64,000 nucleotides of DNA, from assembly GCF_004402595.1 (NCBI RefSeq), contig NZ_SOFY01000031.1, forward strand, positions 31,909 through 95,908. Reading direction: 5' to 3'. This DNA is from Cryobacterium shii (GTDB lineage: Bacteria; Actinomycetota; Actinomycetes; Actinomycetales; Microbacteriaceae). Shown piece after piece: positions 1 through 64,000 of this stretch. Every line of letters starts with the position of its first letter. The first letter of the stretch is position 1. Under the pieces are notes generated by a model. That model saw nothing but the letters and a program-made list of their open reading frames with translations, made no database searches and had not been told where the DNA came from. Both the position numbers and the translations under genes were made by a program.

Positions 1-23
1 CCCCCCCCCCCCCCCCCCCCCCC
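1..23. repeat. C homopolymer at the window edge
   Basis: The window opens with 23 consecutive C residues before the first gene. It sits exactly at the edge, so it may be a real G/C tract or an assembly or contig-end artefact. No function is assigned. Confidence 0.6.
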
Positions 24-52
24 ACTTTGGCACCTACCCAGCAAGGCTCCCC

Positions 53-859
53 ATGACATCCACGCAATATTCTCTGTCGTGCGCCGAAACGCGCGACCGC
101 CTCCTGACCCTGCGCGGCGTTCTGTTCGACCTCGACGGAGTGCTCACGCCCACCGCCGACGTTCACATGGCCGCGTGGTCGCGACTGTTCACCCCGTTCC
201 TCGAGGAGCAGGGCGTGAGCCCCGCCTACAGCGACGCCGACTACTTCCGCTACATCGACGGCAAGCCCCGCTATGACGGCGTGCGCTCCCTGCTTTCCTC
301 CCGCGGGATCACCCTGCCCGACGGGGATCCGACGGATGCCCCCGAACTGAACACCGTCTGCGGCCTCGGCAACCGCAAGAACGAGGCGTTCAGCGAGACG
401 CTCGCCGAAGACGGAGTCACCCCGTACCCCGGATCGATCGAGTTCCTCGACTACGTCGTGTCCGCCGGCCTCGCCGTGGCCGTCGTCACCAGCTCCCGGA
501 ACGGGGAGAAGACCCTCGCCGCCGCCGGCATCCGGGGCCGCTTCGAGATCCTCGTCGACGGTCTGCTGTCCGCCGAACGCGGCCTCGCCGGCAAGCCGGC
601 CCCGGACACCTACGAACTGGGCGCCAAGCTGCTCGGGCTCACCGCCGCCGAGTGCGTCGTGGTCGAGGATGCGCACTCCGGCATCCAGGCCGGCCGGGCC
701 GGCAACTTCGGCCTGGTGCTCGGCGTCGACCGCGGCGTCGGGGCGCAGACCCTCCTGGAGGCCGGCGCCGACGTCGTCGTACCCGACCTCCACGACCTCC
801 TGCCCGACGCTTCCCCCGTGCACTCGAACACGTCCCACCCCACGGAGGCCGGCGAATGA
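53..859 (+). CDS. pgmB: beta-phosphoglucomutase-like HAD hydrolase
   Basis: This 268-aa HAD-superfamily protein has the nucleophile motif DLDGV (Asp26, Asp28) near the N-terminus, a VVTSS motif II, a GKPAPD motif III and a VVVEDAHSG motif IV, with a helical cap between them. The length is typical of beta-phosphoglucomutases, which convert beta-glucose 1-phosphate to glucose 6-phosphate in the cytosol. Its stop overlaps the start of a GH65 phosphorylase gene (ATGA), the classic pairing: the phosphorylase releases beta-glucose 1-phosphate and PgmB feeds it into glycolysis. The ATG at 53 is the first in frame. Substrate specificity is inferred from context. Confidence 0.88.
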   Translation: MTSTQYSLSCAETRDRLLTLRGVLFDLDGVLTPTADVHMAAWSRLFTPFLEEQGVSPAYSDADYFRYIDGKPRYDGVRSLLSSRGITLPDGDPTDAPELNTVCGLGNRKNEAFSETLAEDGVTPYPGSIEFLDYVVSAGLAVAVVTSSRNGEKTLAAAGIRGRFEILVDGLLSAERGLAGKPAPDTYELGAKLLGLTAAECVVVEDAHSGIQAGRAGNFGLVLGVDRGVGAQTLLEAGADVVVPDLHDLLPDASPVHSNTSHPTEAGE

Positions 860-3354
860 ACCTGAACCCCGATCCCCTGGACCGCAACCGGTTCCCCGTC
901 GACGAATGGGCCCTGGTGGAGAAGAATTTCTCCGGGTCCGACATGGGCCGCACCGAGACCCTCTTCGCCGTCGGCAACGGCTACCTCGGCCTGCGCGGCA
1001 ACGTGGATGAGGGCCGCGACGCCCACGCCCACGGCACCTTCATCAACGGGTTCCACGAAACCTGGCCCATCCGCCACGCGGAGGAGGCGTTCGGCTTCGC
1101 CCGCGTCGGCCAGACCATCGTGAACGCACCGGATGCCAAGATCATCCGCATCTACGTCGACGACGAGCCGCTCGTGCTCACCAACGCCGACCTGCTCAGC
1201 TACGAGCGCCGCCTGGACTTCGCCGACGGCGTGCTCTCCCGCGAGCTGGAGTGGCGCACGCCCTCCGGCAAGCGCGTGTCGATCCGGTCCCGGCGCCTGG
1301 TCTCGTTCACGGAGCGCCACCTCGCGATCCTCGAATACGAGGTCACGATGCTCGACGCCGACGCATCCGTCGTCATCTCCAGCCAGATCCTGAACCGTCA
1401 GGACGGTGCCAGCGAGTACGACGCGTCGAAGCTGATCTCCGACAAGAAGTTCGACCCGCGCAAGGCGGAGTCCTTCACCGACCGGGTGCTCATGCCCCGG
1501 TTCAAGCGCGCGTCCGACGGCCGCTACGTCCTCGGCTTCCGCTGCACGAACTCGGGCATGACGATCGCCTGCGCCGCCGACCACGTGATCGAGACCGTGA
1601 ACGAGTACGACGTGGACTCCCACATCGACGACGACCTCGCCAAGCACGTCTACCGGGTCAAGGCCAAGCAGGGCAAGACCATCCGCATCACCAAGACGCT
1701 CAGCTACCACACCTCCACCGGCGTGCCCACGCACGAGCTCGCCGACCGGTGCGACCGCACCCTCGACCGGGCCCGCGAAGAGGGCACCGCCGTGTTCCTC
1801 ACCCAGCAGCGCGAGTGGCTCGCCGATTTCTGGGCGCGCACGGATGTCGTCGTGCACGGTCAGCCCGCGCTGCAGCAGGCCACCCGCTGGAACCTGTTCC
1901 AGCTGGCCCAGGCATCGATGCGCGCAGACGGCCAGGGCGTGTCCGCCAAGGGCGTCTCCGGCTCCGGCTACGGCGGGCACTACTTCTGGGACACCGAGGT
2001 CTATGTCGTGCCGTTCCTGACGTACACGTCGCCGAACGCCGCCCGCAGCGCGCTCCGGTTCCGCCACTCGATGCTTGACCACGCCCGGGCCCGCGCCACG
2101 GAGCTGAACCAGCTCGGCGCCTTGTTCCCGTGGCGCACGATCAACGGCCTCGAGTCCTCCGCGTACTACGCGGCCGGCACCGCGCAGTACCACATCGACG
2201 CCGACATCTCCTATGCGCTCAGCCAGTACGTGGCGGCCACCGGCGACGAGGACTTCCTCGCCCGCGAAGCCATCGACATCCTGGTGGAGACCGCGCGCAT
2301 GTGGGCCGACCTCGGCTTCTGGCGCGGCAACGGCAAGGATGTCTTCCACATCCACGGCGTCACCGGGCCCGACGAGTACACGACCGTCGTCAACGACAAC
2401 CTGTACACGAATATCATGGCGCGCTCGAACCTGCGCACCGCGGTGACGGCGGTGCGGCGGCTGCGCTACATCGATGTGGAGTCGTACAACTCCATGGTCG
2501 CCAGGCTCGGCCTGGACCTGGCCGAGGTCGCGGAATGGGCGTTCGCCGCCGAGGCGATGCACATCCCGTTCGACGAGACCCTCGGCATCCACCCGCAGGA
2601 CGCCCAGTTCCTGGAGAAGGAACGCTGGGACCTCTCGAAGACCCCGGCGGCTCACCGGCCGCTGCTGCTGCACTATCACCCGCTGGTGATCTACCGCTTC
2701 CAGGTGCTCAAGCAGGCGGATGTCGTGCTCGCCCTGCTGCTGCAGGGTGACCAGTTCACGGCCGAGCAGAAACGCGCCGACTTCGACTACTACGACCCGA
2801 TCACCACCGGCGACTCGACCCTCTCCGACGTCGTGCAGTCGATCATCGCAGCCGAGGTCGGCTACCACGAGCTCGCCCTGAAGTACTTCACCTCCGGGCT
2901 GTTCGTGGACCTGGCGGACCTGCACCACAACGCCGCGGACGGCGTGCACGTGGCCTCCGCCGGCGGAGTGTGGAGCGCGCTGGTCTACGGCTTCGGCGGG
3001 ATGCGCGACCACAACGGCCGCATCACCCTCGACCCGCGGCTGCCCGTGGACTGGGAGGGGCTCAGCTTCCGGATCACGCTCAAGGGCACCCGGGTGCGCA
3101 TCGACGTGCGCCAGACCGAGGTCGAGATCACCGTCGAAGACGGCGACGAGGCCAAGCTGGCCGTACGCGGCGTTCCCGTGCACGTTCGGGAGGGCCAGCC
3201 GGTCACGGTTCCGCTCGCGCACCAGGGCTCACGCGACCCGGGCCAGCCGGCAGCGGCGGCGATCGAGGGTGGCCGCCGTTCCGACGGCACCGTCATCACG
3301 TCCTCGATCCCGACGATCGCCCACGAGGCCGATTTCTTCGACGCGATCGACTAG
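856..3354 (+). CDS. glycoside hydrolase family 65 disaccharide phosphorylase
   Basis: The 832-aa product matches the GH65 family of maltose, trehalose and kojibiose phosphorylases. The catalytic acid lies in a GPDEY motif (Glu507), and the phosphate-binding region and C-terminal jelly-roll follow. These enzymes split an alpha-linked disaccharide with inorganic phosphate to give beta-glucose 1-phosphate and glucose. The start at 856 overlaps the pgmB stop by four bases, so the two genes are translationally coupled. A longer reading from 652 exists but runs antisense-like inside pgmB and is rejected. Which disaccharide is used cannot be told from sequence. Confidence 0.92.
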   Translation: MNLNPDPLDRNRFPVDEWALVEKNFSGSDMGRTETLFAVGNGYLGLRGNVDEGRDAHAHGTFINGFHETWPIRHAEEAFGFARVGQTIVNAPDAKIIRIYVDDEPLVLTNADLLSYERRLDFADGVLSRELEWRTPSGKRVSIRSRRLVSFTERHLAILEYEVTMLDADASVVISSQILNRQDGASEYDASKLISDKKFDPRKAESFTDRVLMPRFKRASDGRYVLGFRCTNSGMTIACAADHVIETVNEYDVDSHIDDDLAKHVYRVKAKQGKTIRITKTLSYHTSTGVPTHELADRCDRTLDRAREEGTAVFLTQQREWLADFWARTDVVVHGQPALQQATRWNLFQLAQASMRADGQGVSAKGVSGSGYGGHYFWDTEVYVVPFLTYTSPNAARSALRFRHSMLDHARARATELNQLGALFPWRTINGLESSAYYAAGTAQYHIDADISYALSQYVAATGDEDFLAREAIDILVETARMWADLGFWRGNGKDVFHIHGVTGPDEYTTVVNDNLYTNIMARSNLRTAVTAVRRLRYIDVESYNSMVARLGLDLAEVAEWAFAAEAMHIPFDETLGIHPQDAQFLEKERWDLSKTPAAHRPLLLHYHPLVIYRFQVLKQADVVLALLLQGDQFTAEQKRADFDYYDPITTGDSTLSDVVQSIIAAEVGYHELALKYFTSGLFVDLADLHHNAADGVHVASAGGVWSALVYGFGGMRDHNGRITLDPRLPVDWEGLSFRITLKGTRVRIDVRQTEVEITVEDGDEAKLAVRGVPVHVREGQPVTVPLAHQGSRDPGQPAAAAIEGGRRSDGTVITSSIPTIAHEADFFDAID

Positions 3355-3384
3355 CTCCCGGTCACCGCGGTTCGCCACGACGAG

Positions 3385-3419
3385 GAACGGCCCCCGACGC
3401 ACGTTGTCCGGGGCCGTTC
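3385..3419 (+). terminator. intrinsic terminator after the GH65 gene
   Basis: A perfect 10-bp stem (GAACGGCCCC at 3385-3394 pairing with GGGGCCGTTC at 3410-3419) is followed by TTCTTCG. It ends the pgmB-GH65 operon. Confidence 0.75.
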
Positions 3420-3456
3420 TTCGTCCCCGGTTCTTCGTCCCCGCCCTGCCGCCCCA

Positions 3457-3505
3457 GGTCCCTCCACCCCCGGTCCCTCCGCCCCCGGTCCCTCCGCCCC
3501 GGGTC
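3457..3505. repeat. three imperfect 15-bp tandem repeats
   Basis: The unit CCCCCGGTCCCTCCG is repeated about three times with single-base changes between the GH65 terminator and a REP-like palindrome. No reading frame uses it convincingly. Confidence 0.6.
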
Positions 3506-3509
3506 CCAA

Positions 3510-3592
3510 CCAATTCGACGGAGATTTTGCTCTAAACGGCCAGTTTCAAGCGATACGGGTCAGTTTTCGTCAAAATCTCCGTCGAATTCGTT
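3510..3592. repeat. REP-like palindromic element, copy 1
   Basis: A perfect 18-bp inverted repeat (AATTCGACGGAGATTTTG at 3512-3529, complement at 3571-3588) encloses 41 bases. A related copy in the opposite orientation is at 5071-5153 and shares the outer stem and the inner GCTCTAAA. It lies between convergent genes, where it may act as a bidirectional terminator or be a miniature mobile repeat. Confidence 0.75.
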
Positions 3593-3626
3593 AGTGGGGC
3601 CCGACGGGTCAGGCGCGGCAGTTACG

Positions 3627-4412
3627 CTACAGGGCCGCCCGGATGGCGTCAGAGTAGGCCAGATAGCCGGCGGGGGTGGGGTGGAAGGCATCCGGGCCGG
3701 CCATTTGGATCCAGGGGTCCGTGCTCCCGATCCCGTGGCCGGAGAAGGCCTGGGCGACATCGACGTACTCGATGTCCGCGCCCGCGGCCTGGGCCTGGGC
3801 GACAGCGCCCTGAATGTTTTGGTTCAGCAGCAATGTTGCACCGTTGAGTTGGTTGATCAGCGGGTCTGTCGTGGATGGTTCGAACAGGTACGGGTAGCCG
3901 GTGACGATCGTGTGGGCCTTGGGTGCCGCCGCGTCGATCTGGGCGTAGGTGTCTGCCAGCGAAGCGGCGAGCGCACCCAGGAGGCTGCCGGCAGTGGTGA
4001 TGGCATTCGAGCAGGTCATTGCGTCCGCCGAGACGCAGACGGCCGCGATCCCGGCGACGTTCAGGTCATTGCCGCCCACGGTCAGTGTCACCAGGGTGGT
4101 TCCCCGGTTCAGGGCGGAGAGCTGCGTGGCAGTGACGTCGGTGGTCTTCGCCGAGCTGCAGCTCACGTTGCGCAGCAGGTTGATGCCCTTGACCGCGTCC
4201 AGCAGCGCCGGGTAGCCGTTCGGGCTCTGCAGGCAGCCGTCCAGGTAGCCGCCGCCGCCTTGCCCGGCCGCGTAGGAGTCGCCGAGGGCGACGTATTTGC
4301 TGACCGGGGCCGTGGGCGCGGCAGTGGCCGGGAGGTCGCCGGCAGCACCCACGCCCGAAGCGGCGAGGACGACGGTGATCACGCTGGATAGGAGTCGGGT
4401 TCGTGGTTTCAT
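3627..4412 (-). CDS. secreted SGNH/GDSL hydrolase
   Basis: The 261-aa protein begins with a signal peptide (MKPRTR, then a hydrophobic stretch ending in AxA near residue 32). The mature part starts with the block I motif LGDSY (nucleophile Ser46), followed by GGND (block III) and DAFHPT near the C-terminus (block V Asp/His). This is the layout of secreted SGNH esterases and lipases such as the Streptomyces SGNH lipase. Paired cysteines suggest disulphides, fitting an extracellular enzyme. The ester substrate is unknown. It converges with the GH65 gene across a REP-like palindrome. Confidence 0.85.
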   Translation of the reverse strand: MKPRTRLLSSVITVVLAASGVGAAGDLPATAAPTAPVSKYVALGDSYAAGQGGGGYLDGCLQSPNGYPALLDAVKGINLLRNVSCSSAKTTDVTATQLSALNRGTTLVTLTVGGNDLNVAGIAAVCVSADAMTCSNAITTAGSLLGALAASLADTYAQIDAAAPKAHTIVTGYPYLFEPSTTDPLINQLNGATLLLNQNIQGAVAQAQAAGADIEYVDVAQAFSGHGIGSTDPWIQMAGPDAFHPTPAGYLAYSDAIRAAL

Positions 4413-4449
4413 GACCTGAACCTACTCGCAACGTGCACGGTCCGCAGGA

Positions 4450-4983
4450 CTATCTTTGGCGCGGCCTCAGCGATTCCACTAGGGCGGCCCGCCGCTCGGC
4501 CATCGCGGTTTCCTGAGCCGCCCGACGCATCCGTTGCCTCTCCCGTTTAGCTCGGTAGAGTTCCCATCGGCCGCGGTCGATCGCACCGCGGATGTCCATG
4601 AGGATGCATTGCCGCCCCTCCCTGGGTACCAGCCCGCTGCGCATCACCGCCGTGGCCAGAATCTCGGCCAGGTCGAGCTGCACGCGCTGTTCCAGGTGAT
4701 TCGGACGCAACCACGGCGAGGTGAGAAACAGGGGAAGCACGAAGAGCAGGTCCTCCGCGTGCATCGTCCTGGTGAAGGCCCCGTCCGGCTCGAACTGCCG
4801 CTCCGCGGCGAGCAACACCCGATCCGGCTCGACCAGGATCCTCTCGCCGTCGGTCTCCAGACATTCGCGCAGGAGTGACTCGACCAGGTCGATCCGTCGT
4901 CGTTTGACTCCCGTAGCGCGCTCACGCTCCGCGTGGATGACGTGACCGAGGATGTCGTCGATGGTGGGGACCGAGGGTGTCAT
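4450..4983 (-). CDS. hypothetical protein, 177 aa
   Basis: I do not recognise this protein. It is soluble, with no signal peptide or membrane segment. A middle region rich in leucine and proline resembles a globular domain, and the C-terminal 40 residues are rich in Arg, Gln and Ala, likely a charged helix. It lies 37 bases upstream of the SGNH hydrolase gene on the same strand, so the two may be co-transcribed. Codon use matches neighbouring chromosomal genes, which supports it being real. Confidence 0.6.
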   Translation of the reverse strand: MTPSVPTIDDILGHVIHAERERATGVKRRRIDLVESLLRECLETDGERILVEPDRVLLAAERQFEPDGAFTRTMHAEDLLFVLPLFLTSPWLRPNHLEQRVQLDLAEILATAVMRSGLVPREGRQCILMDIRGAIDRGRWELYRAKRERQRMRRAAQETAMAERRAALVESLRPRQR

Positions 4984-5070
4984 GCGCCCAGTGTCACCAG
5001 AGCCTCTGACACTGCCCCCGCCGCATCCGGCCGCCGCCTGCCCGGCGTGCTCGCCCGGCGTGCAGAGTTC

Positions 5071-5153
5071 ACCAATTCGACGGAGATTCTGCCCAAATCA
5101 CTTCGTTTTGGCCGAAATACCGCTTTTTAGAGCAAGTTCTCCGTCGAATTGGT
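5071..5153. repeat. REP-like palindromic element, copy 2 (inverted)
   Basis: ACCAATTCGACGGAGA at 5071-5086 pairs perfectly with 5138-5153. The right arm with TTTAGAGCAA is the reverse complement of the left arm of the copy at 3510-3592. It lies downstream of mvaS and upstream of the 177-aa gene. Confidence 0.75.
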
Positions 5154-5189
5154 TCGGGCGCTCGGGGACTCTCGGGCAGCGGGGAGCTC

Positions 5190-6665
5190 TCAGGCAGTGG
5201 GTGGGACGTAGCGGTAGTACTCGATGCCCTGGTCGTAGAAGTCGGGCCCGTTGGACGTGCCGAGGTGGTCGACGACGAACACGTCGCTGGGTTCAGCGGC
5301 GACGAACTCACCCAGGCGTCCCTCGTGCAGGGCGATGTACTGCGCCTCGGTGAGGTCGATCGGGTCGTCCAGCGCGCTCTCGAAGTTGATCCGGGCCGCC
5401 GCATCCTGCCAGCCCGGCACGACCCGCATCGGCAGCGCCTCCGCGGCGTCACCGCTGCCGTAGCCCAGGGCCAGCCACTCCTGGCCGGAGAGCTCGAGGC
5501 CGTCGGCCAGGGCCTGCTGCAGGCCGGATGCGAGCCACGCCGGCAGAGCCGCCGTGTACAGGTTGCCCAGGTCGCGCATGGCTTCGGAGCCGAGGCCGAG
5601 CTTGTCGCGCACCAGGGTGCCCCAGAGTTCGGTGCTGCGCAGGTGCTGGCGCAGGCGGCGCGACAGCGGGAAGACGTCGCCGGTGATTTCGCCGATCTCC
5701 GCCCCGTTGCCGTGGAACGGGGAGGGGGCACACAGTTCGGCGAGCAGGAGCTCCGCGTCGATGCCGGCGTCGGCGCAGTGGGCGCGCAGCTGGTCCCGGC
5801 CCGATTCCTCGTCGGCCGCCAGCGCGAACAGGTAGGCCATCACCCAGCCGGTCGCGGGCATCTGGTGGTACGGGCGGTGCATGAACACGCGTTCGACCAC
5901 GTCGAAGTAGTCGAGGGCACGCCCCGGGCGCTTGCGCAGCACGGCCGCCATGGCGTGATGGGTGGCATCGATGTAGCAGCTGGTCGAGTAGCGGCCGTTA
6001 AACACGGGAAGGTCCTGCATCTGCCCGTCGTCGCGGGGCGGCTGGCCCCGAAAACGTGCGAACGGCTTGCGGAAGTCCGCCACGCGGTAGTCGGAGTCGC
6101 TGCCGGACCCGGCCAGATTCACTTCCAGCAGGCGGGGAGCGGACTCCAGGAGCATGGCAACCGCGCCGGCGCCCTGGGTGGGCTCGCCGCTGCCGCCGCG
6201 GGCGTACTCTGCGATGTCGGCGGAGACGACGATCGCCTGGCGGTCCGCGCCATCCGTCGCCAGGTAGCGCAGCGCGGCCTTGACGCCGTAGACGCCGGCC
6301 AGGCACGCCTGCTTGAACTCGGGCACCTCGCAGTCCCGGGCCAGCTGCGGCAGGCCGTGGGCGCTGAGGGCATCGTTGACCATGCCCTTGACGATGACGG
6401 CCCCGGCCGAGTTGTCACTGCTGGATTCGGTGCCCAGCGCCAGGAAACCGACCTGGGTCGGGTCGATGTCGTAGTCCCGGATCAGTCGCCACACGGCGTT
6501 GGCGGCGAGCGTGTACACGCTTTGACCGGGGCCGCGCATGCGGAAACTGCGGCCGACGACGTTCTGCACCTTGTTCCAGGGTTGATCGTTCCACTCGCAC
6601 CAGTCCTCCAACTGCACACGGTACGGCGGGACAAACAGAGAGAATCCACTAATTCCAGGCGTCAA
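5190..6665 (-). CDS. mvaS: hydroxymethylglutaryl-CoA synthase
   Basis: The 491-aa thiolase-fold enzyme condenses acetyl-CoA with acetoacetyl-CoA to HMG-CoA, the first committed step of the mevalonate pathway. Catalytic residues are visible: Glu80 in GTESSSDNSAG and the acyl-accepting cysteine, Cys121, in the segment FKQACLAGVYG. A MHRPYH segment supplies the active-site histidine. It is somewhat longer than staphylococcal MvaS (about 390 aa). It is divergent from mvaD, so the pathway is split over two promoters in one shared 170-bp intergenic region. No thiolase gene is seen in the window. Confidence 0.88.
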   Translation of the reverse strand: MTPGISGFSLFVPPYRVQLEDWCEWNDQPWNKVQNVVGRSFRMRGPGQSVYTLAANAVWRLIRDYDIDPTQVGFLALGTESSSDNSAGAVIVKGMVNDALSAHGLPQLARDCEVPEFKQACLAGVYGVKAALRYLATDGADRQAIVVSADIAEYARGGSGEPTQGAGAVAMLLESAPRLLEVNLAGSGSDSDYRVADFRKPFARFRGQPPRDDGQMQDLPVFNGRYSTSCYIDATHHAMAAVLRKRPGRALDYFDVVERVFMHRPYHQMPATGWVMAYLFALAADEESGRDQLRAHCADAGIDAELLLAELCAPSPFHGNGAEIGEITGDVFPLSRRLRQHLRSTELWGTLVRDKLGLGSEAMRDLGNLYTAALPAWLASGLQQALADGLELSGQEWLALGYGSGDAAEALPMRVVPGWQDAAARINFESALDDPIDLTEAQYIALHEGRLGEFVAAEPSDVFVVDHLGTSNGPDFYDQGIEYYRYVPPTA

Positions 6666-6720
6666 GAGGTTCCACTTCGCGGCTCGCGTGCTCGTTCACC
6701 CACACCGGGCATAAAACGCA

Positions 6721-6835
6721 CCCTTACATTATGAAGGGAGCGGTTTGAGATGTGCTGTGCGAATAGCGGCTGAACATCGATCTGCGGCCCCGGTCAGGCA
6801 CGCTAAAATCGAGGGAATTCGATCGGAGCACCACT
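6721..6835. promoter_or_regulatory. divergent mvaS/mvaD control region
   Basis: The interval between the two divergent starts contains a small palindrome, CCCTTacattatgAAGGG (6721-6738), that could be an operator. A -10-like TAAAAT lies at 6804-6809. The ribosome binding site CGGAGCA (6824-6830) supports the GTG start of mvaD. No clear -35 is seen for either side. Confidence 0.4.
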
Positions 6836-7846
6836 GTGGATCAACTCATCAATGGTGGCGCCACCGCCGCGGCCCGTGCGCACAGCAATATCGCGCTGGT
6901 CAAGTACTGGGGCAAGCGCGACGCCACCTTGAACACCCCCGCCGTCGGCTCGATCTCGGTCACCCTCGACGCCCTCTATACCGACACCCGGGTGACCTTC
7001 CGCAGCGATCTCACCGACGACGAGCTCTGGCTCGACGGATGCCGCAGCGACGCCACCCGCGTCCGTCGCGTGCTCGATCTGGTGCGCGGGTATGCCGCCA
7101 GCGCCGGTCACCCCGCCGGCGGACAGCACGCCGTCGTCTCCTCAACGAACAACTTCCCGACGGGAGCAGGCCTGGCCTCGTCGGCATCCGGGTTCGCCGC
7201 CCTCGTCGTGGCCGCCACGGGCGCCGCCGGCCTCGCCCTGCCCGCCCGGGAGCTGTCCATCCTCGCGCGCCACGGCTCCGGTTCGGCGGCCAGGTCGATC
7301 TTCGGCGGTTTCGCCGAGATGCACGCCGGCACCGCGTCCGACGGGTCGGACTCGTACGCCGAGGAGCTGCAGGGCCGGTCCGCCTGGCCGCTCGCGGTGG
7401 CCGTGGCCATCACCGAGCGCGGCGAGAAGTCGATCAACTCCACGATCGGCATGGTCGAGAGCGCGGCCACCTCGCCCTTCTATCCGGCCTGGCTCGACTC
7501 GGCCGACGGCGACCTCGCCGAGATGCGGGCCGCGATCGCCGCGCGCGACTTCACCCGGCTCGGGGAACTCACCGAGTACAACTGCCTCAAGCTGCACGCG
7601 CTGATGCTGTCGACCCGCCCCGCGCTGATCTACTGGAACGCCGCTACGGTGGCGGCCATGCATGCCGTGCGCGAACTGCGCTCCGGCGGCGTGCCCGCCT
7701 ACTTCACCATCGACGCCGGGCCGCAGGTCAAGGTGCTCTGCCTGCCCGGTGACGCCGAAGTGGTGCGGCAGGCGCTGGCGGCCGTCCCCGGGGTGCACGA
7801 GGTACGGATGAGCACGCTCGGCCCGGGCGCGTACCGGCTGGAGTGA
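6836..7846 (+). CDS. mvaD: diphosphomevalonate decarboxylase
   Basis: The 336-aa GHMP-superfamily enzyme decarboxylates mevalonate 5-diphosphate to isopentenyl diphosphate. The family signature AHSNIALVKYWGKRD is at residues ~12-27, and the glycine/serine-rich ATP loop PTGAGLASSASGFAAL is clear. The GTG at 6836 is preceded by CGGAGCA at good spacing, and the protein aligns from there. It is the first gene of a tightly spaced operon with phosphomevalonate kinase (start 5 bases downstream) and the HMG-CoA reductase/mevalonate kinase fusion. Confidence 0.92.
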   Translation: MDQLINGGATAAARAHSNIALVKYWGKRDATLNTPAVGSISVTLDALYTDTRVTFRSDLTDDELWLDGCRSDATRVRRVLDLVRGYAASAGHPAGGQHAVVSSTNNFPTGAGLASSASGFAALVVAATGAAGLALPARELSILARHGSGSAARSIFGGFAEMHAGTASDGSDSYAEELQGRSAWPLAVAVAITERGEKSINSTIGMVESAATSPFYPAWLDSADGDLAEMRAAIAARDFTRLGELTEYNCLKLHALMLSTRPALIYWNAATVAAMHAVRELRSGGVPAYFTIDAGPQVKVLCLPGDAEVVRQALAAVPGVHEVRMSTLGPGAYRLE

Positions 7847-7850
7847 GCTC

Positions 7851-8891
7851 GTGACGATCCGAACATCCGCGCCCGGCAAGCTTTTCCTGCTCGGCGAGTA
7901 CGCCGTGCTCGAGGGTGCGCCGGCCCTGTTGACGGCCGTCGACCGACGCGTCCTGGTGTCGATCGACGACATCGACGACCTCAACGACCCGGCATCCGGC
8001 GCCTGGCAGCTGACCGCCGCCGGCCTCGGCATCGGCATCGAGAACCTAACCCTGAACACGGATGGCGCCCTGCCCGCGGGCCTCGATCCGCGGCTGCGCG
8101 CCCGGCTCACCCTGTTCGACGCCGTGCGCGAAACCGTCCTGGCCCGGGCGCCCCGGCCGGTCCGCCCGCTGCGGATCTCGATCGACAGCACCGCGTTCTC
8201 CCGGGGCGGCCACAAGCTCGGCCTGGGGTCGAGCGCCGCCGTGGCCGTCGCGCTGACCGCCGCCCTGGCCCGGTCCGCCGGGCTCGACCTCGGAAGCGAG
8301 GAGCTCTTCCGGCTCGCCCACGCGGCGCACCGGAGCGCGCAGAACGGCACCGGCAGCGGCGGCGACGTCGCCGCGAGCGTCTACGGCGGACTGATCGGCT
8401 ACACCCCGGGCGCCGACCCCGTGCGGCTGCGCTGGCCGGCGGGACTGAGCCTGATGGCCGTCGTCACCGGCGAGGGGTCCCTGACCACCCGGCTGGTCGG
8501 CCGCGTCGCCGAGTACGCCGCCACGGATGCCGCGGGGTACGCAGCAGACCTGTCCCGTCTGGCGGGCCTGGCCGCACGAGCGGAGACGGCCCTGGCCGAT
8601 CCCGCCGGTTTCCTCGGCCTGGCCGCCGACTATTTCGCGGCACTCGCCCTGCTCGACGCCCACGCCGGGGCGGGCATCGTGACGGAGCGCCACCTCGAGC
8701 TGCAGGCCTTCGCGCACCGGGAGGGCGGCGTCTTCAAGACCTCGGGAGCCGGCGGCGGTGACGTCGGCCTGGCATTCAGCCTCAGCGGCGAACCCACCGA
8801 ACGTCTCTCCGCGGCACTCGAAGCCGCCGGTGCCACGGTCGTCCCTCTCGGTTTCTCCGCCCCCGGTCTGCAGGAAGGTTCCCTCGAATGA
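7851..8891 (+). CDS. mvaK2: phosphomevalonate kinase
   Basis: The 346-aa GHMP kinase has the N-terminal motif SAPGKLFLLGEYAVLEG, the ATP loop KLGLGSSAAVAV and the C-terminal motif KTSGAGGGDVGLA. It phosphorylates mevalonate 5-phosphate to the diphosphate. The GTG start at 7851 lies directly after the mvaD stop, and the 3' end overlaps the next gene by four bases (ATGA), so the three genes form one translationally coupled operon. The distinction from mevalonate kinase rests on the GEYAVLEG form of motif 1 and on a clear mevalonate kinase domain existing downstream. Confidence 0.88.
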   Translation: MTIRTSAPGKLFLLGEYAVLEGAPALLTAVDRRVLVSIDDIDDLNDPASGAWQLTAAGLGIGIENLTLNTDGALPAGLDPRLRARLTLFDAVRETVLARAPRPVRPLRISIDSTAFSRGGHKLGLGSSAAVAVALTAALARSAGLDLGSEELFRLAHAAHRSAQNGTGSGGDVAASVYGGLIGYTPGADPVRLRWPAGLSLMAVVTGEGSLTTRLVGRVAEYAATDAAGYAADLSRLAGLAARAETALADPAGFLGLAADYFAALALLDAHAGAGIVTERHLELQAFAHREGGVFKTSGAGGGDVGLAFSLSGEPTERLSAALEAAGATVVPLGFSAPGLQEGSLE

Positions 8892-11245
8892 GCGACTCGC
8901 GCATCCCTAAGTTCTATCGTTTATCCGTCCCCGAACGCCTGCAGGTGCTCCACGACCGCGGTGTCCTCAGCGACGCCGATCACGCCGCGCTCCGAGACGG
9001 CGACTCCTCCCTCGACGTGGAGACCGCCGACCGTCTGATCGAGAACGTGATCGGAGTGTTCTCCCTGCCGATGGGACTCGGCTTGAACTTCCGCGTCAAC
9101 GAGCGCGACTACCTGGTGCCGATGGTGGTCGAGGAACCGTCCATCGTCGCCGCGGTGAGTTCCACGGCCCTGCTGGTGCGCCAGGCCGGCGGGTTCACCA
9201 GCGTCGCGGACGAGTCGCTGCTGATCGGTCAGATCCAGGTCGTCGACGTCGACGATCCCGAGGGCGCCCGCCTGGCCGTACTCGCCCGCAGCCGGGAGAT
9301 CATCGCCCTGGCCGACAGCGGGCATCCGAACATGGCGGCCCGCGGCGGCGGCGCGCGCGGCGTCGAGGTGTTCCTGCGCGGGGAGACCGCGCAGAACGGC
9401 GAGCTGCTGGTCGTGCATCTCAGCGTGGACACCCGGGATGCGATGGGCGCGAACCTCGTCAACTCGATGTGCGAGGCGCTCGCGCCGTTGATCGAGGAGA
9501 TCACCGGCGGGCGCGTCTTCCTGCGCATTCTCTCCAACCTCACGGATCGCGCCCTGGTGCGTGCGCGGGCCGTGATTCCGCACGCGCTGCTGGCGACCGG
9601 GGAATTCATCGGCGAGCAGGTGCGCGACGGCATCGTTCTGGCGAATGAATTCGCCGCGATGGACCCGTACCGGGCGACCACGCACAACAAGGGCATCATG
9701 AACGGGGTCGACGCCGTCGCCCTCGCCACGGGCAACGACTGGCGGGCGATCGAGGCTGCCGCGCACGCGTATGCCGCGCGGGGCATGCGCTACGCGCCGC
9801 TGACCGACTGGAGCGTCAACGAGCACGGCGAGCTGGTCGGCGAGCTGACCATGCCCCTGAAGGTGGGAACGGTCGGCGGCCAGGTCGAGTCGAACCCCGC
9901 GGTGCGGCTCGCGCGCACCATCCTCGGCGTGTCCTCCGCCCGGGAACTGGCCGAGGTGATGGCGGCCGTCGGCCTGGCGCAGAACCTGGCTGCGCTCAAG
10001 GCGCTGTCCACCAGAGGCATCCAGCACGGCCACATGCGGCTGCACGCGCGGGCCGTGGCGGCCGCGGCCGGCGCCCAGGGAGCCAGGTTCGACGAGGTGG
10101 TCGAGAAACTCATCGCCGACGGCGAGATCAAGGTCTGGAAGGCCCGGCAGATCATGCAGGCCCTCGACGGCGCCGCGGCTTCCGCCGTGGCCGAGAATGC
10201 CGCCGCGACCGAGGGCACCTCCGAAGCCGAGACTCCCGCCGCCGTGACGGCGCCGCGCCCCGCGGCATCCGTCCTCGTCGCGGCGCAGCCTCCGGTCGCC
10301 CCCGGCGCCCCGGGACCCGATGCCCACGTCGGGTACGGCAAGATCATCCTGCTGGGCGAACATTCCGTGGTCTACGGCCACCATGCCATCGCGGCGCCGA
10401 TCGGCCTGTCCGTGCGGGCCGAGGCCACCCGGACGACGTCGTCGGCTGAGCCGGTGATCGCTGACTGGAGCGTGGACGGGTCCTTACGCGAACCGATCCG
10501 GGAGGATATCTCGCACCGGGTCGCTGCCCTGATCACCGGGCGCCTCGGCGTGCCCGCCGCGGGCCTCCGCGTCGAGGTCTTCTCCGACCTGCCGCGGGCG
10601 AGCGGCCTGGGAGCGTCCGCCGCCTTCGCCGTGGCCGTCATCCGCGCGGTGGCCAGCCGCTTCGACCTGCGGCTCAGCGACGCCGAGGTGTCGAACCTGG
10701 CCTTCGAGTGCGAGCGGATCGTGCACGGCACCCCGTCGGGCATCGACAACACCGTCGCCACCTTCGGCCGCCCGGTCCTGTTCCGAAAGACGGATGCCGC
10801 CGGCGGGCACGAGATCCACGATATCGTCACGCCCTATCCGATCCCGGTCGCGATCGGGCTGTCCGGGGTGCACGCCCTCACCTCGCAGACCGTCAGCCTG
10901 GTGCGCACCGCCTGGCAGAAGAACCCGGCACGCTACGACTCGATCTTCGCCCAGATCGACGCATTGGTCCTGGCCGGGGTGGACGCGCTGCGGCATGGAG
11001 ACATCGCCGAACTGGGCGAGTTGATGAACATCAACCAGGGTCTATTGAACGCCCTGCAGGTGTCGAGCCCGGAGATCGAGCAGCTCGTGGCCATCGCCCG
11101 CCGCGCCGGAGCCCTCGGGGCGAAACTGACCGGCGGCGGGGGTGGCGGCGCCATGATCGCCATCGCCGAACCCGGCGGCACGGAACCGATCATTGCCGCC
11201 ATGCGCCGCGCCGGGTTCGCCACTTACCTGACGGAGCTCCGTTGA
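8888..11245 (+). CDS. HMG-CoA reductase / mevalonate kinase fusion
   Basis: The 785-aa protein joins two pathway enzymes. Residues ~1-425 are a class II HMG-CoA reductase with ENVIG, the catalytic Glu in EEPS, the nucleotide-binding DAMGAN motif and a GHM histidine near residue 380. Residues ~430-476 are an Ala/Pro/Glu-rich linker. Residues ~477-785 are a complete mevalonate kinase with GKIILLGEHSVVYG, PRASGLGASAAFAV and LTGGGGGGA. The protein would reduce HMG-CoA to mevalonate and phosphorylate it, two consecutive steps. There is no stop or frameshift between the domains. The known bacterial fusion mvaE instead joins thiolase with reductase, so this arrangement is unusual. Confidence 0.92.
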   Translation: MSDSRIPKFYRLSVPERLQVLHDRGVLSDADHAALRDGDSSLDVETADRLIENVIGVFSLPMGLGLNFRVNERDYLVPMVVEEPSIVAAVSSTALLVRQAGGFTSVADESLLIGQIQVVDVDDPEGARLAVLARSREIIALADSGHPNMAARGGGARGVEVFLRGETAQNGELLVVHLSVDTRDAMGANLVNSMCEALAPLIEEITGGRVFLRILSNLTDRALVRARAVIPHALLATGEFIGEQVRDGIVLANEFAAMDPYRATTHNKGIMNGVDAVALATGNDWRAIEAAAHAYAARGMRYAPLTDWSVNEHGELVGELTMPLKVGTVGGQVESNPAVRLARTILGVSSARELAEVMAAVGLAQNLAALKALSTRGIQHGHMRLHARAVAAAAGAQGARFDEVVEKLIADGEIKVWKARQIMQALDGAAASAVAENAAATEGTSEAETPAAVTAPRPAASVLVAAQPPVAPGAPGPDAHVGYGKIILLGEHSVVYGHHAIAAPIGLSVRAEATRTTSSAEPVIADWSVDGSLREPIREDISHRVAALITGRLGVPAAGLRVEVFSDLPRASGLGASAAFAVAVIRAVASRFDLRLSDAEVSNLAFECERIVHGTPSGIDNTVATFGRPVLFRKTDAAGGHEIHDIVTPYPIPVAIGLSGVHALTSQTVSLVRTAWQKNPARYDSIFAQIDALVLAGVDALRHGDIAELGELMNINQGLLNALQVSSPEIEQLVAIARRAGALGAKLTGGGGGGAMIAIAEPGGTEPIIAAMRRAGFATYLTELR

Positions 11246-11362
11246 CGGCGAGCGACGCGCCGCAATCCGAACCTTAATTCGATTTTTCGGATTCATCTCC
11301 TCGCCCTTCGGTGTTCACTCCACCGGCCTGTAAATGCCACTTTTCACAGCGTGGGTGCGGAG

Positions 11363-11438
11363 TTATCCACAAGTGGAATCCCAGTCAGGACAACACACAG
11401 ACGGCTGTTTTCACATTTTCTACACAGAGTTGTCCACA
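11363..11438. promoter_or_regulatory. pair of DnaA-box-like sites on the chromosome
   Basis: TTATCCACA (11363-11371) and TTGTCCACA (11430-11438) match the DnaA box consensus used in high-G+C actinobacteria. No dnaA or dnaN gene is nearby. The same two boxes in the same order recur inside the element at 30012-30053. Confidence 0.5.
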
Positions 11439-11591
11439 GGCCTGTGGAGAGAATCATCTTCTACTCTTTGGGTGCTCGATCTGTCTGACGGGCGCAGCCG
11501 GTCCCTTCATCCGAACAGGCACCGCGTAAGCCCGTCGTACCCCCGACTCAGCCGCCTTCTTCTTCCTCTTCCTCCTCGTCTCCTTCCTTTT

Positions 11592-11660
11592 CTTCGCCGA
11601 GCCGTGAGTATCGCCCCCTTTTCGCGCCGGCGGAGGGGCGGTACTCACGGCTCGGCGAAG
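11592..11660. repeat. 26-bp inverted repeat hairpin
   Basis: The arms at 11592-11617 and 11635-11660 (outer sequence CTTCGCCGAGCCGTGAGTA) pair with one mismatch around a 17-base loop. It follows the mevalonate operon and could be its terminator, although no T run is present; a REP-type repeat is the alternative. Confidence 0.65.
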
Positions 11661-11903
11661 TTGCGGGCGCCGCGTTATCGCCGCCGCACGCCACCCTGGT
11701 GGTCCCACGGGCAACACCAGTCTCAAGTGCCACGGGCGGCGCGGGACGAGCCCGGGCCATCCGCGGCCACGACTCCTCACCTGGAAGCAGGGCGCCGGCA
11801 ACGGCCTCGACCTGATCACCCGCGTCACCGGCGCCCCGGCCGCGACGTCGGCACCGGCCGTCGCACACCACCTGATTGAGCGCCACGGACTCCAGAAACG
11901 ACG

Positions 11904-11931
11904 AAAGGCCCCCGATTGCTCGGGGGCCTTT
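11904..11931. terminator. bidirectional terminator, probably the original tRNA-Leu terminator
   Basis: AAAGGCCCCCG (11904-11914) pairs with CGGGGGCCTTT (11921-11931). It lies 26 bases outside the left end of the element and is closely related to the hairpin at 56917-56944. If the element were removed, this hairpin would sit about 65 bases downstream of the tRNA-Leu 3' end. Confidence 0.75.
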
Positions 11932-11957
11932 CTTGTCCGACCGGGGTCTTTCAACCC

Positions 11958-11962
11958 TGTGT
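11958..11962. repeat. 5-bp direct repeat TGTGT, left copy
   Basis: TGTGT directly precedes the left terminal inverted repeat and recurs at 56996-57000 directly after the right one. This is the pattern of a target-site duplication. The identity extends to TCAACCCTGTGTG if flanking bases are counted (11951-11963 and 56989-57001). Confidence 0.7.
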
Positions 11963-12001
11963 GGGTTGATTGCAGAACTCCATCGGTTGTTGCAAACCCA
12001 G
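11963..12001 (+). repeat. left terminal repeat region of the element
   Basis: GGGTTGATTGC at the very end is followed 18 bases later by the inner block GCAAACCCAG (11992-12001). The outer and inner blocks are themselves inverted (GGGTT...AACCC), the shape of paired recombinase or transposase binding sites. Confidence 0.75.
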
Positions 12002-12298
12002 CGAAACACCGGCGAGTATCCCGACAAGGGAACGTCAGAATTCGGCAATCCTCTAGCCAAGTCCGCGAAATCCTCTGGCATTCGACTGAAACGGAGGCTC
12101 GGCTACGCGGCTTCGCCGCTCAGTAATCAACGTCGTGAGCTTCTAGCGCAATGCATGGCCCGGAGCCGGTTCAATCAGCTGAGCATTTGTGAACACGGTG
12201 ACCCTCAAGCCCTGCGATACCCGGCGAAGATTGGGAGGTCGGTCGGGGGCCTCGCCGCCTTGAATGGTTCTGCATTGAACGCAAACTAGAATTCGGGA
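12002..12298. other. element left-end leader, no gene seen
   Basis: Between the terminal repeat and the ApeA-like gene no supported reading frame is visible. The interval probably contains the promoter of the defence genes, but no clear -35/-10 pair was found. Confidence 0.4.
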
Positions 12299-13720
12299 AT
12301 GAGCGAGTCCGGCGACATCCTGGGGGAATGGTGGGCGCCGTCGACTCCGGCAATACGAGTTCCAGGATTGCTGTCAATGCAATCGAGGCCACCTTTGTTG
12401 CGTCTCCTGGGCGAGTTGGATCCAGCAACCAATGCCGGCGGTGGATGGCAGATGGAAGCGTCATACTCGTTTCCTCTAATTCACGGGATCAATGGTGCCG
12501 ATGGGCAAGCCGTGACTGTCTTTCAGACTGGGGGCACAGTTGTACCTGCCGTGTCGATGTCCTACTTCAAGCCGCATCAGACCCTCACGGTTCGCGGGGC
12601 TATCGTTTTGGGCGCTCATCTGGACGACGAAGTCAGCTCGCAGATAATTGAGACCTCAGCGCAACTATCCGGACTCGACCACTGGATAGGTGTTGGAACT
12701 TACGCGACCGACCATCTAGACGGGACAGCCGAGGACGAAGATGGATACCGCTGGCCGGTCGTCACGCAAAAGGCGGGTTTCGGCCCAGTTGAGGTCGACC
12801 GCTGTTTGTCGATACGAACGGTGGCGACGTACCACCGGGAGTCAATGCACGACGCCCGCGGCACGGTCTACGAAATCAGGGACAATGCGGTCGCCATATT
12901 CGCGTATCGGGAACCGCAACCTCTCGCCACGACCCTCGAGGACATCCGCATTTTGATGGATCTGGTGACCTTCTTCTCTGGCGCTCCGTCCTGGCTGCAG
13001 AGCCGGGAAATCATGCTGTCAGTGCGACCAGCCGAACGACTTACGGTGCTCGACGTAGGCCACAGGATTACCGAGCTGCCGACCCTTGGGGAGCTGAAGG
13101 ACCGCAGCCTGCTCTACTCCAGCGAGATGAAAATCGAAGACGTAGTTCAACGCTGGTTCGCCTTCAACCGTGACGTTGGCCGGTCCGCGATTCACGTGCT
13201 GCACGCAAGCCATTACAAAGACGGTCAGTACACCGAGACGGAATTCCTCAACGCGATGACAGCCCTGGAGGCCTTGTACTCGGCTCTTTCGCCAACGCAC
13301 CAAACGATGCTCCCCACCAAGATCAAAAAATTCGCACCTAAGGCCTCCGCGCAGCCGGGCTCCAAACCCACGGTGCCCAAGTTCCGGGATCCATTTCTCG
13401 GAGAACAGCTGGACGCACTCCTTTCTTGGGTGGGCGTCGACCAGTTCAGCAGGGTGGTTCCAGCTGAAAAACAGCAAGCGTGGGTTGCCCTGGCGGTAAA
13501 AGCACGCAACGACCTTGTCCATGAAGGACACTTCAAGACCAGGCTCAGCACGAGCGGCTTGGGGGCACTGACACGGGGAGTTCGTTGGCTCCTCAACCTC
13601 GCCCTGATGAAGCATCTGGGCATTGGCGACGCTTCTCTCCGCGGCTCCGTGTGGCGTTCGCGGGATGGGCAGGCTGCGACCTTCACTACGGCCCGTTACC
13701 TCGCCGACGCCCTCGACTAA
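12299..13720 (+). CDS. apeA: ApeA-like HEPN anti-phage ribonuclease
   Basis: The 473-aa protein starts with a beta-rich N-terminal domain of the ApeA_NTD1 type (GEWWAP...P...GLL...LLGEL over residues ~9-42). It ends with a HEPN domain whose catalytic R-x4-H motif is intact: RNDLVH, Arg403 to His408. ApeA is an abortive-infection RNase of the HEPN class that cuts RNA after phage sensing, halting host translation. It is the first gene inside the left end of the element and is followed by an IetAS-like pair, so it sits in a defence cluster. The ATG at 12299 follows a weak CGGGA. Confidence 0.8.
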   Translation: MSESGDILGEWWAPSTPAIRVPGLLSMQSRPPLLRLLGELDPATNAGGGWQMEASYSFPLIHGINGADGQAVTVFQTGGTVVPAVSMSYFKPHQTLTVRGAIVLGAHLDDEVSSQIIETSAQLSGLDHWIGVGTYATDHLDGTAEDEDGYRWPVVTQKAGFGPVEVDRCLSIRTVATYHRESMHDARGTVYEIRDNAVAIFAYREPQPLATTLEDIRILMDLVTFFSGAPSWLQSREIMLSVRPAERLTVLDVGHRITELPTLGELKDRSLLYSSEMKIEDVVQRWFAFNRDVGRSAIHVLHASHYKDGQYTETEFLNAMTALEALYSALSPTHQTMLPTKIKKFAPKASAQPGSKPTVPKFRDPFLGEQLDALLSWVGVDQFSRVVPAEKQQAWVALAVKARNDLVHEGHFKTRLSTSGLGALTRGVRWLLNLALMKHLGIGDASLRGSVWRSRDGQAATFTTARYLADALD

Positions 13721-13957
13721 GAAACAAGGGCACCACCATTCAGCTCTCCGGGTGTGACCTGAGGTGTGGAGTCAGCTTGCGACCGCCGATGCAATTGCGT
13801 GGGGAGGTCATGGTTGGCCAAGCTCGCCACCTCAACGCGTCTGGTCGTTGAACCCGGAGCACAATTCTCGAAGGCCGCCCGAAGCCAAATCGCATCGGGC
13901 GTTCAAATTGTCTTTCATCAATCAGATATTGTCTGACCCTGGCTGTAGAGTGTCCTC

Positions 13958-15154
13958 ATGCTTCACTTTGCAATCCTAAAATCACTCATTCGTGTCGCAC
14001 TGGCCGACAACTCCGGCCCAGCCCGCCATCAAGTCGAGCGGTTGATTGAGGCTCTACGTGCAGATGGCGAAACCAAAGAAGCTGCCGCTCTGGTCCGAAT
14101 GCTCAACCAGGGTGCCCGGTCCCACGAACTGGCCCCCAGCCGCATTTCCAGGAGCGCATCCGCTGCTGGCGGAAGTCAAGAGCGCCTAACTCCCTCCGTC
14201 CCACTCCCCGTCGACAAGGAGACGTCTGCGCCGTTGGCCACGGTTATTTTCCCTGGCGACATCGTCCCGCAGCTGCCGTTATTCCCAGAAGCACTGAAGG
14301 AAAACATTGAGGCGCTCGTGCTCGAGTGGGAGAACAGCGAGCGGATCGCAGCGGCCGGCATGCGACCATCTCTGTCGTGCTTGGTCTACGGGGCCCCGGG
14401 AACGGGAAAGACAACTCTCGCTTTTTGGTTCGCAGCTCGCCTCGGCATCCCCGTTGTCTTGGCTCGCCTCGATGGGCTCATCAGTTCATATCTCGGCACA
14501 ACCGCCCGGAATTTAGGCGCTCTCTTCGCGTTCGCGAACCGCTATGAATGCGTGCTCGTTCTCGATGAATTCGACGCCATCGCGAAAGTTCGAGACGACC
14601 CCAACGAGGTCGGAGAGATCAAGCGAGTCGTCAACGCGTTGCTGCAGAACATGGATGCTCGCGAAGGTCGGGGAATCACCATTGGTCTGACCAATCACGA
14701 GTCTCTCCTCGACACGGCTATCTGGCGCCGCTTCGAAGTCCAACTCGCCGTTCCCCTCCCCGGATTCGAACAAAGGGTTGAGATTGCGAGACGCTCCCTG
14801 GACGCCGACGCCGAATCCACGGACGCAGATGCGAAGCTGCTGGCGTGGGTCTGCGAGGGCCTCTCCGGCGCCGAATTGCAGACCATGGCACTGAAATTCC
14901 GTAAGCGACGCTTACTGCTGGACGATATTGAGGTTTCCCCCGTCACCACCGTCGCTCAACTCTCACGGTCAACGTCAGTCCACATCGACCCAGAACGGGC
15001 GGACCGCCTCTTTCTCGACGAAGTCACACTGACTAAGTACTTCGCGACTTCAGAAATCAAGTTCACCCACGGCGAGCTGGCATCCCTATTCGGCCGCAGC
15101 ACTAAGACCATAGGGCGTCGAATTAGTGAAGAGGGTTCCCGACATGACGAATGA
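13958..15154 (+). CDS. ietA: IetA-like AAA ATPase of an ATPase-protease defence pair
   Basis: The 398-aa AAA+ ATPase has Walker A GAPGTGKTT (Lys151), Walker B VLVLDEFD, a sensor-1 region IGLTNHES and an arginine-finger-like RRFEVQL. The ~120-residue N-terminal part is helical and probably recognises a partner or substrate. The gene overlaps the following subtilisin-like protease gene by 29 bases, the arrangement of the IetAS system, in which ATPase and serine protease act together against phage and incoming plasmids. The assignment rests on architecture and pairing. Confidence 0.75.
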   Translation: MLHFAILKSLIRVALADNSGPARHQVERLIEALRADGETKEAAALVRMLNQGARSHELAPSRISRSASAAGGSQERLTPSVPLPVDKETSAPLATVIFPGDIVPQLPLFPEALKENIEALVLEWENSERIAAAGMRPSLSCLVYGAPGTGKTTLAFWFAARLGIPVVLARLDGLISSYLGTTARNLGALFAFANRYECVLVLDEFDAIAKVRDDPNEVGEIKRVVNALLQNMDAREGRGITIGLTNHESLLDTAIWRRFEVQLAVPLPGFEQRVEIARRSLDADAESTDADAKLLAWVCEGLSGAELQTMALKFRKRRLLLDDIEVSPVTTVAQLSRSTSVHIDPERADRLFLDEVTLTKYFATSEIKFTHGELASLFGRSTKTIGRRISEEGSRHDE

Positions 15155-17669
15155 GCCTGTGCAGGTTGTACTCAACCCCGAGGCACTGCGTGCCGCGCGC
15201 GACCGCAAAACAATGAACGGGAATGGAAAGGATTTCTTTGCGGGGCGTGACGATGCGTTTCGCTCACACAAGGAGGAACTCGCGGCATCGGCAATCGGAG
15301 TCCTGCGCGCCATCACGAGCGAGGAGCACCTGGCTGAATTCAGTGGACTCTGCTACGTGAAAGTCGTCATGGCTACCGTCGCAATCGCCAAATCACATCG
15401 GCCTCAGAAGAAGTTGTTCCGACCGACTTGGACCCCACACGTCGGAACAGCCGGAATGGGAGAGCCCATCTACGCCTGCACCCCACATTCCTTGAAGAAG
15501 GTCATCCAAGAGATTGCCGCAGCAGAAATCACTGTCCCGCTCAAGCTAGACAAGCGAACCGGGAAGATGGTGCCCAACCCCTCGCGGAACCGGTGCGAAG
15601 TCTCGGCCATCGAGAGCATCAACCTTTGGACCGCAACTGACAAGCGTGACTTCAGCGCGGCCGAGGGTGCCGCCTGGCTCGCCAGAGCCGGCACCGGCGG
15701 AAACTACTTGGTCGAGCTCTTTCCCGTGACCACTGCCGAGCAAAATCCACAGCTTCAACTTGCCGAGGAATCATCATCCATTTCGTTGAGAACCGCACTA
15801 TCCGCCCTCAACGTCGATGCGCAGGCCATGAAACCAATCTCAGGGGTGCTGGCGTCGGGGGTCTCGCTGAGGGTGACGGACGCCAGTAAGCCAAGTAGCC
15901 CGACGCTGGAACTCTCGGGGGCTGGTAAGGATGGCAGCCTGGCAGACACGTCACGCTCGATATCAAGCCGTGACGCGACAGCGCATCAACGGGTGCTCCA
16001 GTCCCTTGAGCGCAACCCTCTTGTCCGTTCTATCGCCCTGCCGGCAGAAGTCCGAACCGAGGAGTTCGACTCTGTCCCGATGCTTCAGCCTGCCCCATCC
16101 GAGATCTTCGAACGTGAAATGTCCAGGACGCTTGCACAGGTCGGAGTGATTGACGGGGGAGTCTCCGGTCCCATTGAAGAATGGGTCGAAGCCCGATGGG
16201 GCCAGCTTTCGACATCCGACCGCGACGCCAGCCACGGCACATTCATTTCGGGACTTCTAGTCGCCGCCGGCCAGCTGAACGCATATCTGCACAACCAGCT
16301 TGCCGGTTGCCTCATCTATGACATCGACGTTCTCCCTGCAGACCCGGGAGGCACCGGTGTTGCATTCGCGGCCTACTACCCCAATGGACTCTCGGATTTC
16401 ATGGACGAAGTCGAATCGGCTGTGCGGGAATTCAGGGAGAGCCGCGGAGTACGAGTCTTCAACTTCAGCATGAACTTCACAACGCCCGGAAACAGCTCTC
16501 GCTACGGATATGCCGCGACGCGATTGGATGAACTTGCGGCTCGCTATGACGTGATATTTGTCATCTCAGTCGGAAACGTCCACCCGTCACAGCAACGCAG
16601 TGAATGGCATCCAGACCCAAGCGCAGCTCTCGCCGGCCTCGCGAACGACACCTTGAGCCTTCTGAGCGAGCCTGGCGAGAGTCTCTGTAACGCCTCGGTC
16701 AGCGCGCTGAATCCCCCGGGGCTGCAGGGACAGGTGCCTTTCGCTCTGGCCAAATACAGCCGCCGCGGTCCCGGACTGCGAGGGGCAACCAAACCCGACT
16801 TCGCGCACATCGGCGGCTCCGGCACGCCGTTGCCCGGAATTGGCAGCGGGCTTTTCTCAGTTGATGAACACGGTCGACTCGTCGCCGGGTCGGGGACAAG
16901 TTACGCAGCGCCGTTGGTCGCTCGCCGCCTGGCAGACCTCGACGCACTCATAGAGGGCGACGTGTCTCGGGAAGCCCTCCTCGCACTCCTTGTGCATCAC
17001 GCCCACACCCCGGACGTGATGAGTCAACCGTCGATTCAGCCTGTTGCCCAGAACCTCATCGGGTTCGGCGTACCGTCAACGGCCGAGGACATGCTCCAAC
17101 GGGACGACTCGGAAATATCCTTGGTCTTCGAAAGTTCGGTCCAACCGGGCGAGCAGGCGACCATGGTCTTCGCCTGGCCGGAGTCGTTGGTCGCCAACGG
17201 CAAATGCTATGGCTACGCGAGGCTGACGCTGGTCGCGCGCCCCGTCCTTGCCTATGAACATGGCGACGAGCGCATCCGCGTCAATATCGGTGCACGCCTC
17301 ATGCAGGAGAACAAGGACGGTGGCTTCGAAAACCGAGTTCACCCGGTGAACCTTCCGCCGCGCACGGCTGGCGGCCCAAGCACAGAACGCGAGCTGCTCA
17401 AGGAAGCTATGAAGTGGCAAATTGTGAAGTGCTTTGACGTCAGACTGGCGGGACGCGGACCGAGTTCGACGTGGAAGTTTGTCGTCGACTACCTCACCCG
17501 CGCGGACGAAGCGATGCCGATGTCAGGCGTCAAGTTCGCGGCTGTCTTGACCATTGCCGATCCCAAGGGGGTGGCCCCCGTCTTTCAGCAGGTCCGCCAA
17601 GGGCTCAGCCAATTGGGAATTCGTACCGCTGACATCCGCACAAGCGTGAGGGCGCGGACGAGGACATAA
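15126..17669 (+). CDS. ietS: IetS-like subtilisin (S8) serine protease
   Basis: The 847-aa protein carries a complete S8 triad in the order D-H-S: Asp343 in GVIDGGV, His370 in SHGTFISG and Ser592 in GTSYAAP. About 300 N-terminal residues precede the protease domain and ~230 follow it, so it is much larger than a simple secreted subtilase. It lacks a signal peptide and should act in the cytosol. It is translationally coupled to the upstream AAA ATPase. In IetAS systems the ATPase is thought to control this protease; the substrate is not known. Confidence 0.78.
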   Translation: MKRVPDMTNEPVQVVLNPEALRAARDRKTMNGNGKDFFAGRDDAFRSHKEELAASAIGVLRAITSEEHLAEFSGLCYVKVVMATVAIAKSHRPQKKLFRPTWTPHVGTAGMGEPIYACTPHSLKKVIQEIAAAEITVPLKLDKRTGKMVPNPSRNRCEVSAIESINLWTATDKRDFSAAEGAAWLARAGTGGNYLVELFPVTTAEQNPQLQLAEESSSISLRTALSALNVDAQAMKPISGVLASGVSLRVTDASKPSSPTLELSGAGKDGSLADTSRSISSRDATAHQRVLQSLERNPLVRSIALPAEVRTEEFDSVPMLQPAPSEIFEREMSRTLAQVGVIDGGVSGPIEEWVEARWGQLSTSDRDASHGTFISGLLVAAGQLNAYLHNQLAGCLIYDIDVLPADPGGTGVAFAAYYPNGLSDFMDEVESAVREFRESRGVRVFNFSMNFTTPGNSSRYGYAATRLDELAARYDVIFVISVGNVHPSQQRSEWHPDPSAALAGLANDTLSLLSEPGESLCNASVSALNPPGLQGQVPFALAKYSRRGPGLRGATKPDFAHIGGSGTPLPGIGSGLFSVDEHGRLVAGSGTSYAAPLVARRLADLDALIEGDVSREALLALLVHHAHTPDVMSQPSIQPVAQNLIGFGVPSTAEDMLQRDDSEISLVFESSVQPGEQATMVFAWPESLVANGKCYGYARLTLVARPVLAYEHGDERIRVNIGARLMQENKDGGFENRVHPVNLPPRTAGGPSTERELLKEAMKWQIVKCFDVRLAGRGPSSTWKFVVDYLTRADEAMPMSGVKFAAVLTIADPKGVAPVFQQVRQGLSQLGIRTADIRTSVRARTRT

Positions 17670-17707
17670 ACGTTTGGTTGAAGACATCGGCAGCTGCCTC
17701 ACCGTGT

Positions 17708-17745
17708 TGAGCCGGTCAGCATCGGTGCCAAATTTGACTGGCTCA
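17708..17745. terminator. hairpin between convergent genes
   Basis: TGAGCCGGTC (17708-17717) pairs with GACTGGCTCA (17736-17745) with one mismatch. It lies just after the IetS-like gene and touches the end of the convergent gene, so it may stop transcription in both directions. Confidence 0.5.
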
Positions 17746-18543
17746 GCGTTTGCTTGTTTCCCTGATCCGCCTGGCTTCCACGTGCGAATGGCACTCGGTC
17801 GGCAACAGCCTCCAGAACACAATCTCCGGAATTTCATCCAGCATCTCGGCCGTTGCGCCTTCTTTGTCCGTGCTTTCGACGATGAGTACTCCGACGGGCC
17901 GAGTACTTGCCCCCTCTGGGCGGTCAATCCGCATACAAACGTAGGAGAGGCTCTGCATTCTCAGGGCCGCGACAACGGCCTCTGGCATGTTGAACTGTTT
18001 TGCGACGGCTTTGTTCCAGGCGGGTCGGCGCGTCGGAAGATCTGCGCGGTGGGACTGCATATCGCCCCAAGTCGCCGCAACGAGTCCCTCCGATGCGGCA
18101 TAGATTGCTCGCCCCGGAATACGATAGTTGCCGTTTGCCGAATATCGCCCTGCCAAGGTGAACGTTCCGTCGTCATGACGGGCAAACACCGAAGCCCTGT
18201 GTTCTGGCCCGCTTAGACCAAGTTCGTGCAGGAGCTGCCCCAACACGAACGTCATCCGCTCACCGTCCGGGGAGTCATGGGCATTCAGCTGTTTCCGAAG
18301 ATTTGCAATCGTCGCCAACAGGCTGTTTCTCGTCGGTCGCAAGAATATTGTCCACAGCGCCCCGCCCAGAGCAAGGGCGATTCCGATTGATACGGGAATC
18401 CAGCGATGATCTTTGCCCACGAGTGGGTAGACAGCCAGAACCACAGCTCCCGCTGCCTGCGTCAATGCAGGAAGAGATTGCCGGAATGCGCGATAGACCT
18501 TCAACGCTCGCCGCTCTCCGGGCGCAGCTACGCCTATCGTCAC
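17743..18543 (-). CDS. membrane-anchored GAF-like protein, function unknown
   Basis: The 266-aa protein has two transmembrane segments near the N-terminus (about residues 26-44 and 47-66), then a short helix (about 75-90). A cytosolic alpha/beta domain follows; its pattern (FTLAGRYSANGNYRIPGRA ... SYVCMRIDR ... GVLIVES) resembles a GAF sensor domain. No catalytic motif is seen. Its start overlaps the stop of the 115-aa gene upstream by four bases (18540-18543), so the two act as a coupled pair. Position inside a defence cluster suggests a sensing or membrane-effector role; that is inference. Confidence 0.6.
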   Translation of the reverse strand: MTIGVAAPGERRALKVYRAFRQSLPALTQAAGAVVLAVYPLVGKDHRWIPVSIGIALALGGALWTIFLRPTRNSLLATIANLRKQLNAHDSPDGERMTFVLGQLLHELGLSGPEHRASVFARHDDGTFTLAGRYSANGNYRIPGRAIYAASEGLVAATWGDMQSHRADLPTRRPAWNKAVAKQFNMPEAVVAALRMQSLSYVCMRIDRPEGASTRPVGVLIVESTDKEGATAEMLDEIPEIVFWRLLPTECHSHVEARRIRETSKR

Positions 18544-18887
18544 GCTAGAACGAGTTGAGTTCCGGAACGCTCGAGGTGTCGTGCCTCCGGGACGCTTGGG
18601 CGACGGCTCTCAGTGTTGGTATCAATGCCAGCCTGCTGGATTGCCTTGTCCACGGTACCTCGACCTATCGCGGACGCCTCTTTCCAAGAGGAAGCGGCGA
18701 TGTCCATGCTGATCTCGACGACGTGGCCCTCAGTCTGCCGCACATGAACGTCTGAAAGCTCGCGAACACTCCTCGTGACCTGGCCCAAAGCGTCCTCAAG
18801 AATCGCGCTGAGCATCATCATGTCGTCTTCGTCGGTGCCCTGAAGTCTTCCCACTAGTCGAAATCTTTTGGATTCTTGGACGATCAC
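18540..18887 (-). CDS. hypothetical protein coupled to the GAF-like gene
   Basis: The 115-aa soluble protein is not recognised. Residues ~20-90 look like one small alpha/beta domain containing VHVRQTEGHVVEISMDIAAS, and the last 25 residues are polar and probably disordered. It is the first gene of the two-gene operon with the membrane GAF-like protein. No RNase, nuclease or toxin motif is seen. The ATG at 18887 is followed by a natural-looking sequence; an A/T-rich stretch upstream (18890-18940) probably contains the promoter. Confidence 0.55.
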   Translation of the reverse strand: MIVQESKRFRLVGRLQGTDEDDMMMLSAILEDALGQVTRSVRELSDVHVRQTEGHVVEISMDIAASSWKEASAIGRGTVDKAIQQAGIDTNTESRRPSVPEARHLERSGTQLVLA

Positions 18888-19013
18888 TTCGCGATCACCT
18901 CTTCTATTTTCACTAGGACTATTCGCATCTTAATGCTAACGAGCCAAGAAAGCTCTCAATCGGCGCGTCTAGTTGCGACCGGAGCTTCAGCTCTATTTTG
19001 AGCAGCAGGAGAG

Positions 19014-19082
19014 AAGCTGGCGTCCACGGGCACCAGCAAGCCGGTCAAGTCCAAGGCCGGCAGCACGCTTGGCAAGGGCTAG
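19014..19082 (+). pseudogene. truncated 3' end of a small lysine-rich protein gene
   Basis: Reading AAG CTG GCG..., this fragment encodes KKLASTGTSKPVKSKAGSTL then GKG and a stop. It closely matches the end of the 43-aa protein at 30636-30767. An in-frame TGA lies five codons upstream and there is no start, so it is a remnant. A strong terminator follows at 19092-19124. The duplication suggests recombination or deletion inside the element. Confidence 0.7.
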
Positions 19083-19091
19083 AGAAACAGA

Positions 19092-19124
19092 AACGCGGCG
19101 GATCCAAAGGGGTCCGCCGCGTTT
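19092..19124. terminator. strong GC hairpin terminator
   Basis: AACGCGGCGGATCC (19092-19105) pairs with GGTCCGCCGCGTT (19111-19123), followed by TTT. It serves the pseudogene remnant and the convergent ImmA/IrrE-type gene. Confidence 0.75.
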
Positions 19125-19129
19125 TCGCC

Positions 19130-20185
19130 TTAGGCGCAGTCGACGTGCGTGGTCATCCCAGCACCGGACTCGACAACCGACAACTCCATGAAGCAAACCA
19201 GGCACACTTCTTCGGCCGGCTTTTCGCAGCCGCATGCGGAACAGTCAGGGCATCGCGGTTCACCGCACTTCGGGCACGTGACGATGTCGACCGTCCACGA
19301 GAAGACAGCTCCGCAGGAACCGGAATTGCATTCCCGTTCGTCGGGCTGCCAGGTCTGTTCGCCGAACTTGTACAACGGTGTGACGACGGCGAAGGCGTAG
19401 ATGCCGGTCCGGTCAAGGGCTAGGTCGATGTTCAGGTCGTCCCGGGTCTGGCCGCTTGAATAGCGCAGGCCGGCTTGGGCGATTCCGTTTGCCTGCCCGC
19501 CTCTCGCTGAAGCCGCTTCGAAGAGCCTGGCGAAGTCCTCTTGAACTGATCCGAAGGGAACCACATACAGGCTGTCGCTGTTTGACCGGGCAAAAAGGAC
19601 AGCCCCTGATGCATCGGTGTAGACCACCAAGCACTCGGTTCCAGCGGGGGCTACTTCTATGGCTTTCATGCAACAGGCGCTTCGGGATCCTGACGAATCG
19701 CGGTGCAATTCGGCCAGGAACTTCGCCGTTAGGACTGTGCCGATTTTGGCCGACACCGCGTCGTCCGGAAAGAGGACTGCTGATGCGAACGCATCACAAA
19801 CTCTCTCTTGGAGAATGTTGGCCTCAAAGTCGGTCAGCTCAGCGAGCACACCCAGCGCCCAATCCTCGTCGTGCTGCTGGAGGTGGTGCGCGAATTCGTG
19901 GAGAACGGTGAAGTTGTCTCGCCCATCTGTGGAGGAGCGATGGAGGGTAATCGTCGGCGGGTTGTGGTGGTAGTAGCCAGCGAGTTGGCACGCGGAGGGG
20001 GTCTCGGAGGCGTAGCGAACCGTGACGTGTGAACAGTCTCTTAGGGCGTCATGTGGGGCCCGGCTCAGATCTGCCAGGGTGATGTCGTCATGCTCCTGAA
20101 GCCGCTCAATCAGGTATCGCGCGGCGATGTGCAGGTTCTCAGGGGCCCTCCACGCCAGCAGAGGCGCAAGTTCAGGGAGTAGCAC
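19130..20185 (-). CDS. ImmA/IrrE-type metallopeptidase with zinc-ribbon tail
   Basis: The 351-aa protein has the zinc metallopeptidase motif VLHEFAHHL (His96, Glu97, His100) with downstream acidic residues in an ImmA/IrrE-like domain (residues ~50-160). The C-terminal ~55 residues hold several CxxC pairs (CPKCG, CPDC, CGCEK, CLVC), consistent with one or two zinc ribbons. ImmA/IrrE proteases cleave repressors in response to damage or phage signals. It overlaps the upstream HTH-like gene by 14 bases. In such pairs the protease often acts on its partner; that is inferred here. The cysteine-rich tail is unusual for the family. Confidence 0.75.
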   Translation of the reverse strand: MLLPELAPLLAWRAPENLHIAARYLIERLQEHDDITLADLSRAPHDALRDCSHVTVRYASETPSACQLAGYYHHNPPTITLHRSSTDGRDNFTVLHEFAHHLQQHDEDWALGVLAELTDFEANILQERVCDAFASAVLFPDDAVSAKIGTVLTAKFLAELHRDSSGSRSACCMKAIEVAPAGTECLVVYTDASGAVLFARSNSDSLYVVPFGSVQEDFARLFEAASARGGQANGIAQAGLRYSSGQTRDDLNIDLALDRTGIYAFAVVTPLYKFGEQTWQPDERECNSGSCGAVFSWTVDIVTCPKCGEPRCPDCSACGCEKPAEEVCLVCFMELSVVESGAGMTTHVDCA

Positions 20186-21056
20186 GGGAAGATTCCACGA
20201 GGCGTGCCAAGGTGTCAGCGACGAGAGTGCGCTTCCTCGCGCTGAAAGAGTCGGTCCTTGCGGCCAGGGCGAAGTCCGCCCGGACGGCGTTTCGAGCCGC
20301 CCCCTCCGTGATGGCCAGGTTGACGGCCAGCTCGACGACTCCAGATTTGAATTGTGGGCTCGATAAGAACCTGGTCTCTTCGTCGTCCGGGGCGAGTAGC
20401 AACTCGGCCGGGGAGAGCTCGTAGGCGGCAGCCAGTCGGCTTTGCGCGCGTTCGGTCAGGGGCTCCTGCCCCCGCCAGGTGCGAAGTGCTGATGGGACGT
20501 CTAGCCCACTCGCGTGCGCAAAGGCGCGGGCGTTGACGCCGAGGCCCTCGAGGACGGAGCGATTCAGTATCGATTCGCCAACCGTTAAGGCCGGCCACTC
20601 GATGAAACAGAGCGCCTGGAAGGTGTGAAGCGTCGCAGACAGCGAAGCCTCAATGTCCTCAGTCAGGGGATGGCTCCCAGCGACAAGACCGTCGTGCCGC
20701 CCTATCCGCAGCCCTGCCGTGTCGTCGGCGCTGACGGCGTGGCCTAAGTTCCGGTGAAAGAGGAATTTACCGAGGCCAGTTTCCGCTTCGTGAAGAAGAG
20801 TGAGTTCCGTGCCGAGGATGTCGGCTGGAAGCACGAGTTCGCCCCCGGTCGCGTACTCGGTGCCCATGAGTACGGGCATTCCGAGGACATAGTCCGGAAA
20901 GACGGCTGTCACCAGGACAAGCCCGTGAGCTACCGCGTTCCAAGACAGGAGCCAAATCTCGCCAACCGCAGGCATTGCGGTGGCCTCCCGCGTCCATGCC
21001 GCCCTCGCCTCGTCGCGGAGGCCGGCCGCTGGTTCAATCAAGCTCAAGTCGTTCAT
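20172..21056 (-). CDS. putative HTH regulator paired with the ImmA-type protease
   Basis: The 294-aa protein is not a clear member of a family. Residues ~25-90 look like a small beta-barrel (VGEIWLLSWNAVAHGLVLV...LPADILGTEL). Residues ~175-220 resemble an XRE-like helix-turn-helix (ARAFAHASGLDVPSALRTWR followed by LTERAQSRLAAAYELSP). It is upstream of and overlaps the ImmA/IrrE-type gene, the usual order of a repressor-protease switch. The protein could be the target of that protease or the antitoxin-like half of a two-gene module. Confidence 0.55.
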   Translation of the reverse strand: MNDLSLIEPAAGLRDEARAAWTREATAMPAVGEIWLLSWNAVAHGLVLVTAVFPDYVLGMPVLMGTEYATGGELVLPADILGTELTLLHEAETGLGKFLFHRNLGHAVSADDTAGLRIGRHDGLVAGSHPLTEDIEASLSATLHTFQALCFIEWPALTVGESILNRSVLEGLGVNARAFAHASGLDVPSALRTWRGQEPLTERAQSRLAAAYELSPAELLLAPDDEETRFLSSPQFKSGVVELAVNLAITEGAARNAVRADFALAARTDSFSARKRTLVADTLARLVESSRATP

Positions 21057-21237
21057 GGCAAATTGTCCAATTCGTGAAATCCAAAGTCTTTGAGACTATT
21101 CGTCTACGCGCGCGATGTCGAACTGACTCGGCCCGCGAGCATCGTGGGATGCCTGAGCCTTTCTATGCGCGGTGTGCTGCAGGCTGCAGCTGGACACTGA
21201 GGCGGTAGAGGCAGGCACACGTTCAGCTGACACGCAT

Positions 21238-21591
21238 TCAGGGGTACAGCGTCTTGTCCCAGAACGCGAGAAGCTCACGCCGTGCGCCATCTCCCAGGGG
21301 TCCATAGAAATCACATATACGGGGTTTCTCGAAATCTCCGTATCGGAGGCTGTGTTTAAAGCGAGTGGTGAAAACGCCTAGTCGGTCCAACTTGCAGGAC
21401 AGGTCTATCCCGCTCCGAAGCGTCACCCCTTCCACGTGCTTCTCGGTTGTTGACCGTGGCAGAGTCTTCACGTACTCAGGGCCCAACTCGACTACTCCAC
21501 ATCTTCGCGGAGCATCGTGGGCATCACCGCCGATGAGCGCGTGGGTGGCCACGCCGTAAATGTCCCCCAGGTCTGGCACAGCTTTGAGCAT
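21238..21591 (-). CDS. hypothetical protein, 117 aa
   Basis: A short reading frame bounded upstream by an in-frame TAG starts at an ATG at 21591. The composition (KLDRLGVFTTRFKHSLRYGD, then a C-terminal FWDKTLYP) looks like a real folded protein and codon use is reasonable, but no family is recognised and no ribosome binding site is clear. It could also be a remnant of a larger gene. Confidence 0.4.
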   Translation of the reverse strand: MLKAVPDLGDIYGVATHALIGGDAHDAPRRCGVVELGPEYVKTLPRSTTEKHVEGVTLRSGIDLSCKLDRLGVFTTRFKHSLRYGDFEKPRICDFYGPLGDGARRELLAFWDKTLYP

Positions 21592-22482
21592 GCTGAAAGC
21601 CTATTGGGCGATGTGTTTCACTCCAGTTGTCACCGCACCCCCACTGAGCGGGGTACGGACGGAACGGCCGCCTGCTGTAGTTCTTGGGCCGAGTCCCCTG
21701 CTGGCCTGCGGGTGCCGTATACCTGCCGTCGCTACGGAGGCCAGAGATCCTCACTTCGGCGCCCATAGACGAAGCCGTCCGACCGGGCCCAGCTTTGCCA
21801 CTACCGTTTGCGGAGCGTCGACACTTCCAGGAGGACGAGGACCTGTGGCGCGCCTGACCGCGCCGGCACCAGCAGACACAGCCCCTCGGCCGGCAAACCG
21901 TGGGAATGGCCGAAGACGCCTGTGACTACGTGCACCAGAAATGCCGCATTGCTGCTGTCATCGCGTCTTGTGGGCCAAACGCCACAGACGTGCGTGACGA
22001 GAGCTCCGCGCAAGCGCAATCTCTGACTTCTGCACACCGACTGTGGCCCGACTAGATGATTTGCAGCAATTGCGTTGCCGGTTGCCCGCGTCCCAGGCCG
22101 TCAGGCCATCTGCGGAATGGCCAGCCGTGTCGAACACAAACAACATTGGTTGTCGCTCAACTTGCAGTTGATGTATGTTGAGAAGAACGACAAGGTCTGC
22201 AAAGATTTTGCTCGACAACAAAATAACGTCGTCGGCCCACATGGGCTGGATAAACCACAGATGGGTCCACGCGCGCTGGAAACGAATCCGGCGCTTAGTC
22301 AGCCCATCGAATCGAAGCGTTAGATGTACAACTGACGATTTGGATTCACACAACCCACGGGGGTTCCTGGAAGCAATACTGACAGGAGCGTGGTTACTAT
22401 CACTTTTCGTAGACGGCCAAACAATACTTCGAGATAGCCCCCTGCATCAGCACGGGGCTATCTGAATGAAGGGGTTTAGCCG
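21592..22482. other. 890-bp interval without a convincing gene
   Basis: Several short frames exist on both strands but none has convincing composition or a ribosome binding site. The right end holds a hairpin in the leader of the next gene (22433-22462). The region may contain decayed genes. Confidence 0.45.
22433..22462 (+). terminator. leader hairpin before the OST-HTH-like gene
   Basis: GATAGCCCC (22433-22441) pairs perfectly with GGGGCTATC (22454-22462) 20 bases upstream of the ATG at 22483. It may be an attenuator or the terminator of something upstream; GAAGGGGTTT after it can serve as the ribosome binding site. Confidence 0.5.
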
Positions 22483-23403
22483 ATGAACGACCAGCACCAG
22501 ACCGAACCCGCGGAGCCGGCCCTTGAGCTCGCTGCGCTAATCGTGGCTGAAGCAGCCGCGCGAGACTTCCATCCGACAGCTGCCGAACTCAAGATTCAAA
22601 TGCTCAACCGCATGCCGTCGTTCTCGGAGAAGGAACTCGGTTTCAGGAAGTTCATCGACTTCCTCAACGACGCACAGGCTCGAGGACTTCTCTTCGTCTT
22701 TGCGGACAACAACGGGCATCCAAGGGTGTCTCACGATCCCGTTCTCGCCCAGGCACCAGTAGCAAGCCCCCGGCCCCCGGACGAGCCGCCTGCCCGAATG
22801 CGCCAGGATCTCTGGAGCGCCATCGTGCACTGGGAAGACATGAGCGACCGGTTCTGGGACCGGAAAGAACGGCGCGCTGTCTACGTTCCGGTCGACGGCG
22901 AGGGTGCCCCGCTCTGGAATTCAGAGCCGAGTAGATTCGCCCGGATCGCGCCCGTCACGAGGGAAGAGCACCTTGTTTGGATGAACAAATTCGCAGAGAG
23001 CTTGGACGGTCCCAAACGTGATGCTCTGCTCCAAGCGTCAGGACCGGACGCACCGCGTGGCGCACTCAAGAATGCTCTGCGTCGACACGAGCTCAGTGCG
23101 CTGTGGGGAGCCGAGCTCCAAAGCCGCGTGACCGCGCACGCCGAAGTTTGGGCGAAGGCGCAGGGCGTGCGGCTCGACCAGATTGTTGAAAAGACGCCAC
23201 ACCCAGCCCACCCGGCTGGTCTGCCGTCTGGAGCCAAGAGTGCTCTTCAGTCGCTCTCCCCATCCGGATCCAGCCACTCACCGACCGAACCCATCGGAGA
23301 GACGGCTCTGCTGCGTCGCAGGCTCAAGGGCGTCATCGACAAGATGAGCCTTGCTGAACTCGCGGCCATTCAGGTGCCGGCCATCTACCTTTTGTCTGAA
23401 TAG
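22483..23403 (+). CDS. hypothetical protein with OST-HTH-like N-terminus
   Basis: The 306-aa protein has an N-terminal winged-helix-like region (residues ~15-85; SFSEKELGFRKFIDFLNDAQ) resembling an OST-HTH/LOTUS RNA-binding domain. A central part (~150-225; FAESLDGPKRDALLQ ... RRHELSALWGAEL) recalls UPF0158-type helices. A Ser/Pro-rich linker leads to a short C-terminal helix. The overall role is unknown. It is followed eight bases later by another unknown gene, so they probably form an operon. Confidence 0.55.
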   Translation: MNDQHQTEPAEPALELAALIVAEAAARDFHPTAAELKIQMLNRMPSFSEKELGFRKFIDFLNDAQARGLLFVFADNNGHPRVSHDPVLAQAPVASPRPPDEPPARMRQDLWSAIVHWEDMSDRFWDRKERRAVYVPVDGEGAPLWNSEPSRFARIAPVTREEHLVWMNKFAESLDGPKRDALLQASGPDAPRGALKNALRRHELSALWGAELQSRVTAHAEVWAKAQGVRLDQIVEKTPHPAHPAGLPSGAKSALQSLSPSGSSHSPTEPIGETALLRRRLKGVIDKMSLAELAAIQVPAIYLLSE

Positions 23404-23411
23404 CCTGTTCA

Positions 23412-24536
23412 ATGGGGAAAACGAATCACGAATTGCAGCGCACTGCCGCGCCATACCTCGGTACCCGTGACGTCGTTCAGGCCCAAGTCGATACCGCCGG
23501 CGAGTTCAGGCAGGGCGGAGAAATTCGTACGCCCATCCGGTGTTCGCTCGAGACATCGAGTGATTTCAGCTTCGTTGCCACCCTGGAGTGTTCCCTCGCC
23601 GAACAGCTCGTGGTTCTTGGCCTCCCCGGAGGCCTTGCGTCTGCGGTGATCTGGGAAGTGCTGGCAGAACCGAGTGTGGCGATGGCCAGGATGGATCACG
23701 GCGTCCACAGCTTTCGACAAGCAGTTGTAATCGCACGGGACGGTAGCGCGGCGCCGCTTGAGATCCGCGCCGTCGTCGACGCTGTCATTTCACCTCGCGA
23801 GCAACGCCCTGGGCAGCAGCGAACGCCTCCGGTAGTGGAATCCGCCAGTGTGTCAATAGAACTTTTCGACTTGAGCGAGGATAAGGAAACCGCCCGTCTC
23901 CTCCGGGAGCTGATGGACTGGTGCTCCGAGTTCCCTGCACCGCTCAGTGACAAGCGCAGTCGGCCCGACCAAATGGCGTTCATCGGAGACCCTCGGCGAG
24001 TTGGCGTAGAAGCAGTCCCTGATTCTTGGCGGCTTCATCTCTCTGTCCTCGCGGGGATGTTCTCTCTGACCGCCGCGGTGAAAGACGGGCCGAGTTTTGA
24101 CGGCGCGCTGCCTTCCAAAACCACATTAGTGGTCAAGCTGGACCCCTACGCGGGAAAGACACTGGCCATACCCAGCGGCACTGAGACTCTCCTGGTAGAC
24201 GCCAGGGGAAGGACGTTCGCATCACTTGTCGACGACATCTCTCTGCACCTCGTGAAGAGAGAGGCGGCGTCGATGGACGCGGAGACCGCAGCAGTGGCAC
24301 GCGACCTGCGGCCAGGCGAACGCGTCTACCACCGGAAGATAGGCAGTTCTCAGAGCTTCGACCGCTTCAATGTTGGTTCACCGAAGCCGTGCTCCCATGG
24401 CGAAGCGGGGTTCATCCCGTGGCGTGGACCAAAAGCCACCAAGGGGCTTGAGCGTCGATACACGAACTTCAAACCCAGCATGCATAGGCATTGCAACAAG
24501 TACCCGACCTGTGGCATGTATGCCGTGTTCGCGTAG
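23412..24536 (+). CDS. hypothetical protein, 374 aa
   Basis: I do not recognise this protein. The first ~290 residues look like a folded alpha/beta protein, while the final ~50 carry a cysteine/histidine set (CSHG ... HRHCNKYPTC) that could bind zinc. It starts eight bases after the stop of the OST-HTH-like gene without its own clear ribosome binding site, suggesting translational coupling. It converges with an ABC transporter operon across a short hairpin. Confidence 0.5.
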   Translation: MGKTNHELQRTAAPYLGTRDVVQAQVDTAGEFRQGGEIRTPIRCSLETSSDFSFVATLECSLAEQLVVLGLPGGLASAVIWEVLAEPSVAMARMDHGVHSFRQAVVIARDGSAAPLEIRAVVDAVISPREQRPGQQRTPPVVESASVSIELFDLSEDKETARLLRELMDWCSEFPAPLSDKRSRPDQMAFIGDPRRVGVEAVPDSWRLHLSVLAGMFSLTAAVKDGPSFDGALPSKTTLVVKLDPYAGKTLAIPSGTETLLVDARGRTFASLVDDISLHLVKREAASMDAETAAVARDLRPGERVYHRKIGSSQSFDRFNVGSPKPCSHGEAGFIPWRGPKATKGLERRYTNFKPSMHRHCNKYPTCGMYAVFA

Positions 24537-24654
24537 CCGATTGCGGCCGTGCGGAGTCAGGTTCAACGGGGCGAGTCTTGGACGAATCGGTGACTTGAAG
24601 CGGCGGCGCGCACTCGTTGCCGCCTTCTCGAAGCCAACAGAATCAGCCAGGTGT

Positions 24655-24680
24655 CAGTTGACAATCTGTCGCATCAACTG
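24655..24680. terminator. small hairpin between convergent genes
   Basis: CAGTTGA (24655-24661) pairs with TCAACTG (24674-24680) between the 374-aa gene and the end of the ABC transporter operon. It is weak, and its terminator role is tentative. Confidence 0.35.
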
Positions 24681-24691
24681 GTGAGTGAGCT

Positions 24692-25339
24692 TCATCGCCG
24701 CCCTGCGAGTTCGGTGATTCTGTTCTCGGAAATTAGAAGCGTGACTTCACTCAGCTCGTCGATATCCTCACGATTGTGGCTTGTGAAAATTATGGTTACG
24801 CCGTCTTCCTGCCGCTGACGCAACAACTCTTTTATGTTCCCAACGCTTGCCAGGTCAAGCCCGTTGAAGGGTTCGTCCAGAAGCAGCACGTCGGGACTCT
24901 CCATGAGCGCCTGCGCGATGCCGAGTTTCTGTTTCATCCCCAACGAGTAGTTTCGTGCCTTCTGAGGCGAGTCCGGGTCGAGTCCGACTAAGGCAAGAAT
25001 CTCCCGAACCTCAGACTCGCCTATCGTGTTTCGGATTGCCGCAAGGTCGACGAGGTTCTGCTTCCCCGTCAGCCCGGGGAGAAATGCTGGGCCGTCAATC
25101 ATGATTCCGAACCTGTCGGGGAAGGCCCGCTTGGGGGCCATGAACTTCGGGTCAATCCACACTGACCCGGCATCCGGCAGCAGAAATCCGCAGATCATCT
25201 TGAAGAGGACCGACTTGCCGGACCCGTTGGGGCCCACCAGGCCGTACGTGCGGCCCTGCTCAAACTCCGCAGACAACTCGTCGAAGAGGACGTTGCCCTT
25301 GAATTTCTTGGACACGCTTCGTAGGGATATGACAGACAT
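24692..25339 (-). CDS. ABC transporter ATP-binding protein
   Basis: The 215-aa ATPase begins MSVISLRSVSKKF and shows Walker A GPNGSGKSVL, the signature YSLGMKQKLGIAQAL, Walker B VLLLDEPFNGLD and the switch His in FTSHNRED. It belongs to the short ABC-2-type ATPases (BcrA/LanF/CcmA-like) that export or expel peptides, antibiotics or lipids. The first good ATG is at 25339; a longer frame upstream is mostly antisense. It is the last gene of a minus-strand operon with two permeases and a small secreted protein. Confidence 0.88.
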   Translation of the reverse strand: MSVISLRSVSKKFKGNVLFDELSAEFEQGRTYGLVGPNGSGKSVLFKMICGFLLPDAGSVWIDPKFMAPKRAFPDRFGIMIDGPAFLPGLTGKQNLVDLAAIRNTIGESEVREILALVGLDPDSPQKARNYSLGMKQKLGIAQALMESPDVLLLDEPFNGLDLASVGNIKELLRQRQEDGVTIIFTSHNREDIDELSEVTLLISENRITELAGRR

Positions 25340-25350
25340 GTGTGGCCCTT

Positions 25351-26817
25351 CTAGATGACGATATGACGCTTGCGAATGCGGAGGCCCAAGGCGACCGCGA
25401 TGGACACCCCAGCAAGGAGGAGTGAAGCGGTTGCTGGCAGGACTGCCTCCCACCCGCCGGAAGCCAGAGACATAGCCGATTGCTGGACCGGGAGCCACCG
25501 GCCAACCGCGATGTTGGGAGGGCTGAGAACCACAACGAGTCCGATGGAGATCAGTGCGGCCAAGCGCGTTCCGAATGCGACCTCTGCTGCATAGACCAGC
25601 AGGAGATAGAAGCTGAGTTGCCCGAGTCCATTGATGAAGAATTGGTAGGTCCAGATCCCAAGCCCTTGAGGAGGAAGTGATACATCGCGCCCACCGAGCA
25701 CAAAGTACGCGGCCGTCGCAACAAGCAGCACGAAGAGCAGATAGACCAAAGCGCGTCGGAACTCACGGGCGGCTACCTTCCGGAGCATGCCCCCAAAAGA
25801 ACCTTCCCTTATAAGGGTGACAGCCCGCCAGCTGCCCGTACTTTCCTGTTGACCCAGCGCGAAAACAAGCGCATACCCTGGGAACACCAATGTCGAGAGG
25901 AGGTACTGCACAATCGTTCCGGAATTCCCCTGCAGGGCAAACGAGATTGAGCCAAAGAGGCTGCTCTCCTTTGGAATGGAGATTTGCATCGTGAGGCTAA
26001 GGACTACAAGCACAGCGAGAGCCTGCAGGCCGGCCGGGCTGACGTGCAAACGCCACAACTTCGTACGACGCGCATCCGCAGCTAGTGCCGCCACCATTGC
26101 GAGTGCACCTATCAAACCCATCGTGAGCACGGCCCCGGCATAGGCGGCGGGCTGCGCAACAGCTGAGACCGCTTGGAAGTAGAGCCCGGCATTGAGGGGG
26201 GAGTTCTTATCGAAGAGTCCTATGGTCGACGTGGCTGCCCATAGCCAAATCAGGATTGCGAGTGCCGCCTCAATTGCCGGCTTTTGCACGTGAATGCGAA
26301 TTGCGGTGAAAGTCACCCGGACGACTAGCAAGGCCAGGCCAAGCTGAAGAACCTGCCAGATGCTTGCGACCGACGCGGGCACTCCAACGGTGGAGAAGGC
26401 TCCTGAAACCGTTTGTGGGCCGAGTCCGGAACTCGGTGCGGAAACGAGCGGCAACCCATACGCAGCCACCACAATCGCCAGGATGATGACAACGGCCATT
26501 CCAACTAAATGCCAAGACGCTTGGTCGGTTCCGGCAGCGAGTACCTTCCGATAGGTTCCCAACCTCAGCAGGCGTTGGGGGGCCGTCTCTTGACCGCCGC
26601 GCAAAATGGCGTGCAGCAACCATGCTGCCAGCAGGACGAAGATGATGAATTGTGGATTCCCAACGGTCTCGAGAACCACATCCCAAAACCCAACCGAGGT
26701 CGAAGAACTGGATCCCGAAACTATCAGCTGTCGACAATAGAGTCCGTATCCAAAGGCCAGCACCCCAAGTCCACAGGCCCAACCACTCTGACGGAAAACG
26801 GACACCAGGAACTTCAT
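25351..26817 (-). CDS. ABC transporter permease, about 12 membrane segments
   Basis: The 488-aa protein is strongly hydrophobic throughout, with roughly twelve predicted transmembrane helices. That is twice the usual ABC-2 permease, so it may be an internally duplicated or fused permease. The ATG at 26817 overlaps the stop of the preceding permease gene. With the downstream ATPase it would form one export complex. It has no close named family that I can recognise, and the substrate is unknown. Confidence 0.78.
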   Translation of the reverse strand: MKFLVSVFRQSGWACGLGVLAFGYGLYCRQLIVSGSSSSTSVGFWDVVLETVGNPQFIIFVLLAAWLLHAILRGGQETAPQRLLRLGTYRKVLAAGTDQASWHLVGMAVVIILAIVVAAYGLPLVSAPSSGLGPQTVSGAFSTVGVPASVASIWQVLQLGLALLVVRVTFTAIRIHVQKPAIEAALAILIWLWAATSTIGLFDKNSPLNAGLYFQAVSAVAQPAAYAGAVLTMGLIGALAMVAALAADARRTKLWRLHVSPAGLQALAVLVVLSLTMQISIPKESSLFGSISFALQGNSGTIVQYLLSTLVFPGYALVFALGQQESTGSWRAVTLIREGSFGGMLRKVAAREFRRALVYLLFVLLVATAAYFVLGGRDVSLPPQGLGIWTYQFFINGLGQLSFYLLLVYAAEVAFGTRLAALISIGLVVVLSPPNIAVGRWLPVQQSAMSLASGGWEAVLPATASLLLAGVSIAVALGLRIRKRHIVI

Positions 26818-27632
26818 GTCAGGGTTTCCAGGTCGAGCATTCGACGATGGATGCCTATCCACCCGACTACGCAGACCAGAAGTATCGCAGCCGTGGGCGC
26901 AATCGCCCATACCGCCGAGAACTGTTGCAGTCCAAACGGGAAGACCGCGTACATAAGTGCAACCTGAGGGAAGCCGAGTAGGGCGGCCGCGATTGTCTGG
27001 ACGAAGTAGACCAGGAATGGGACTGCCATCGCGAGGACTCGATTGCGCATCAAGATCAGCGCGGCAAACCCGAGGCTCACGTAAATCGCTGCCACCGCTC
27101 CAACCCAAGCGGCGTAGACAACGCCATAGACGACAGTTCCCGAACCCAGTAAGGCGCTGAAAGTCAGTCGTTGGAGACTGTCGAGCTGGGCCTCGCCGAC
27201 GGTCATGCCGTAGACGCTGGGATCAACCGAAGGATTCCCCAAGGCTGGCCACAAGTAGAAAGAGAAAACGAACGGGATGAACGCAAACAGGAAGAAAACG
27301 GCGAATGTCGCCGCGACACTGCCGAAGTGCTTGGCACTGATGTAGCTCCGTATGTTCACCCGCATTCGCACGTTTGAGATGTATCGATTGCCCACTTCTT
27401 GGTAGAAACGGGTGCATCCAACGAACACGGCCGCCAACGGGAAAACCAATGTCAGGGGCGAGTTCAACATGTCGGCATACACGTCGAGGTTGTCGCGGTA
27501 CGCGGTCGTCGAGAAGCCATCGAGAAAGTTCACAATCGGCACACTGAGGACGATGACCACAAACAGGATCACGTACCATCGGCTCCACTGCATGAGCCCC
27601 AGCCAGACGAGGCGAAACCAAGAAGCGTTCAT
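26814..27632 (-). CDS. ABC transporter permease, six membrane segments
   Basis: The 272-aa protein has six or seven hydrophobic segments, typical of an ABC-2-type permease subunit. It begins MNASWFRLVWLG, with a membrane segment from residue ~20. It is separated from the small secreted protein gene by a hairpin (27650-27680), which probably lowers its expression relative to that gene. It overlaps the next permease gene by four bases. Confidence 0.75.
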   Translation of the reverse strand: MNASWFRLVWLGLMQWSRWYVILFVVIVLSVPIVNFLDGFSTTAYRDNLDVYADMLNSPLTLVFPLAAVFVGCTRFYQEVGNRYISNVRMRVNIRSYISAKHFGSVAATFAVFFLFAFIPFVFSFYLWPALGNPSVDPSVYGMTVGEAQLDSLQRLTFSALLGSGTVVYGVVYAAWVGAVAAIYVSLGFAALILMRNRVLAMAVPFLVYFVQTIAAALLGFPQVALMYAVFPFGLQQFSAVWAIAPTAAILLVCVVGWIGIHRRMLDLETLT

Positions 27633-27649
27633 TTCAATCCTTATGGGAT

Positions 27650-27680
27650 GCTGGGTGCGATCCGTGCGACCGCACCCAGC
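27650..27680 (-). terminator. attenuator hairpin inside the ABC operon
   Basis: GCTGGGTGCG (27650-27659) pairs perfectly with CGCACCCAGC (27671-27680). No T run follows on the minus strand, so it may be a partial terminator or an mRNA-stabilising stem between the secreted-protein gene and the transporter genes. Confidence 0.6.
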
Positions 27681-27686
27681 AGCGAA

Positions 27687-28076
27687 CTAGTTGCTACGCC
27701 AGGACCCGACGATCTGAACTGTCACGGTGGTCCAGGTGTTGTTTGTGAGCGTCATCTGGGTGGTGGAGCCGGCGCCTATCGAGTTAGGCAGCGAGGCGCT
27801 ACTGCTGTCGCCCAGACCCTTGACTTCCGTTCCAAAGGTGTTCCCGGTTCGGAGTTTCGCGTTCACGGTGTAGTTCGAGCCGACCGAGTCCACGATGATG
27901 CCCCCGGCGACGCCGCTGCCGGCCTTGGTCTGGTTCCCAAACGTACGCGGCTGCTGGAGACTCGGAGTCGTCTCGTTGAAGCCTTGATACGACGTGCCGG
28001 CATAGGCGGCACCGCCGGCCGACACCATGATTCCCCCCAAGACGATGCTCAAGACGATCTTTGATTTGGTCTTCAA
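27687..28076 (-). CDS. small secreted protein with a dedicated ABC exporter
   Basis: From a TTG at 28076, preceded by GAGGAG at nine bases, the product is 129 aa: MKTKSKIVLSIVLGG, a hydrophobic core and an AYAG cleavage site near residue 25. A mature ~104-residue, Gly/Ser/Thr-rich, probably beta-rich domain follows, ending VTVQIVGSWRSN and lacking cysteine. The ATG at 28127 is less likely because it would bury the signal peptide. The gene leads the operon with two permeases and an ATPase, an arrangement typical of a bacteriocin-like secreted protein with self-protection. The function is inferred from context only. Confidence 0.65.
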   Translation of the reverse strand: MKTKSKIVLSIVLGGIMVSAGGAAYAGTSYQGFNETTPSLQQPRTFGNQTKAGSGVAGGIIVDSVGSNYTVNAKLRTGNTFGTEVKGLGDSSSASLPNSIGAGSTTQMTLTNNTWTTVTVQIVGSWRSN

Positions 28077-28386
28077 AAGATTCAACTCCTCGATAGTGGT
28101 GGCAAGGCATCTCCCGTGTGGAGGCACCCGGTTCAGTCATCTTGACTGCGCGGAAACACATACGTCAATAGAAAACGGGTTATTCGGTTTTTATTTTACT
28201 GAGAGCCGTCTCGTTCGACCCTCGGAGTTCGGAAGACGGGTCGGCCCGGCGAGGCAAATGGAGTCAGGGGCCATGGAGTCGTGCCCGTTCTCACTTCTTT
28301 GGACACCACGCCGACCAGTCGCAAAACCTGAAACATGCGGCTTCCTGCTCTGCGCATCAGCGATTGCACACAGGTACCCTTCGGGC
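28077..28386. other. divergent promoter interval
   Basis: About 310 bases separate the secreted-protein gene (minus) from the AbiV-like gene (plus). It includes an A/T-rich stretch (28155-28200) suited to the minus-strand promoter. No gene is supported here. Confidence 0.4.
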
Positions 28387-29247
28387 ATGAAGGTTCAACC
28401 TCGTGCGCTCGCTGCGCTTCTTCAAAAGCCCGTCGCCCAGCGGTTGCCCATCATCGCAGAGGGCCTGACATTGGTGGTTGAGCATGTCGGGGAACTGCGC
28501 CGAAGCGTTGCCACCTTGCAGAGTTTCGGACAGCTTCGCGCGGCGGCCATTCTCGATATCGTGGCCGGGGAGGAGGCCGCCAAGGCCCTAATTCTTCTTG
28601 ACCTGGTCCGCGTCGGCTGGGCAGACCAGGTGGTCGCCTCACGCCAAATCAGGAGTTTCAGCAGCCACCTGGCCCGCGGGATATACGCGGAGGTCAGCAT
28701 GATGAACCCGGGTTCTTTCCGTGACGTTCGCGAGATGGTCGCACGCCACCGCCCGAGTCAGTATCTCGACGGGCCGAACGACGTGGACTGGGTCTACCGC
28801 AACACGATTGAGTCGAAGCGCGAAGAAACGCTATACGTCGACTACGTGCAATACGAAGACGAGCACCGCTGGGTGTCCCCGGCGGAGAGCATCGTCTCGT
28901 CTCACTCTGCCTGGACGGAGGCGTCGAAACTGGTTCACGCTATGGAACGCAGCGGGCTTTTTTCATTGCGCGGATTGGAGTTGACAGCCGAGGCGTGGCG
29001 AGGCGCACAGATTGCGGACTCCATGACTTGGCCGGAAGTAGCAGGAAGGAGTGTTGGCATCCTCCGCGTCCTCAGTGCCGAAGGAACCCATCACCCCGCC
29101 TTCTCCGCCGAGGATGCGGAGCTCATCCGGGAGCACTGGACATTCCCGATGCACGGCTTGGACCTGTCGCGGCTTCAGGTTACGGAGGAGGAGCTGCAGA
29201 AAGAACGGGATGATGCATTCGCCAGACTTGCAAATGATTGGCTCTGA
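28387..29247 (+). CDS. AbiV-like abortive infection protein
   Basis: The 286-aa protein has an N-terminal helical domain matching the AbiV pattern: an EGLxLVxEHxGELxRSxATL helix, then GQLRAAAILDIVAGEEAAKALILLD, where an AbiV/HEPN-like helix pair normally carries the EE(A/L)GKA signature. The C-terminal half is helical and unassigned. AbiV in lactococci interferes with phage protein synthesis. The ATG at 28387 has little upstream Shine-Dalgarno signal. The gene is monocistronic in this window. Confidence 0.6.
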   Translation: MKVQPRALAALLQKPVAQRLPIIAEGLTLVVEHVGELRRSVATLQSFGQLRAAAILDIVAGEEAAKALILLDLVRVGWADQVVASRQIRSFSSHLARGIYAEVSMMNPGSFRDVREMVARHRPSQYLDGPNDVDWVYRNTIESKREETLYVDYVQYEDEHRWVSPAESIVSSHSAWTEASKLVHAMERSGLFSLRGLELTAEAWRGAQIADSMTWPEVAGRSVGILRVLSAEGTHHPAFSAEDAELIREHWTFPMHGLDLSRLQVTEEELQKERDDAFARLANDWL

Positions 29248-29319
29248 CGTTCCAGATTGCGTATTTCAGCGCGGCTATGCGGGCACCTCGCCATGATGCG
29301 CTCTCCTGCACAGACCTGT

Positions 29320-29922
29320 CTACTCCGTTAGGACGGCGTCCACGAGCTTTCCCAGTCGAACGACGGCTTCATAGTCCTCTCGGCTCACCATGTACCCGAT
29401 GAGTAAGTCCTTGTCGAGCTTGCCCAGCACGCGGAGCTCTCGAAGGTCGCGTAGCGCATCACGCTTCCCGGCCGCGTCGGCCCACCCGTTGTTGCCGTTC
29501 CAGAGAATCCGCTCGTAGAGCTTGGTCTCTGCTACTCCGACCGAATCGGGCACCTCGCGTGTTGCCACGTTGAATGCCCCGTTGGCTGCGGCCCAGCCGT
29601 GCATCCGCACAGTTGCGAATTCCACCACCCCGACCTGGCTCGTGCTGTCGCTGGGGAGCGCGCGGGAGAGCAGCTTGAGAGTGGGGTGAAGAATCACAAC
29701 CACGCGCGCCTGGTTCCCGAGATGCCCGGAAGACTTCTCTGTGACGAAGTCGGCACGTTTGAGTGACTCCGGCATCTGGTTCTTCAAGGGAACAGCGACT
29801 TGGAGCGGAAGGCCGGCGGCTCGCGCAATGAGCTGACCGAACTCGGCGCCGGGGTCAAAATTGTTCACTCTGTCTGCCCAGGGAATGTAGAAGTACTTGT
29901 GGGCGAGTAGCTGAGTTTGCAT
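29320..29922 (-). CDS. hypothetical protein, 200 aa
   Basis: The 200-aa protein begins MQTQLLAHKYFYIPWADRV and is unrecognised. The start at 29922 is chosen because CCGGAG lies six bases upstream; alternative ATGs at 29940 and beyond lack one. Charged and helical segments toward the C-terminus (ERILWNGNNGWADAAGKRDA) suggest a soluble protein. Directly upstream is a pair of DnaA-box-like sites, which makes a replication-related role worth testing, but no replication initiator motif is visible. Confidence 0.5.
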   Translation of the reverse strand: MQTQLLAHKYFYIPWADRVNNFDPGAEFGQLIARAAGLPLQVAVPLKNQMPESLKRADFVTEKSSGHLGNQARVVVILHPTLKLLSRALPSDSTSQVGVVEFATVRMHGWAAANGAFNVATREVPDSVGVAETKLYERILWNGNNGWADAAGKRDALRDLRELRVLGKLDKDLLIGYMVSREDYEAVVRLGKLVDAVLTE

Positions 29923-30447
29923 GGAATCTCCGGAAGTCATATCTCTGAGACTAAACAGAGCCGCCGACAAAGCCGTCGAGAGCATCAAATCGCCCTGCCG
30001 CCGGCCGGGCCTGTGGACAACTCTGTGTAATTGCGTTCGAATGTTGTGGATAAGTCCACGTCCTTGAGACGGAATCTTCTCCGCTGGGAACAGAACTGCT
30101 GAATACTTTGATGCTGCATTAGTGACCATATGGCCACTAATGGCCACGTGACGGCCCCTGGCGCTGGATTCGTCTACAAGCGACCAAGTTGGTCCTCCTT
30201 GCTGTCTTTGAGCGCTAGCGGCCATTTTAATAGGTCATATCGATAGCGCGCTGGTAAGATCTGTTAAAGCACGAACCCCGGTTGACAAGGTGTCCACCGC
30301 AATATCAAGGGGTGAAACCGGTCAATCCGGGGTCGTATTATTCCTGGACAGAATTACTCGACTCTAGACTTTTCTGCGTCAGCTCGCAATTGAGCCTGAC
30401 CGCAGGACGATTGACCGCAGTGCTTCCAAAGAGAGTAGGAATCACAT
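29923..30447. other. regulatory interval with DnaA-box-like sites
   Basis: No gene is supported in these 525 bases. They contain the DnaA-box-like pair (30012-30053), a short inverted GGCCACTAATGGCC motif near 30131 and, upstream of the YjzC-like gene, a TATTAT -10-like box (30336-30341) with TGAAAC at 30313-30318. Confidence 0.45.
30012..30053 (-). promoter_or_regulatory. pair of DnaA-box-like sites inside the element
   Basis: On the minus strand TTATCCACA (30045-30053) and TTGTCCACA (30012-30020) occur in the same order as at 11363-11438. A 22-base identity around the second box is shared by both places. Candidate roles are DnaA titration, an origin remnant, or copy from a dnaA region. Confidence 0.5.
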
Positions 30448-30636
30448 ATGAGTAGTTTGAAGCCCGGCAACGCAGCACCGAACTCCGGCCAGTACCGTCA
30501 GGTCGGACCGCGCGGCGGAAACACCGGCCACGAGGTGACGGCAGTGCAGGGCAAGCCCCTGCCGCCAACGCAGCGCCCTGGCCAGACGTACGTCCTGGCC
30601 GACCGCACCGCGAACGCGGCGGGCGGCAAGAAGTAG
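30448..30636 (+). CDS. YjzC-like small protein
   Basis: The 62-aa protein starts MSSLKPGNAAPNSGQYRQVG, the motif of the YjzC family of small bacterial proteins (xxFKPGxxAPxSGxYxxVxxxG). Its function is unknown in all bacteria I know of. GTAGGA precedes the ATG. Its stop overlaps the GTG of the following 43-aa gene by one base, so they are co-translated. Confidence 0.7.
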   Translation: MSSLKPGNAAPNSGQYRQVGPRGGNTGHEVTAVQGKPLPPTQRPGQTYVLADRTANAAGGKK

Positions 30637-30767
30637 TGGCCGCCCCGAAGGCCTCCGGTAAGCCGTCCAAGGGCGCACTCTCCGCCGCCGGCAAGAAGCT
30701 GGCGTCCACCGGCACCAGCAAGCCGGACAAGTCGAAGGCTGCTTCAACCCTCGGCAACCCCTGGTAA
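30636..30767 (+). CDS. 43-aa lysine/serine-rich small protein
   Basis: A GTG at 30636 overlaps the YjzC-like stop (TAGTG). The product MAAPKASGKPSKGALSAAGK continues with KLASTGTSKPDKSKAASTLG and ends NPW. It is too short for usual ORF calling, but its conservation as a truncated copy at 19014-19082 supports that it is real. It is basic and probably disordered. The last codons and stop lie in the left arm of a 27-bp inverted repeat. Confidence 0.65.
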   Translation: MAAPKASGKPSKGALSAAGKKLASTGTSKPDKSKAASTLGNPW

Positions 30768-30816
30768 TCGAGTGAGGCGGGGCCCTCGGCCCGCCTCACT
30801 CGATTACCAGGGGTTG
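30755..30816. terminator. 27-bp perfect inverted repeat over the stop codon
   Basis: The arms at 30755-30781 and 30790-30816 are perfectly complementary with an 8-base loop (GCCCTCGG). The left arm includes the last four codons and TAA of the 43-aa gene. It should form a very stable hairpin and a terminator, although no T run follows. Confidence 0.8.
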
Positions 30817-31298
30817 CCCGCCCGCGAGACGTGGCAAGAATGAGCGGCCGTTGCATCCCCGTTGCCTGGGACCTCGAGAATCCAAGAGCCCTTCCGGCTG
30901 GGGTGCCGACGTTTCTCACGGGAGAGGAGCGCGTCGTGCGGGCACAAACGCTGTTGCCGCCGGAACCCCGCAGACGATGTCACCTAGCCAGTTGCTGGCA
31001 CAGCTGCGCACCCTCGGGGTCAACCGAACTGTTCGGCGGCTTGTTCAGCCTGCCGATTGTGCATATGCGGTTGCTCAGCCCAAGGGGATTCCGGCAATTG
31101 GCGGACTTGTTTTCGAAGTTCGAATAGCTTAGACGGACGGCGCCCGTTCAGGGAGCGCCCCGACTCCTAAGCCCAACCGCTCCTGTGCGAGTGAGCTATG
31201 GCACCTCAGCTCGAAGTCCGACTGCGGCCCGGGCGCCATGCTGACTGGCCGTCCACGAACCACTTTTAATTGCGACCGGATCCTGTTAATCTGAAGCC
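30817..31298. other. interval without a supported gene
   Basis: Short plus-strand frames (30831-31132) overlap each other and lack ribosome binding sites. A/T-rich sequence just before 31299 probably contains the promoter of the sce7726-like gene. Confidence 0.4.
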
Positions 31299-31871
31299 AT
31301 GTGGGATGCCGATGTGCGAAGTGCGCTGCACGCAGCATTGTCGCGCACCCATGCGAACGAGTTGGGGACCACGCGTTTCGTTGACGAGCTAGGTCTCGCT
31401 GGGGAGGTCCGTGTCGACGTCGCCGTTCTGAACGGGTCGTTCTCGGGGTACGAGATCAAGAGTGCTCGCGACACGCTCCGCCGGCTCCCGAAGCAGGTCG
31501 AGGTCTATTCAAAGATCCTTGACCACGCAACTCTGGTCGTGGCCGACAACCATTTGGACCACGCCATCGACATGCTTCCATTCTGGTGGGGAATAATTAC
31601 GGCTTCCGCGGCGGATAAGGTCGTGTCCCTGTCAACCCTCCGCCCAGTTCAAGAGAACCCGGCCATAGACAAGAGTTATCTGGCAACCCTTCTCTGGCGT
31701 GATGAGGCCCTCGCAGCACTCACAGCCATGGGGCTCGATGCCGGGGTGCGCTCGAAGCCGAATATTCGGCTGTGGGGGCGCTTAGCCGAGAGTCTTTCGG
31801 TCGACGAACTCAGGGATTTGGTGAGAAATAGGCTGAGGACTAGGACAAATTGGCGAGCTGATGCAGCGTGA
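31299..31871 (+). CDS. sce7726 family protein, PD-(D/E)xK nuclease-like
   Basis: The 190-aa protein matches the sce7726 family. Its core reads VRVDVAVLNGSFSGYEIKSA, in which Asp40, Glu52 and Lys54 fit the D...ExK motif of restriction-endonuclease-fold nucleases, followed by a helix with KQVEVYSKILDHATLVV as in such folds. No experimental role is known to me. It converges with, and overlaps by 32 bases, a beta-family protein; the two families are frequently neighbours, so they probably form one system. Confidence 0.72.
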   Translation: MWDADVRSALHAALSRTHANELGTTRFVDELGLAGEVRVDVAVLNGSFSGYEIKSARDTLRRLPKQVEVYSKILDHATLVVADNHLDHAIDMLPFWWGIITASAADKVVSLSTLRPVQENPAIDKSYLATLLWRDEALAALTAMGLDAGVRSKPNIRLWGRLAESLSVDELRDLVRNRLRTRTNWRADAA

Positions 31872-32934
31872 CCTCAACGTGTCGGTGCGTGGCCCAGCGG
31901 CGCCAGACACTGGAGTTTCCAGGCTTCCCGCCCAAAGTCGCTAGGTCGATCCAGTTGTCCGTCTCTGTGCGAATCGGCTGCGAATAGAGCGGGTGAGCTT
32001 GAAGGATGCGTAGGGCCGGCGGAACCGCCTCCCCGCCTTTGCCCCTGCCTCCGCTGGCCTTGTAGAGTCCACCGCGGACGAACAACCACGCTTCCGAAGA
32101 TGTATATCGAAATGATGCACTGATGGTGAGAAGCTTGGGGTCGACGTCGAGCCGCGGGTCTGGGTTGGCGACGAGGTAGTCAAAGAATCCTGGCCGCAGC
32201 GCGGTCGGGAAGAGTGCCTGGCAAGTGGTCTCGAACTGCATCCAGTCGGACCGCTCAATCTCAAACACGCCCTTTCCTGTCGGAAGGTCCTTGGGCCACG
32301 CATGGCCTCCGATTGTGATTGTGCGCCAAGCGGAGGCGAAATGGGGCGCACTGAACTCGCCACGAAGCGCTGCGGTGACGAACGAGCTTCTCTCCGCCCC
32401 ATAGTCCAGAAACAGGTCTACTTCGGTGGTTGCTGTCCCGAGCTTCCTCAGCATTTCTGCGAGGATCGTTGAGTCCTGACTCGGCCACTCGCCATCCCCA
32501 AGCCGAATCGCGATACCCAAACCCTGAGCGGCGTTCAATGCGGAAGCACTCTCGAGGGTTTCATCTGTGCTCTCTGATGACACGAGGGGCATGAGCGGCA
32601 GGCCCAGCAACGCCGCCCTCTCCACTATCCAAGTGAGTGGATGCACGCCACGAGTCGGGGTCTCATCGTCCAAGAACGCCAGGTCGATATAGGCCGGGGC
32701 ACCGTTTCGCGCGGTGGCCAGCTTCTGGGGAATGGGCTGGAGATGCGCCTCAACCGACTTCGCGTACGCATCCTTGTCATAGTTCCACTCCCGGGGCGGG
32801 ACCATGAAGACGGGTGTGAAATCTGCGTGCTGAGCGGCAGTGAGCTGCCCGTACGCGAGCAGTTCTCCCTGTCTCGCCAGCGTGAACGGCCGGTAGTGGG
32901 GTGCGGGTATGTGAACTGGCTCGTGCACGCTCAT
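31840..32934 (-). CDS. beta-family (sce7725-like) protein
   Basis: The 364-aa protein resembles the phage T4 beta protein family, also called sce7725: an early YRPFTLARQGELLAYGQL motif, a TIM-barrel-like alternation through the middle, and a C-terminal region with HPLYSQPI and WRRWATHRHVEVTLHQL. It is soluble. It lies tail-to-tail with the sce7726 gene and shares 32 bases with it. The biological role of the family is unknown; a two-component defence module is a reasonable inference. Confidence 0.65.
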   Translation of the reverse strand: MSVHEPVHIPAPHYRPFTLARQGELLAYGQLTAAQHADFTPVFMVPPREWNYDKDAYAKSVEAHLQPIPQKLATARNGAPAYIDLAFLDDETPTRGVHPLTWIVERAALLGLPLMPLVSSESTDETLESASALNAAQGLGIAIRLGDGEWPSQDSTILAEMLRKLGTATTEVDLFLDYGAERSSFVTAALRGEFSAPHFASAWRTITIGGHAWPKDLPTGKGVFEIERSDWMQFETTCQALFPTALRPGFFDYLVANPDPRLDVDPKLLTISASFRYTSSEAWLFVRGGLYKASGGRGKGGEAVPPALRILQAHPLYSQPIRTETDNWIDLATLGGKPGNSSVWRRWATHRHVEVTLHQLANLS

Positions 32935-32994
32935 TCGCGTCTCAACTCATCTCAGGTCTGTTCGGTCTAGTAGATTGCACCGAGGCTAGCAAAT

Positions 32995-33016
32995 GAAACA
33001 GGTTGAACGGTATATT
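32995..33016 (+). promoter_or_regulatory. weak GBL-receptor operator overlapping the AfsA promoter
   Basis: GAAACAG, six bases, CGGTATA (32995-33014) has one good half-site and a degenerate one at ArpA-type spacing. The TATATT at 33011-33016, a likely -10 box, overlaps it, so a bound receptor would block transcription. Confidence 0.45.
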
Positions 33017-33062
33017 ACGCACTTGCGGCCCTCCCTTTGGGGTGAAAGCGCTGCTCGTTTTG

Positions 33063-33082
33063 CATACCGGCTGAACGGTACG
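33063..33082 (+). promoter_or_regulatory. GBL-receptor (ARE-type) operator upstream of the AfsA-like gene
   Basis: CATACCG, then GCTGAA, then CGGTACG. Both half-sites match the ArpA half-site CGGT(A/T)(T/C)G, and the six-base gap equals that of the ArpA palindrome. It is 55 bases upstream of the GTG start. Confidence 0.65.
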
Positions 33083-33137
33083 CTAAGCGCGCGAGGGGTT
33101 CTGCTCCTGGATCCTGGCCAAACTACATGGAGGTCTT

Positions 33138-34166
33138 GTGGGCGACCCATCCTTGAACTTTTCGCGCGCTGCTCCGCGACACCTCGTTCACCGGCAGTCC
33201 ATTGCCGAGGTATTCGTTACAGAGGTCCTGCGTAGTGGCCCCGACAGTTTTGTCGCAGGCGTGCAGTGGCCTCGGCGGCACGCAGTATTCTCCGCGCCGA
33301 TGACTCGCTTGGATTCGCACCTGGTCGCCGAAACTATCCGGCAATTGACGATAGTTCTGTGCCACCTTGAGTACGGGGTCCCCCTGGGTGCGAGATTCCT
33401 TATGCCCAGCCTCGGGCTCACGATTGAACCGGGTGCAGAAACTGAATTCTCCAACGCCTTGCCCGCGAACTGCACGGTGTTCCTCCATGGGGAAGGCATC
33501 GAACGCAAACGGTCCGGCGAGCTCCGCAGCATACGCGTGCGGACAGATTTTCAACGGAATGGACAGGTTGTCGGACGCGGGCATGGTGACGCGACTCTCG
33601 CGACGGAAGGCGTCTACCGGCGGCTCCGTGGGACCGCGATTGACAACATGTCGCCCGCGTGGCCGAGGCGGGAATTGGACGTCCTTCCGCCTCGCCTTGT
33701 TGGGCACCTGTCGACCTCGGATGTTGTCCTATCCGCAGGCACTGTAAAAAACAAGTGGCCGCTGACAGTCGACACCTCGAATACGGTGTACTTCGACCAC
33801 CCCCTCGACCACATTCCCGGGATTCTGGCGGTTGAGGCTATGCGGCAAGCGATCCGTGTTGCATCCATGATGCCCGAGGCAGAGCTCGCCTTCTTTGAGG
33901 CCACATTCCTTCACGTGCTCGAGTTCGACTCTCTCGCAGTAGTTCAGCTGACCGAGTCGGATGACTTGTTCCACATGAAAATCGTCCAATTCGGCAGAAC
34001 AGCTGTTCACGCTGTCGCTGGCCTGCACGCTGCGCGAGTCAGCGTGTCGGGAAGACTCGGTCCAGCAGTGTCGGTATTGCGGACAGGGAATCCTTGGCCA
34101 CAATCGCGGGCAGGAGAATCTCCCACATCTCTCGAACCCGCTGCAACAGGTCATCGCGCCCAGTGA
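33138..34166 (+). CDS. AfsA-like gamma-butyrolactone synthase
   Basis: The 342-aa protein has two AfsA hotdog repeats. The first carries WPRRHAVFSAP and YGVPLGARFLMPSL; the second carries DTSNTVYFDHPLDHIPGI and EAMRQA. AfsA/ScbA enzymes join a beta-ketoacyl-ACP with dihydroxyacetone phosphate, the key step to A-factor-type signals. GGAGG stands five bases before the GTG at 33138. Two operator-like palindromes lie upstream. The last ~40 residues run antisense into the TetR gene (128-base overlap) and do not resemble the family, so the original stop may have been lost. Confidence 0.85.
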   Translation: MGDPSLNFSRAAPRHLVHRQSIAEVFVTEVLRSGPDSFVAGVQWPRRHAVFSAPMTRLDSHLVAETIRQLTIVLCHLEYGVPLGARFLMPSLGLTIEPGAETEFSNALPANCTVFLHGEGIERKRSGELRSIRVRTDFQRNGQVVGRGHGDATLATEGVYRRLRGTAIDNMSPAWPRRELDVLPPRLVGHLSTSDVVLSAGTVKNKWPLTVDTSNTVYFDHPLDHIPGILAVEAMRQAIRVASMMPEAELAFFEATFLHVLEFDSLAVVQLTESDDLFHMKIVQFGRTAVHAVAGLHAARVSVSGRLGPAVSVLRTGNPWPQSRAGESPTSLEPAATGHRAQ

Positions 34167-34674
34167 AGACGTCTGAGACCATTTGCACTCCCGTGAACGC
34201 GGGAATGATGAAGTGCGCCAGCTTGTCGGAGTCGGTTTCGGGGAGAAGTTCTCCGGCAACCACCGCCGCCCGCGTCAGCGACTCGAAAGTGTCCAACCAG
34301 TCCTCGTATGGAAGCGACACGGTCCGGTCGAACGTGGATGCCTCGGTAGTGAGACGGATGCCCGCGCGAACAATGGGGTCGGTGACCAACCGCTCAGCCA
34401 AGTCGACGCACAACCGCATCATCGATTCAAGCGGGCCGTCTGCGGAATCAAGGACCCGCTTCGCCCCCGCGGTAGCTATCTCGTGTTCAGCCTCAATCAC
34501 CGCCAAGGCAACATCTTCCTTGGACTGGAAGTGAAAATACAACGCTCCTTTGGTGACACCGGCGGCCTCCGTGATGTCCGAAAGGGTGGCACCGCCGAAC
34601 CCCAGGCGATAGAAGACTTCTGCGGCGCCGACGACAACTCGCTCACGAGTAAGTCTCGCTCGATCCTGTTTGAT
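34039..34674 (-). CDS. TetR-family gamma-butyrolactone receptor
   Basis: The 211-aa repressor has an N-terminal HTH (RARLTRERVVVGAAEVF ... TLSDITEAAGVTKGALYFHF) and the characteristic GBL-receptor ligand domain (TDPIVRAGIRLTTEA, PYEDWLDTFE, FTGVQMVSDVFTGR). Such proteins bind ARE operators and release them when the butyrolactone binds. No ATG, GTG or TTG precedes the HTH in frame before a TAG; an ATC at 34674 with GGGAGG six bases upstream is the best start. The first ATG (34542) would delete most of the HTH. The gene is convergent with the AfsA-like gene and divergent from the reductase gene. Confidence 0.82.
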   Translation of the reverse strand: MKQDRARLTRERVVVGAAEVFYRLGFGGATLSDITEAAGVTKGALYFHFQSKEDVALAVIEAEHEIATAGAKRVLDSADGPLESMMRLCVDLAERLVTDPIVRAGIRLTTEASTFDRTVSLPYEDWLDTFESLTRAAVVAGELLPETDSDKLAHFIIPAFTGVQMVSDVFTGRDDLLQRVREMWEILLPAIVAKDSLSAIPTLLDRVFPTR

Positions 34675-34744
34675 GTTCTGCCTCCCAGCAATAGCGCTCA
34701 GGCAATGCTACCGCGCCGGTTTTTCGGATCACCATCGACAGTAG

Positions 34745-35689
34745 ATGCTGATGAAACATAGTCTTTCGGGGCGGCGCGTAACCGTGCTGGGCGCGCATGG
34801 GTTCGTTGGCTCGGCCGTTATGGCCGCTTCGGAGGCGCGTGCTGGCATCGCAGTGACGGGTCTGGTGCGGCGATATGAAGGGACCAAGGCACCTGCCCAC
34901 GGACGCTCATTTGTACTCGGCGACGTGAGCGACGAGGACTCGGTCCGAAGGGCCGTCCAAGGTGCAGACTGCGTTGTCCACGCGGCCAGCTACATCGGAT
35001 ACGACCCGGGCCTCTGTGAGCAGACAAACGTCCTCGGCACGCAAGTCGTGGCAGCCGCCTGCGCCAAGGAGGGCATCAGCCGGCTTGTCTACGTGAGTAC
35101 CTCCGCCGTGTACGGCCCTGGCCCGCACCGCAATGCCCAGGAAGGCGAGCTCGCGGTCAAGCCCGCGTCGACGCTCAGCTCCAGCAGAGCCGTGGCGGAG
35201 CGCATAGTGCTCAGCATGGGCGGGGCGGTCGTCCGTCCACACTTCGTGTACGGAATCGGGGACCGATGGTTCGTTCCCGGAGTTCTCCGCCTCGCCGAGG
35301 ACCTTGGTGGTCTCGTCGCAAGCGGGACGGCGCTCCATAGCGTGATTCACATAGGAGACCTTGGCGCGGCACTTGCCGCTCTGGCGCTGAAAGAAGGCGA
35401 CCTCAACTCGAACGTCTTCCACGCTGCGGGTGCCGAGCCTTCTTCTCTGCGGGAGGTACTGTCGGCTGTCGCCCCCCACGCGGCTTTCATGAACCGCTGC
35501 CTCTCCGACAAGGAGGCCGAGACCTTTTCGCACCAGAGGGGGCTCTCCTCCCATCAAATCAGCTTGGTGTCCACGGAACACACTTACACCTCGACGAGGC
35601 TTCGTGAGGAAATTGGCCTCGATTTGGGCGGCGGGTTCAGGCCTTCCACCGAACAGCTGGCCTGGTACGAGAGGCCAACCGCCCTCTGA
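34745..35689 (+). CDS. NAD(P)-binding epimerase/reductase of the GBL cassette
   Basis: The 314-aa extended short-chain dehydrogenase has the Rossmann motif GAHGFVG at residues 16-22, VHAAS and YVSTSAVYG. NAD-dependent epimerase-like proteins commonly accompany AfsA homologues and are thought to reduce the butyrolactone precursor. The usual YxxxK pair appears as LSSSR before AVAER, so the catalytic Tyr and Lys seem to be replaced; this could mean altered chemistry or a structural role. Two in-frame ATGs (34745, 34751) are possible starts. It is divergent from the receptor gene. Confidence 0.75.
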   Translation: MLMKHSLSGRRVTVLGAHGFVGSAVMAASEARAGIAVTGLVRRYEGTKAPAHGRSFVLGDVSDEDSVRRAVQGADCVVHAASYIGYDPGLCEQTNVLGTQVVAAACAKEGISRLVYVSTSAVYGPGPHRNAQEGELAVKPASTLSSSRAVAERIVLSMGGAVVRPHFVYGIGDRWFVPGVLRLAEDLGGLVASGTALHSVIHIGDLGAALAALALKEGDLNSNVFHAAGAEPSSLREVLSAVAPHAAFMNRCLSDKEAETFSHQRGLSSHQISLVSTEHTYTSTRLREEIGLDLGGGFRPSTEQLAWYERPTAL

Positions 35690-36056
35690 GCGCGGTTCGT
35701 CGCAATGACGCGGCAGCTGATCCTTTGCTCCCGTCGACCAACTCACACCACTCGCGCCGGCCCCATCGCGCGACGAGTAGGGCGCAGTGCACACGAGGCA
35801 CTTCCGCACGGGGCACTTCCGCCGTAGGCACTCAAGCGCTCTTCTTGCGGCGACCAAGAGGCAACGTGCGTAGTTCGGGACATGGTTAAGGGCGAGTGGT
35901 GCCGGCGTCCCATCGGACGGAATCATGCACAGCTCCATCTCAGAGCTTAAAGTTTTAGATACCGTCTAACCGGTTTTCTGCTATGTTCCTCACATCAGTT
36001 CTTCTACGGGGTGCGTCACAGACGGCGAGCCGGGGGGCTGAGAGGGGAGTGTTCAA
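35690..36056. other. leader region of the bacteriocin gene
   Basis: About 370 bases without a gene. The left half is unremarkable. The right half holds the GBL-operator-like palindrome at 35958-35977, a -10-like TATGTT at 35982-35987, and GAGGGGAG as the ribosome binding site of the bacteriocin gene. Confidence 0.5.
35958..35977 (+). promoter_or_regulatory. GBL-receptor-type operator upstream of the bacteriocin gene
   Basis: GATACCG, then TCTAAC, then CGGTTTT: the ACCG/CGGT core and six-base gap of ArpA-type sites. It ends four bases before a TATGTT -10-like box (35982-35987), where bound receptor would block transcription. The resemblance to the site at 33063-33082 is direct; binding is inferred. 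Confidence 0.55.
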
Positions 36057-36377
36057 ATGAATCGGAAAATTGTGGGTGCCTTGTCGAGCATGGCTGTGGC
36101 CACCGCCTTGGTCCTGAGCGGCGCGATGGCCGCTTCGGCTACGACCACGTATCCGGAGGGCGGGACGTGGAACTACGGGGTGCGGTCCGGAGGAATCTAC
36201 GGCAGTGGTGGCCAGGTGTACTCCGAGTATCAGCACACGAGCCGAACACACAAGGCCACTGCCTGCGGCTACGGCGGGTGTGCCTATTCGGGCTGGAAGA
36301 GTCCGTCTGCGCTGGCGTCCGCCTATTGGTCCCCGATGGCGTCCTCAGGCAACAACGCCTACTACGACGTGCAGTAG
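36057..36377 (+). CDS. lactococcin-972-like bacteriocin precursor
   Basis: The 106-aa precursor has a signal peptide (MNRKIVGALSSMAVATALVL to an ASA site near residue 28). The mature domain begins TTTYPEGGTWNYGVRSG, with VYSEYQHTSRTHKATAC and a final NNAYYDV. The GGTWxxGV...YSxYxHxSKxHxAT pattern is that of lactococcin 972, a secreted bacteriocin that binds lipid II and blocks septum formation. Two cysteines (CGYGGC) could form a disulphide. GAGGGGAG precedes the ATG. An immunity-type ABC cluster follows, as is usual for this family. Confidence 0.85.
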   Translation: MNRKIVGALSSMAVATALVLSGAMAASATTTYPEGGTWNYGVRSGGIYGSGGQVYSEYQHTSRTHKATACGYGGCAYSGWKSPSALASAYWSPMASSGNNAYYDVQ

Positions 36378-36387
36378 TAGCGAGGAT

Positions 36388-36428
36388 GCGAGCGGTCGGC
36401 GAGGGGTCCTTGCTCACCGGCCGCTCGC
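36388..36428 (+). terminator. hairpin after the bacteriocin gene
   Basis: GCGAGCGGTCGGCGAG (36388-36403) pairs with CTCACCGGCCGCTCGC (36413-36428) with two mismatches. It lies between the bacteriocin gene and the accessory genes and probably limits read-through. Confidence 0.65.
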
Positions 36429-36499
36429 GTTCCCAAGAATGCCCGAACCTGTCCAGCTCGCCACCGCGAGCGACACCATGACTCTGAAAGCAGTAGCTG

Positions 36500-37102
36500 A
36501 TGAACGCAGGCGTATTTAGCACCCGGAGCCTCGCCGTCGCAGGGCTGCTCCTGGTCGCGGGGACGTTGTTGACGGCCTGTTCAGCGACAGGATCGACCGC
36601 CTCAGTTCCCTCCAGCGGGCCGTGGGCCTCAGAATTCGCTGAGAACTACAAACGAGCGGACAGCGACTTCACGCGCAGCGTATTGGTCGATGGCGTGATC
36701 TCGGAGCAGGAATTCGCAGAGACCATCGATGGATTTCGGCGCTGCCTCAGGTCTCACGAGATCAGCATTTCCGACTATCGGTTCGATGGCTCCTTTCGTA
36801 CGAGTTTTCCGCCTGAACTGGGGAACGACCAGGCCAACACGCTAACGAAGGGCTGTTCTCGCTCGTCAGGGGAGGACTTGATTGCATCCCTCTATACGTG
36901 GGTGCATCGCAACCCTAAGAATGTCGACGAGACGCGTATCATCGTCGACTGCCTGATCAGGTCGGGAGTTGTGTCCACTGCTTACAAGGTAGACGACTAC
37001 CTCGCTGGGGCTATTGCCGACAAGTATCCCTTTTCCGACGAGAAGTCGGGTCGAGAGGCTTTGGAGACTTGCCGCATGGATCCTCTAGGGCTGGGCAAGT
37101 GA
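36500..37102 (+). CDS. lipoprotein of the bacteriocin cluster
   Basis: The 200-aa protein has a lipoprotein signal peptide with lipobox LLTAC (cysteine at residue 27), so the mature form is anchored to the outer face of the membrane. The mature part is helical and acidic, with four further cysteines (RRCLR, KGCSR, DCLIR, ETCRM). It is not a recognised family. Its place between the lactococcin-972-like gene and the ABC transporter genes suggests immunity or a helper role. Confidence 0.65.
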   Translation: MNAGVFSTRSLAVAGLLLVAGTLLTACSATGSTASVPSSGPWASEFAENYKRADSDFTRSVLVDGVISEQEFAETIDGFRRCLRSHEISISDYRFDGSFRTSFPPELGNDQANTLTKGCSRSSGEDLIASLYTWVHRNPKNVDETRIIVDCLIRSGVVSTAYKVDDYLAGAIADKYPFSDEKSGREALETCRMDPLGLGK

Positions 37103-37166
37103 CGCAACACCACCCCATCTTCACCCAAGGCATTCTGATGCGCCCCGCGAGTCGGGAGCAACACAC

Positions 37167-38264
37167 ATGCGCAGCCACTTGAATCGCCGACTCGGGCTGG
37201 TGGGCTTGGCTGGGATTGTGCTTGTGGCGTTCGGCTTCACGGCCGGCTTGGCATTGGCCGTCCCTCCCGCTGTGCCGCCATCGCTCGCAAAGGACAGGAA
37301 CGAGTCCTCCAAGTTCGTTCTCGTGCGCCACGAGCTCAAGGACAGCCAAGATGTTCAGCTCAACGTGAAGACGGGCAGTCAAGCACTGCTGTCCGTGCCC
37401 GGTTCCGGCATGGTCACGGCGTTGAATTGCTCTATGGGTCAACAATTAAACGCCTGGGAGTCCAACATCTCCATAGACGGCGGTCCAGTGCTCAACCTGT
37501 CAACATCGACTCCATTGTGGCGTGACCTGAGAATCGGGGACGCCGGTGCAGACGTCGAGGCCATCCAAACTGAACTTCGACGTTTGGGATATTCGGTGAC
37601 TGCCGACGGAGTGCTCGGGGAGAGCACGATCCGCATCGTGAATGAACGTCTCGAAGAGCTCGGTGCCACCGCCACCGACCCCACCCTTCTCTCGCGGTCG
37701 CGAATCATGTGGCTGCCGGCGCCCTCGGTCATTGCTGCCAGTTGCGCGGCAGCTCTCGGTGCCCCGATTGCTGCAGGCCAGCCCGTTGCCGACCTGCAGC
37801 CACCCGTTACTGCCGTCGCCGTCGTAAACATGCCAATGGACCTCCTGCCCGGGAATCGTGTGGTCGCCATAGACGATGTCCGGTTCGTCGTTGATGAGGC
37901 AGGCCAGATCAGCTCAGGTGATGATTTGGTGCGTTTCGCGAGCCTTCCGGTCTATTTGGCATCCAACGGCCCCGCCGCGGGAGTTGGCGCTTCGTCCACC
38001 AACGGGGTCTCGGGCAGTCCGACCGCCCTGCCTGGAGGCATGAGCGCCCAACTCGAACTCGCCGAGGCAATCGAGGCATGGGCCGTCCCTCCGGGTTCGC
38101 TGTACTCAATTCGTGGGAACCGGGCCTGTGTGTCCGAGAATGGCCGTGGCGTCAAGGTCACCGTCGCCGGATCTGAACTTGGGAAGTCGTACGTGACATT
38201 TGAACTACCGCGCCAAGCGCCGGCATCCGTCGACGTGGAACCGGCTCAGAAGCTCACGTGCTAG
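37167..38264 (+). CDS. secreted/membrane-anchored adaptor with peptidoglycan-binding domain
   Basis: The 365-aa protein has an N-terminal membrane anchor (residues ~8-32) and an extracellular part. A peptidoglycan-binding-1 domain (WRDLRIGDAGADVEAIQTEL RRLGY, residues ~115-150) is inserted in a membrane-fusion-like beta scaffold. Such adaptors are typical of actinobacterial bacteriocin ABC systems. It overlaps the ATPase gene by seven bases, so adaptor, ATPase and permease form a MacAB-like complex. It would either export the bacteriocin or remove it from the cell wall. Confidence 0.72.
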   Translation: MRSHLNRRLGLVGLAGIVLVAFGFTAGLALAVPPAVPPSLAKDRNESSKFVLVRHELKDSQDVQLNVKTGSQALLSVPGSGMVTALNCSMGQQLNAWESNISIDGGPVLNLSTSTPLWRDLRIGDAGADVEAIQTELRRLGYSVTADGVLGESTIRIVNERLEELGATATDPTLLSRSRIMWLPAPSVIAASCAAALGAPIAAGQPVADLQPPVTAVAVVNMPMDLLPGNRVVAIDDVRFVVDEAGQISSGDDLVRFASLPVYLASNGPAAGVGASSTNGVSGSPTALPGGMSAQLELAEAIEAWAVPPGSLYSIRGNRACVSENGRGVKVTVAGSELGKSYVTFELPRQAPASVDVEPAQKLTC

Positions 38265-38911
38265 CGCTCAACGAACAGCGAGAAGCAGTAGGCGCGGGCG
38301 CGGGCAGAGCCCGGGCCCAAGTAGACTTGTGCGATGTCCGCCACAAGTTCGCGGGCGGGGAATTCCTCTTCCGACCGCTCAACGCAACCCTGCTCCCGGG
38401 ACAGCGTTACGCCCTGACCGGAGCTTCAGGTTCGGGCAAATCGACTCTACTGAGCATTCTGGCTGGCTGGCTTGATCCGAGCGAGGGCACGGTCCTGCGG
38501 CACGGTCTGCAGAGCATCGGATGGGTATTTCAGAATCCGCACGGGTCAGCTCGCAGATCCGTCGTCGACCATGTCGTGTTGCCTTTGCTGGCGACGGGAG
38601 CGTCCCGACGCCACGCCGAAACGCAAGCTCGCCTAGTGCTCGAAGCGTTCCAGCTGGCACACCGGGCTGACGATGCGTTCAGCGTTCTCTCCGGAGGCGA
38701 AGCCCAGCGTTTGATGCTTGCGCGGGCCGTTGCGTCTTCCCCCGACCTTCTCCTTGTCGATGAGCCAACAGCGCAACTCGACATGAGGACGGCCGAGACG
38801 GTCAACACGGCGCTTCAATTAGTCTCCGCGGGTGGAAGTATCGTCGTCGTCGCGACGCATGACGAGCGGACGGCTGACGCCTGCGACCAGACAATTGCGC
38901 TTTCTGAATGA
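38258..38911 (+). CDS. ABC transporter ATPase of the bacteriocin cluster
   Basis: The 217-aa ATPase shows Walker A GASGSGKSTL, a Q-loop FQNPHG, the signature LSGGEAQRLMLARA, Walker B LLLVDEPTAQLD and the switch histidine in VATHDE. It is of the MacB/LolD class. It overlaps the adaptor gene upstream and the permease gene downstream (four bases). It would power the transporter that confers export of, or immunity to, the lactococcin-972-like peptide. Confidence 0.88.
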   Translation: MLALNEQREAVGAGAGRARAQVDLCDVRHKFAGGEFLFRPLNATLLPGQRYALTGASGSGKSTLLSILAGWLDPSEGTVLRHGLQSIGWVFQNPHGSARRSVVDHVVLPLLATGASRRHAETQARLVLEAFQLAHRADDAFSVLSGGEAQRLMLARAVASSPDLLLVDEPTAQLDMRTAETVNTALQLVSAGGSIVVVATHDERTADACDQTIALSE

Positions 38912-39978
38912 CGATGCGCCTAAGAAGTGTTGTCTCGGAGGCGCTGCGCAATGTTGGGACACGAAGTAGCCGACCACTGCTCAGCTTTGCTCTGTTCGCA
39001 ATAGTTGTGGGAGCCCTTGCACTGTTCGACCTCTTTGGAATCAAGGCGATCCTCTCTGAGTCTCGAGCATTCTTGAACTCGGGGGCAGCGATATCCATAA
39101 TCAGTGCGCCTGGTGAAATCGACGGGGCAGCATGTGACAACCTGAATTCGCTCTCGGGAGTCAACGCTGCTGGGGCAATCGCAGAGAGCGTACCCATCCG
39201 CTTCCTTGCTTTGCCGTCATCGGCGGTCCCCGTGAAGCGCGTATCACCCGGATTCGTCGAGCTGCTCGCAACCCGCTCTGACTCCTCGGTTGCTGGCCTC
39301 TACCTGTCGAGCGAGTTGGCGCGCGCACTCGCTGTGAACGTGGGCGATCCAGTGCAGACTGCGCCTGGCACAGCATCCGTGGCAGGGGTATATGACTACC
39401 CCGACGACGGACGGGCACCGGGTCTTGGCTGGGCCGTTCTGGTCGTTGAACCGGCAGCAGGGATGTTCGACGCCTGCTGGGAGAGCGTCCCCAACGCCGT
39501 ATCTACTGGCGGAGACTATTTACTCACCACGGTTTCAGAAAATCCCACAGAAAGCCCGACGTTCGGGCAGCTGAACACCACGCTGGGCAAGAAGTTCGAC
39601 GCTCGGCACGAGTTCATCAATCGTCCGTCCTCAATGGTTGTCGTGGCTGCGGGCGCATTTGGACTCATGCTTGGCTTCGGGTCCAAACGCGTCAGGCGCC
39701 TTGAGCTTGCGTCTGCCCTCCACGTAGGTGTCACGAAGTCGGCACTCGTCGTTCAGGTCGTGATTGAAGAAGCGGTCTGGCTGGTGGCGGCAAACGCAGT
39801 CGTCCTTGGGGCCGCCGGATGGGTCATCCAATCCGAACTCGACGTAGATGCCCTAGTCGTCTTCGCAAATGGGCTTCGGACTGCATTCTCGGCCACGGCA
39901 TGTGTGTTCATAGGTGCGGCGGCCTCAGTCTTCATGACTCAGGAAAAGGACCTTTTCCGATACTTCAAGGCTCGCTAG
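38908..39978 (+). CDS. MacB/FtsX-like ABC permease
   Basis: The 356-aa protein has one N-terminal transmembrane segment (residues ~25-45), a ~210-residue extracellular domain, and three C-terminal membrane segments (about 245-262, 285-308, 320-345), the FtsX/MacB layout. Cysteine pairs in the outer domain may form disulphides. It is translationally coupled to the ATPase. Confidence 0.8.
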   Translation: MTMRLRSVVSEALRNVGTRSSRPLLSFALFAIVVGALALFDLFGIKAILSESRAFLNSGAAISIISAPGEIDGAACDNLNSLSGVNAAGAIAESVPIRFLALPSSAVPVKRVSPGFVELLATRSDSSVAGLYLSSELARALAVNVGDPVQTAPGTASVAGVYDYPDDGRAPGLGWAVLVVEPAAGMFDACWESVPNAVSTGGDYLLTTVSENPTESPTFGQLNTTLGKKFDARHEFINRPSSMVVVAAGAFGLMLGFGSKRVRRLELASALHVGVTKSALVVQVVIEEAVWLVAANAVVLGAAGWVIQSELDVDALVVFANGLRTAFSATACVFIGAAASVFMTQEKDLFRYFKAR

Positions 39979-40069
39979 CTGTTGCAGTAAATACGCGGCA
40001 CACACCCGGCCGGATTGGATCGCACCTTCCTCAAAGCCGCTCGGCGTCGTGTGTCAACGATGGGATGAA

Positions 40070-41476
40070 ATGTCTGATGTGCTCGGAGTTCTAACGCACT
40101 TGCCTGCTGCCGCCGGCGCGGCCGCCATCATTTATGGGCTTGTCTATTTTGGGCTGAGGAGACTGCGGCCACGTCCGCGGTTGCATGTTCTGGTCGCCGA
40201 GTACGCGCTAGTGGCCTGGGCGTCCCTGTTCCTGTTCGTGACCCAATTCATGCAATTCGGCAATGGTCTGGGCAAACTGTTTAATCTAATACCTCTTCGG
40301 TCGTTCTACATTGCCTGGAACTACGGCATCGAGAACGCCGAGAGCCTTGCGCAAGTTGGCCTCAACGTCGTGATTACCGCGCCACTTGGATTTCTACTCC
40401 CGGTGGTATCGTCGCGAAGATTCCACCGCTTCACGCCGATTCTGTTGGTCGGCTTGGCGCTGACGGTGGCCACGGAACTATCCCAAATGACAACGGGGAG
40501 AAGCGCGGACATCGACGACGTCCTTGCCAATTCTGTGGGCGTTGTCGTCGGATATTCGCTCAACGTGCTCGTGCAAGCCGCCGCAGGCTACCGTCGGCGA
40601 CACGCGACGCACCCGACACTCGCCGTGAGGCAACGACCTGAACGACTCATCGCTGCAATCTCAACTCTCGCACTCGCGTGTGCACCGTTTATTGCTGTGG
40701 TGGCAAAGAACAACCTGGACCCAGTTGGCCACGTGTACTACGGGCAGATACTGCCCACGGAGGTTGACACGTCCGGACCCGTATCGCCCGACGGCGGCGA
40801 GAGCGCGATCTACCGAAATGTGCAGCTCGAATCAACCACAGCCCTCCTGGCGCGCCTGCGCGGGTATACAGGATCCTCAGACAGCTGCTCGTTCGCGGAC
40901 GAAACATGGACATGTGCGACCGGTACTTCCAAACGGCTGTTCGTAGATGCTTTCAACCGGTGGAGTATCGCCTACGACTACGGGGATTCAAGGGCCCCGA
41001 ACGTGGACCTCATTCCAGAGGAGCCCCTTGCCGTCGACCACGCCCACGTCGCGCTTCGCGCCCTTCACGTCGACCCCGACACCTTGGCGTATGTGGGGTT
41101 GGCTGACGGGTGGGGTGACCCCTACAGGCATCTCGTCTTCAGGCAACGCGTGCAGACGAAGGGCCAAATGGTTTGGGGCAACGTCACCGTCACCATTGGT
41201 GCGAATGGCTCCGTTGTTGAGGTCTCCGATAGGCGCACCTACAACGCGCTGTATGAGCGCGTCAGCACGATTTCTCCTCAGGCCTCCCTGCGGATCGCCG
41301 CGGAGGTCGGGCTGGACGGAGGCCCCGGGACAGCAGAGATATCGGATCTACAGGCGTCGTTCTGGTTCAATGAGGACACGGGCTACCTCATACCTACATG
41401 GCAGGTCAGCGCGGAATACACATCCGGTGGGGGCCAGACTCTTGATTGGGAATCAAACATCGACGCGAGACGATGA
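40070..41476 (+). CDS. VanZ family membrane protein
   Basis: The 468-aa protein carries a VanZ domain in its first ~180 residues: FNLIPLRSF, VVITAPLGFLLPV, ELSQ and DIDDVLANSVGVVVG, in about five membrane segments. A further membrane segment and a ~240-residue extracellular domain follow. VanZ gives low-level teicoplanin resistance by an unknown envelope effect. The ATG at 40070 is preferred over 40049 because GGGATGA lies just upstream. Its place behind the bacteriocin transporter suggests envelope protection. Confidence 0.75.
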   Translation: MSDVLGVLTHLPAAAGAAAIIYGLVYFGLRRLRPRPRLHVLVAEYALVAWASLFLFVTQFMQFGNGLGKLFNLIPLRSFYIAWNYGIENAESLAQVGLNVVITAPLGFLLPVVSSRRFHRFTPILLVGLALTVATELSQMTTGRSADIDDVLANSVGVVVGYSLNVLVQAAAGYRRRHATHPTLAVRQRPERLIAAISTLALACAPFIAVVAKNNLDPVGHVYYGQILPTEVDTSGPVSPDGGESAIYRNVQLESTTALLARLRGYTGSSDSCSFADETWTCATGTSKRLFVDAFNRWSIAYDYGDSRAPNVDLIPEEPLAVDHAHVALRALHVDPDTLAYVGLADGWGDPYRHLVFRQRVQTKGQMVWGNVTVTIGANGSVVEVSDRRTYNALYERVSTISPQASLRIAAEVGLDGGPGTAEISDLQASFWFNEDTGYLIPTWQVSAEYTSGGGQTLDWESNIDARR

Positions 41477-41620
41477 GCTACAGCCGTTTTTGGTTCCAGG
41501 CCGTGCTGAAGACCTATCCCGTCTTCCCACAGCGACCAAAAACCACCAGGTGTAGCGTGACCTGAGATCATGGTTACAGGCAGGCGACTCCGGCCTGGGT
41601 GCAAGACCACAACGAAAAAG

Positions 41621-41634
41621 ACCCGCCGGCGGGT
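41621..41634. terminator. short palindrome downstream of VanZ
   Basis: ACCCGCCGGCGGGT is a perfect 14-base palindrome after AACGAAAAAG, between the VanZ gene and the convergent AbiTii-like gene. It is a weak candidate terminator. Confidence 0.35.
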
Positions 41635-41780
41635 GTCATGAGGTCGAGCATGTTAGTGGGTCTCCTCTCGCTCGCGCATTCGTGATGCCGTGCGTGCTCC
41701 TCAACCTATCGCGGTGCCCCTACGCCGTCACAGCTAGTGGCAACAACCGGATTGAAATGGTCCACATATTTGAAGCCCGC

Positions 41781-42701
41781 TCAAATGAGGTTGAGGTACT
41801 GACGAGCTGCCTGCAACAGCTGTGTCGCAACGACATTCGCGGCGACATTTCCTGTGAGGGCCACAGCACCATCCGCGATTCTCTCCCCAAATTGCCTGAG
41901 CCGGCTCACCCGTTCGGGCGAAGCCACGGATGAAACTATCTCAGCGAGTTCCTCAACGTCCTTGATTCCCAAGCCCAATTCAGTCACTGCGGCAACGAAA
42001 GCTGGCAAGTCTCCGGCACCGACACGAACACTCTGGTTGAAACCTTCGCCATGGCCAATGCTATTTCCATTGCCGTAGATGATGTTGGTCACGGTCCAGA
42101 CCGTATTCGCGACCTCTAAATCAGCGACCGTTGGCCCTCCTTCCGTGCCTGCGCTTGGGAATTCGGCCTGAAGTTCAAGTGCGAGTTCAAGCGCCTTGTT
42201 GCGAATTGAATCGATAACGCCGAGAACCACGCTTCGGGGCAGGACTTTTACAGCGCTGAACAGGTTCATCCAGGGGAATGAGGGCACAAGCTCTTCGTCC
42301 TCCCACTTGTTCCAGTGGCCTATCGCTCGGGGCGACCACTCGACTCCGGCGTCGTCGTCCTGGCTGGCTAAGCGCTCCAATTCAGCCAACGGTTGGGTCA
42401 AGCTCGCACGGAATAGAACTTCAACCGCACCCTCGGGGACACCTTGCTCCGAAATGACGTGCACTAGCCGGGCACCGCCTGGGCCGGCATAGGTGCCCCG
42501 TACAGGAGACGAAAGCGGTCCCCGGTACAGGGGCAGTGGCACCACACCCTCCACCGGATAGCCGTTGAGCTCATGGCTGACCCAGTTCTTGAGCTCGACG
42601 GAATCAAGGCGATGGGCGAGAACTTGAATCTTCCGCAGGAGGTCGCTGGTTGCCGTGCAACCGTCAGATGCACCGTCGATGATTTGGTTGAGGAGGGTCA
42701 T
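41781..42701 (-). CDS. AbiTii-domain abortive infection protein
   Basis: The 306-aa protein begins MTLLNQIIDGASDG and has the AbiTii pattern (LLRKIQVLAHRLDSVELKNWVSHELNGYP) over residues ~20-55. A longer ~130-residue C-terminal region follows (TNIIYGNGNSIGHGEGF ...), rich in small residues as in AbiTii proteins that carry a beta-helix-like segment. The family is annotated as abortive infection but the mechanism is not established. The ATG at 42701 touches GGAGG, so an upstream start or leaderless translation is possible. Confidence 0.68.
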   Translation of the reverse strand: MTLLNQIIDGASDGCTATSDLLRKIQVLAHRLDSVELKNWVSHELNGYPVEGVVPLPLYRGPLSSPVRGTYAGPGGARLVHVISEQGVPEGAVEVLFRASLTQPLAELERLASQDDDAGVEWSPRAIGHWNKWEDEELVPSFPWMNLFSAVKVLPRSVVLGVIDSIRNKALELALELQAEFPSAGTEGGPTVADLEVANTVWTVTNIIYGNGNSIGHGEGFNQSVRVGAGDLPAFVAAVTELGLGIKDVEELAEIVSSVASPERVSRLRQFGERIADGAVALTGNVAANVVATQLLQAARQYLNLI

Positions 42702-43292
42702 CCTCCGATTGTCCCAATGACCTGCGACATCAGGCGCGACTTCCCGGTCGGCCGCCCGGTACCCCTCGGGCCTGGTGAATGGCCTCGTCCCAGCCAGTAT
42801 CAGTCCGGCCAAGTGCGGCCATCCTGTTCGGGTATGCCGAGGCCAGCCCGGTGAGTGACCGGGACCGGGAGAGTGGCCGTAACCAGTCGCACCTTGCTTG
42901 CCAGGAGTGCACCGTTGGTATCAGGCAGGGTGGGCCTGCAAGAACACTGCCGTCCTACCGGGCTATCCTCCGGCTTTCACAAGGCTTCTCCGGGCGCACC
43001 CGGACGCCGCAATCCGCGCAATACCAAGCCCCCACAACGGCCGCCGTCGGCCGCAGGCAGGATGGGCAGTTTGGAGGGGTGAGGAAATCAAGTTCGTCTT
43101 CCATCTCGCGAGAGTATCCGACCCCGACGGGAGCACCAGTGGTCTTGGCTTGGCGGGCTGCACGATTACACGGTTGGCTCGAACACCCGTCTCTGAGGAC
43201 GATGATAGTTGTTGGGGTCTCTCGCGGCGGTTTTGCGGAGGCGAACTGGTGCGGCGGAGGCAGTCTGTCCGGCCGGAAAACTTGGGGGAATC
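42702..43292. other. 590-bp interval, no supported gene
   Basis: Overlapping short frames occur on both strands without ribosome binding sites or recognisable products. The only clear signal is the GGGGGAA ribosome binding site of the next gene at the right end. Confidence 0.4.
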
Positions 43293-44000
43293 ATGGCCGA
43301 AAACGCCTATGTCTACGTGCTCTATGACGCGCAGGGACGCGTCAGCTACGTCGGAATCGGGAGCCGTCAGCGGCCTTACGAAACGCACAACGATGACTAC
43401 AACGAAGCACTAGCGTTCTCCAGCGATGTCAGAATCACCCCGATTCCCTTTGACTCTCGCCATGACGCCGAGCTCGCTGAGTCCCTATTGATTCGCGTGT
43501 TGGCCGACGCCGGGGCCCACGGTGTGGCGCTGACGAATCGTTCGGGGATGAAAGGCACTTCTGACCTCGTGCCCTTGGTCGCTCAGCGAGAGGGCTCGCT
43601 CAACTACCGGGACCTTCGCAAGTCGATAATCGTCAAAGTCTCACCCATGAAAATCGACGAGGTCAGGGACGTCGTCAGTGGCGTTACTCCCGATGCCGTC
43701 GCAGCGGAGCGTTGTCGAAAGTGGTGGCGAATCAGGAGTGTCGTTGAACGCGGCGACGACATCCGACAACTCGTCGCAATCTCGACCAGTGATGTGAAGC
43801 CACGGCGGGTACTCGGAATCTGGGAGACCAAGCCCGTCGCTGAATGGGACGTCGTCGGAAAGGCCATTGAACTCGTCGACCCGTCATCGGGCGACGTCGG
43901 CGGACACCAAGGCAAGACTTTCGACTGGGACGGCTACAGCCTGCAAAACCTGGGCTACAGCACGGACATTCGTTCGGGATGGTCTCAGGCCCCAAATTGA
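43293..44000 (+). CDS. GIY-YIG-like nuclease-domain protein
   Basis: The 235-aa protein has an N-terminal GIY-YIG-like module: YVYVLYDAQGRVSYVGIGSR (residues 6-25), arginines nearby, and an ELAESLLIR helix with the metal-binding Glu. The remaining ~140 residues are unassigned. GIY-YIG domains cut DNA in homing, repair and restriction. GGGGGAA stands before the ATG at 43293. The 3' end overlaps the following membrane protein gene by 22 bases, so they are probably co-translated. Confidence 0.65.
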   Translation: MAENAYVYVLYDAQGRVSYVGIGSRQRPYETHNDDYNEALAFSSDVRITPIPFDSRHDAELAESLLIRVLADAGAHGVALTNRSGMKGTSDLVPLVAQREGSLNYRDLRKSIIVKVSPMKIDEVRDVVSGVTPDAVAAERCRKWWRIRSVVERGDDIRQLVAISTSDVKPRRVLGIWETKPVAEWDVVGKAIELVDPSSGDVGGHQGKTFDWDGYSLQNLGYSTDIRSGWSQAPN

Positions 44001-45109
44001 GGAAGCGAAGCGCACCCTATGCTCCTCCACGTGAGGCGTCCACGAGTTTGCCGGCTGTACGGGACACCGGGACCAACGTACGGCCCCTCATCCGGCCGAC
44101 AGTCGAAATCGGCACCATTGCTTTTTTCGGCCTAATCTTTCTGGCCGGGGTTTCGAATGGAGGAAGCCTGGATTGGAGCGCGAAGCCACCCGGGCCTGGA
44201 CTTGTGCAAATCGGAAGGGCCGCGATGGACGATGCGCCTTGGGTCCTGACCTCACTCCTAGGAGTGATACTTGCCTTCTACGGGGCCTTGATAGGCCAGT
44301 CGCTCACCGGTCTCGGCATTGCGCCATCAACTCGCACGCGCAACACATTGGGGATAGGCGCGCAGTTCCTTTCGGGCACAATGCTCGTTTTCATCATTCT
44401 TTCAATCGTTGCCTGTTTTGATGACCCAGCCCAAACCCCACGCTTGTTCGGCATCATTGTGGTCGGTGGGACGCTGATCCTGCTCGGGGCTGGTACGGGA
44501 GCCTTCGTGTTCGGGACGCGAAGCGAACGAGCACGGTTCGCAGAGCAAGAGATTCGAGCTGCCCAGACGGCGCAAGACAAGCTGCGCCCCAGCATCAAAC
44601 CGAGCTCGGCCTGGTGGTCCCTCTCAGCGACGACTATTGCACTATGCATTTTGCCGACGGCACTCCTCGGCATCCTCCGCGCCCTCGGTCTGGACCTAGG
44701 GCCCTGGGTCACGTTCAGCGCCGTCTACTCAATCTTGAGCCTCATCGCGGTCAGCCTGCTCCTGCTCTTCACATACGGGCTGCTAGTAGGACGAACTTCT
44801 CGCGGGTCGGCGATTGCGTCGTGGCTCGGCGTCCTGGGGTATGCCGGCTTCTTCATCTGGCTTGGGATCCAGCTCGCGACAACAGGAGCACAGGAGATGG
44901 CGGTTCCGGGCTGGGCTGTCGTGGGAGCCGTCCTGTTAGCGGGTCTCACCTCTTGGTTGCCCGTCGCGCGAGGGCGTGGCCCCGTCCGGCACCGATGGAC
45001 TTACGGTGCCGCGCTGACGGGGCTGGCGAATCAACGCCTCACTGAGTACATAACCAAACGGAATGACCTCCTCGTGGAGCTGGGACGGTCAGAGGCGGAC
45101 CAAAAATGA
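43979..45109 (+). CDS. multi-pass membrane protein coupled to the GIY-YIG gene
   Basis: The 376-aa protein has a ~40-residue polar N-terminus and about eight hydrophobic segments between residues 45 and 330, with a charged helix in the middle (SERARFAEQEIRAAQTAQDK). No transporter or channel family is recognised. Its overlap with the nuclease-like gene suggests a nuclease-plus-membrane-protein module of possible defensive role; this is inference from gene order. Confidence 0.6.
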   Translation: MVSGPKLRKRSAPYAPPREASTSLPAVRDTGTNVRPLIRPTVEIGTIAFFGLIFLAGVSNGGSLDWSAKPPGPGLVQIGRAAMDDAPWVLTSLLGVILAFYGALIGQSLTGLGIAPSTRTRNTLGIGAQFLSGTMLVFIILSIVACFDDPAQTPRLFGIIVVGGTLILLGAGTGAFVFGTRSERARFAEQEIRAAQTAQDKLRPSIKPSSAWWSLSATTIALCILPTALLGILRALGLDLGPWVTFSAVYSILSLIAVSLLLLFTYGLLVGRTSRGSAIASWLGVLGYAGFFIWLGIQLATTGAQEMAVPGWAVVGAVLLAGLTSWLPVARGRGPVRHRWTYGAALTGLANQRLTEYITKRNDLLVELGRSEADQK

Positions 45110-45463
45110 CTTTTCAGAATCGCCTGCGGACCCGGATAGATGACTTCACCAGGATCTCCCGTCGGCATGAGACGATGTGATTTGGCGCACATGAGACGGT
45201 CGAACTCTCGCCTACCCGCGGCCGGCTAGCGAGTTGAGAGTGCTCAAGAAGTTCTTGGGGGGGGTGACGCTGTGCTCTCTGGCACTCCCGTACATAGCGG
45301 GTAGGGTTCGGCGCGCGGCCGGACGGGGCGGACATTGACCCTGCAGCGCAGCCCGGCCATGCAAGAGCCGCCGATCCGCCAGTTCCGGTCCTCCGAGCGG
45401 GCAGCGGCCGGCCCTCCTTAGCTGCGCTTGCACCATCGTCTTGACAACTATTCCAACGTCTCG
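45110..45463. other. 354-bp interval, no supported gene
   Basis: No frame with plausible composition was found on either strand. It separates the membrane protein gene from the convergent antitoxin-like operon and contains a G8 run near 45257. Confidence 0.4.
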
Positions 45464-45841
45464 TCACCATTCAACGGTCGCGGCGTCGCGAGCCTTCTTC
45501 AGGAGCTCGTCGGGTTGGTCTAGGTGTTCCACCGGCCGTTCACCCCTGAAGTAGCCGGAGGGGGAACAGAGCCAGATGGCAAGGTCATCCTGTGCCCAGC
45601 TCACGTCGCGCGCGAGGTCAACTAGGTCGGCAATTACGGGTTTGACCTGTCCAGATTCGAACTGGAAGCCGGGATACACGTACACGTCCCCAGGTTTGAC
45701 CGCGAGAAGCACCCCATCTGCTCTCATCACCGAGACCCGGGTGCTGTCGGCCTGCGCCAGGCCGAGAACGCGTAGAACTTCGTCGGAAGTGAGCAGCCCC
45801 CAGGTTGCGTGAATTTCCCGCCAGACCGATTCAACGCTCAT
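45464..45841 (-). CDS. MbcA/ParS/Xre-type antitoxin-like protein
   Basis: The 125-aa protein has features of the MbcA/ParS/Xre toxin-binding family: LTSDEVLRVLGLAQADSTRV, VYVYPGFQFESGQVKPVIADL, then WLCSPSGYFRGERPVEHLDQ and a C-terminal DAATVEW. In known pairs this protein neutralises a RES-domain toxin. No RES protein is visible next to it, so it may be an orphan antitoxin or have another partner. Its ATG at 45841 lies inside the end of the upstream 103-aa gene (11-base overlap). Confidence 0.68.
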   Translation of the reverse strand: MSVESVWREIHATWGLLTSDEVLRVLGLAQADSTRVSVMRADGVLLAVKPGDVYVYPGFQFESGQVKPVIADLVDLARDVSWAQDDLAIWLCSPSGYFRGERPVEHLDQPDELLKKARDAATVEW

Positions 45842-46142
45842 GGCTATCACCGGACGGCGCAACCGGCTCAATCCGGCGGATCCGGCTGGTGATGTGCCAG
45901 TAAAAATCGACCATCTCATCGTCGGAGGTCATCGTCCACCGTCCGGCCTCCCCCACTCGGCATGCCTCAAGGGTGCGAAGCGGCCTCTCTACGTCATTGA
46001 AGCTGGCTGGGCGCCCCGGGCCGGGGATCCGAGTGACCGTCATGGCATCCAAGTCGAGGATGTGCGAGCTGCCCTGCGTGACGACGCGCCAGACACCGCC
46101 CTCGTCACCCACCAAGACGGTGCCTTCCTGTTCTTGAGTCAT
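45831..46142 (-). CDS. small protein coupled to the MbcA-like gene
   Basis: From the ATG at 46142 the product is 103 aa, MTQEQEGTVLVGDEGGVWRV..., beta-rich at the N-terminus and ending GDSHER. It is not recognised and does not look like a RES toxin. It is the first gene of a two-gene operon with the MbcA-like antitoxin and is divergent from a recombinase-like gene. Confidence 0.5.
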   Translation of the reverse strand: MTQEQEGTVLVGDEGGVWRVVTQGSSHILDLDAMTVTRIPGPGRPASFNDVERPLRTLEACRVGEAGRWTMTSDDEMVDFYWHITSRIRRIEPVAPSGDSHER

Positions 46143-46248
46143 TCTTCGCTGATCCTCCTTGTCGTCTAGGTCATGGACAGCCGCCAGGCTCCACCTTCCG
46201 GTGCAATTCGTGAATATACTAATACGCATTCAACGACTTGGAGCCGCG

Positions 46249-47142
46249 GTGGCCGGTACCGACTACGAACCGAATCTCGAAATAGCCGTTTGGCACGAAG
46301 TGAGGACCTTCGTGCTCGAAGCGGTCGCCGATTCGACGGCCAGCACTCCGTACACTGCCGCCGAGCTGAAGGTCGCAGCGTCCCGAATCGCGTCCTGGAC
46401 CTGGCAGACAGCGGGCCTGCCGCTCGAGCGAGGCGTGGTCTTCCGGAGGGACGTGGTCGCGCGGTTCATCGCGGTCGGCTGCCTAACGTTGAAGCCCGCA
46501 TCCCGGGGGAACTTACGGAGCCAGCTCCTGAGGATGTCAGAGGTGCTCCTGGACCCGCGCGACGTGCCCCGGCGTCTCGCTCCGTTGGAGCCGTCAGAGC
46601 CCGCGGCCCCCTACTCGCGCGCTGAGCTGGCTTCCCTCCGCAGCTGGGCATCCACCCAGTCAACCCCTGCACGTCGCGCGAACGCCTGGGTGCTCCTCGC
46701 AACCGGCGCCGGCGCTGGTCTGGCGGCATCCGAAATTGGAGAGCTGCGCGTGGGCGACATCCGAGTTGATGGCAACGGCGTGCTCCTGGTCGTCACGGGC
46801 GAGCGCCCGCGTGTAGTTCCCGTTCTGCGCGAGTGGGAGCAGGTTCTGGCCGACCGAACCCGCACTCTGGGGCCGGACCGGTTCGCCTTCCGAGAGAACC
46901 ACGCCGCGAACTACCCGAACCTCATCGCCAACTTCATCGACCGAAGCCAAGTTGTCGGCGTTAAACCAAAGTCGCAACGGCTGCGCGCAACCTGGATAGT
47001 TCGGCACCTCGACGCCGCCACGCCGGTGGTCCCGCTGATGCAGGCCGCTGGCATCGAGTCTCTGGAGGCGATGACTCGCTACGTGCGGTTCGTGCGCGAA
47101 GTCGATGACGGCGAGGTCAGGGCCCGACTGCGAGAGGCGTGA
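46249..47142 (+). CDS. degenerate tyrosine-recombinase-like protein, copy A
   Basis: From a GTG at 46249 with GGAG five bases upstream, the product is 297 aa. The C-terminal half follows the tyrosine recombinase fold: ATGAGAGLAASEIGELRVGDI, where the first catalytic Arg would be expected but Ala is found; QRLRATWIVRHL in place of HxLRHTFATH; and MTRYVRFV supplying a tyrosine. So the Arg-II and Tyr positions are kept while Arg-I and the histidines are not. It is a paralogue of the gene at 54075-54998. It may bind DNA without cutting it. A TATACT box lies at 46215-46220. Confidence 0.6.
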   Translation: MAGTDYEPNLEIAVWHEVRTFVLEAVADSTASTPYTAAELKVAASRIASWTWQTAGLPLERGVVFRRDVVARFIAVGCLTLKPASRGNLRSQLLRMSEVLLDPRDVPRRLAPLEPSEPAAPYSRAELASLRSWASTQSTPARRANAWVLLATGAGAGLAASEIGELRVGDIRVDGNGVLLVVTGERPRVVPVLREWEQVLADRTRTLGPDRFAFRENHAANYPNLIANFIDRSQVVGVKPKSQRLRATWIVRHLDAATPVVPLMQAAGIESLEAMTRYVRFVREVDDGEVRARLREA

Positions 47143-47261
47143 GAAGAACGGGCTGAACGATTCCTGAGTGCCCATTTAGTCAGTTTTAGTGTGTTTTGTC
47201 TGCACGAATCCTGAAGGGGACAGTGGGCTTACCTCGGGACACACAAGTCCAAATAGTGCAC

Positions 47262-47295
47262 GCATATCCATGCATGCATGAATGCACGGATATGC
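47262..47295. promoter_or_regulatory. palindromic operator upstream of the HipB-like gene
   Basis: GCATATCC (47262-47269) and GGATATGC (47288-47295) form an inverted repeat around CATGCATGCATG. Such sites are typical autoregulatory operators of HipB/XRE antitoxins. It lies 50 bases upstream of the start. Confidence 0.5.
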
Positions 47296-47344
47296 TTGCA
47301 TTGGGCGGAGTGGCCGTCACAAGGGAAACGGAGAGAGCCTCGAC

Positions 47345-47590
47345 ATGTACACGGTGACCATCAGGCGATTCCGCGACCTGGGTGCCGTTATCAAGGCAGT
47401 CCGCGCGTCTCGTGGCATCCGCCAAGAGGAGCTGGCCGACACCCTCGCGTTCTCACGCAACTACCTTCAAGAACTCGAGAACGGCAAACCCAACCTCTAC
47501 ATCACCCGACTGTTCCGGGCCCTGAACGCTCTCGGCATCACCATCAGCGTCTCGTACACTCTCGGCGACACATCGGAAGGCCGTGACTGA
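47345..47590 (+). CDS. HipB-like XRE antitoxin/regulator
   Basis: The 81-aa protein MYTVTIRRFRDLGAVIKAVR has a complete XRE helix-turn-helix (SRGIRQEELADTLAFSRNYL QELENGKPN) followed by the short beta-strand tail seen in HipB proteins (LNALGITISVSYTL). GGAGAG precedes the ATG. No HipA kinase gene follows, so it may be an orphan or control the next unknown genes. A palindrome upstream fits autoregulation. Confidence 0.75.
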   Translation: MYTVTIRRFRDLGAVIKAVRASRGIRQEELADTLAFSRNYLQELENGKPNLYITRLFRALNALGITISVSYTLGDTSEGRD

Positions 47591-47637
47591 AAAACGGCAA
47601 CGCGGCGGGCCTCAGAACAACCGCGCATAGGTGGGGC

Positions 47638-47967
47638 ATGAGTATCTATGTGGCCCTGTGGGAAATTCGATTGCGTCGCTGCGGTGCGCACTCACGAATC
47701 TGGGAAGTAACGCTGTTTCCCGTTGTCGGCAACTCCTATGACCAGGACAAGGGGGTGCGGACACGGATGATGTTTTCGACTTTGCTGCCGTTCGATGAGT
47801 TCTGGTTCGACTTTGCGGCCCTGGCGGCCCATCAAATCAATGCCCAACCCCTGCCGCCAGAGGTACTCGAGGGGATTGGGGAGTTCGTGGCGCACGTCAA
47901 CTCTCGTCACGATATCGTTGCGCCATGTATGAAGCCTTCTGCGGAGCCACCGGCTCAGTCGTTCTAG
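47638..47967 (+). CDS. hypothetical protein, 109 aa
   Basis: An unrecognised protein starting MSIYVALWEIRLRRCGAHSR, with a hydrophobic aromatic middle (LPFDEFWFDFAALAAHQI). The composition looks like a real small soluble protein. It overlaps the next gene by 43 bases in another frame. It is the gene after the HipB-like regulator and could be its unrecognised partner. Confidence 0.45.
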   Translation: MSIYVALWEIRLRRCGAHSRIWEVTLFPVVGNSYDQDKGVRTRMMFSTLLPFDEFWFDFAALAAHQINAQPLPPEVLEGIGEFVAHVNSRHDIVAPCMKPSAEPPAQSF

Positions 47968-48755
47968 CGTCCGACTTCGCCGACTTTCCCGCTGGGGATA
48001 GGGCGAGCTATCGGGACTCCCTTTCATGCACATCCTGTTCGAAGCCCGCATACTTCATCCGTCGCGCGCGCAACGGGCGTGTAGCGTGCTTCGGGGCCAG
48101 GCCCCACGGCGACGGCTGCGAATTGACAGCCGCTCTGACCGACGACCGAGGAAGCGGGCACCTCCCCACGGAGGAGCCGGCATACAATCGCGGCGACGAG
48201 CTACTGCTTCAGCCTGCACGGGTCCGAGCGGTCCCCCACGCTACACACGCACCAGGAGGCCAGCCACACGAGGGGAGCGCGCGGCGCTACACCGGCCTTG
48301 GAGGGACACGTGCGGCGCGCAGCAACCTCGGCCTAACTACCCTCCTGCGTCGCCTCGTTCGCGAACCTGATTTTGCTTCCAACCGCGCGATGATTGTGCT
48401 CCCGGACAACACGAGAATGAGTATCGCGTCCCTTTGCGTCGCGTCGACCGACGTCGAAGAGAAGCACAGCGGCCGCCGCCGTCTCTACTGGGGCACAATC
48501 CGGTATGTAAATGAGGACGAGACCGGAGCCTGGTTCAACCTGGGATGGCGCCGCGCTCCGTCGCTGAGGGTGGCGCCTGAATTCCTCGCAGAATTGATGG
48601 AGGCCAAAGGCATCGACGATGCCGAGGATCTGCAAGGAGCCGCGTTCCTCTACTACGGTCCTTTGCGCCAGGCGAGGACTTCTGGCCGCCTACTCTTGTT
48701 CCCCAACGACCTCGATTGGTTTACATTGAGGCTGGCGGACGAGGACGTTCTCTAA
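47925..48755 (+). CDS. hypothetical protein with a zinc-binding-like motif
   Basis: The 276-aa protein has an N-terminal Cys/His set (SLSCTSCSKPAYFIRRA followed by ACFGARPHGDGCEL) that recalls the zinc motif of CoiA-like proteins, where a C-x2-C pair is followed by a histidine-containing second part. The rest is unassigned, with a C-terminal WFTLRL segment. No nuclease catalytic motif is obvious. The start may lie further downstream than 47925, because the first 40 codons overlap the preceding gene. Confidence 0.5.
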   Translation: MYEAFCGATGSVVLASDFADFPAGDRASYRDSLSCTSCSKPAYFIRRARNGRVACFGARPHGDGCELTAALTDDRGSGHLPTEEPAYNRGDELLLQPARVRAVPHATHAPGGQPHEGSARRYTGLGGTRAARSNLGLTTLLRRLVREPDFASNRAMIVLPDNTRMSIASLCVASTDVEEKHSGRRRLYWGTIRYVNEDETGAWFNLGWRRAPSLRVAPEFLAELMEAKGIDDAEDLQGAAFLYYGPLRQARTSGRLLLFPNDLDWFTLRLADEDVL

Positions 48756-49174
48756 CGAGACGCCCTTTCAACTTGGCTCCACTGATTCTCGTTCTGCCGC
48801 GCGCCGCCGTGTTTGACGACAAACGCGAGTGCCGCTGTGAGCATTCGCTTCCACTTCCGGCGCCATAGCCAGGACTCTTCGTGGCCTTGGGCCGGCGTCG
48901 CCGACGAGGAGGATAGCCCGCGGCCGCCGTTAGTAGAGAAACCGAACTGCCCGAGCGAAAGGCGCAATAGGGTGCCTCGTCAACGGGCCTGCAGCCACTC
49001 CACCCTGGAACAAATTCTGCTCTTGACGCGACCGCGCATAGAGGGGTTATGCCCCACTACACGATCCACCCTGACGCCCTATCCCTTGTGTTCGCACATC
49101 ATCGCGCGCACCCAGATTCTGCAGGCGCTTCACAAGACGCTTTGATGATACCGTCAAATCATGAGGACTTCGGC
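48756..49174. other. 419-bp interval before the restriction-modification gene
   Basis: A 71-codon frame on the minus strand (48752-48967) has some basic, helix-like character but no start signal. Otherwise nothing is recognised. The promoter of the restriction-modification gene should lie at the right end. Confidence 0.4.
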
Positions 49175-51865
49175 ATGACGGCATCAGTGAATAAATTTGG
49201 ATCCTTGGCAGACCTGAGTAGTGAGGCCAGCGTTGAGCAGTTCTTCGTAAACCGGCTACTGACTGACCTTGGATACAACGATGCCCAAATCAAACCCAAA
49301 GCGACCCTCGACGAACTGACTGTCTCCAAGGGGCGCAAAGGTGAGAAGTGGCGACCCGACTATGCAATTGTTGCCAACGGTCGGGTCAGGTGGATTTGCG
49401 AGGCCAAGAGCGTCGACGAGGACCTCGGCAAATGGACGAATCAGAGCTCGGGTTACTGCTTTGCATTGAATCGCGCAGCATCTGACAATCCCGTTGAGTT
49501 CTACATGCTCACGAACGGCGTCACCACTCGTGTATACCGTTGGGACAGTGATGAGTACCTCATCGAAGCCTCCTATCGAGACTTCACCGACGGGAATCTG
49601 AAGTTCCAAGAGATCCGTGAGCTGCTGGCCCCCACCAGCTTCAATCCTGTCCCCGAAGTCGCGGGACCCTCGCGCCACAAGCTAACGCGCCATTCAGTTG
49701 CCGAACTGAATGCTGACTTCGCCTGGGCACACAAGATCATCTACACTCGCGAAAGCCTCAGCTACACTGCCGCGTTCATGGAGTTCGTGAAGGTCATCTT
49801 CTTGAAGCTTCATTCCGACAGAACCGCGCACAACAGCGCAAACATTCGTGAAGAACCAAACGACGCCATCAGCGTCCCCGCCGGCGAAGTGAAATTCTCA
49901 CGTGCATGGATAGAGTCTCGCGAACATGAAACAACAAGCCCCTTGGACGCGGTACTTTTTCGCAATTTGGTGAAGGAATTCGAACTAGAAATCGCGCAAA
50001 ATCGTAAGAAGCGCATCTTTGGCAAAGACGAGAAGTTGGAACTGTCACCGGAGACTCTCAAGGTGCTTGTTGGCCGTCTCGAATCTGTCGATCTCATCAG
50101 TATCGACGCGGACCTCAACGGCCGGATGTTCGAGACTTTCCTAAACTCGACTTTGCGAGGAAAGGACCTCGGCCAATTCTTCACACCACGTAGTGTCGTG
50201 AAACTCGCCACAGGCCTTGCTCAGCTCCAAGCCGGCCCCGACCGCATCGACCGTGTCATTGATGCATGCTCAGGAACTGGTGGCTTCCTGATTGAAGCGC
50301 TGTCCGACATGTGGGCCAAGATTGAATCGAACGCCTCGCTATCCGACGTCAAGAAAGAGCAACTGAAGCGTCAAGTTGCCGAGCAATCCATCATCGGAAT
50401 TGACGTTGCTCGAGACCCCGCGCTCGCACGCATAGCGCGAATCAACATGTACCTGCACGGAGACGGCGGCACGAGCATTTTTCAGCTCGATTCGCTCGAC
50501 AAGAGCGTGACAGTATCGAGCAATGACAGTATCGAAATCGCCCAGGAGAAGAACGAATTCCGCCAGCGAGTAGCCGAGGGCTGGGCTGATACTGGAGATG
50601 GCCCCCGGGGTATCGCGGACGTAGCGCTCACGAACCCACCTTTTGCAAAGGAATACGACCGAAAGCAGCCCAATGAGGCGCGCCTGCTCGACGAGTACGC
50701 GTTGTCCTTTGACACAACAGGCGGCGCGAAACGACCCATCCCGTCTCTGAGCTCCATGGTGATGTTCCTTGAGCGATACTACGAACTACTCGCCCCTGGT
50801 GGTCGCCTGGTTACAGTGCTGGATGATGGAATTCTCGGCGCGCCAGCGAATGCACGTGTCCGGCGATGGATTCGCGAGCATTGGATCGTCAAGGCGGTTG
50901 TGTCACTCCCCGGCGACGCTTTTCAGAGGTCGCAGGCTCGGGTCAAGACGTCCATTCTTGTCCTGGAAAAGAAGCTAGCGCCGTCCGAGAAGCAACCCGA
51001 TGTCTTCATGTACTACTGCACGGTTGTCGGCGTAGATGATGCGCCCCGCCAGCGGATCCTTCCCATCGATGCTGAAAACCGTAAGAGGGCGACCGAGGAG
51101 ATCCAAACTGCGGTCTCGCTCTATCGGAGCTTCCAATCAGGCGATCCGGTAGCCGATGCCTGGCGCGTGCCCGCGAAGGCCATCGCGGATCGAATGGACG
51201 TCAAGGCTTGTTTGCCAGAATCTGGAAATCGAGTTCCCGACTGGGTTGCCGCTGGATTCGAAGTAAAGGAAGTCGATGATCTCCTTGAGCTTGCTGCCTC
51301 AGGCCACGCCAGCGACCGAATCATTGACACTAAGGTCGACGACGAGCTCGTTACATACCTTCGGGTACGGTATGACGGATTCTGCGAGGCCGGCGAGGAG
51401 ATTCAGACAAGTGATGTAGCAGCACAGAAGTTGACGCGGGTTGAGGCCGGGGACATAATCTTCAGCCACATCAACGCAATCCACGGGGCGGTTGGCGTGG
51501 TCCCCATAGAGCTAGAAGGATGCGTGGTGACCTCCGAATACACAGTGTGCCGCGCGAAGCCAGGATTGTCGGCCTCCGTAATTTGGACCCTCCTTCGCGC
51601 CCCCCAAACTCGAGCAGATATGTTGCTGCTCTCAACGGGCATTGGGCGCACGAGGGTGAAATGGAACATCCTCCGCACTCTGAAGCTGCCCATTCCTGAC
51701 GAGGAAACTCAAACAAGAATATCGAGAGCGTTGGACAAGGCGAACAGAGCTGAACGGCAGGTCGACGAACTTCGCACGGCAGCTAAGGCCATCGCCGAGA
51801 ACGAGCTGTTGTTGGGCGGCGAAGCTGCTCAAAACATCATCGCGGCGTTCCGTCCTCCTCGGTAA
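49175..51865 (+). CDS. single-chain type IIG-like restriction-modification enzyme
   Basis: The 896-aa protein joins three parts. Residues ~1-190 are an HsdR-N-like nuclease with a D...ExK motif (Asp62, Glu76, Lys78). Residues ~300-620 are an N6-adenine methylase with the SAM motif DACSGTGGF (Asp363) and the catalytic NPPF (Asn487). Residues ~690-896 are a type I HsdS-like target recognition domain ending in a coiled helix. Such fused R-M-S proteins modify one strand and cut unmodified DNA. The ATG at 49175, with GAGG upstream, is preferred over the frame opening at 49049. A DUF5655-like gene follows after 7 bases. Confidence 0.85.
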   Translation: MTASVNKFGSLADLSSEASVEQFFVNRLLTDLGYNDAQIKPKATLDELTVSKGRKGEKWRPDYAIVANGRVRWICEAKSVDEDLGKWTNQSSGYCFALNRAASDNPVEFYMLTNGVTTRVYRWDSDEYLIEASYRDFTDGNLKFQEIRELLAPTSFNPVPEVAGPSRHKLTRHSVAELNADFAWAHKIIYTRESLSYTAAFMEFVKVIFLKLHSDRTAHNSANIREEPNDAISVPAGEVKFSRAWIESREHETTSPLDAVLFRNLVKEFELEIAQNRKKRIFGKDEKLELSPETLKVLVGRLESVDLISIDADLNGRMFETFLNSTLRGKDLGQFFTPRSVVKLATGLAQLQAGPDRIDRVIDACSGTGGFLIEALSDMWAKIESNASLSDVKKEQLKRQVAEQSIIGIDVARDPALARIARINMYLHGDGGTSIFQLDSLDKSVTVSSNDSIEIAQEKNEFRQRVAEGWADTGDGPRGIADVALTNPPFAKEYDRKQPNEARLLDEYALSFDTTGGAKRPIPSLSSMVMFLERYYELLAPGGRLVTVLDDGILGAPANARVRRWIREHWIVKAVVSLPGDAFQRSQARVKTSILVLEKKLAPSEKQPDVFMYYCTVVGVDDAPRQRILPIDAENRKRATEEIQTAVSLYRSFQSGDPVADAWRVPAKAIADRMDVKACLPESGNRVPDWVAAGFEVKEVDDLLELAASGHASDRIIDTKVDDELVTYLRVRYDGFCEAGEEIQTSDVAAQKLTRVEAGDIIFSHINAIHGAVGVVPIELEGCVVTSEYTVCRAKPGLSASVIWTLLRAPQTRADMLLLSTGIGRTRVKWNILRTLKLPIPDEETQTRISRALDKANRAERQVDELRTAAKAIAENELLLGGEAAQNIIAAFRPPR

Positions 51866-51872
51866 CACCAAT

Positions 51873-52355
51873 ATGGACCCCGACGTCCTGCGTTTCCTTG
51901 AGGAATCCGGAAGCATCCGAGGCGAAAATGCCAGTGATTCACTGAGGCGCGTTCTCCACCTTGGTGGAGTTCCGAAGGAACTCGAACAGGAGATTCTCCC
52001 GGGGGCCTCAGACGAGTTGATCCTCCTTTTCAATCGCCTGGATCTTTCGCTCCGGTTACGCAACCCTGGATTGCACTACGTCCGTCGCTCCACGTATTTG
52101 GGTTACCGCCGCGAAGGGTCATCTACGCTCGCTTCGGGCGAACGTTCACAGGTTTTCGCCAGTGTCATGCGCCACTCACGAAAGCTAATTGTGGTCATGC
52201 CCTTGAATCCCGCAGAGTACGAGGGGTCCTTCAAGGTCCAAGATTTGACGGGGCGTGGGCACCATGGAGTTGGGGAGCTAAAGTGCACACTTGCCACTCA
52301 GGGTGAACTGGACACGTTCCTCGCAACCTTCGATGCTTGGCTAACCTCACGCTGA
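51873..52355 (+). CDS. DUF5655-like protein linked to the restriction gene
   Basis: The 160-aa protein starts seven bases after the restriction-modification gene. Its C-terminal ~90 residues (SRKLIVVMPLNPAEYEGSFK, VQDLTGRGHHGVGELKCTL, LDTFLATFDAWL) match the DUF5655 pattern seen at the ends of many restriction-associated and predicted-transport proteins. The N-terminal ~60 residues are helical. It is probably an accessory of the restriction system; the function is unknown. Confidence 0.62.
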   Translation: MDPDVLRFLEESGSIRGENASDSLRRVLHLGGVPKELEQEILPGASDELILLFNRLDLSLRLRNPGLHYVRRSTYLGYRREGSSTLASGERSQVFASVMRHSRKLIVVMPLNPAEYEGSFKVQDLTGRGHHGVGELKCTLATQGELDTFLATFDAWLTSR

Positions 52356-52422
52356 CACTCCGGACCAAGTCTCTTGAGGTTCAGGTTTCGATTGGCTCAA
52401 GACGTGGGCATTGGTTTGGCCG

Positions 52423-53355
52423 TCAGACAACGGCTCCTCGACTCCTCACCTCGCGGCCAAATTCTTGGAAGCCGGCGTAGTCAGGGAAGAGCACGCTGGC
52501 GGAGCGGTTGTATGTGTTTTCGAGGTACTGAAGGAGCTTCTGCTTCAGTCGCGCCTTGATGACTACGGCTACGAACGGGAGCGCCCCTGGCGCACCACGG
52601 CGACGTTCCGCCTTCAGTTTCGTGTCAAGCAATTCCGGATTTCCGTACGCGTGTGCAACGTTTAGGCCCAAGAACGGTGTTACGTGTTCAAGTCGAATGC
52701 CCGACGTGCCGATTGGCAGTCCGGCATCCTTGACGGGGACTTTTCCGGCGACGAAGAATCCCTCCTGAGCTCGGAGACGGTCATTTGGGTTTGAGGATTC
52801 CACGACAAAGGGCGCGTTGACCCGGAGGGCGTTCTGAAGTCGTGTCCCCATTGGATTCTCAAGTTGGCCCCACGTCACACCCTGCGGGCTCGCAAGCGTT
52901 GAGTACTTCGGCCAGCCAGTGATATTCAGGGCTAGGAGCAGTCCGCTTCTTGAGATTGAGCCCTGTGTCGGGTTTTGGCACGCGAACCAAAGAGCAGTCA
53001 TTGGATTGTTCGTGAAATCCATAAGGCGAGTCGCGATTCCGTAGTGCTGCAGGTCAGAGAGCAGCTGTAGATCATCTACGTGACCGGTCGGTTGCGTCCC
53101 CAGTCCCCATTTCCTGGCTTCCCAGAGGAGTTGGGTCTCTGCCGCGCGAACATCCGCTTCAGTGGAGTTGGAGCCCAGCTCTCGATGCAGAGAAGACCAA
53201 AGCGGGTAGTCGGCGCTGGACATTCCCCTCCAGGCGAACCTTTGGTCGGAACTGAATACGCCAATCGAGCCGAGCACCGACATTACATCTCTGGACGTCG
53301 GGGGCTCCACATACCAGCCGGTGGTCTTCCAGATCCAGCCAACGTCACGAGGCAT
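52423..53355 (-). CDS. FRG domain protein
   Basis: The 310-aa protein shows the FRG signature: FAWRGMSSADYPLWSSLHREL near residues 40-60 and LQHYGIATRLMDFTNNPMTALWFAC near residues 107-131. FRG proteins, named for a conserved F-x-R-G motif, are common in defence islands and phage-related loci, but their activity is not established. It converges with the DUF5655-like gene and is transcribed from its own promoter. Confidence 0.75.
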   Translation of the reverse strand: MPRDVGWIWKTTGWYVEPPTSRDVMSVLGSIGVFSSDQRFAWRGMSSADYPLWSSLHRELGSNSTEADVRAAETQLLWEARKWGLGTQPTGHVDDLQLLSDLQHYGIATRLMDFTNNPMTALWFACQNPTQGSISRSGLLLALNITGWPKYSTLASPQGVTWGQLENPMGTRLQNALRVNAPFVVESSNPNDRLRAQEGFFVAGKVPVKDAGLPIGTSGIRLEHVTPFLGLNVAHAYGNPELLDTKLKAERRRGAPGALPFVAVVIKARLKQKLLQYLENTYNRSASVLFPDYAGFQEFGREVRSRGAVV

Positions 53356-53703
53356 CCGTTACCTATCTTGTTGAGTGCCCCGCATTGAGACTGCTAGGCC
53401 TACGTCCAGAGACTACAAGCCGCTCTCCCACAATTGCCTCGGTCGGTTCTATCTCGAACTCTTGCAGTTCATTCGGTCGCTCGGTTGCGACTCAATGAGT
53501 GGATCCGCCGAGCGTAGTCGTGGTTGATATTCGGCTATGACCAGCTTTTTCTTCTGACGTGCGCCATCTCGTCTCACGCGTGCGCATAGATGCTGGCGAT
53601 GAAACTTTATTCGCTCAGCACACCAGCTCCTGCCGCCCGGCTCGTTGAAGGCGCCGCGACGTCCACAAGTAGGGGCCGGCGAGCCTATGAGACTCGCCTG
53701 CAG
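53356..53703. other. 348-bp interval, no supported gene
   Basis: The only long frame (from 53590) runs antisense to the XRE regulator and is rejected. The left part should hold the FRG gene promoter. Confidence 0.4.
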
Positions 53704-53982
53704 TTACCGATTCAGGCGCCCGGGCCAAAGGTCGACGCCGAATCCACTCTCAAGCTTGGCGATGGTCGCGAGGTCCGGCCAGGACCGGCCACGAAGAACG
53801 GAAAGCATTGTCGAGGGGTCCACGCCAACATCCAGGGACGCAGCCCGGATGCTTCGGTCGCCGATGGCGGCCTGAACGTTGAGGGCGAACTGACGCGCAA
53901 CCTCTCCCACGGGGTCTACCGAGGGCATTTCGGGCCAACCGTCCGCGAGTTCGCGTGGGGCGGGTCGATGGGGCCGGGACAT
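53704..53982 (-). CDS. XRE-like regulator divergent from the recombinase/transposase operon
   Basis: From the ATG at 53982 the product is 92 aa. Residues ~25-85 form a helix-turn-helix of the XRE type: ALNVQAAIGDRSIRAASLDV, then GVDPSTMLSVLRGRSWPDLA and TIAKLESGFGVDLWP. It is separated by ~90 bases from the divergent recombinase-like gene, whose promoter lies in between, so it is the obvious candidate regulator of transposition genes. Its own operator was not identified. Confidence 0.72.
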   Translation of the reverse strand: MSRPHRPAPRELADGWPEMPSVDPVGEVARQFALNVQAAIGDRSIRAASLDVGVDPSTMLSVLRGRSWPDLATIAKLESGFGVDLWPGRLNR

Positions 53983-54036
53983 AGGACGAGCGTAGACGGA
54001 GCGGGGGCCGGCGTATGACACCTGCAACGCTGACTC

Positions 54037-54065
54037 TTGGCGACGGAACTCATGGTGATTATAGT
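54037..54065 (+). promoter_or_regulatory. promoter of the recombinase-like/transposase operon
   Basis: TTGGCG (54037-54042), 17 bases, TATAGT (54060-54065). The ATG at 54075 is only nine bases after the -10 box, so the transcript would be nearly leaderless. This promoter lies inside the longer frame that opens at 54015 and argues against that start. Confidence 0.65.
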
Positions 54066-54074
54066 AATCCGCAA

Positions 54075-54998
54075 ATGGGCGCTGACGTCGCCCGGACCCT
54101 ACAGGATTTCACTCCAATGATTCCCAAGCGGCTCTGGAACGAGGTTGCGACCTTCACGCGGGCCGCAGTCACAGACTTCGCGCCCACCACCACCGCCGAA
54201 GCCAGCAAAGCCATGACTGTCGTATCCCGTCTGGCTGTCTGGACGACGGAGACAGCCTGCCTGCCTCTGGAACGCGAAATAGTCTTCAGCGGTCGGCACA
54301 TTGAGATGTTCGCCGCGCGCCAGATGAAACATTTGACCCCTGTCGTCGCCCGTGCTGAACGCCTGCGCCTGCTCCGCATCGCCGGTGAACTTCAAACCTT
54401 CGACCCCGCCCGCCGTGACGCAGGCAAGAAGCCCCGCCCGAATCCCTTCGCGCCCTATTCCCCTGCCGCCCTGGTGCGCTTCCGAAGCCAGGCCGCAACA
54501 CGTTCGACCGCGCTGCGCCGACACAACTGGCTAGTGCTGCTCTCCCTCGCCGCGGGCTGCGCTTTGACGACCGCGGAAATCCTCCAGGTCAAAGCCGAGG
54601 ACCTGAGCACCACCGAACTCGGCGTCACCGTCACAGTGAGGGGTGCCAGCCCGCGAACGGTCGTGTGCCTCGCCGACTGGGAAGCCAACATCCGGCAGCT
54701 CCTTGCCGGCCCCCTGGTCGTGGACTACCTCTTCGTGAAGGACGTGCGTCCAAACGACGCCGTCGCGTATGTGAAGAAGTTCCTCAACAGCACGTCAAAG
54801 GGCAGCGAATTCCCCACCGTGGAGCGACTACGCTCTACGTGGATTGTCGGCCACCTCGATGCGAGGACGCCCATCGTCGCCCTCGCCCAGGCGCTCGGAG
54901 TCAAGACGTTCTCCACGTTCGAACGCCTCGCGCCGTACGTGAAAGAGGCAGAGCCCTCTGAACTCCGCACGTTCTTCCGCGGGGAGTTGAACCGATGA
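54075..54998 (+). CDS. degenerate tyrosine-recombinase-like protein, copy B
   Basis: The 307-aa product starts MGADVARTLQDFTPMIPKRL. Its C-terminal half follows the tyrosine recombinase fold but with altered catalytic positions: AAGCALTTAEILQVKAEDL lacks the first Arg, RLRSTWIVGHLDART keeps an Arg but not the usual His, and APYVKE offers a tyrosine. It is a paralogue of the gene at 46249-47142. Its stop overlaps the transposase start by four bases (ATGA), so the two proteins are made together. The likely role is a DNA-binding partner of the transposase; catalytic recombination cannot be excluded. Confidence 0.65.
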   Translation: MGADVARTLQDFTPMIPKRLWNEVATFTRAAVTDFAPTTTAEASKAMTVVSRLAVWTTETACLPLEREIVFSGRHIEMFAARQMKHLTPVVARAERLRLLRIAGELQTFDPARRDAGKKPRPNPFAPYSPAALVRFRSQAATRSTALRRHNWLVLLSLAAGCALTTAEILQVKAEDLSTTELGVTVTVRGASPRTVVCLADWEANIRQLLAGPLVVDYLFVKDVRPNDAVAYVKKFLNSTSKGSEFPTVERLRSTWIVGHLDARTPIVALAQALGVKTFSTFERLAPYVKEAEPSELRTFFRGELNR

Positions 54999-56755
54999 CG
55001 ACTCTAGCGCCGGCGTCATCCACGGTCATGGACCAACTCCGGAAGACCCTGCCAAAGCATGGATTCACCGGCAACTCCAGCCGTATCGTTCATAGCCAAG
55101 TCGAATTCATCGGAAAGCTCATTGACGATTCCAACGTCGCCGAGCAAATCGACGCCTGGCAGGCAGAGGACCGCGTCAAGACCGCACCCGGAGGTCGGCG
55201 GCGCATCGCCAGCACCCGAACAGTCCTCGTGCTCTTGCTCCTGCTGAGCACTGAATACAGCTCTCTGTTCGTCAAGGAGATGGCGACCATCGCCTCTGAC
55301 CGACTCAGCGGCAAGTCCCTGAGACTCCTCGACCTGTGGGGCACGGGGAGAACCGCGAAAGGGTGGTACTTCCCCCTCTGGCGCGCCCTGCACCGCGCAT
55401 TGAACACCATCGACCCGAAACCGGGTGCGCGCGGCAAGTTTGCCACCCACGCCCAGGTCGATGAGATTCTTTCGCTGCGCGAGGCGGCCGTAAGTCAGCG
55501 GAAGCAACTGCGCCTGGACTGGGTCTGCAACGCGTTGCTCGAGGCCACACTGCAGCTTGTACCCGAGGCGGCGCGCGATCAATGGAAAGGAGACCTCTGC
55601 GTTGACGCGACCGTCGTCCCCGCGTACGGCAAACGCGGCGCACCCAGATCCAAGACCCACGCGGCCATCGAGTTCGACGCAGGCTGGTACCGACGCACCA
55701 GCAGTCACAAAGAAACTGGCGACTCCAGCAAAGCGGCGAAGTCCGTCTTCGGCTGGGACCTGACCATCGCCGTACAAACCAACCACGACCCCAAGACCCT
55801 CCCTGGCTTCCCGCTCCTCATTGCTGGCATCGGCTTCAACATCCCCGGAACTGCGCTCATCCACACCGCTCGTCACATCTTCGAGAGCGTCACCGAACGC
55901 GGCCATCCCGCCGGGCGCGCCACCGGCGACCGTGGGTACTACGCACTCGCGAAGTCCGAGGACCTGCAAATGCCGCTCCGTAAGCTTGGCTACACCGTAG
56001 TGACCGACTACCGCGACGACCAGCTCGGTGTCAAGGACGGCTTCGCCGGTTCTATCCAGGTCGAAGGCGCCCTCTACTGCCCGTCTATGCCAGAAGGCCT
56101 CGTCAATGCCACTGTCCTGTACCGGGCCAAGGAAATCGACGCGACCACTTGGCGCAAACGCATCGTCGAACGCCGCCAGTACATGCTCCGCCCCAAGGAG
56201 AAGCCCGACTCCAAAGGCCGGGTCCCGATGATGTGCCCCGCCCGCGGCCCCGGCGCCACCGTCAGCTGCCCCCTCGTCGACAACGGCTGCACGAAGGTCG
56301 ATGACGCTCTCACCACCATCTACAACCCACCCGTCAAGCAGGACAAAATCTGCACGAACGCCACCTCCGTCACCATCCCCTTCGCGGTCGGCGCAAAGCT
56401 GGCGCAGCACTACCAGTACGGCAGCAACGAGTGGCAGGAAATCTACTCCCACGACCGCAACACCATCGAGGGCGCCAACGGCTTCCTCAAGGACAGCTCC
56501 CACGAAGCCATTGGCGACTCCAGCCGACGCCGCATCCGCGGGTCCACCGCCCAGTACCTGCTCGTGAGCTTCCTCATCGTCGCCGGCAACCTCCGGAAGC
56601 TGCAGAAGTTCCGCGACGAGATGCTCAAGCCCGAGAGCGACGCCGAACGAGCGGACCGCCAAGCGCGGAAGCTCGAAATCCGACGAAAGCGCAAGAACCG
56701 CAAGAAACGGGTCGCTGCCTGGGACGACTTCCAGACACCAATCGCCAAGACCTAG
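54995..56755 (+). CDS. DDE transposase at the right end of the element
   Basis: The 586-aa protein shows a DDE-type core: Asp204 in LCVDATVVPAYG, Asp312 in ATGDRGYYA and Glu492 in DRNTIEGANGFLK, with an insertion between the second Asp and Glu that holds cysteines (MMCPARG, CPLVDNGC, KICTNA). Helical DNA-binding regions come first and a basic tail (RRKRKNRKKR) last. It does not fit cleanly into an IS family that I can name; IS1182/IS4-like folds are nearest. It is the gene closest to the right terminal repeat and is coupled to the recombinase-like gene. Confidence 0.75.
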   Translation: MTTLAPASSTVMDQLRKTLPKHGFTGNSSRIVHSQVEFIGKLIDDSNVAEQIDAWQAEDRVKTAPGGRRRIASTRTVLVLLLLLSTEYSSLFVKEMATIASDRLSGKSLRLLDLWGTGRTAKGWYFPLWRALHRALNTIDPKPGARGKFATHAQVDEILSLREAAVSQRKQLRLDWVCNALLEATLQLVPEAARDQWKGDLCVDATVVPAYGKRGAPRSKTHAAIEFDAGWYRRTSSHKETGDSSKAAKSVFGWDLTIAVQTNHDPKTLPGFPLLIAGIGFNIPGTALIHTARHIFESVTERGHPAGRATGDRGYYALAKSEDLQMPLRKLGYTVVTDYRDDQLGVKDGFAGSIQVEGALYCPSMPEGLVNATVLYRAKEIDATTWRKRIVERRQYMLRPKEKPDSKGRVPMMCPARGPGATVSCPLVDNGCTKVDDALTTIYNPPVKQDKICTNATSVTIPFAVGAKLAQHYQYGSNEWQEIYSHDRNTIEGANGFLKDSSHEAIGDSSRRRIRGSTAQYLLVSFLIVAGNLRKLQKFRDEMLKPESDAERADRQARKLEIRRKRKNRKKRVAAWDDFQTPIAKT

Positions 56756-56798
56756 CCAAGGCCGGCACCCCACCAACACCTTCACCCGTAACAAGAGG

Positions 56799-56848
56799 CG
56801 CTCCAGCACGCTCGAAAACACCACTTCGAGCCAGCTGGGGCGCTTTTG
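56799..56848 (+). terminator. terminator of the transposase operon
   Basis: GCGCTCCAGC (56799-56808) pairs with GCTGGGGCGC (56835-56844) with one G-U pair, an inner GCTCGAA/TTCGAGC stem strengthens it, and TTTT follows. Confidence 0.8.
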
Positions 56849-56916
56849 CGTGCCTAAGAGACCGAAACGGGCGAGGCCGGCTGCACTGAGAGGCATCGAC
56901 AGCCCCGAGAATGACG

Positions 56917-56944
56917 AAAGGCCCCCGGTTTCCCGGGGGCCTTT
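56917..56944. terminator. terminator near the element right end, copy of the tRNA-Leu terminator
   Basis: AAAGGCCCCCG (56917-56927) pairs with CGGGGGCCTTT (56934-56944). The stem and the following CTTGTCCGAC are identical to the hairpin at 11904-11931. It now serves as the tRNA-Leu terminator, about 55 bases from the tRNA 3' end. Confidence 0.75.
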
Positions 56945-56953
56945 CTTGTCCGA

Positions 56954-56995
56954 CTGGGTTTCGCAAATAGTTTCAACCTATTTAGCAATCAACCC
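56954..56995 (-). repeat. right terminal repeat region of the element
   Basis: Read on the minus strand from the end: GGGTTGATTGC (56995-56985), a spacer, then GCGAAACCCAG (56964-56954). It mirrors the left end at 11963-12001 with one inserted base in the inner block. Confidence 0.75.
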
Positions 56996-57000
56996 TGTGT
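56996..57000. repeat. 5-bp direct repeat TGTGT, right copy
   Basis: Matches the left copy at 11958-11962. Base 57000 is the complement of the tRNA-Leu discriminator, so the insertion point is exactly at the 3' end of the tRNA. Confidence 0.7.
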
Positions 57001-57083
57001 GCGCGAGGGGGGACTTGAACCCCCACGTCCTTTCGAACACTGGCACCTGAAGCCAGCGCGTCTGCCAATTCCGCCACTCGCGC
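57000..57083 (-). tRNA. tRNA-Leu (anticodon CAG)
   Basis: On the minus strand a full class II tRNA is visible: acceptor GCGCGAG/CTCGCGC, D-arm GGCGGAATTGGCAGACGC, anticodon loop TTCAGGT (CAG), a variable arm, and the TPsiC loop GGGTTCAAGTCCC. CCA is not encoded. Its 3' end is the integration point of the 45-kb element, and the gene remains intact. Confidence 0.93.
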
Positions 57084-57333
57084 GAACTTTTGAAGATTAG
57101 CATTTCCGGGACCACTTCGCCATTCGAGAGCCGTGAGCCGTGAAACCGGTCCGGAAACGGAGACGATGAAGCCGAGATGGCACCACTTCCGGAGGGGAGC
57201 GATCAGGCCGAGATAAGGCGAGACAGGATCGCTCCCGTAGGATGACAACTCCTGCCGTCAGTTGCCGGGCAGGTGAGTTAACACTTGAGACAAGTAACAT
57301 GCTCATAGCCGAAAGGATCGGATCGGGAGACCT
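57084..57333. promoter_or_regulatory. divergent promoter region, tRNA-Leu and fhaA operon
   Basis: The interval holds A/T-rich sequence just upstream of the tRNA (57085-57100) and, upstream of fhaA, TTGAGA near 57283. CGGGAGA before the GTG start of fhaA is its ribosome binding site. No full promoter is assigned. Confidence 0.4.
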
Positions 57334-58089
57334 GTGGGCATTCTGGATAGTTTTGAAAAGGGCCTTGAGCGCGCCGTCAACGGTGCTTTCGCCAAAACCT
57401 TCAAGTCGGGCCTGCAGCCGGTGGAAATCACCTCGGCGCTGCGCCGCGAACTCGACACGAAGGCCGCTGTCGTGTCCCGCGACCGCATCCTCGCGCCCAA
57501 TCGCTTCACGGTCCGCATGAGCCACGCCGACTTCCAGCGCATGTCCGCCCTCGGCCAGACGCTCATCGACGAACTCACCGGCCTGGTGCAGCAGCACGGC
57601 CGTGAGCAGCGCTACCAGTTCGCCGGCGGCGTCTCGATCAGCCTGTCCGACGACCGCGGCCTCAGCGAGGGCATGGTGCAGATCGACTCCAGCACGGTCA
57701 AGGGCGGCGTGGCCTGGATCCCGGTGGTCGAGGTCAACGGCAAGCGCTACCCCCTGACCCAATCCCACACGGTGATCGGTCGCGGCAGTGACGCCGACAT
57801 CACGGTCGACGACTCGGGCACCTCCCGCCGCCACGTCGAGATCCTCTGGGACGGCACCCGTGCACAGGTGCGCGACCTCGGTTCCACCAACGGGTCCCAG
57901 CTCAACGGGTCGCCCGTCTCGCAGGCCATCCTCGAACCCGACTCCGTCGTCACGATCGGGCGAACCCGCATCATCTTCCGGGTGATCGCCCAGGCCTCGG
58001 CCGGCGAACCCGTCAGCGAGCGTCGCAGTGATGCCGCCCGCGACCGCGACCGCCATGACATGGGCGGATTCTGGGGGCCCTCCGCATGA
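57334..58089 (+). CDS. fhaA: FhaA: DUF3662 and FHA domain protein
   Basis: The 251-aa protein has the N-terminal DUF3662 domain (GILDSFEKGLERAVNGAF..., residues 1-~120) and a C-terminal FHA domain (residues ~150-230; GRGSDADITVDDSGTSRRHV, GSTNGSQLNG). FHA domains bind phosphothreonine on proteins modified by the Ser/Thr kinases encoded downstream. In mycobacteria FhaA regulates peptidoglycan precursor flux with the same operon partners. GTG start with CGGGAGA upstream. Confidence 0.9.
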   Translation: MGILDSFEKGLERAVNGAFAKTFKSGLQPVEITSALRRELDTKAAVVSRDRILAPNRFTVRMSHADFQRMSALGQTLIDELTGLVQQHGREQRYQFAGGVSISLSDDRGLSEGMVQIDSSTVKGGVAWIPVVEVNGKRYPLTQSHTVIGRGSDADITVDDSGTSRRHVEILWDGTRAQVRDLGSTNGSQLNGSPVSQAILEPDSVVTIGRTRIIFRVIAQASAGEPVSERRSDAARDRDRHDMGGFWGPSA

Positions 58090-58667
58090 GCGTCAGTGAA
58101 CTCACCCTGCTCGTGCTGCGCCTCGGCTTCCTGCTGTTGCTGTGGCTCTTCATCTTCGGCATCGTCTACGCCCTGCGCAGCGACCTGTTCGGCCAGCGGG
58201 CCCGCAAGATGCAGCCGGATGCCGCGACCGCCCCGCCCGCCCCGTTCCCGAGTGCCGCGCCCGTCTCCCTCACCCAGCCCCCCGTCCCGGCAGCCTCGGC
58301 CTCGGCGAAGACGGAGCAGTTCACGGCCCGGCCGAGCCCGGCCGCCGGCGGCGCTCCGGAGAACGCGAACGCCAGGAACGCGACCCGCCTGGTGATCACG
58401 TCAGGCCCGAAGGCCGGCACCGAGTTCCCGTTGACCGGTGAATCGATCACCATCGGCCGGTCGGGCGACTCCAGCCTCGTCATCCGTGACGACTACACGT
58501 CCACCCATCACGCTCGCCTGATGCTCTGGCATGACGAGTGGATGATCCAGGACCTCGACTCCACCAACGGAACCTTCCTCGCTGGCAATCGCCTCGCGGT
58601 GCCGACCCCCGTGCCACTGAACACCCCCGTCAAAATCGGCGCGACCAGCTTCGAGCTCCGGCGGTAG
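58086..58667 (+). CDS. fhaB: FhaB: membrane-anchored FHA protein
   Basis: The 193-aa protein has one N-terminal membrane segment (residues ~8-28), a Pro/Ala-rich linker and a C-terminal FHA domain (TIGRSGDSSLVIRDDYTSTHHA, then STNGTFL). FhaB (FipA) links kinase signalling to division proteins. It overlaps fhaA by four bases. Confidence 0.9.
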   Translation: MSVSELTLLVLRLGFLLLLWLFIFGIVYALRSDLFGQRARKMQPDAATAPPAPFPSAAPVSLTQPPVPAASASAKTEQFTARPSPAAGGAPENANARNATRLVITSGPKAGTEFPLTGESITIGRSGDSSLVIRDDYTSTHHARLMLWHDEWMIQDLDSTNGTFLAGNRLAVPTPVPLNTPVKIGATSFELRR

Positions 58668-58671
58668 CTCC

Positions 58672-59901
58672 ATGGCGACAGTCAGCAACAGCGCGGCCGT
58701 GTCCCACGTTGGAAAAATCCGGTCCAACAACCAGGACTCCGGGTATTCCGGGCGCCACCTCTTCGTCGTTGCCGACGGCATGGGCGGGCATGCGGGCGGC
58801 GACGTCGCGTCCGCCATCGCCACCAAGCGCATCGTGGAGGCCGACCAGGACTACCGGTCCCCCCAGGATGCCGAATTCGCCCTGCAGGCCGCACTCATCG
58901 CCGCCAACTCGCAGTTGGCCGAGACCGTGTTCGAACACCCCGAGCTCACCGGGATGGGCACCACCGTCAGCGCCCTGATCGTGCTCGAAGACGAAGTCGC
59001 CATCGCGCACATCGGCGACTCCCGCATCTACCTCCTGCGCGAGGGCGTACTGTCCCAAATCACCATCGACCACACCTTCGTGCAGCGGCTGGTGGACAGC
59101 GGCCGCATCACCGAGCAGGAAGCCATGGTGCATCCGCGCCGTTCCGTGCTCATGCGCGTCCTCGGTGACGTCGAAGCGTCGCCCGAGATCGACACCTCCA
59201 TCCTCGCCACCTTTTCCGGCGACCGCTGGCTGATCTGCTCCGACGGGCTCAGCGGTGTGGTCTCCAACGTGGGCATCGCGGCGGCCCTCAAGTCCGACCT
59301 CGACGCCCAGGCGGTCGCGGACCGACTGGTCAAGGAGAGCCTCGACGGCGGCGCCCCCGACAACGTCACGATCGTCGTCGTCGACATCGGCACCGGTGCC
59401 GAGCGGGTCGACCTGCCCACCGTGGTCGGGTCGGCATCCGCCCCTCTGGCCTTCGGTGAAGAGCCCGGCCGCAGCCGGGCACTGCGCATGTCCAGCCTGC
59501 GCCTGCACCCGGTGCGCGAGACGCACTTCGAGCCGGACTCGCAGGATTACCTCTCCGAGCTGATCGAAGAAGACAACCGCCGGGCCCGCCGCCGCAAGAT
59601 CACCTGGCTGGTCGGAATCATCCTGCTGGTCCTCGCCATCGTCGGCGCCGCGGTCCTCGGCTACCGGTGGACCCAGACCCGCTACTTCGTCGGGGTCGAA
59701 GGCAGCACCGTGGCCATCTACCAGGGCATTCAGCAGGACCTCGGCCCGATCTCCCTCTCCTCGCTCTATGAGGACACCAACCTGGAGGTGTCCGAACTGC
59801 GCGTCTTCGACCGCCAGCAGGTCGAACAAACCATCAGTGCAAGCTCCCTCACGGACGCGTTGCTCATCGTCGAACGGCTCCATGATGCCAGTGTCCAGTA
59901 A
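58672..59901 (+). CDS. pstP: PstP: PP2C-family Ser/Thr phosphatase
   Basis: The 409-aa protein has a cytosolic PP2C domain (residues ~1-245) with VVADGMGGHAGGDVAS, HIGDSRIYLLREG and CSDGLSGV metal-binding motifs. A juxtamembrane segment, a transmembrane helix at ~308-330 and a ~75-residue outer tail follow. It removes phosphates placed by the operon's Ser/Thr kinases. Its end overlaps rodA by 20 bases. Confidence 0.92.
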   Translation: MATVSNSAAVSHVGKIRSNNQDSGYSGRHLFVVADGMGGHAGGDVASAIATKRIVEADQDYRSPQDAEFALQAALIAANSQLAETVFEHPELTGMGTTVSALIVLEDEVAIAHIGDSRIYLLREGVLSQITIDHTFVQRLVDSGRITEQEAMVHPRRSVLMRVLGDVEASPEIDTSILATFSGDRWLICSDGLSGVVSNVGIAAALKSDLDAQAVADRLVKESLDGGAPDNVTIVVVDIGTGAERVDLPTVVGSASAPLAFGEEPGRSRALRMSSLRLHPVRETHFEPDSQDYLSELIEEDNRRARRRKITWLVGIILLVLAIVGAAVLGYRWTQTRYFVGVEGSTVAIYQGIQQDLGPISLSSLYEDTNLEVSELRVFDRQQVEQTISASSLTDALLIVERLHDASVQ

Positions 59902-61282
59902 CCGCTCCACGACCACGGATGCGCCCGCGCGCCCGGGTCGCGTGCGCCGCCTCCACCTGCCGCAGAAGCTGCGCAACCTCGAGCTGTTCCTGCTGCTCAT
60001 CGCCTGTGGCATCAACGCCGCCACGGTCGTGCTCGTTCAGCTCGGCGCCCTCGGTCGCATCGACACCACCCTCGTGCTGCTGGGAGCCGGTCTGTCCGTC
60101 CTGGTTCTCGGCATGCACGTCGTGCTGCGCGCGGTGGCCCGCGAGGCCGACCCGTTCATCCTGCCGATCGCCACCCTGCTCAACGGTCTCGGCATCGCCA
60201 TGATCTACCGGATCGACCTTGCCAACAAGGAATCTGGCTGGGCCAGCGCGGCCGTGCGCCAGACCGTGTGGAGCGCTCTGGCGATCGCCTGCGCGATCGC
60301 GGTCGTGCTGATCATCCGCAATCACCGCGTGCTGTTCCGCTACACCTACATCGCCGGTTTCGTCGGTGTCGCCCTACTGCTCCTGCCGCTGGTGCCGGGG
60401 CTGGGCCGTGAGGTCAGCGGAGCGCGTGTGTGGATCGGGGTCGGCTCCTTCGCCACGTTCCAGCCCGGCGAGATCGCGAAGATTGCGCTGGCCGTCTTCT
60501 TCGCCGGCTATCTGGTGCGCAACCGCGACAGCCTCTCCATGGTGGGCAAGAAATTCCTCGGCATGCGGTTCCCGCGCCTGCGCGACCTCGGCCCGATCCT
60601 GGTCGTCTGGGCCCTCTCGATGTCGGTCATCATCTTCCAGCGCGACCTCGGTACCGCGCTGCTGTACTTCGGCCTGTTCCTGGTCATGCTCTACGTGGCC
60701 ACCGGTCGGCTCAGCTGGGTGCTCCTCGGCATGTCCCTCTTCCTCGGCGGCGCCCTCATTGCCAGCCAGACCCTCGACTACGTCAACGGACGGTTCACGA
60801 ACTGGCTGGATGCGCTCAACCCCGACGTCTACGGAGCCGACGGCGGCAGCTACCAGCTGGTGCAGGGTCTCTTCGGTCTCGCCAAGGGCGGTCTTCTCGG
60901 CACCGGCCTCGGCCAGGGCCGCCCGGACATCACCCCGGTCCCCCAGAGCGACTACATCATCGCGAGCCTCGGCGAGGAACTCGGGCTGGCCGGCCTCTTC
61001 GCCATCCTCGCCCTGTACCTGCTCTTCGTTGCCCGCGGCTTCCGTATCGGCTTCGCCGGCAATGACGACTTCGGCAAGCTCCTCGCCGTCGGCCTCTCGT
61101 TCGTGGTGGCACTCCAGTGCTTCATCGTGATCGGCGGCGTCACCCGGGTGATCCCGCTCACCGGCCTGACCACGCCGTTCCTGGCGGCCGGTGGCTCCTC
61201 CCTGGTGGCCAACTGGATCATTGCGGCCCTACTTCTGCGCCTGTCGGACACGGTGCGCAACCAACCCAGGCTGGTGGTCTGA
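59882..61282 (+). CDS. rodA: RodA/FtsW-type peptidoglycan glycosyltransferase
   Basis: The 466-aa SEDS protein has about ten to twelve membrane helices and the conserved motifs FQPGEIAKIALAVFFAGYL, FQRDLGTALLYF and GLLGTGLGQG. SEDS proteins polymerise glycan strands from lipid II, paired with a class B PBP, here encoded directly downstream. Two consecutive ATGs (59882, 59885) are possible starts. Confidence 0.92.
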   Translation: MMPVSSNRSTTTDAPARPGRVRRLHLPQKLRNLELFLLLIACGINAATVVLVQLGALGRIDTTLVLLGAGLSVLVLGMHVVLRAVAREADPFILPIATLLNGLGIAMIYRIDLANKESGWASAAVRQTVWSALAIACAIAVVLIIRNHRVLFRYTYIAGFVGVALLLLPLVPGLGREVSGARVWIGVGSFATFQPGEIAKIALAVFFAGYLVRNRDSLSMVGKKFLGMRFPRLRDLGPILVVWALSMSVIIFQRDLGTALLYFGLFLVMLYVATGRLSWVLLGMSLFLGGALIASQTLDYVNGRFTNWLDALNPDVYGADGGSYQLVQGLFGLAKGGLLGTGLGQGRPDITPVPQSDYIIASLGEELGLAGLFAILALYLLFVARGFRIGFAGNDDFGKLLAVGLSFVVALQCFIVIGGVTRVIPLTGLTTPFLAAGGSSLVANWIIAALLLRLSDTVRNQPRLVV

Positions 61283-62733
61283 TGAATCGCGAACTCAAGC
61301 GTGTCAGCATCGTGGTGCTGCTCATGTTCCTGGCTCTGCTCGGCTCGACGACGGTCATCCAGGTCTTCCAGGCCGACAGCCTGTCAGCGGATGCCCGCAA
61401 CACCCGCACGCTCTACGACAGCTACGCCGTCGAACGCGGCGCCATCCTCGTCGCCGGTGAACCCATCGCCCAGTCCATGCCGGTGGACGACGACTACAAG
61501 TTCCAGCGCACTTACAGCAACGGGCCCCTCTACGCGCCCGTCACCGGCTTCATCCCACTCAACGGCGCTCCGACCGGCCTCGAACACGCGATGAACGCAG
61601 AACTGAGTGGCACGTCGAACGCGCAGTTCTTCGAAAAAGTCAACGGCCTGATCACGGGCAAGAATCCCAAGGGCGCGTCAGTGGAGGTCACGATCGACCC
61701 GGTCGCGCAGCAGGCGGCCTGGGATGCCCTCGGCAACCTCACCGGCTCAGTGGTCGTGACCGAGCCGAAGACCGGGCGCATCCTGGCCATGGTCTCCAAG
61801 CCCAGCTACGACACGAACCTCCTCACGGTTCATGACAACCAGCAGGTCGCCGACACCTACCAATCGCTGCTCAACGACGATAGCGACCCGCTGATCAACC
61901 GCGGCATCAACGCCCTCAACCCTCCCGGCTCGGTGTTCAAACTGGTCGTGGTGACCGCCGCCCTGGAATCGGGCAAGTTCACCCCCGAGAGCGCGTTCCC
62001 GAACCCGGGCACGTTCCAGCTGCCCGGATCCAGCGCGGTCGTCATCAACTCGGGCGGCGGGACGTGTGGCGGCGGCGACACCGTGACCATCGCGACGGCG
62101 CTGCGGCTCTCCTGCAACATCCCGATGGCGGAACTGGGGCTGCAACTGGGCGACAAGGCCATCCGGGACACGGCCGAGAAGTTCGGTTTCAACTCGGATT
62201 ACACGGTGCCGCTCGACGTCTCCCAGAGTGTGTACCCCACCGATCTCGACGATGCGCAAACGGCACTGTCGGCGTTCGGCCAGACCGATGTGCGGGCCAC
62301 GAACCTGCAGATGGCCATGGTGTCGGGCACGATCGCCAACGGCGGCATGGCGATGGCGCCCAACCTCGTGGAGAAGGTGATCGCCCCGGATCTGAGTCCG
62401 CTTCAGGTCTTTGAACCCAAAACGATGAAGCGCGTGATGAGCGCCGAAACGGCGGCCACAATCACCCAAATGATGGTCAATGGAGTCCAGGACGGCGCCG
62501 CCAGCAATGCAAGAATAGATGGGGTCAAGGTGGCAGGTAAAACGGGCACGGCGGAGAACGCCGAGGACGAGCCTTACACCTTGTGGTTTACCGGATTCGC
62601 TCCTGCGGAGGATCCGAAATACGCGATCACCGTTCTCGTCGAGGATGGCGGGGGACTTGGACAGACGGGGTACGGCAATCTTGTTGCCGCACCCATTGCA
62701 AAGCAGGTACTAGAGGCGGTGCTGAACAAATGA
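61282..62733 (+). CDS. pbpA: PbpA: class B penicillin-binding protein
   Basis: The 483-aa protein has an N-terminal membrane anchor (residues ~7-27), a dimerisation domain and a transpeptidase domain with SVFKL (the catalytic SxxK), SCN and KTGTAEN motifs in order. It crosslinks peptidoglycan together with the RodA-type polymerase. Starts one base inside the rodA stop and overlaps the kinase gene by four bases. Confidence 0.92.
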
Positions 62734-64000
62734 GACCCACATCAGGGCTCACCTTCGGGGGACGATACGAACTGCAGTCCCGGATCGCCATTGGCGGCAT
62801 GGGTGAGGTTTGGAAGTCCGTCGACCTCGTAATCGGACGCACGGTCGCCATCAAGATCCTGAAGGACGAGTACCTCGGTGACCCTGGATTCCTCGAGCGC
62901 TTCCGTGCCGAGGCCCGCCACGCAGCCCTCGTCAATCACGAAGGCATCGCCAACGTGTTCGACTATGGCGAAGAGGACGGCAGCGCGTTCCTGGTGATGG
63001 AGCTCGTTCCCGGCGAGGCGCTCTCGACCATCCTCGAGCGCGACCACGTCCTCCCGACCGACAAGGTCCTCGACATCGTGGCCCAGACCGCGGCCGCACT
63101 GCACGCCGCGCACGCCGCGGGCCTGGTACACCGCGACATCAAGCCGGGCAACCTCCTCATCACCCCCGACGGCCGGGTCAAGATCACCGACTTCGGAATC
63201 GCCCGCATCGCCGACCAGGTCCCGCTCACCGCGACCGGCCAGGTCATGGGCACCGTGCAGTACCTCTCGCCGGAGCAAGCCAGCGGACGCTCCGCCTCCC
63301 CGACCACAGACATCTACTCCCTGGGGATCGTCGCCTACGAAAGCCTCGCCGGCCGGCGCCCCTTCACCGGGGAGTCCCAAGTCGCCATCGCCATGGCGCA
63401 GATCAACGAGATCGCGCCCGACCTTCCGGAGACCGTGTCCGAGCCGGTGCGCAACCTGGTGATTTCCTGCCTGGCCAAGAACCCGGCGGACCGCCCGGCC
63501 TCGGCCGCGCACCTCTCCCGCGCCGCGGCGGCCCTGCGTCGCGGCGATATTGCCGCTGCGGCGGCATCCGTTCCCGCCATCATGAACGGCGTCACGCCAA
63601 CCTCCGCGACCATGCTGATGCCCGGTGCCGGCAGCATGGACGCGACCACCGTCCTGCCCACCGGCGCGCCGGCCACGCGCACCTCGGTGGCCGCTGCTGG
63701 AGCCGACGCCGAAGCCGAGGGCACCAAGAAGCGCAGCCCGTGGACCTGGCCGTTGATCGCACTGATCGCCGTGCTCGTGCTGGTGCTGACCGGAACCCTG
63801 ATCGCGCTCTTCACGCAGGATGCCGGCACGCCGTCACCTTCGGCGTCAACGTCCCAGAGCGCCAAGCCGACGCCGAAGGCCACACCGAAAGCGACGCCGT
63901 CGTCCGCGCCCGCGCCTACCGCCACGACCCCGCCGGCCGCCACCACCGTGCAGGTGAATCTGTCCGACTTCCAGGGGCTGACCAGCTCGGAAGCCCGTGA
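62730..64000 (+). CDS. membrane Ser/Thr protein kinase (PknA/PknB type), partial
   Basis: The reading frame is open to the window edge (423 codons visible). It has a Hanks-type kinase domain (residues ~10-270) with [35 protein letters not shown] and the activation segment to SPEQ. A transmembrane helix (~residues 335-358), a Ser/Pro/Thr-rich outer linker and the start of a PASTA-like repeat ([17 protein letters not shown]) follow. Operon position after pbpA suits PknA, but a PASTA repeat is a PknB trait, so the symbol is left open. Confidence 0.9.

Follow-up and report, generated by a model that had tools for sequence, protein, structure and literature searches.

Gamma-butyrolactone (GBL) signalling is known chiefly from Streptomyces, where it controls antibiotic production. 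What such a cassette would govern inside a Microbacteriaceae defence island is the question raised by a 64,000-nucleotide stretch of Cryobacterium shii contig NZ_SOFY01000031.1 (hereafter, the window). The original prediction placed an AfsA-like synthase, a TetR-type receptor and an NAD(P)-binding reductase at 32995-35689, and all three genes were located there. Two secreted-peptide operons and the predicted operator sites ahead of them were overlooked in that first reading; judging from these sites, the operons are the likely output of the switch. We propose, with a probability of about 0.6, that a butyrolactone switch on the island controls afsA together with both peptide operons.

Results

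The afsA gene (33138..34166, + strand) encodes a 342-aa AfsA/ScbA-type butyrolactone synthase whose two hotdog domains match the AfsA family PF03756 (108.8 bits, cut-off 24) and which passes NF041195, the equivalog model for ScbA/BarX (236 bits, cut-off 200). It is the single AfsA locus in the 3.49-Mb genome. The reading frame is uninterrupted, and its 3' part extends past the homologues to overlap the convergent receptor gene at 34039-34166. Loss of the presumed AfsA active-site residues, a weakness that the original prediction had allowed for, was not seen: 52 of the 87 columns conserved at 95% or more in 60 Streptomyces synthase rows are kept, including the polar or charged E65, R68, Q69, H76, D224, H225, E233 and Q237. 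Searches of the open-access literature found no paper on the ScbA active site, and no solved AfsA structure was found.

The receptor gene (34039..34674, - strand) encodes a ScbR/ArpA-type protein (NF041196 ScbR, 203.5 bits, cut-off 150), the nearest solved structures being AvaR1, other GBL receptors and CprB. The frame is open from 34707 down to 34039 (-) and spans the entire conserved domain, with no ATG, GTG or TTG ahead of the helix-turn-helix; the earliest usual start, a TTG at 34542, falls within the DNA-binding domain. The likeliest start would be an ATC at 34674, six bases past GGGAGG. The recognition helix of AvaR1, GVTKGALYFHF, is retained, as are the equivalents of AvaR1 Thr108, Trp127, Phe161, Thr161/162 and Gln165 by our own mapping onto the residues described in PMC7347384. 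That source names Gln64, Thr108 and Trp127 as the ligand-coupling residues of AvaR1; the receptor has Glu63 against Gln64, and four aligned relatives have Gln. The third gene (34745..35689, +) encodes an epimerase-type NAD(P) reductase (PF01370, NAD-dependent epimerase/dehydratase, 87.8 bits), for which all NCBIfam matches were under their cut-offs and no GBL-specific model was matched.

Downstream lies an operon of the lactococcin 972 type (36057-39978, +). It begins with a lactococcin-972-family bacteriocin precursor (36057..36377; PF09683, 35.3 bits, cut-off 22; TIGR01653, 39.9 bits, cut-off 32.1), followed by a lipoprotein-like gene (36500..37102) with a lipobox by eye, no family match and relatives in Agromyces allii. 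Next come a membrane-anchored peptidoglycan-binding-like protein (37167..38264; PF01471, 21.8 bits, slightly under the cut-off of 23), with relatives at three other loci (L038, L041, L043), an ABC ATPase (38258..38911; PF00005, 97.8 bits) that scores 114.4 bits with the lactococcin-972 ABC model TIGR03608, under its cut-off of 254.85, and an ABC permease (38908..39978) matching no Pfam or NCBIfam model. To the left, on the - strand, is a second operon (24692-28076) comprising an ABC ATPase (24692..25498; PF00005, 100.4 bits), a membrane protein of uncertain start that is hydrophobic by eye and has no Pfam match (25351..26880), a membrane protein with no Pfam or NCBIfam match (26814..27632) and a 129-aa secreted peptide with a TTG start and no Pfam match at cut-off (27687..28076). 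Relatives of the membrane protein at 26814..27632 occur in 17 of 349 family genomes, its own counted, and next to them lie peptides related to that of 27687..28076, with signal sequences. An AlphaFold model of the left peptide made without an alignment was unusable (pLDDT 37.5).

Operator-like (ARE) sites were sought with AAACVGNNBVNNCSGTTT, the receptor-operator consensus footprinted in Streptomyces filipinensis (PMC7480387), and with a matrix built from 21 sites of other genomes, the window being excluded. One site lies 96 bp upstream of the left peptide start (28173..28190; 0 mismatches), one 124 bp upstream of the afsA start (32996..33013; 1 mismatch) and one 80 bp upstream of the bacteriocin start (35959..35976; 1 mismatch). 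The predicted sites of the synthase promoter include a second, weaker one at 33064..33081, with more than two mismatches to the Streptomyces consensus, which is an exact ATACCGN6CGGT and ranks fifth by matrix. In the matrix scan of the 64 kb, the top three were 35959, 32996 and 28173 in that order (scores 23.2, 21.9 and 19.5), and a flank site at 6051 scored 17.0. The third-best score in each of 12 Markov sequences of island length was at most 11.0, and one such sequence scored as high as 19.7. No operator-like site was found between receptor and reductase, and no sigma-70-like promoter at the operators, the region 27900-36200 holding three promoter matches against 1.7 in shuffles.

Across the genome the S. 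filipinensis consensus occurs at 13 places with at most one mismatch, three of them in one 8-kb stretch here; many of the 13 are chance matches, since a reversed-pattern control is about half as frequent (11 rows against 23 for the real pattern). At two or fewer mismatches the window shows no enrichment (13 found, 13.4 expected). The simpler pattern ATACCGN6CGGT gave eight matches at one mismatch or fewer against 3.05 expected, a count reached in 1 of 100 shuffles. Its four exact occurrences in the genome are two here, one at ribosomal-protein genes (L031) and one before another TetR gene (L034). Sites with at most one mismatch were absent from the promoters of other lactococcin-972 operons (0/20) and from relatives of the left operon (0/18).

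The cassette sits in a defence island of about 45 kb with 60% G+C. The presumed ends are copies of a 49-bp repeat at 11897..11945, a terminator-like hairpin, and at 56910..56958 (44/49 identical), and a tRNA-Leu(cag) gene adjoins the island (56999..57083, -). In a filled/unfilled comparison, the relative G314 has about 1 kb where the island sits. A site-specific integrative element is expected to have direct repeats beside a tRNA gene and an unfilled counterpart, and both are seen here; the repeat is terminator-like, and similar sequences are frequent at other sites across genomes of the genus, so that an attachment-site role can only be presumed. The frame at 54015-54998 weakly resembles XerD (25.1 bits against a cut-off of 178), and no other integrase was seen among the ORFs scanned. 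No further copy of the same island was found. The synthase is absent from the other genomes of the genus (0/56). Given the repeats, the tRNA-Leu gene, the lower G+C, the short interval in the relative and this absence, the island looks acquired, and the evidence supports its carriage of the GBL cassette, in line with the original prediction that an element in a Microbacteriaceae genome holds the set.

That prediction had also suggested that a signalling language best known from Streptomyces may be spreading horizontally; a recent spread of the Streptomyces language is not supported by the data. A tree of 104 of 106 candidate synthase rows (two below 200 aa were dropped, and L005, L028 and L030 had been excluded as duplicate or broken pieces) groups the window with Leifsonia Root4 (99/96) inside a nine-row Microbacteriaceae clade (99/95) that holds Leifsonia and Agromyces; the 60 Streptomyces rows form a separate group. 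Long branches were flagged by the tree program for rows other than the window's. Recent import from Streptomyces was rejected, as the nearest synthase, within the Microbacteriaceae clade, is 49% identical. Close plasmid relatives were likewise rejected: 160 plasmid records carry an AfsA homologue, mostly from Streptomyces and Rhodococcus, all below 60% identity. Interrupted synthases occur in G192, G371 and one Agromyces allii copy.

Synthases of the same clade adjoin a related transporter operon in three further genomes. PF09683 was dropped as a marker of this pairing, being found in only two of 23 synthase genomes (our own and G263) and, in G263, on a different contig from the synthase; the lactococcin-972 precursor itself is thus not common to the paired loci. 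The permease family, which has a member no more than 6 kb from 24 of the 57 PF09683 places, served in its stead. By this marker, 4 of the 23 genomes with a synthase have a bacteriocin-type transporter no more than 10 kb from it (about 0.06 expected from density), a count in which profile A5 was partly made from the loci counted, as the Leifsonia and G371 permease rows (20 and 18% identical) had joined it by gene order. By tblastn, the window permease had no match in Leifsonia or G371, and within the synthase clade the pairing is absent at three of its seven distinct loci. Agromyces allii and G371 have small secreted peptides close to the synthase, and Leifsonia has them 8 kb away; none of these peptides has a Pfam match at cut-off.

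Discussion

In the proposed circuit, AfsA would produce the precursor of a butyrolactone, which the epimerase-type reductase would help complete. While signal is scarce, the ScbR-type repressor would occupy the AREs before afsA, the bacteriocin operon and the left peptide/ABC operon. Once enough carrier cells produce signal, it would bind the repressor and take it off the DNA, raising afsA expression in a positive feedback and freeing both peptide operons together, whose products may kill competitors. Because predicted operator sites precede two secreted-peptide operons, the island may be equipped with a population-sensing switch of its own for weapon production.

A working cassette could instead have its true targets elsewhere in the chromosome, the adjacent peptide operons being passengers with coincidental operator-like sites. 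Ten of the 13 places with at most one mismatch are outside this stretch, one of them perfect (C42:31760), and the L034 site, one of two outside places inspected via the simpler pattern, precedes another TetR gene; the reversed pattern matches too, and islands accumulate unrelated cargo. We nevertheless consider this unlikely, since three sites, each lying 80-124 bp ahead of a start, fall within 8 kb and head a scan by a window-free matrix, the sites are missing at homologous operons elsewhere, and related transporter operons stand beside same-clade synthases in three other genomes. Slightly less credit goes to a hormone that is a related furan or butenolide instead of a classical butyrolactone, which would leave the circuit logic unchanged. 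In its favour, enzymes of the AfsA family act in other hormone classes as well, no GBL-specific model matches the reductase, and pocket residue 63 of the receptor deviates. Against it, the synthase passes the ScbA/BarX equivalog model, and a Pfam scan of 39 window ORFs showed no P450 or acyl-CoA oxidase, the genes by which butenolide loci are defined in PMC7347384; an avenolide-type system would have a P450 and an acyl-CoA oxidase/dehydrogenase next to the receptor.

A decaying switch, with the receptor poorly made or absent and the peptide operons uncontrolled or the cassette silent, would fit the lack of a usual start codon ahead of the receptor's DNA-binding domain, the overrun of afsA into the receptor gene and the broken synthases of relatives. 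It is improbable in view of an intact synthase, an open receptor domain scoring well above cut-off and a good ribosome-binding site six bases before the ATC. We retain the switch over afsA and the two peptide operons as the preferred reading. More tentatively, and at somewhat below even odds, the GBL synthase/receptor cassette may travel within Microbacteriaceae with interchangeable secreted-peptide operons (of the lactococcin-972 type or an unnamed family) and set its operator on them, so that carriers would release several bacteriocins jointly only at sufficient carrier number and the island would act as a self-counting unit.

In this non-Streptomyces actinobacterium, GBL signalling looks like a switch built into an acquired defence island, its output being ribosomally synthesised secreted peptides. 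If true, this joins phage-defence islands, bacteriocins and lactone signalling, which are usually studied separately; it offers a compact system for experiments, with a single receptor and three promoters; and butyrolactones could wake silent Microbacteriaceae bacteriocins.

Butyrolactone regions have been flagged by gene-cluster analysis in Microbacterium (PMC7438953), and also in Frigoribacterium Leaf186 (PMC12823222) and Agromyces/Rathayibacter (PMC11294650); the accessible portions of these reports are silent on receptor sites, outputs and mobile context. PMC12823222 mentions a lactococcin-972 bacteriocin and a butyrolactone in separate strains, PMC7670052 contains the terms gamma-butyrolactone, AfsA, ScbR and bacteriocin, and a 2016 review, in its accessible part, described quorum-sensing evidence as absent for Microbacterium at that time (PMC4748050). 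No paper joining lactococcin 972 with gamma-butyrolactone, or butyrolactone/A-factor quorum sensing with a bacteriocin on a genomic island, was found in the open-access literature.

The downstream operon resembles lactococcin 972 operons (PMC9964109) in having a precursor above both cut-offs and then a membrane protein, an ABC ATPase and a permease, and differs in its GBL-receptor operator-like site and its TIGR03608 match under the cut-off; Lcn972 binds lipid II (PMC9964109). As in the Streptomyces GBL clusters (S. coelicolor scbA/scbR/scbC; S. filipinensis sfb, PMC7480387), synthase, receptor and epimerase-type gene stand together, and sites of the footprinted consensus lie upstream of the synthase. 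Unlike in those clusters, there is no site before the receptor gene, the setting is an acquired defence island in Microbacteriaceae, and the predicted targets are secreted-peptide operons. In the proteobacterium Ruegeria pomeroyi DSS-3, mutants showed that a putative GBL cluster on a megaplasmid is needed for killing (PMC7426152). Both systems have GBL-type genes that were apparently gained horizontally and are linked to competitor killing, which was demonstrated there by mutants, with no killing agent named in the accessible text, whereas here killing is predicted and the peptide operons are named.

GBL cassette and its island

The gamma-butyrolactone (GBL) cassette consists of an AfsA/ScbA-type synthase (33138-34166, +) with two AfsA hotdog domains, a ScbR-type receptor (34039-34674, -) and, as third gene, an NAD-dependent epimerase/dehydratase recognized by domain match (34745-35689, +). 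The synthase scores 236 bits against the ScbA/BarX equivalog model (cut-off 200), and the receptor 203.5 bits against the ScbR model (cut-off 150). A role in GBL biosynthesis has been proposed for the epimerase-like proteins Sfb5 and ScbC (PMC7480387). The two curated-model scores, the domain match and the island setting bear out the original prediction of GBL synthase, receptor and reductase genes in a defense element. A genome search found no second AfsA locus. The synthase frame extends beyond the point where its aligned homologues end and shares 128 bases with the receptor gene. The receptor frame lacks an ATG, GTG or TTG upstream of its DNA-binding domain; judging from the sequence, the likeliest start is ATC at 34672-34674 (-), with GGGAGG six bases upstream; a usual gene caller would trim the receptor's DNA-binding domain. 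Doubt about normal function rests mainly on the ATC start and on receptor residue 63, which is Glu in place of Gln.

The island (~11.9-56.9 kb) has 60.1% G+C, compared to 69.1 and 66.6% in its flanks, and is bounded by 49-bp repeats (44/49 identical) beside tRNA-Leu(cag). Its cargo includes ApeA-, IetA/IetS-, AbiV- and AbiTii-type genes, a methylase and an FRG protein; the sole integrase-like gene seen scores weakly (25.1 bits, cut-off 178). The repeat is terminator-like and frequent across the genus, so that we only infer its role as an attachment site. Several spaced copies of it (window 56910-56958) occur elsewhere in the genus, e.g., on contig C23 of genome G398 at 889140, 892459 and 901260. 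Seven same-genus stretches were read at the insertion site. The gap from the left neighbor gene to the tRNA side is ~1.0 kb in genome G314, 0.8 kb in G431 (where the tRNA at the equivalent site reads as gag), 4-5 kb in G430, G416 and G420 (the G430 match stopping short of the tRNA) and 11 kb in G403; the G405 stretch ended before the tRNA and gave no gap length. The G314 gap contains 100 bp similar to window 53714-53813 and is therefore not a clean empty site. The tRNA-Leu site resembles a hotspot in which insertions have stacked up.

Secreted-peptide operons

The right operon (36057-39978, +) begins with a lactococcin-972-family precursor (36057-36377) above the cut-offs of both PF09683 and TIGR01653, followed by a lipoprotein-like protein, a peptidoglycan-binding-like membrane protein, an ABC ATPase and a permease (38908-39978). 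Lactococcin 972 binds lipid II and blocks septum formation (PMC9964109). Directly after the operon lies a VanZ-like protein (40049-41476), which possibly gives self-protection. A profile family built around the permease has 113 places across 80 of the 398 family genomes, and PF09683 has 57 across 47; because the permease family is found no more than 6 kb from 24 of those 57, it marks this type of operon.

In 4 of 23 synthase genomes (the window's own, Leifsonia Root4, G371 and Agromyces allii, whose pairing involves two cassettes), a member of the permease family is encoded no more than 10 kb from a synthase match. Uniform density predicts 0.056 pairings within 12 kb, which serves as a guide only, since the profile includes rows from paired loci and both gene kinds may favor islands. 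With window proteins alone as queries, Agromyces allii matches the permease (1.6e-52, 1.2e-40), ABC protein, membrane protein and lipoprotein; Leifsonia and G371 match the ABC protein (2.8e-22, 2.9e-20) and membrane protein (1.4e-6, 4.4e-7), with no match to the permease. Across 96 loci, proteins specific to this operon were matched in these three and Frigoribacterium Leaf186 only, the last over 65 aa of the membrane protein (L098 6677-6871), ~3 kb from a GBL synthase. Two RiPP-like regions and one butyrolactone region are listed for Leaf186 (PMC12823222).

The left operon (24692-28076, -) encodes a 129-aa secreted peptide (TTG start at 28076) with no Pfam match reaching cut-off, two membrane proteins and an ABC ATPase. 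One of the membrane proteins has relatives in 17 of 349 family genomes, the window's own among them, and eight related peptides were recovered (one truncated), most having AGT close to where the mature part begins and ending in G-aromatic-x-S/T-N. Members of this family of small secreted peptides (window 27687-28076; L203-L208, L212, L217) sit beside two membrane proteins. Calling the left peptide a bacteriocin is guesswork based on operon architecture.

Operator-like sites

The footprinted SfbR/SfbR2 operator consensus, AAACVGNNBVNNCSGTTT (PMC7480387), occurs in the window once without mismatch (28173) and twice with one mismatch (32996, 35959). These sites lie 96 bp, 124 bp and 80 bp upstream of the starts of the secreted peptide, afsA and the lactococcin-972 precursor, respectively, and represent 3 of 13 places genome-wide at up to one mismatch, all three within one 8-kb stretch. 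A matrix built from 21 sites of other genomes, themselves chosen by the same consensus, ranked the three highest across the 64 kb (23.2, 21.9 and 19.5), followed by a flank site at 6051 (17.0) and a second, weaker site upstream of afsA at 33064 (15.1). In 12 Markov sequences of island length, the single best score reached 19.7 and the third-best at most 11.0. Counting against the operator reading, the reversed pattern gave 11 rows genome-wide versus 23 for the true pattern; at up to two mismatches, the window showed no enrichment (13 found, 13.4 expected).

Sites at up to one mismatch were absent from the promoters of 20 lactococcin-972 operons picked from the 24 permease-associated PF09683 places, own included (one lying in G263, whose synthase genes sit on other contigs), and from 18 loci related to the left operon. 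At least one such site was found in 15 of 32 related synthase loci, a count in which L037 and L126 are the same locus; 11 of the 15 are Arthrobacter, all with a site at 12.52-12.64 kb of the locus.

Distribution and other GBL loci

Within the genus, the synthase occurs in 1 of 57 genomes, the window's own. The 23 synthase genomes, own included, were found among 398 in the family, 8 scoring above cut-off. The synthase clade is Microbacteriaceae-only (support 99/95); four of its seven distinct loci show the transporter pairing, and three (two Agromyces mediolanus and G073) are unpaired. The cassette looks like island cargo, and the Agromyces allii cassette adjoins a TraG/TraD-type gene and a gene judged by eye to be an integrase. 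As to recent horizontal spread, the original proposal is too strong, since the nearest synthase is 49% identical, the clade is confined to one family and no recent donor was found.

Several other GBL loci deserve mention. The synthase is broken by a stop or two-frame split in L042 (G192; 9635-10531), L043 (G371; near 9800) and L041 (Agromyces allii; 6251-7227), with adjoining receptor frames open; these are possibly listeners no longer signaling, or assembly errors. L041 (2500-19900) carries two cassettes, and both are accompanied by a small secreted peptide and a transporter operon of their own. In L042, a perfect operator match at 10778 lies between the interrupted synthase and an AurF-type oxygenase and asparagine-synthase-type gene (10868-14166). 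The Arthrobacter operator matches (L054-L059, L061-L064, L068; 0-1 mismatch, ~12.5 kb) lie downstream of the cassette. In L054, the one read by eye of ten closely related loci, the match precedes sugar-transferase-like genes, so the output may be surface polysaccharide. In L040 (G073; 13788-18507), the cassette neighbors a large unassigned protein and a small one that weakly resembles WXG100 (17.1 bits, cut-off 27.3), perhaps type VII secretion cargo. Leifsonia Root4 (L038/L053, ~9.7-18.7 kb) pairs a synthase with a transporter operon, and the 20 kb examined there gave no match to a receptor or reductase; an operator-like site with two mismatches lies immediately upstream of an 81-aa secreted peptide.

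Discussion

The original prediction of a GBL set holds as to genes and setting, but was incomplete as to function in that it missed the operator-like sites and the secreted-peptide operons. We hypothesize an island-borne GBL switch for these operons, with a probability of roughly 0.6; lactone, binding, induction and killing are all predicted. Confidence in this and in the broader proposal below is slightly reduced by the weakness of the permease match in Leifsonia and G371 and by the G314 site, which is not clean. In AvaR1, the ligand moves the DNA-binding domains into positions where they no longer grip DNA (PMC7347384). A receptor acting in the same way here would, when free of signal, cover the afsA, left peptide and bacteriocin promoters, and the signal would free all three, raising afsA and both peptide operons together. 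A broader proposal, that the cassette is a portable controller that travels with interchangeable secreted-peptide operons in Microbacteriaceae and puts operators on them, is tentative, and we rate it somewhat below even odds.

GBL-type regions in Microbacteriaceae had been flagged before this analysis. AfsA homologues are present on Streptomyces and Rhodococcus plasmids, so carriage on mobile DNA is not new in itself, and lanthipeptide clusters are enriched near defense systems (PMC12715929), so defense genes near bacteriocin genes are also already known. What appears to be new, within the literature searched, is the operator-linked coupling of a GBL cassette to lactococcin-972-type and other secreted-peptide operons inside a defense island.
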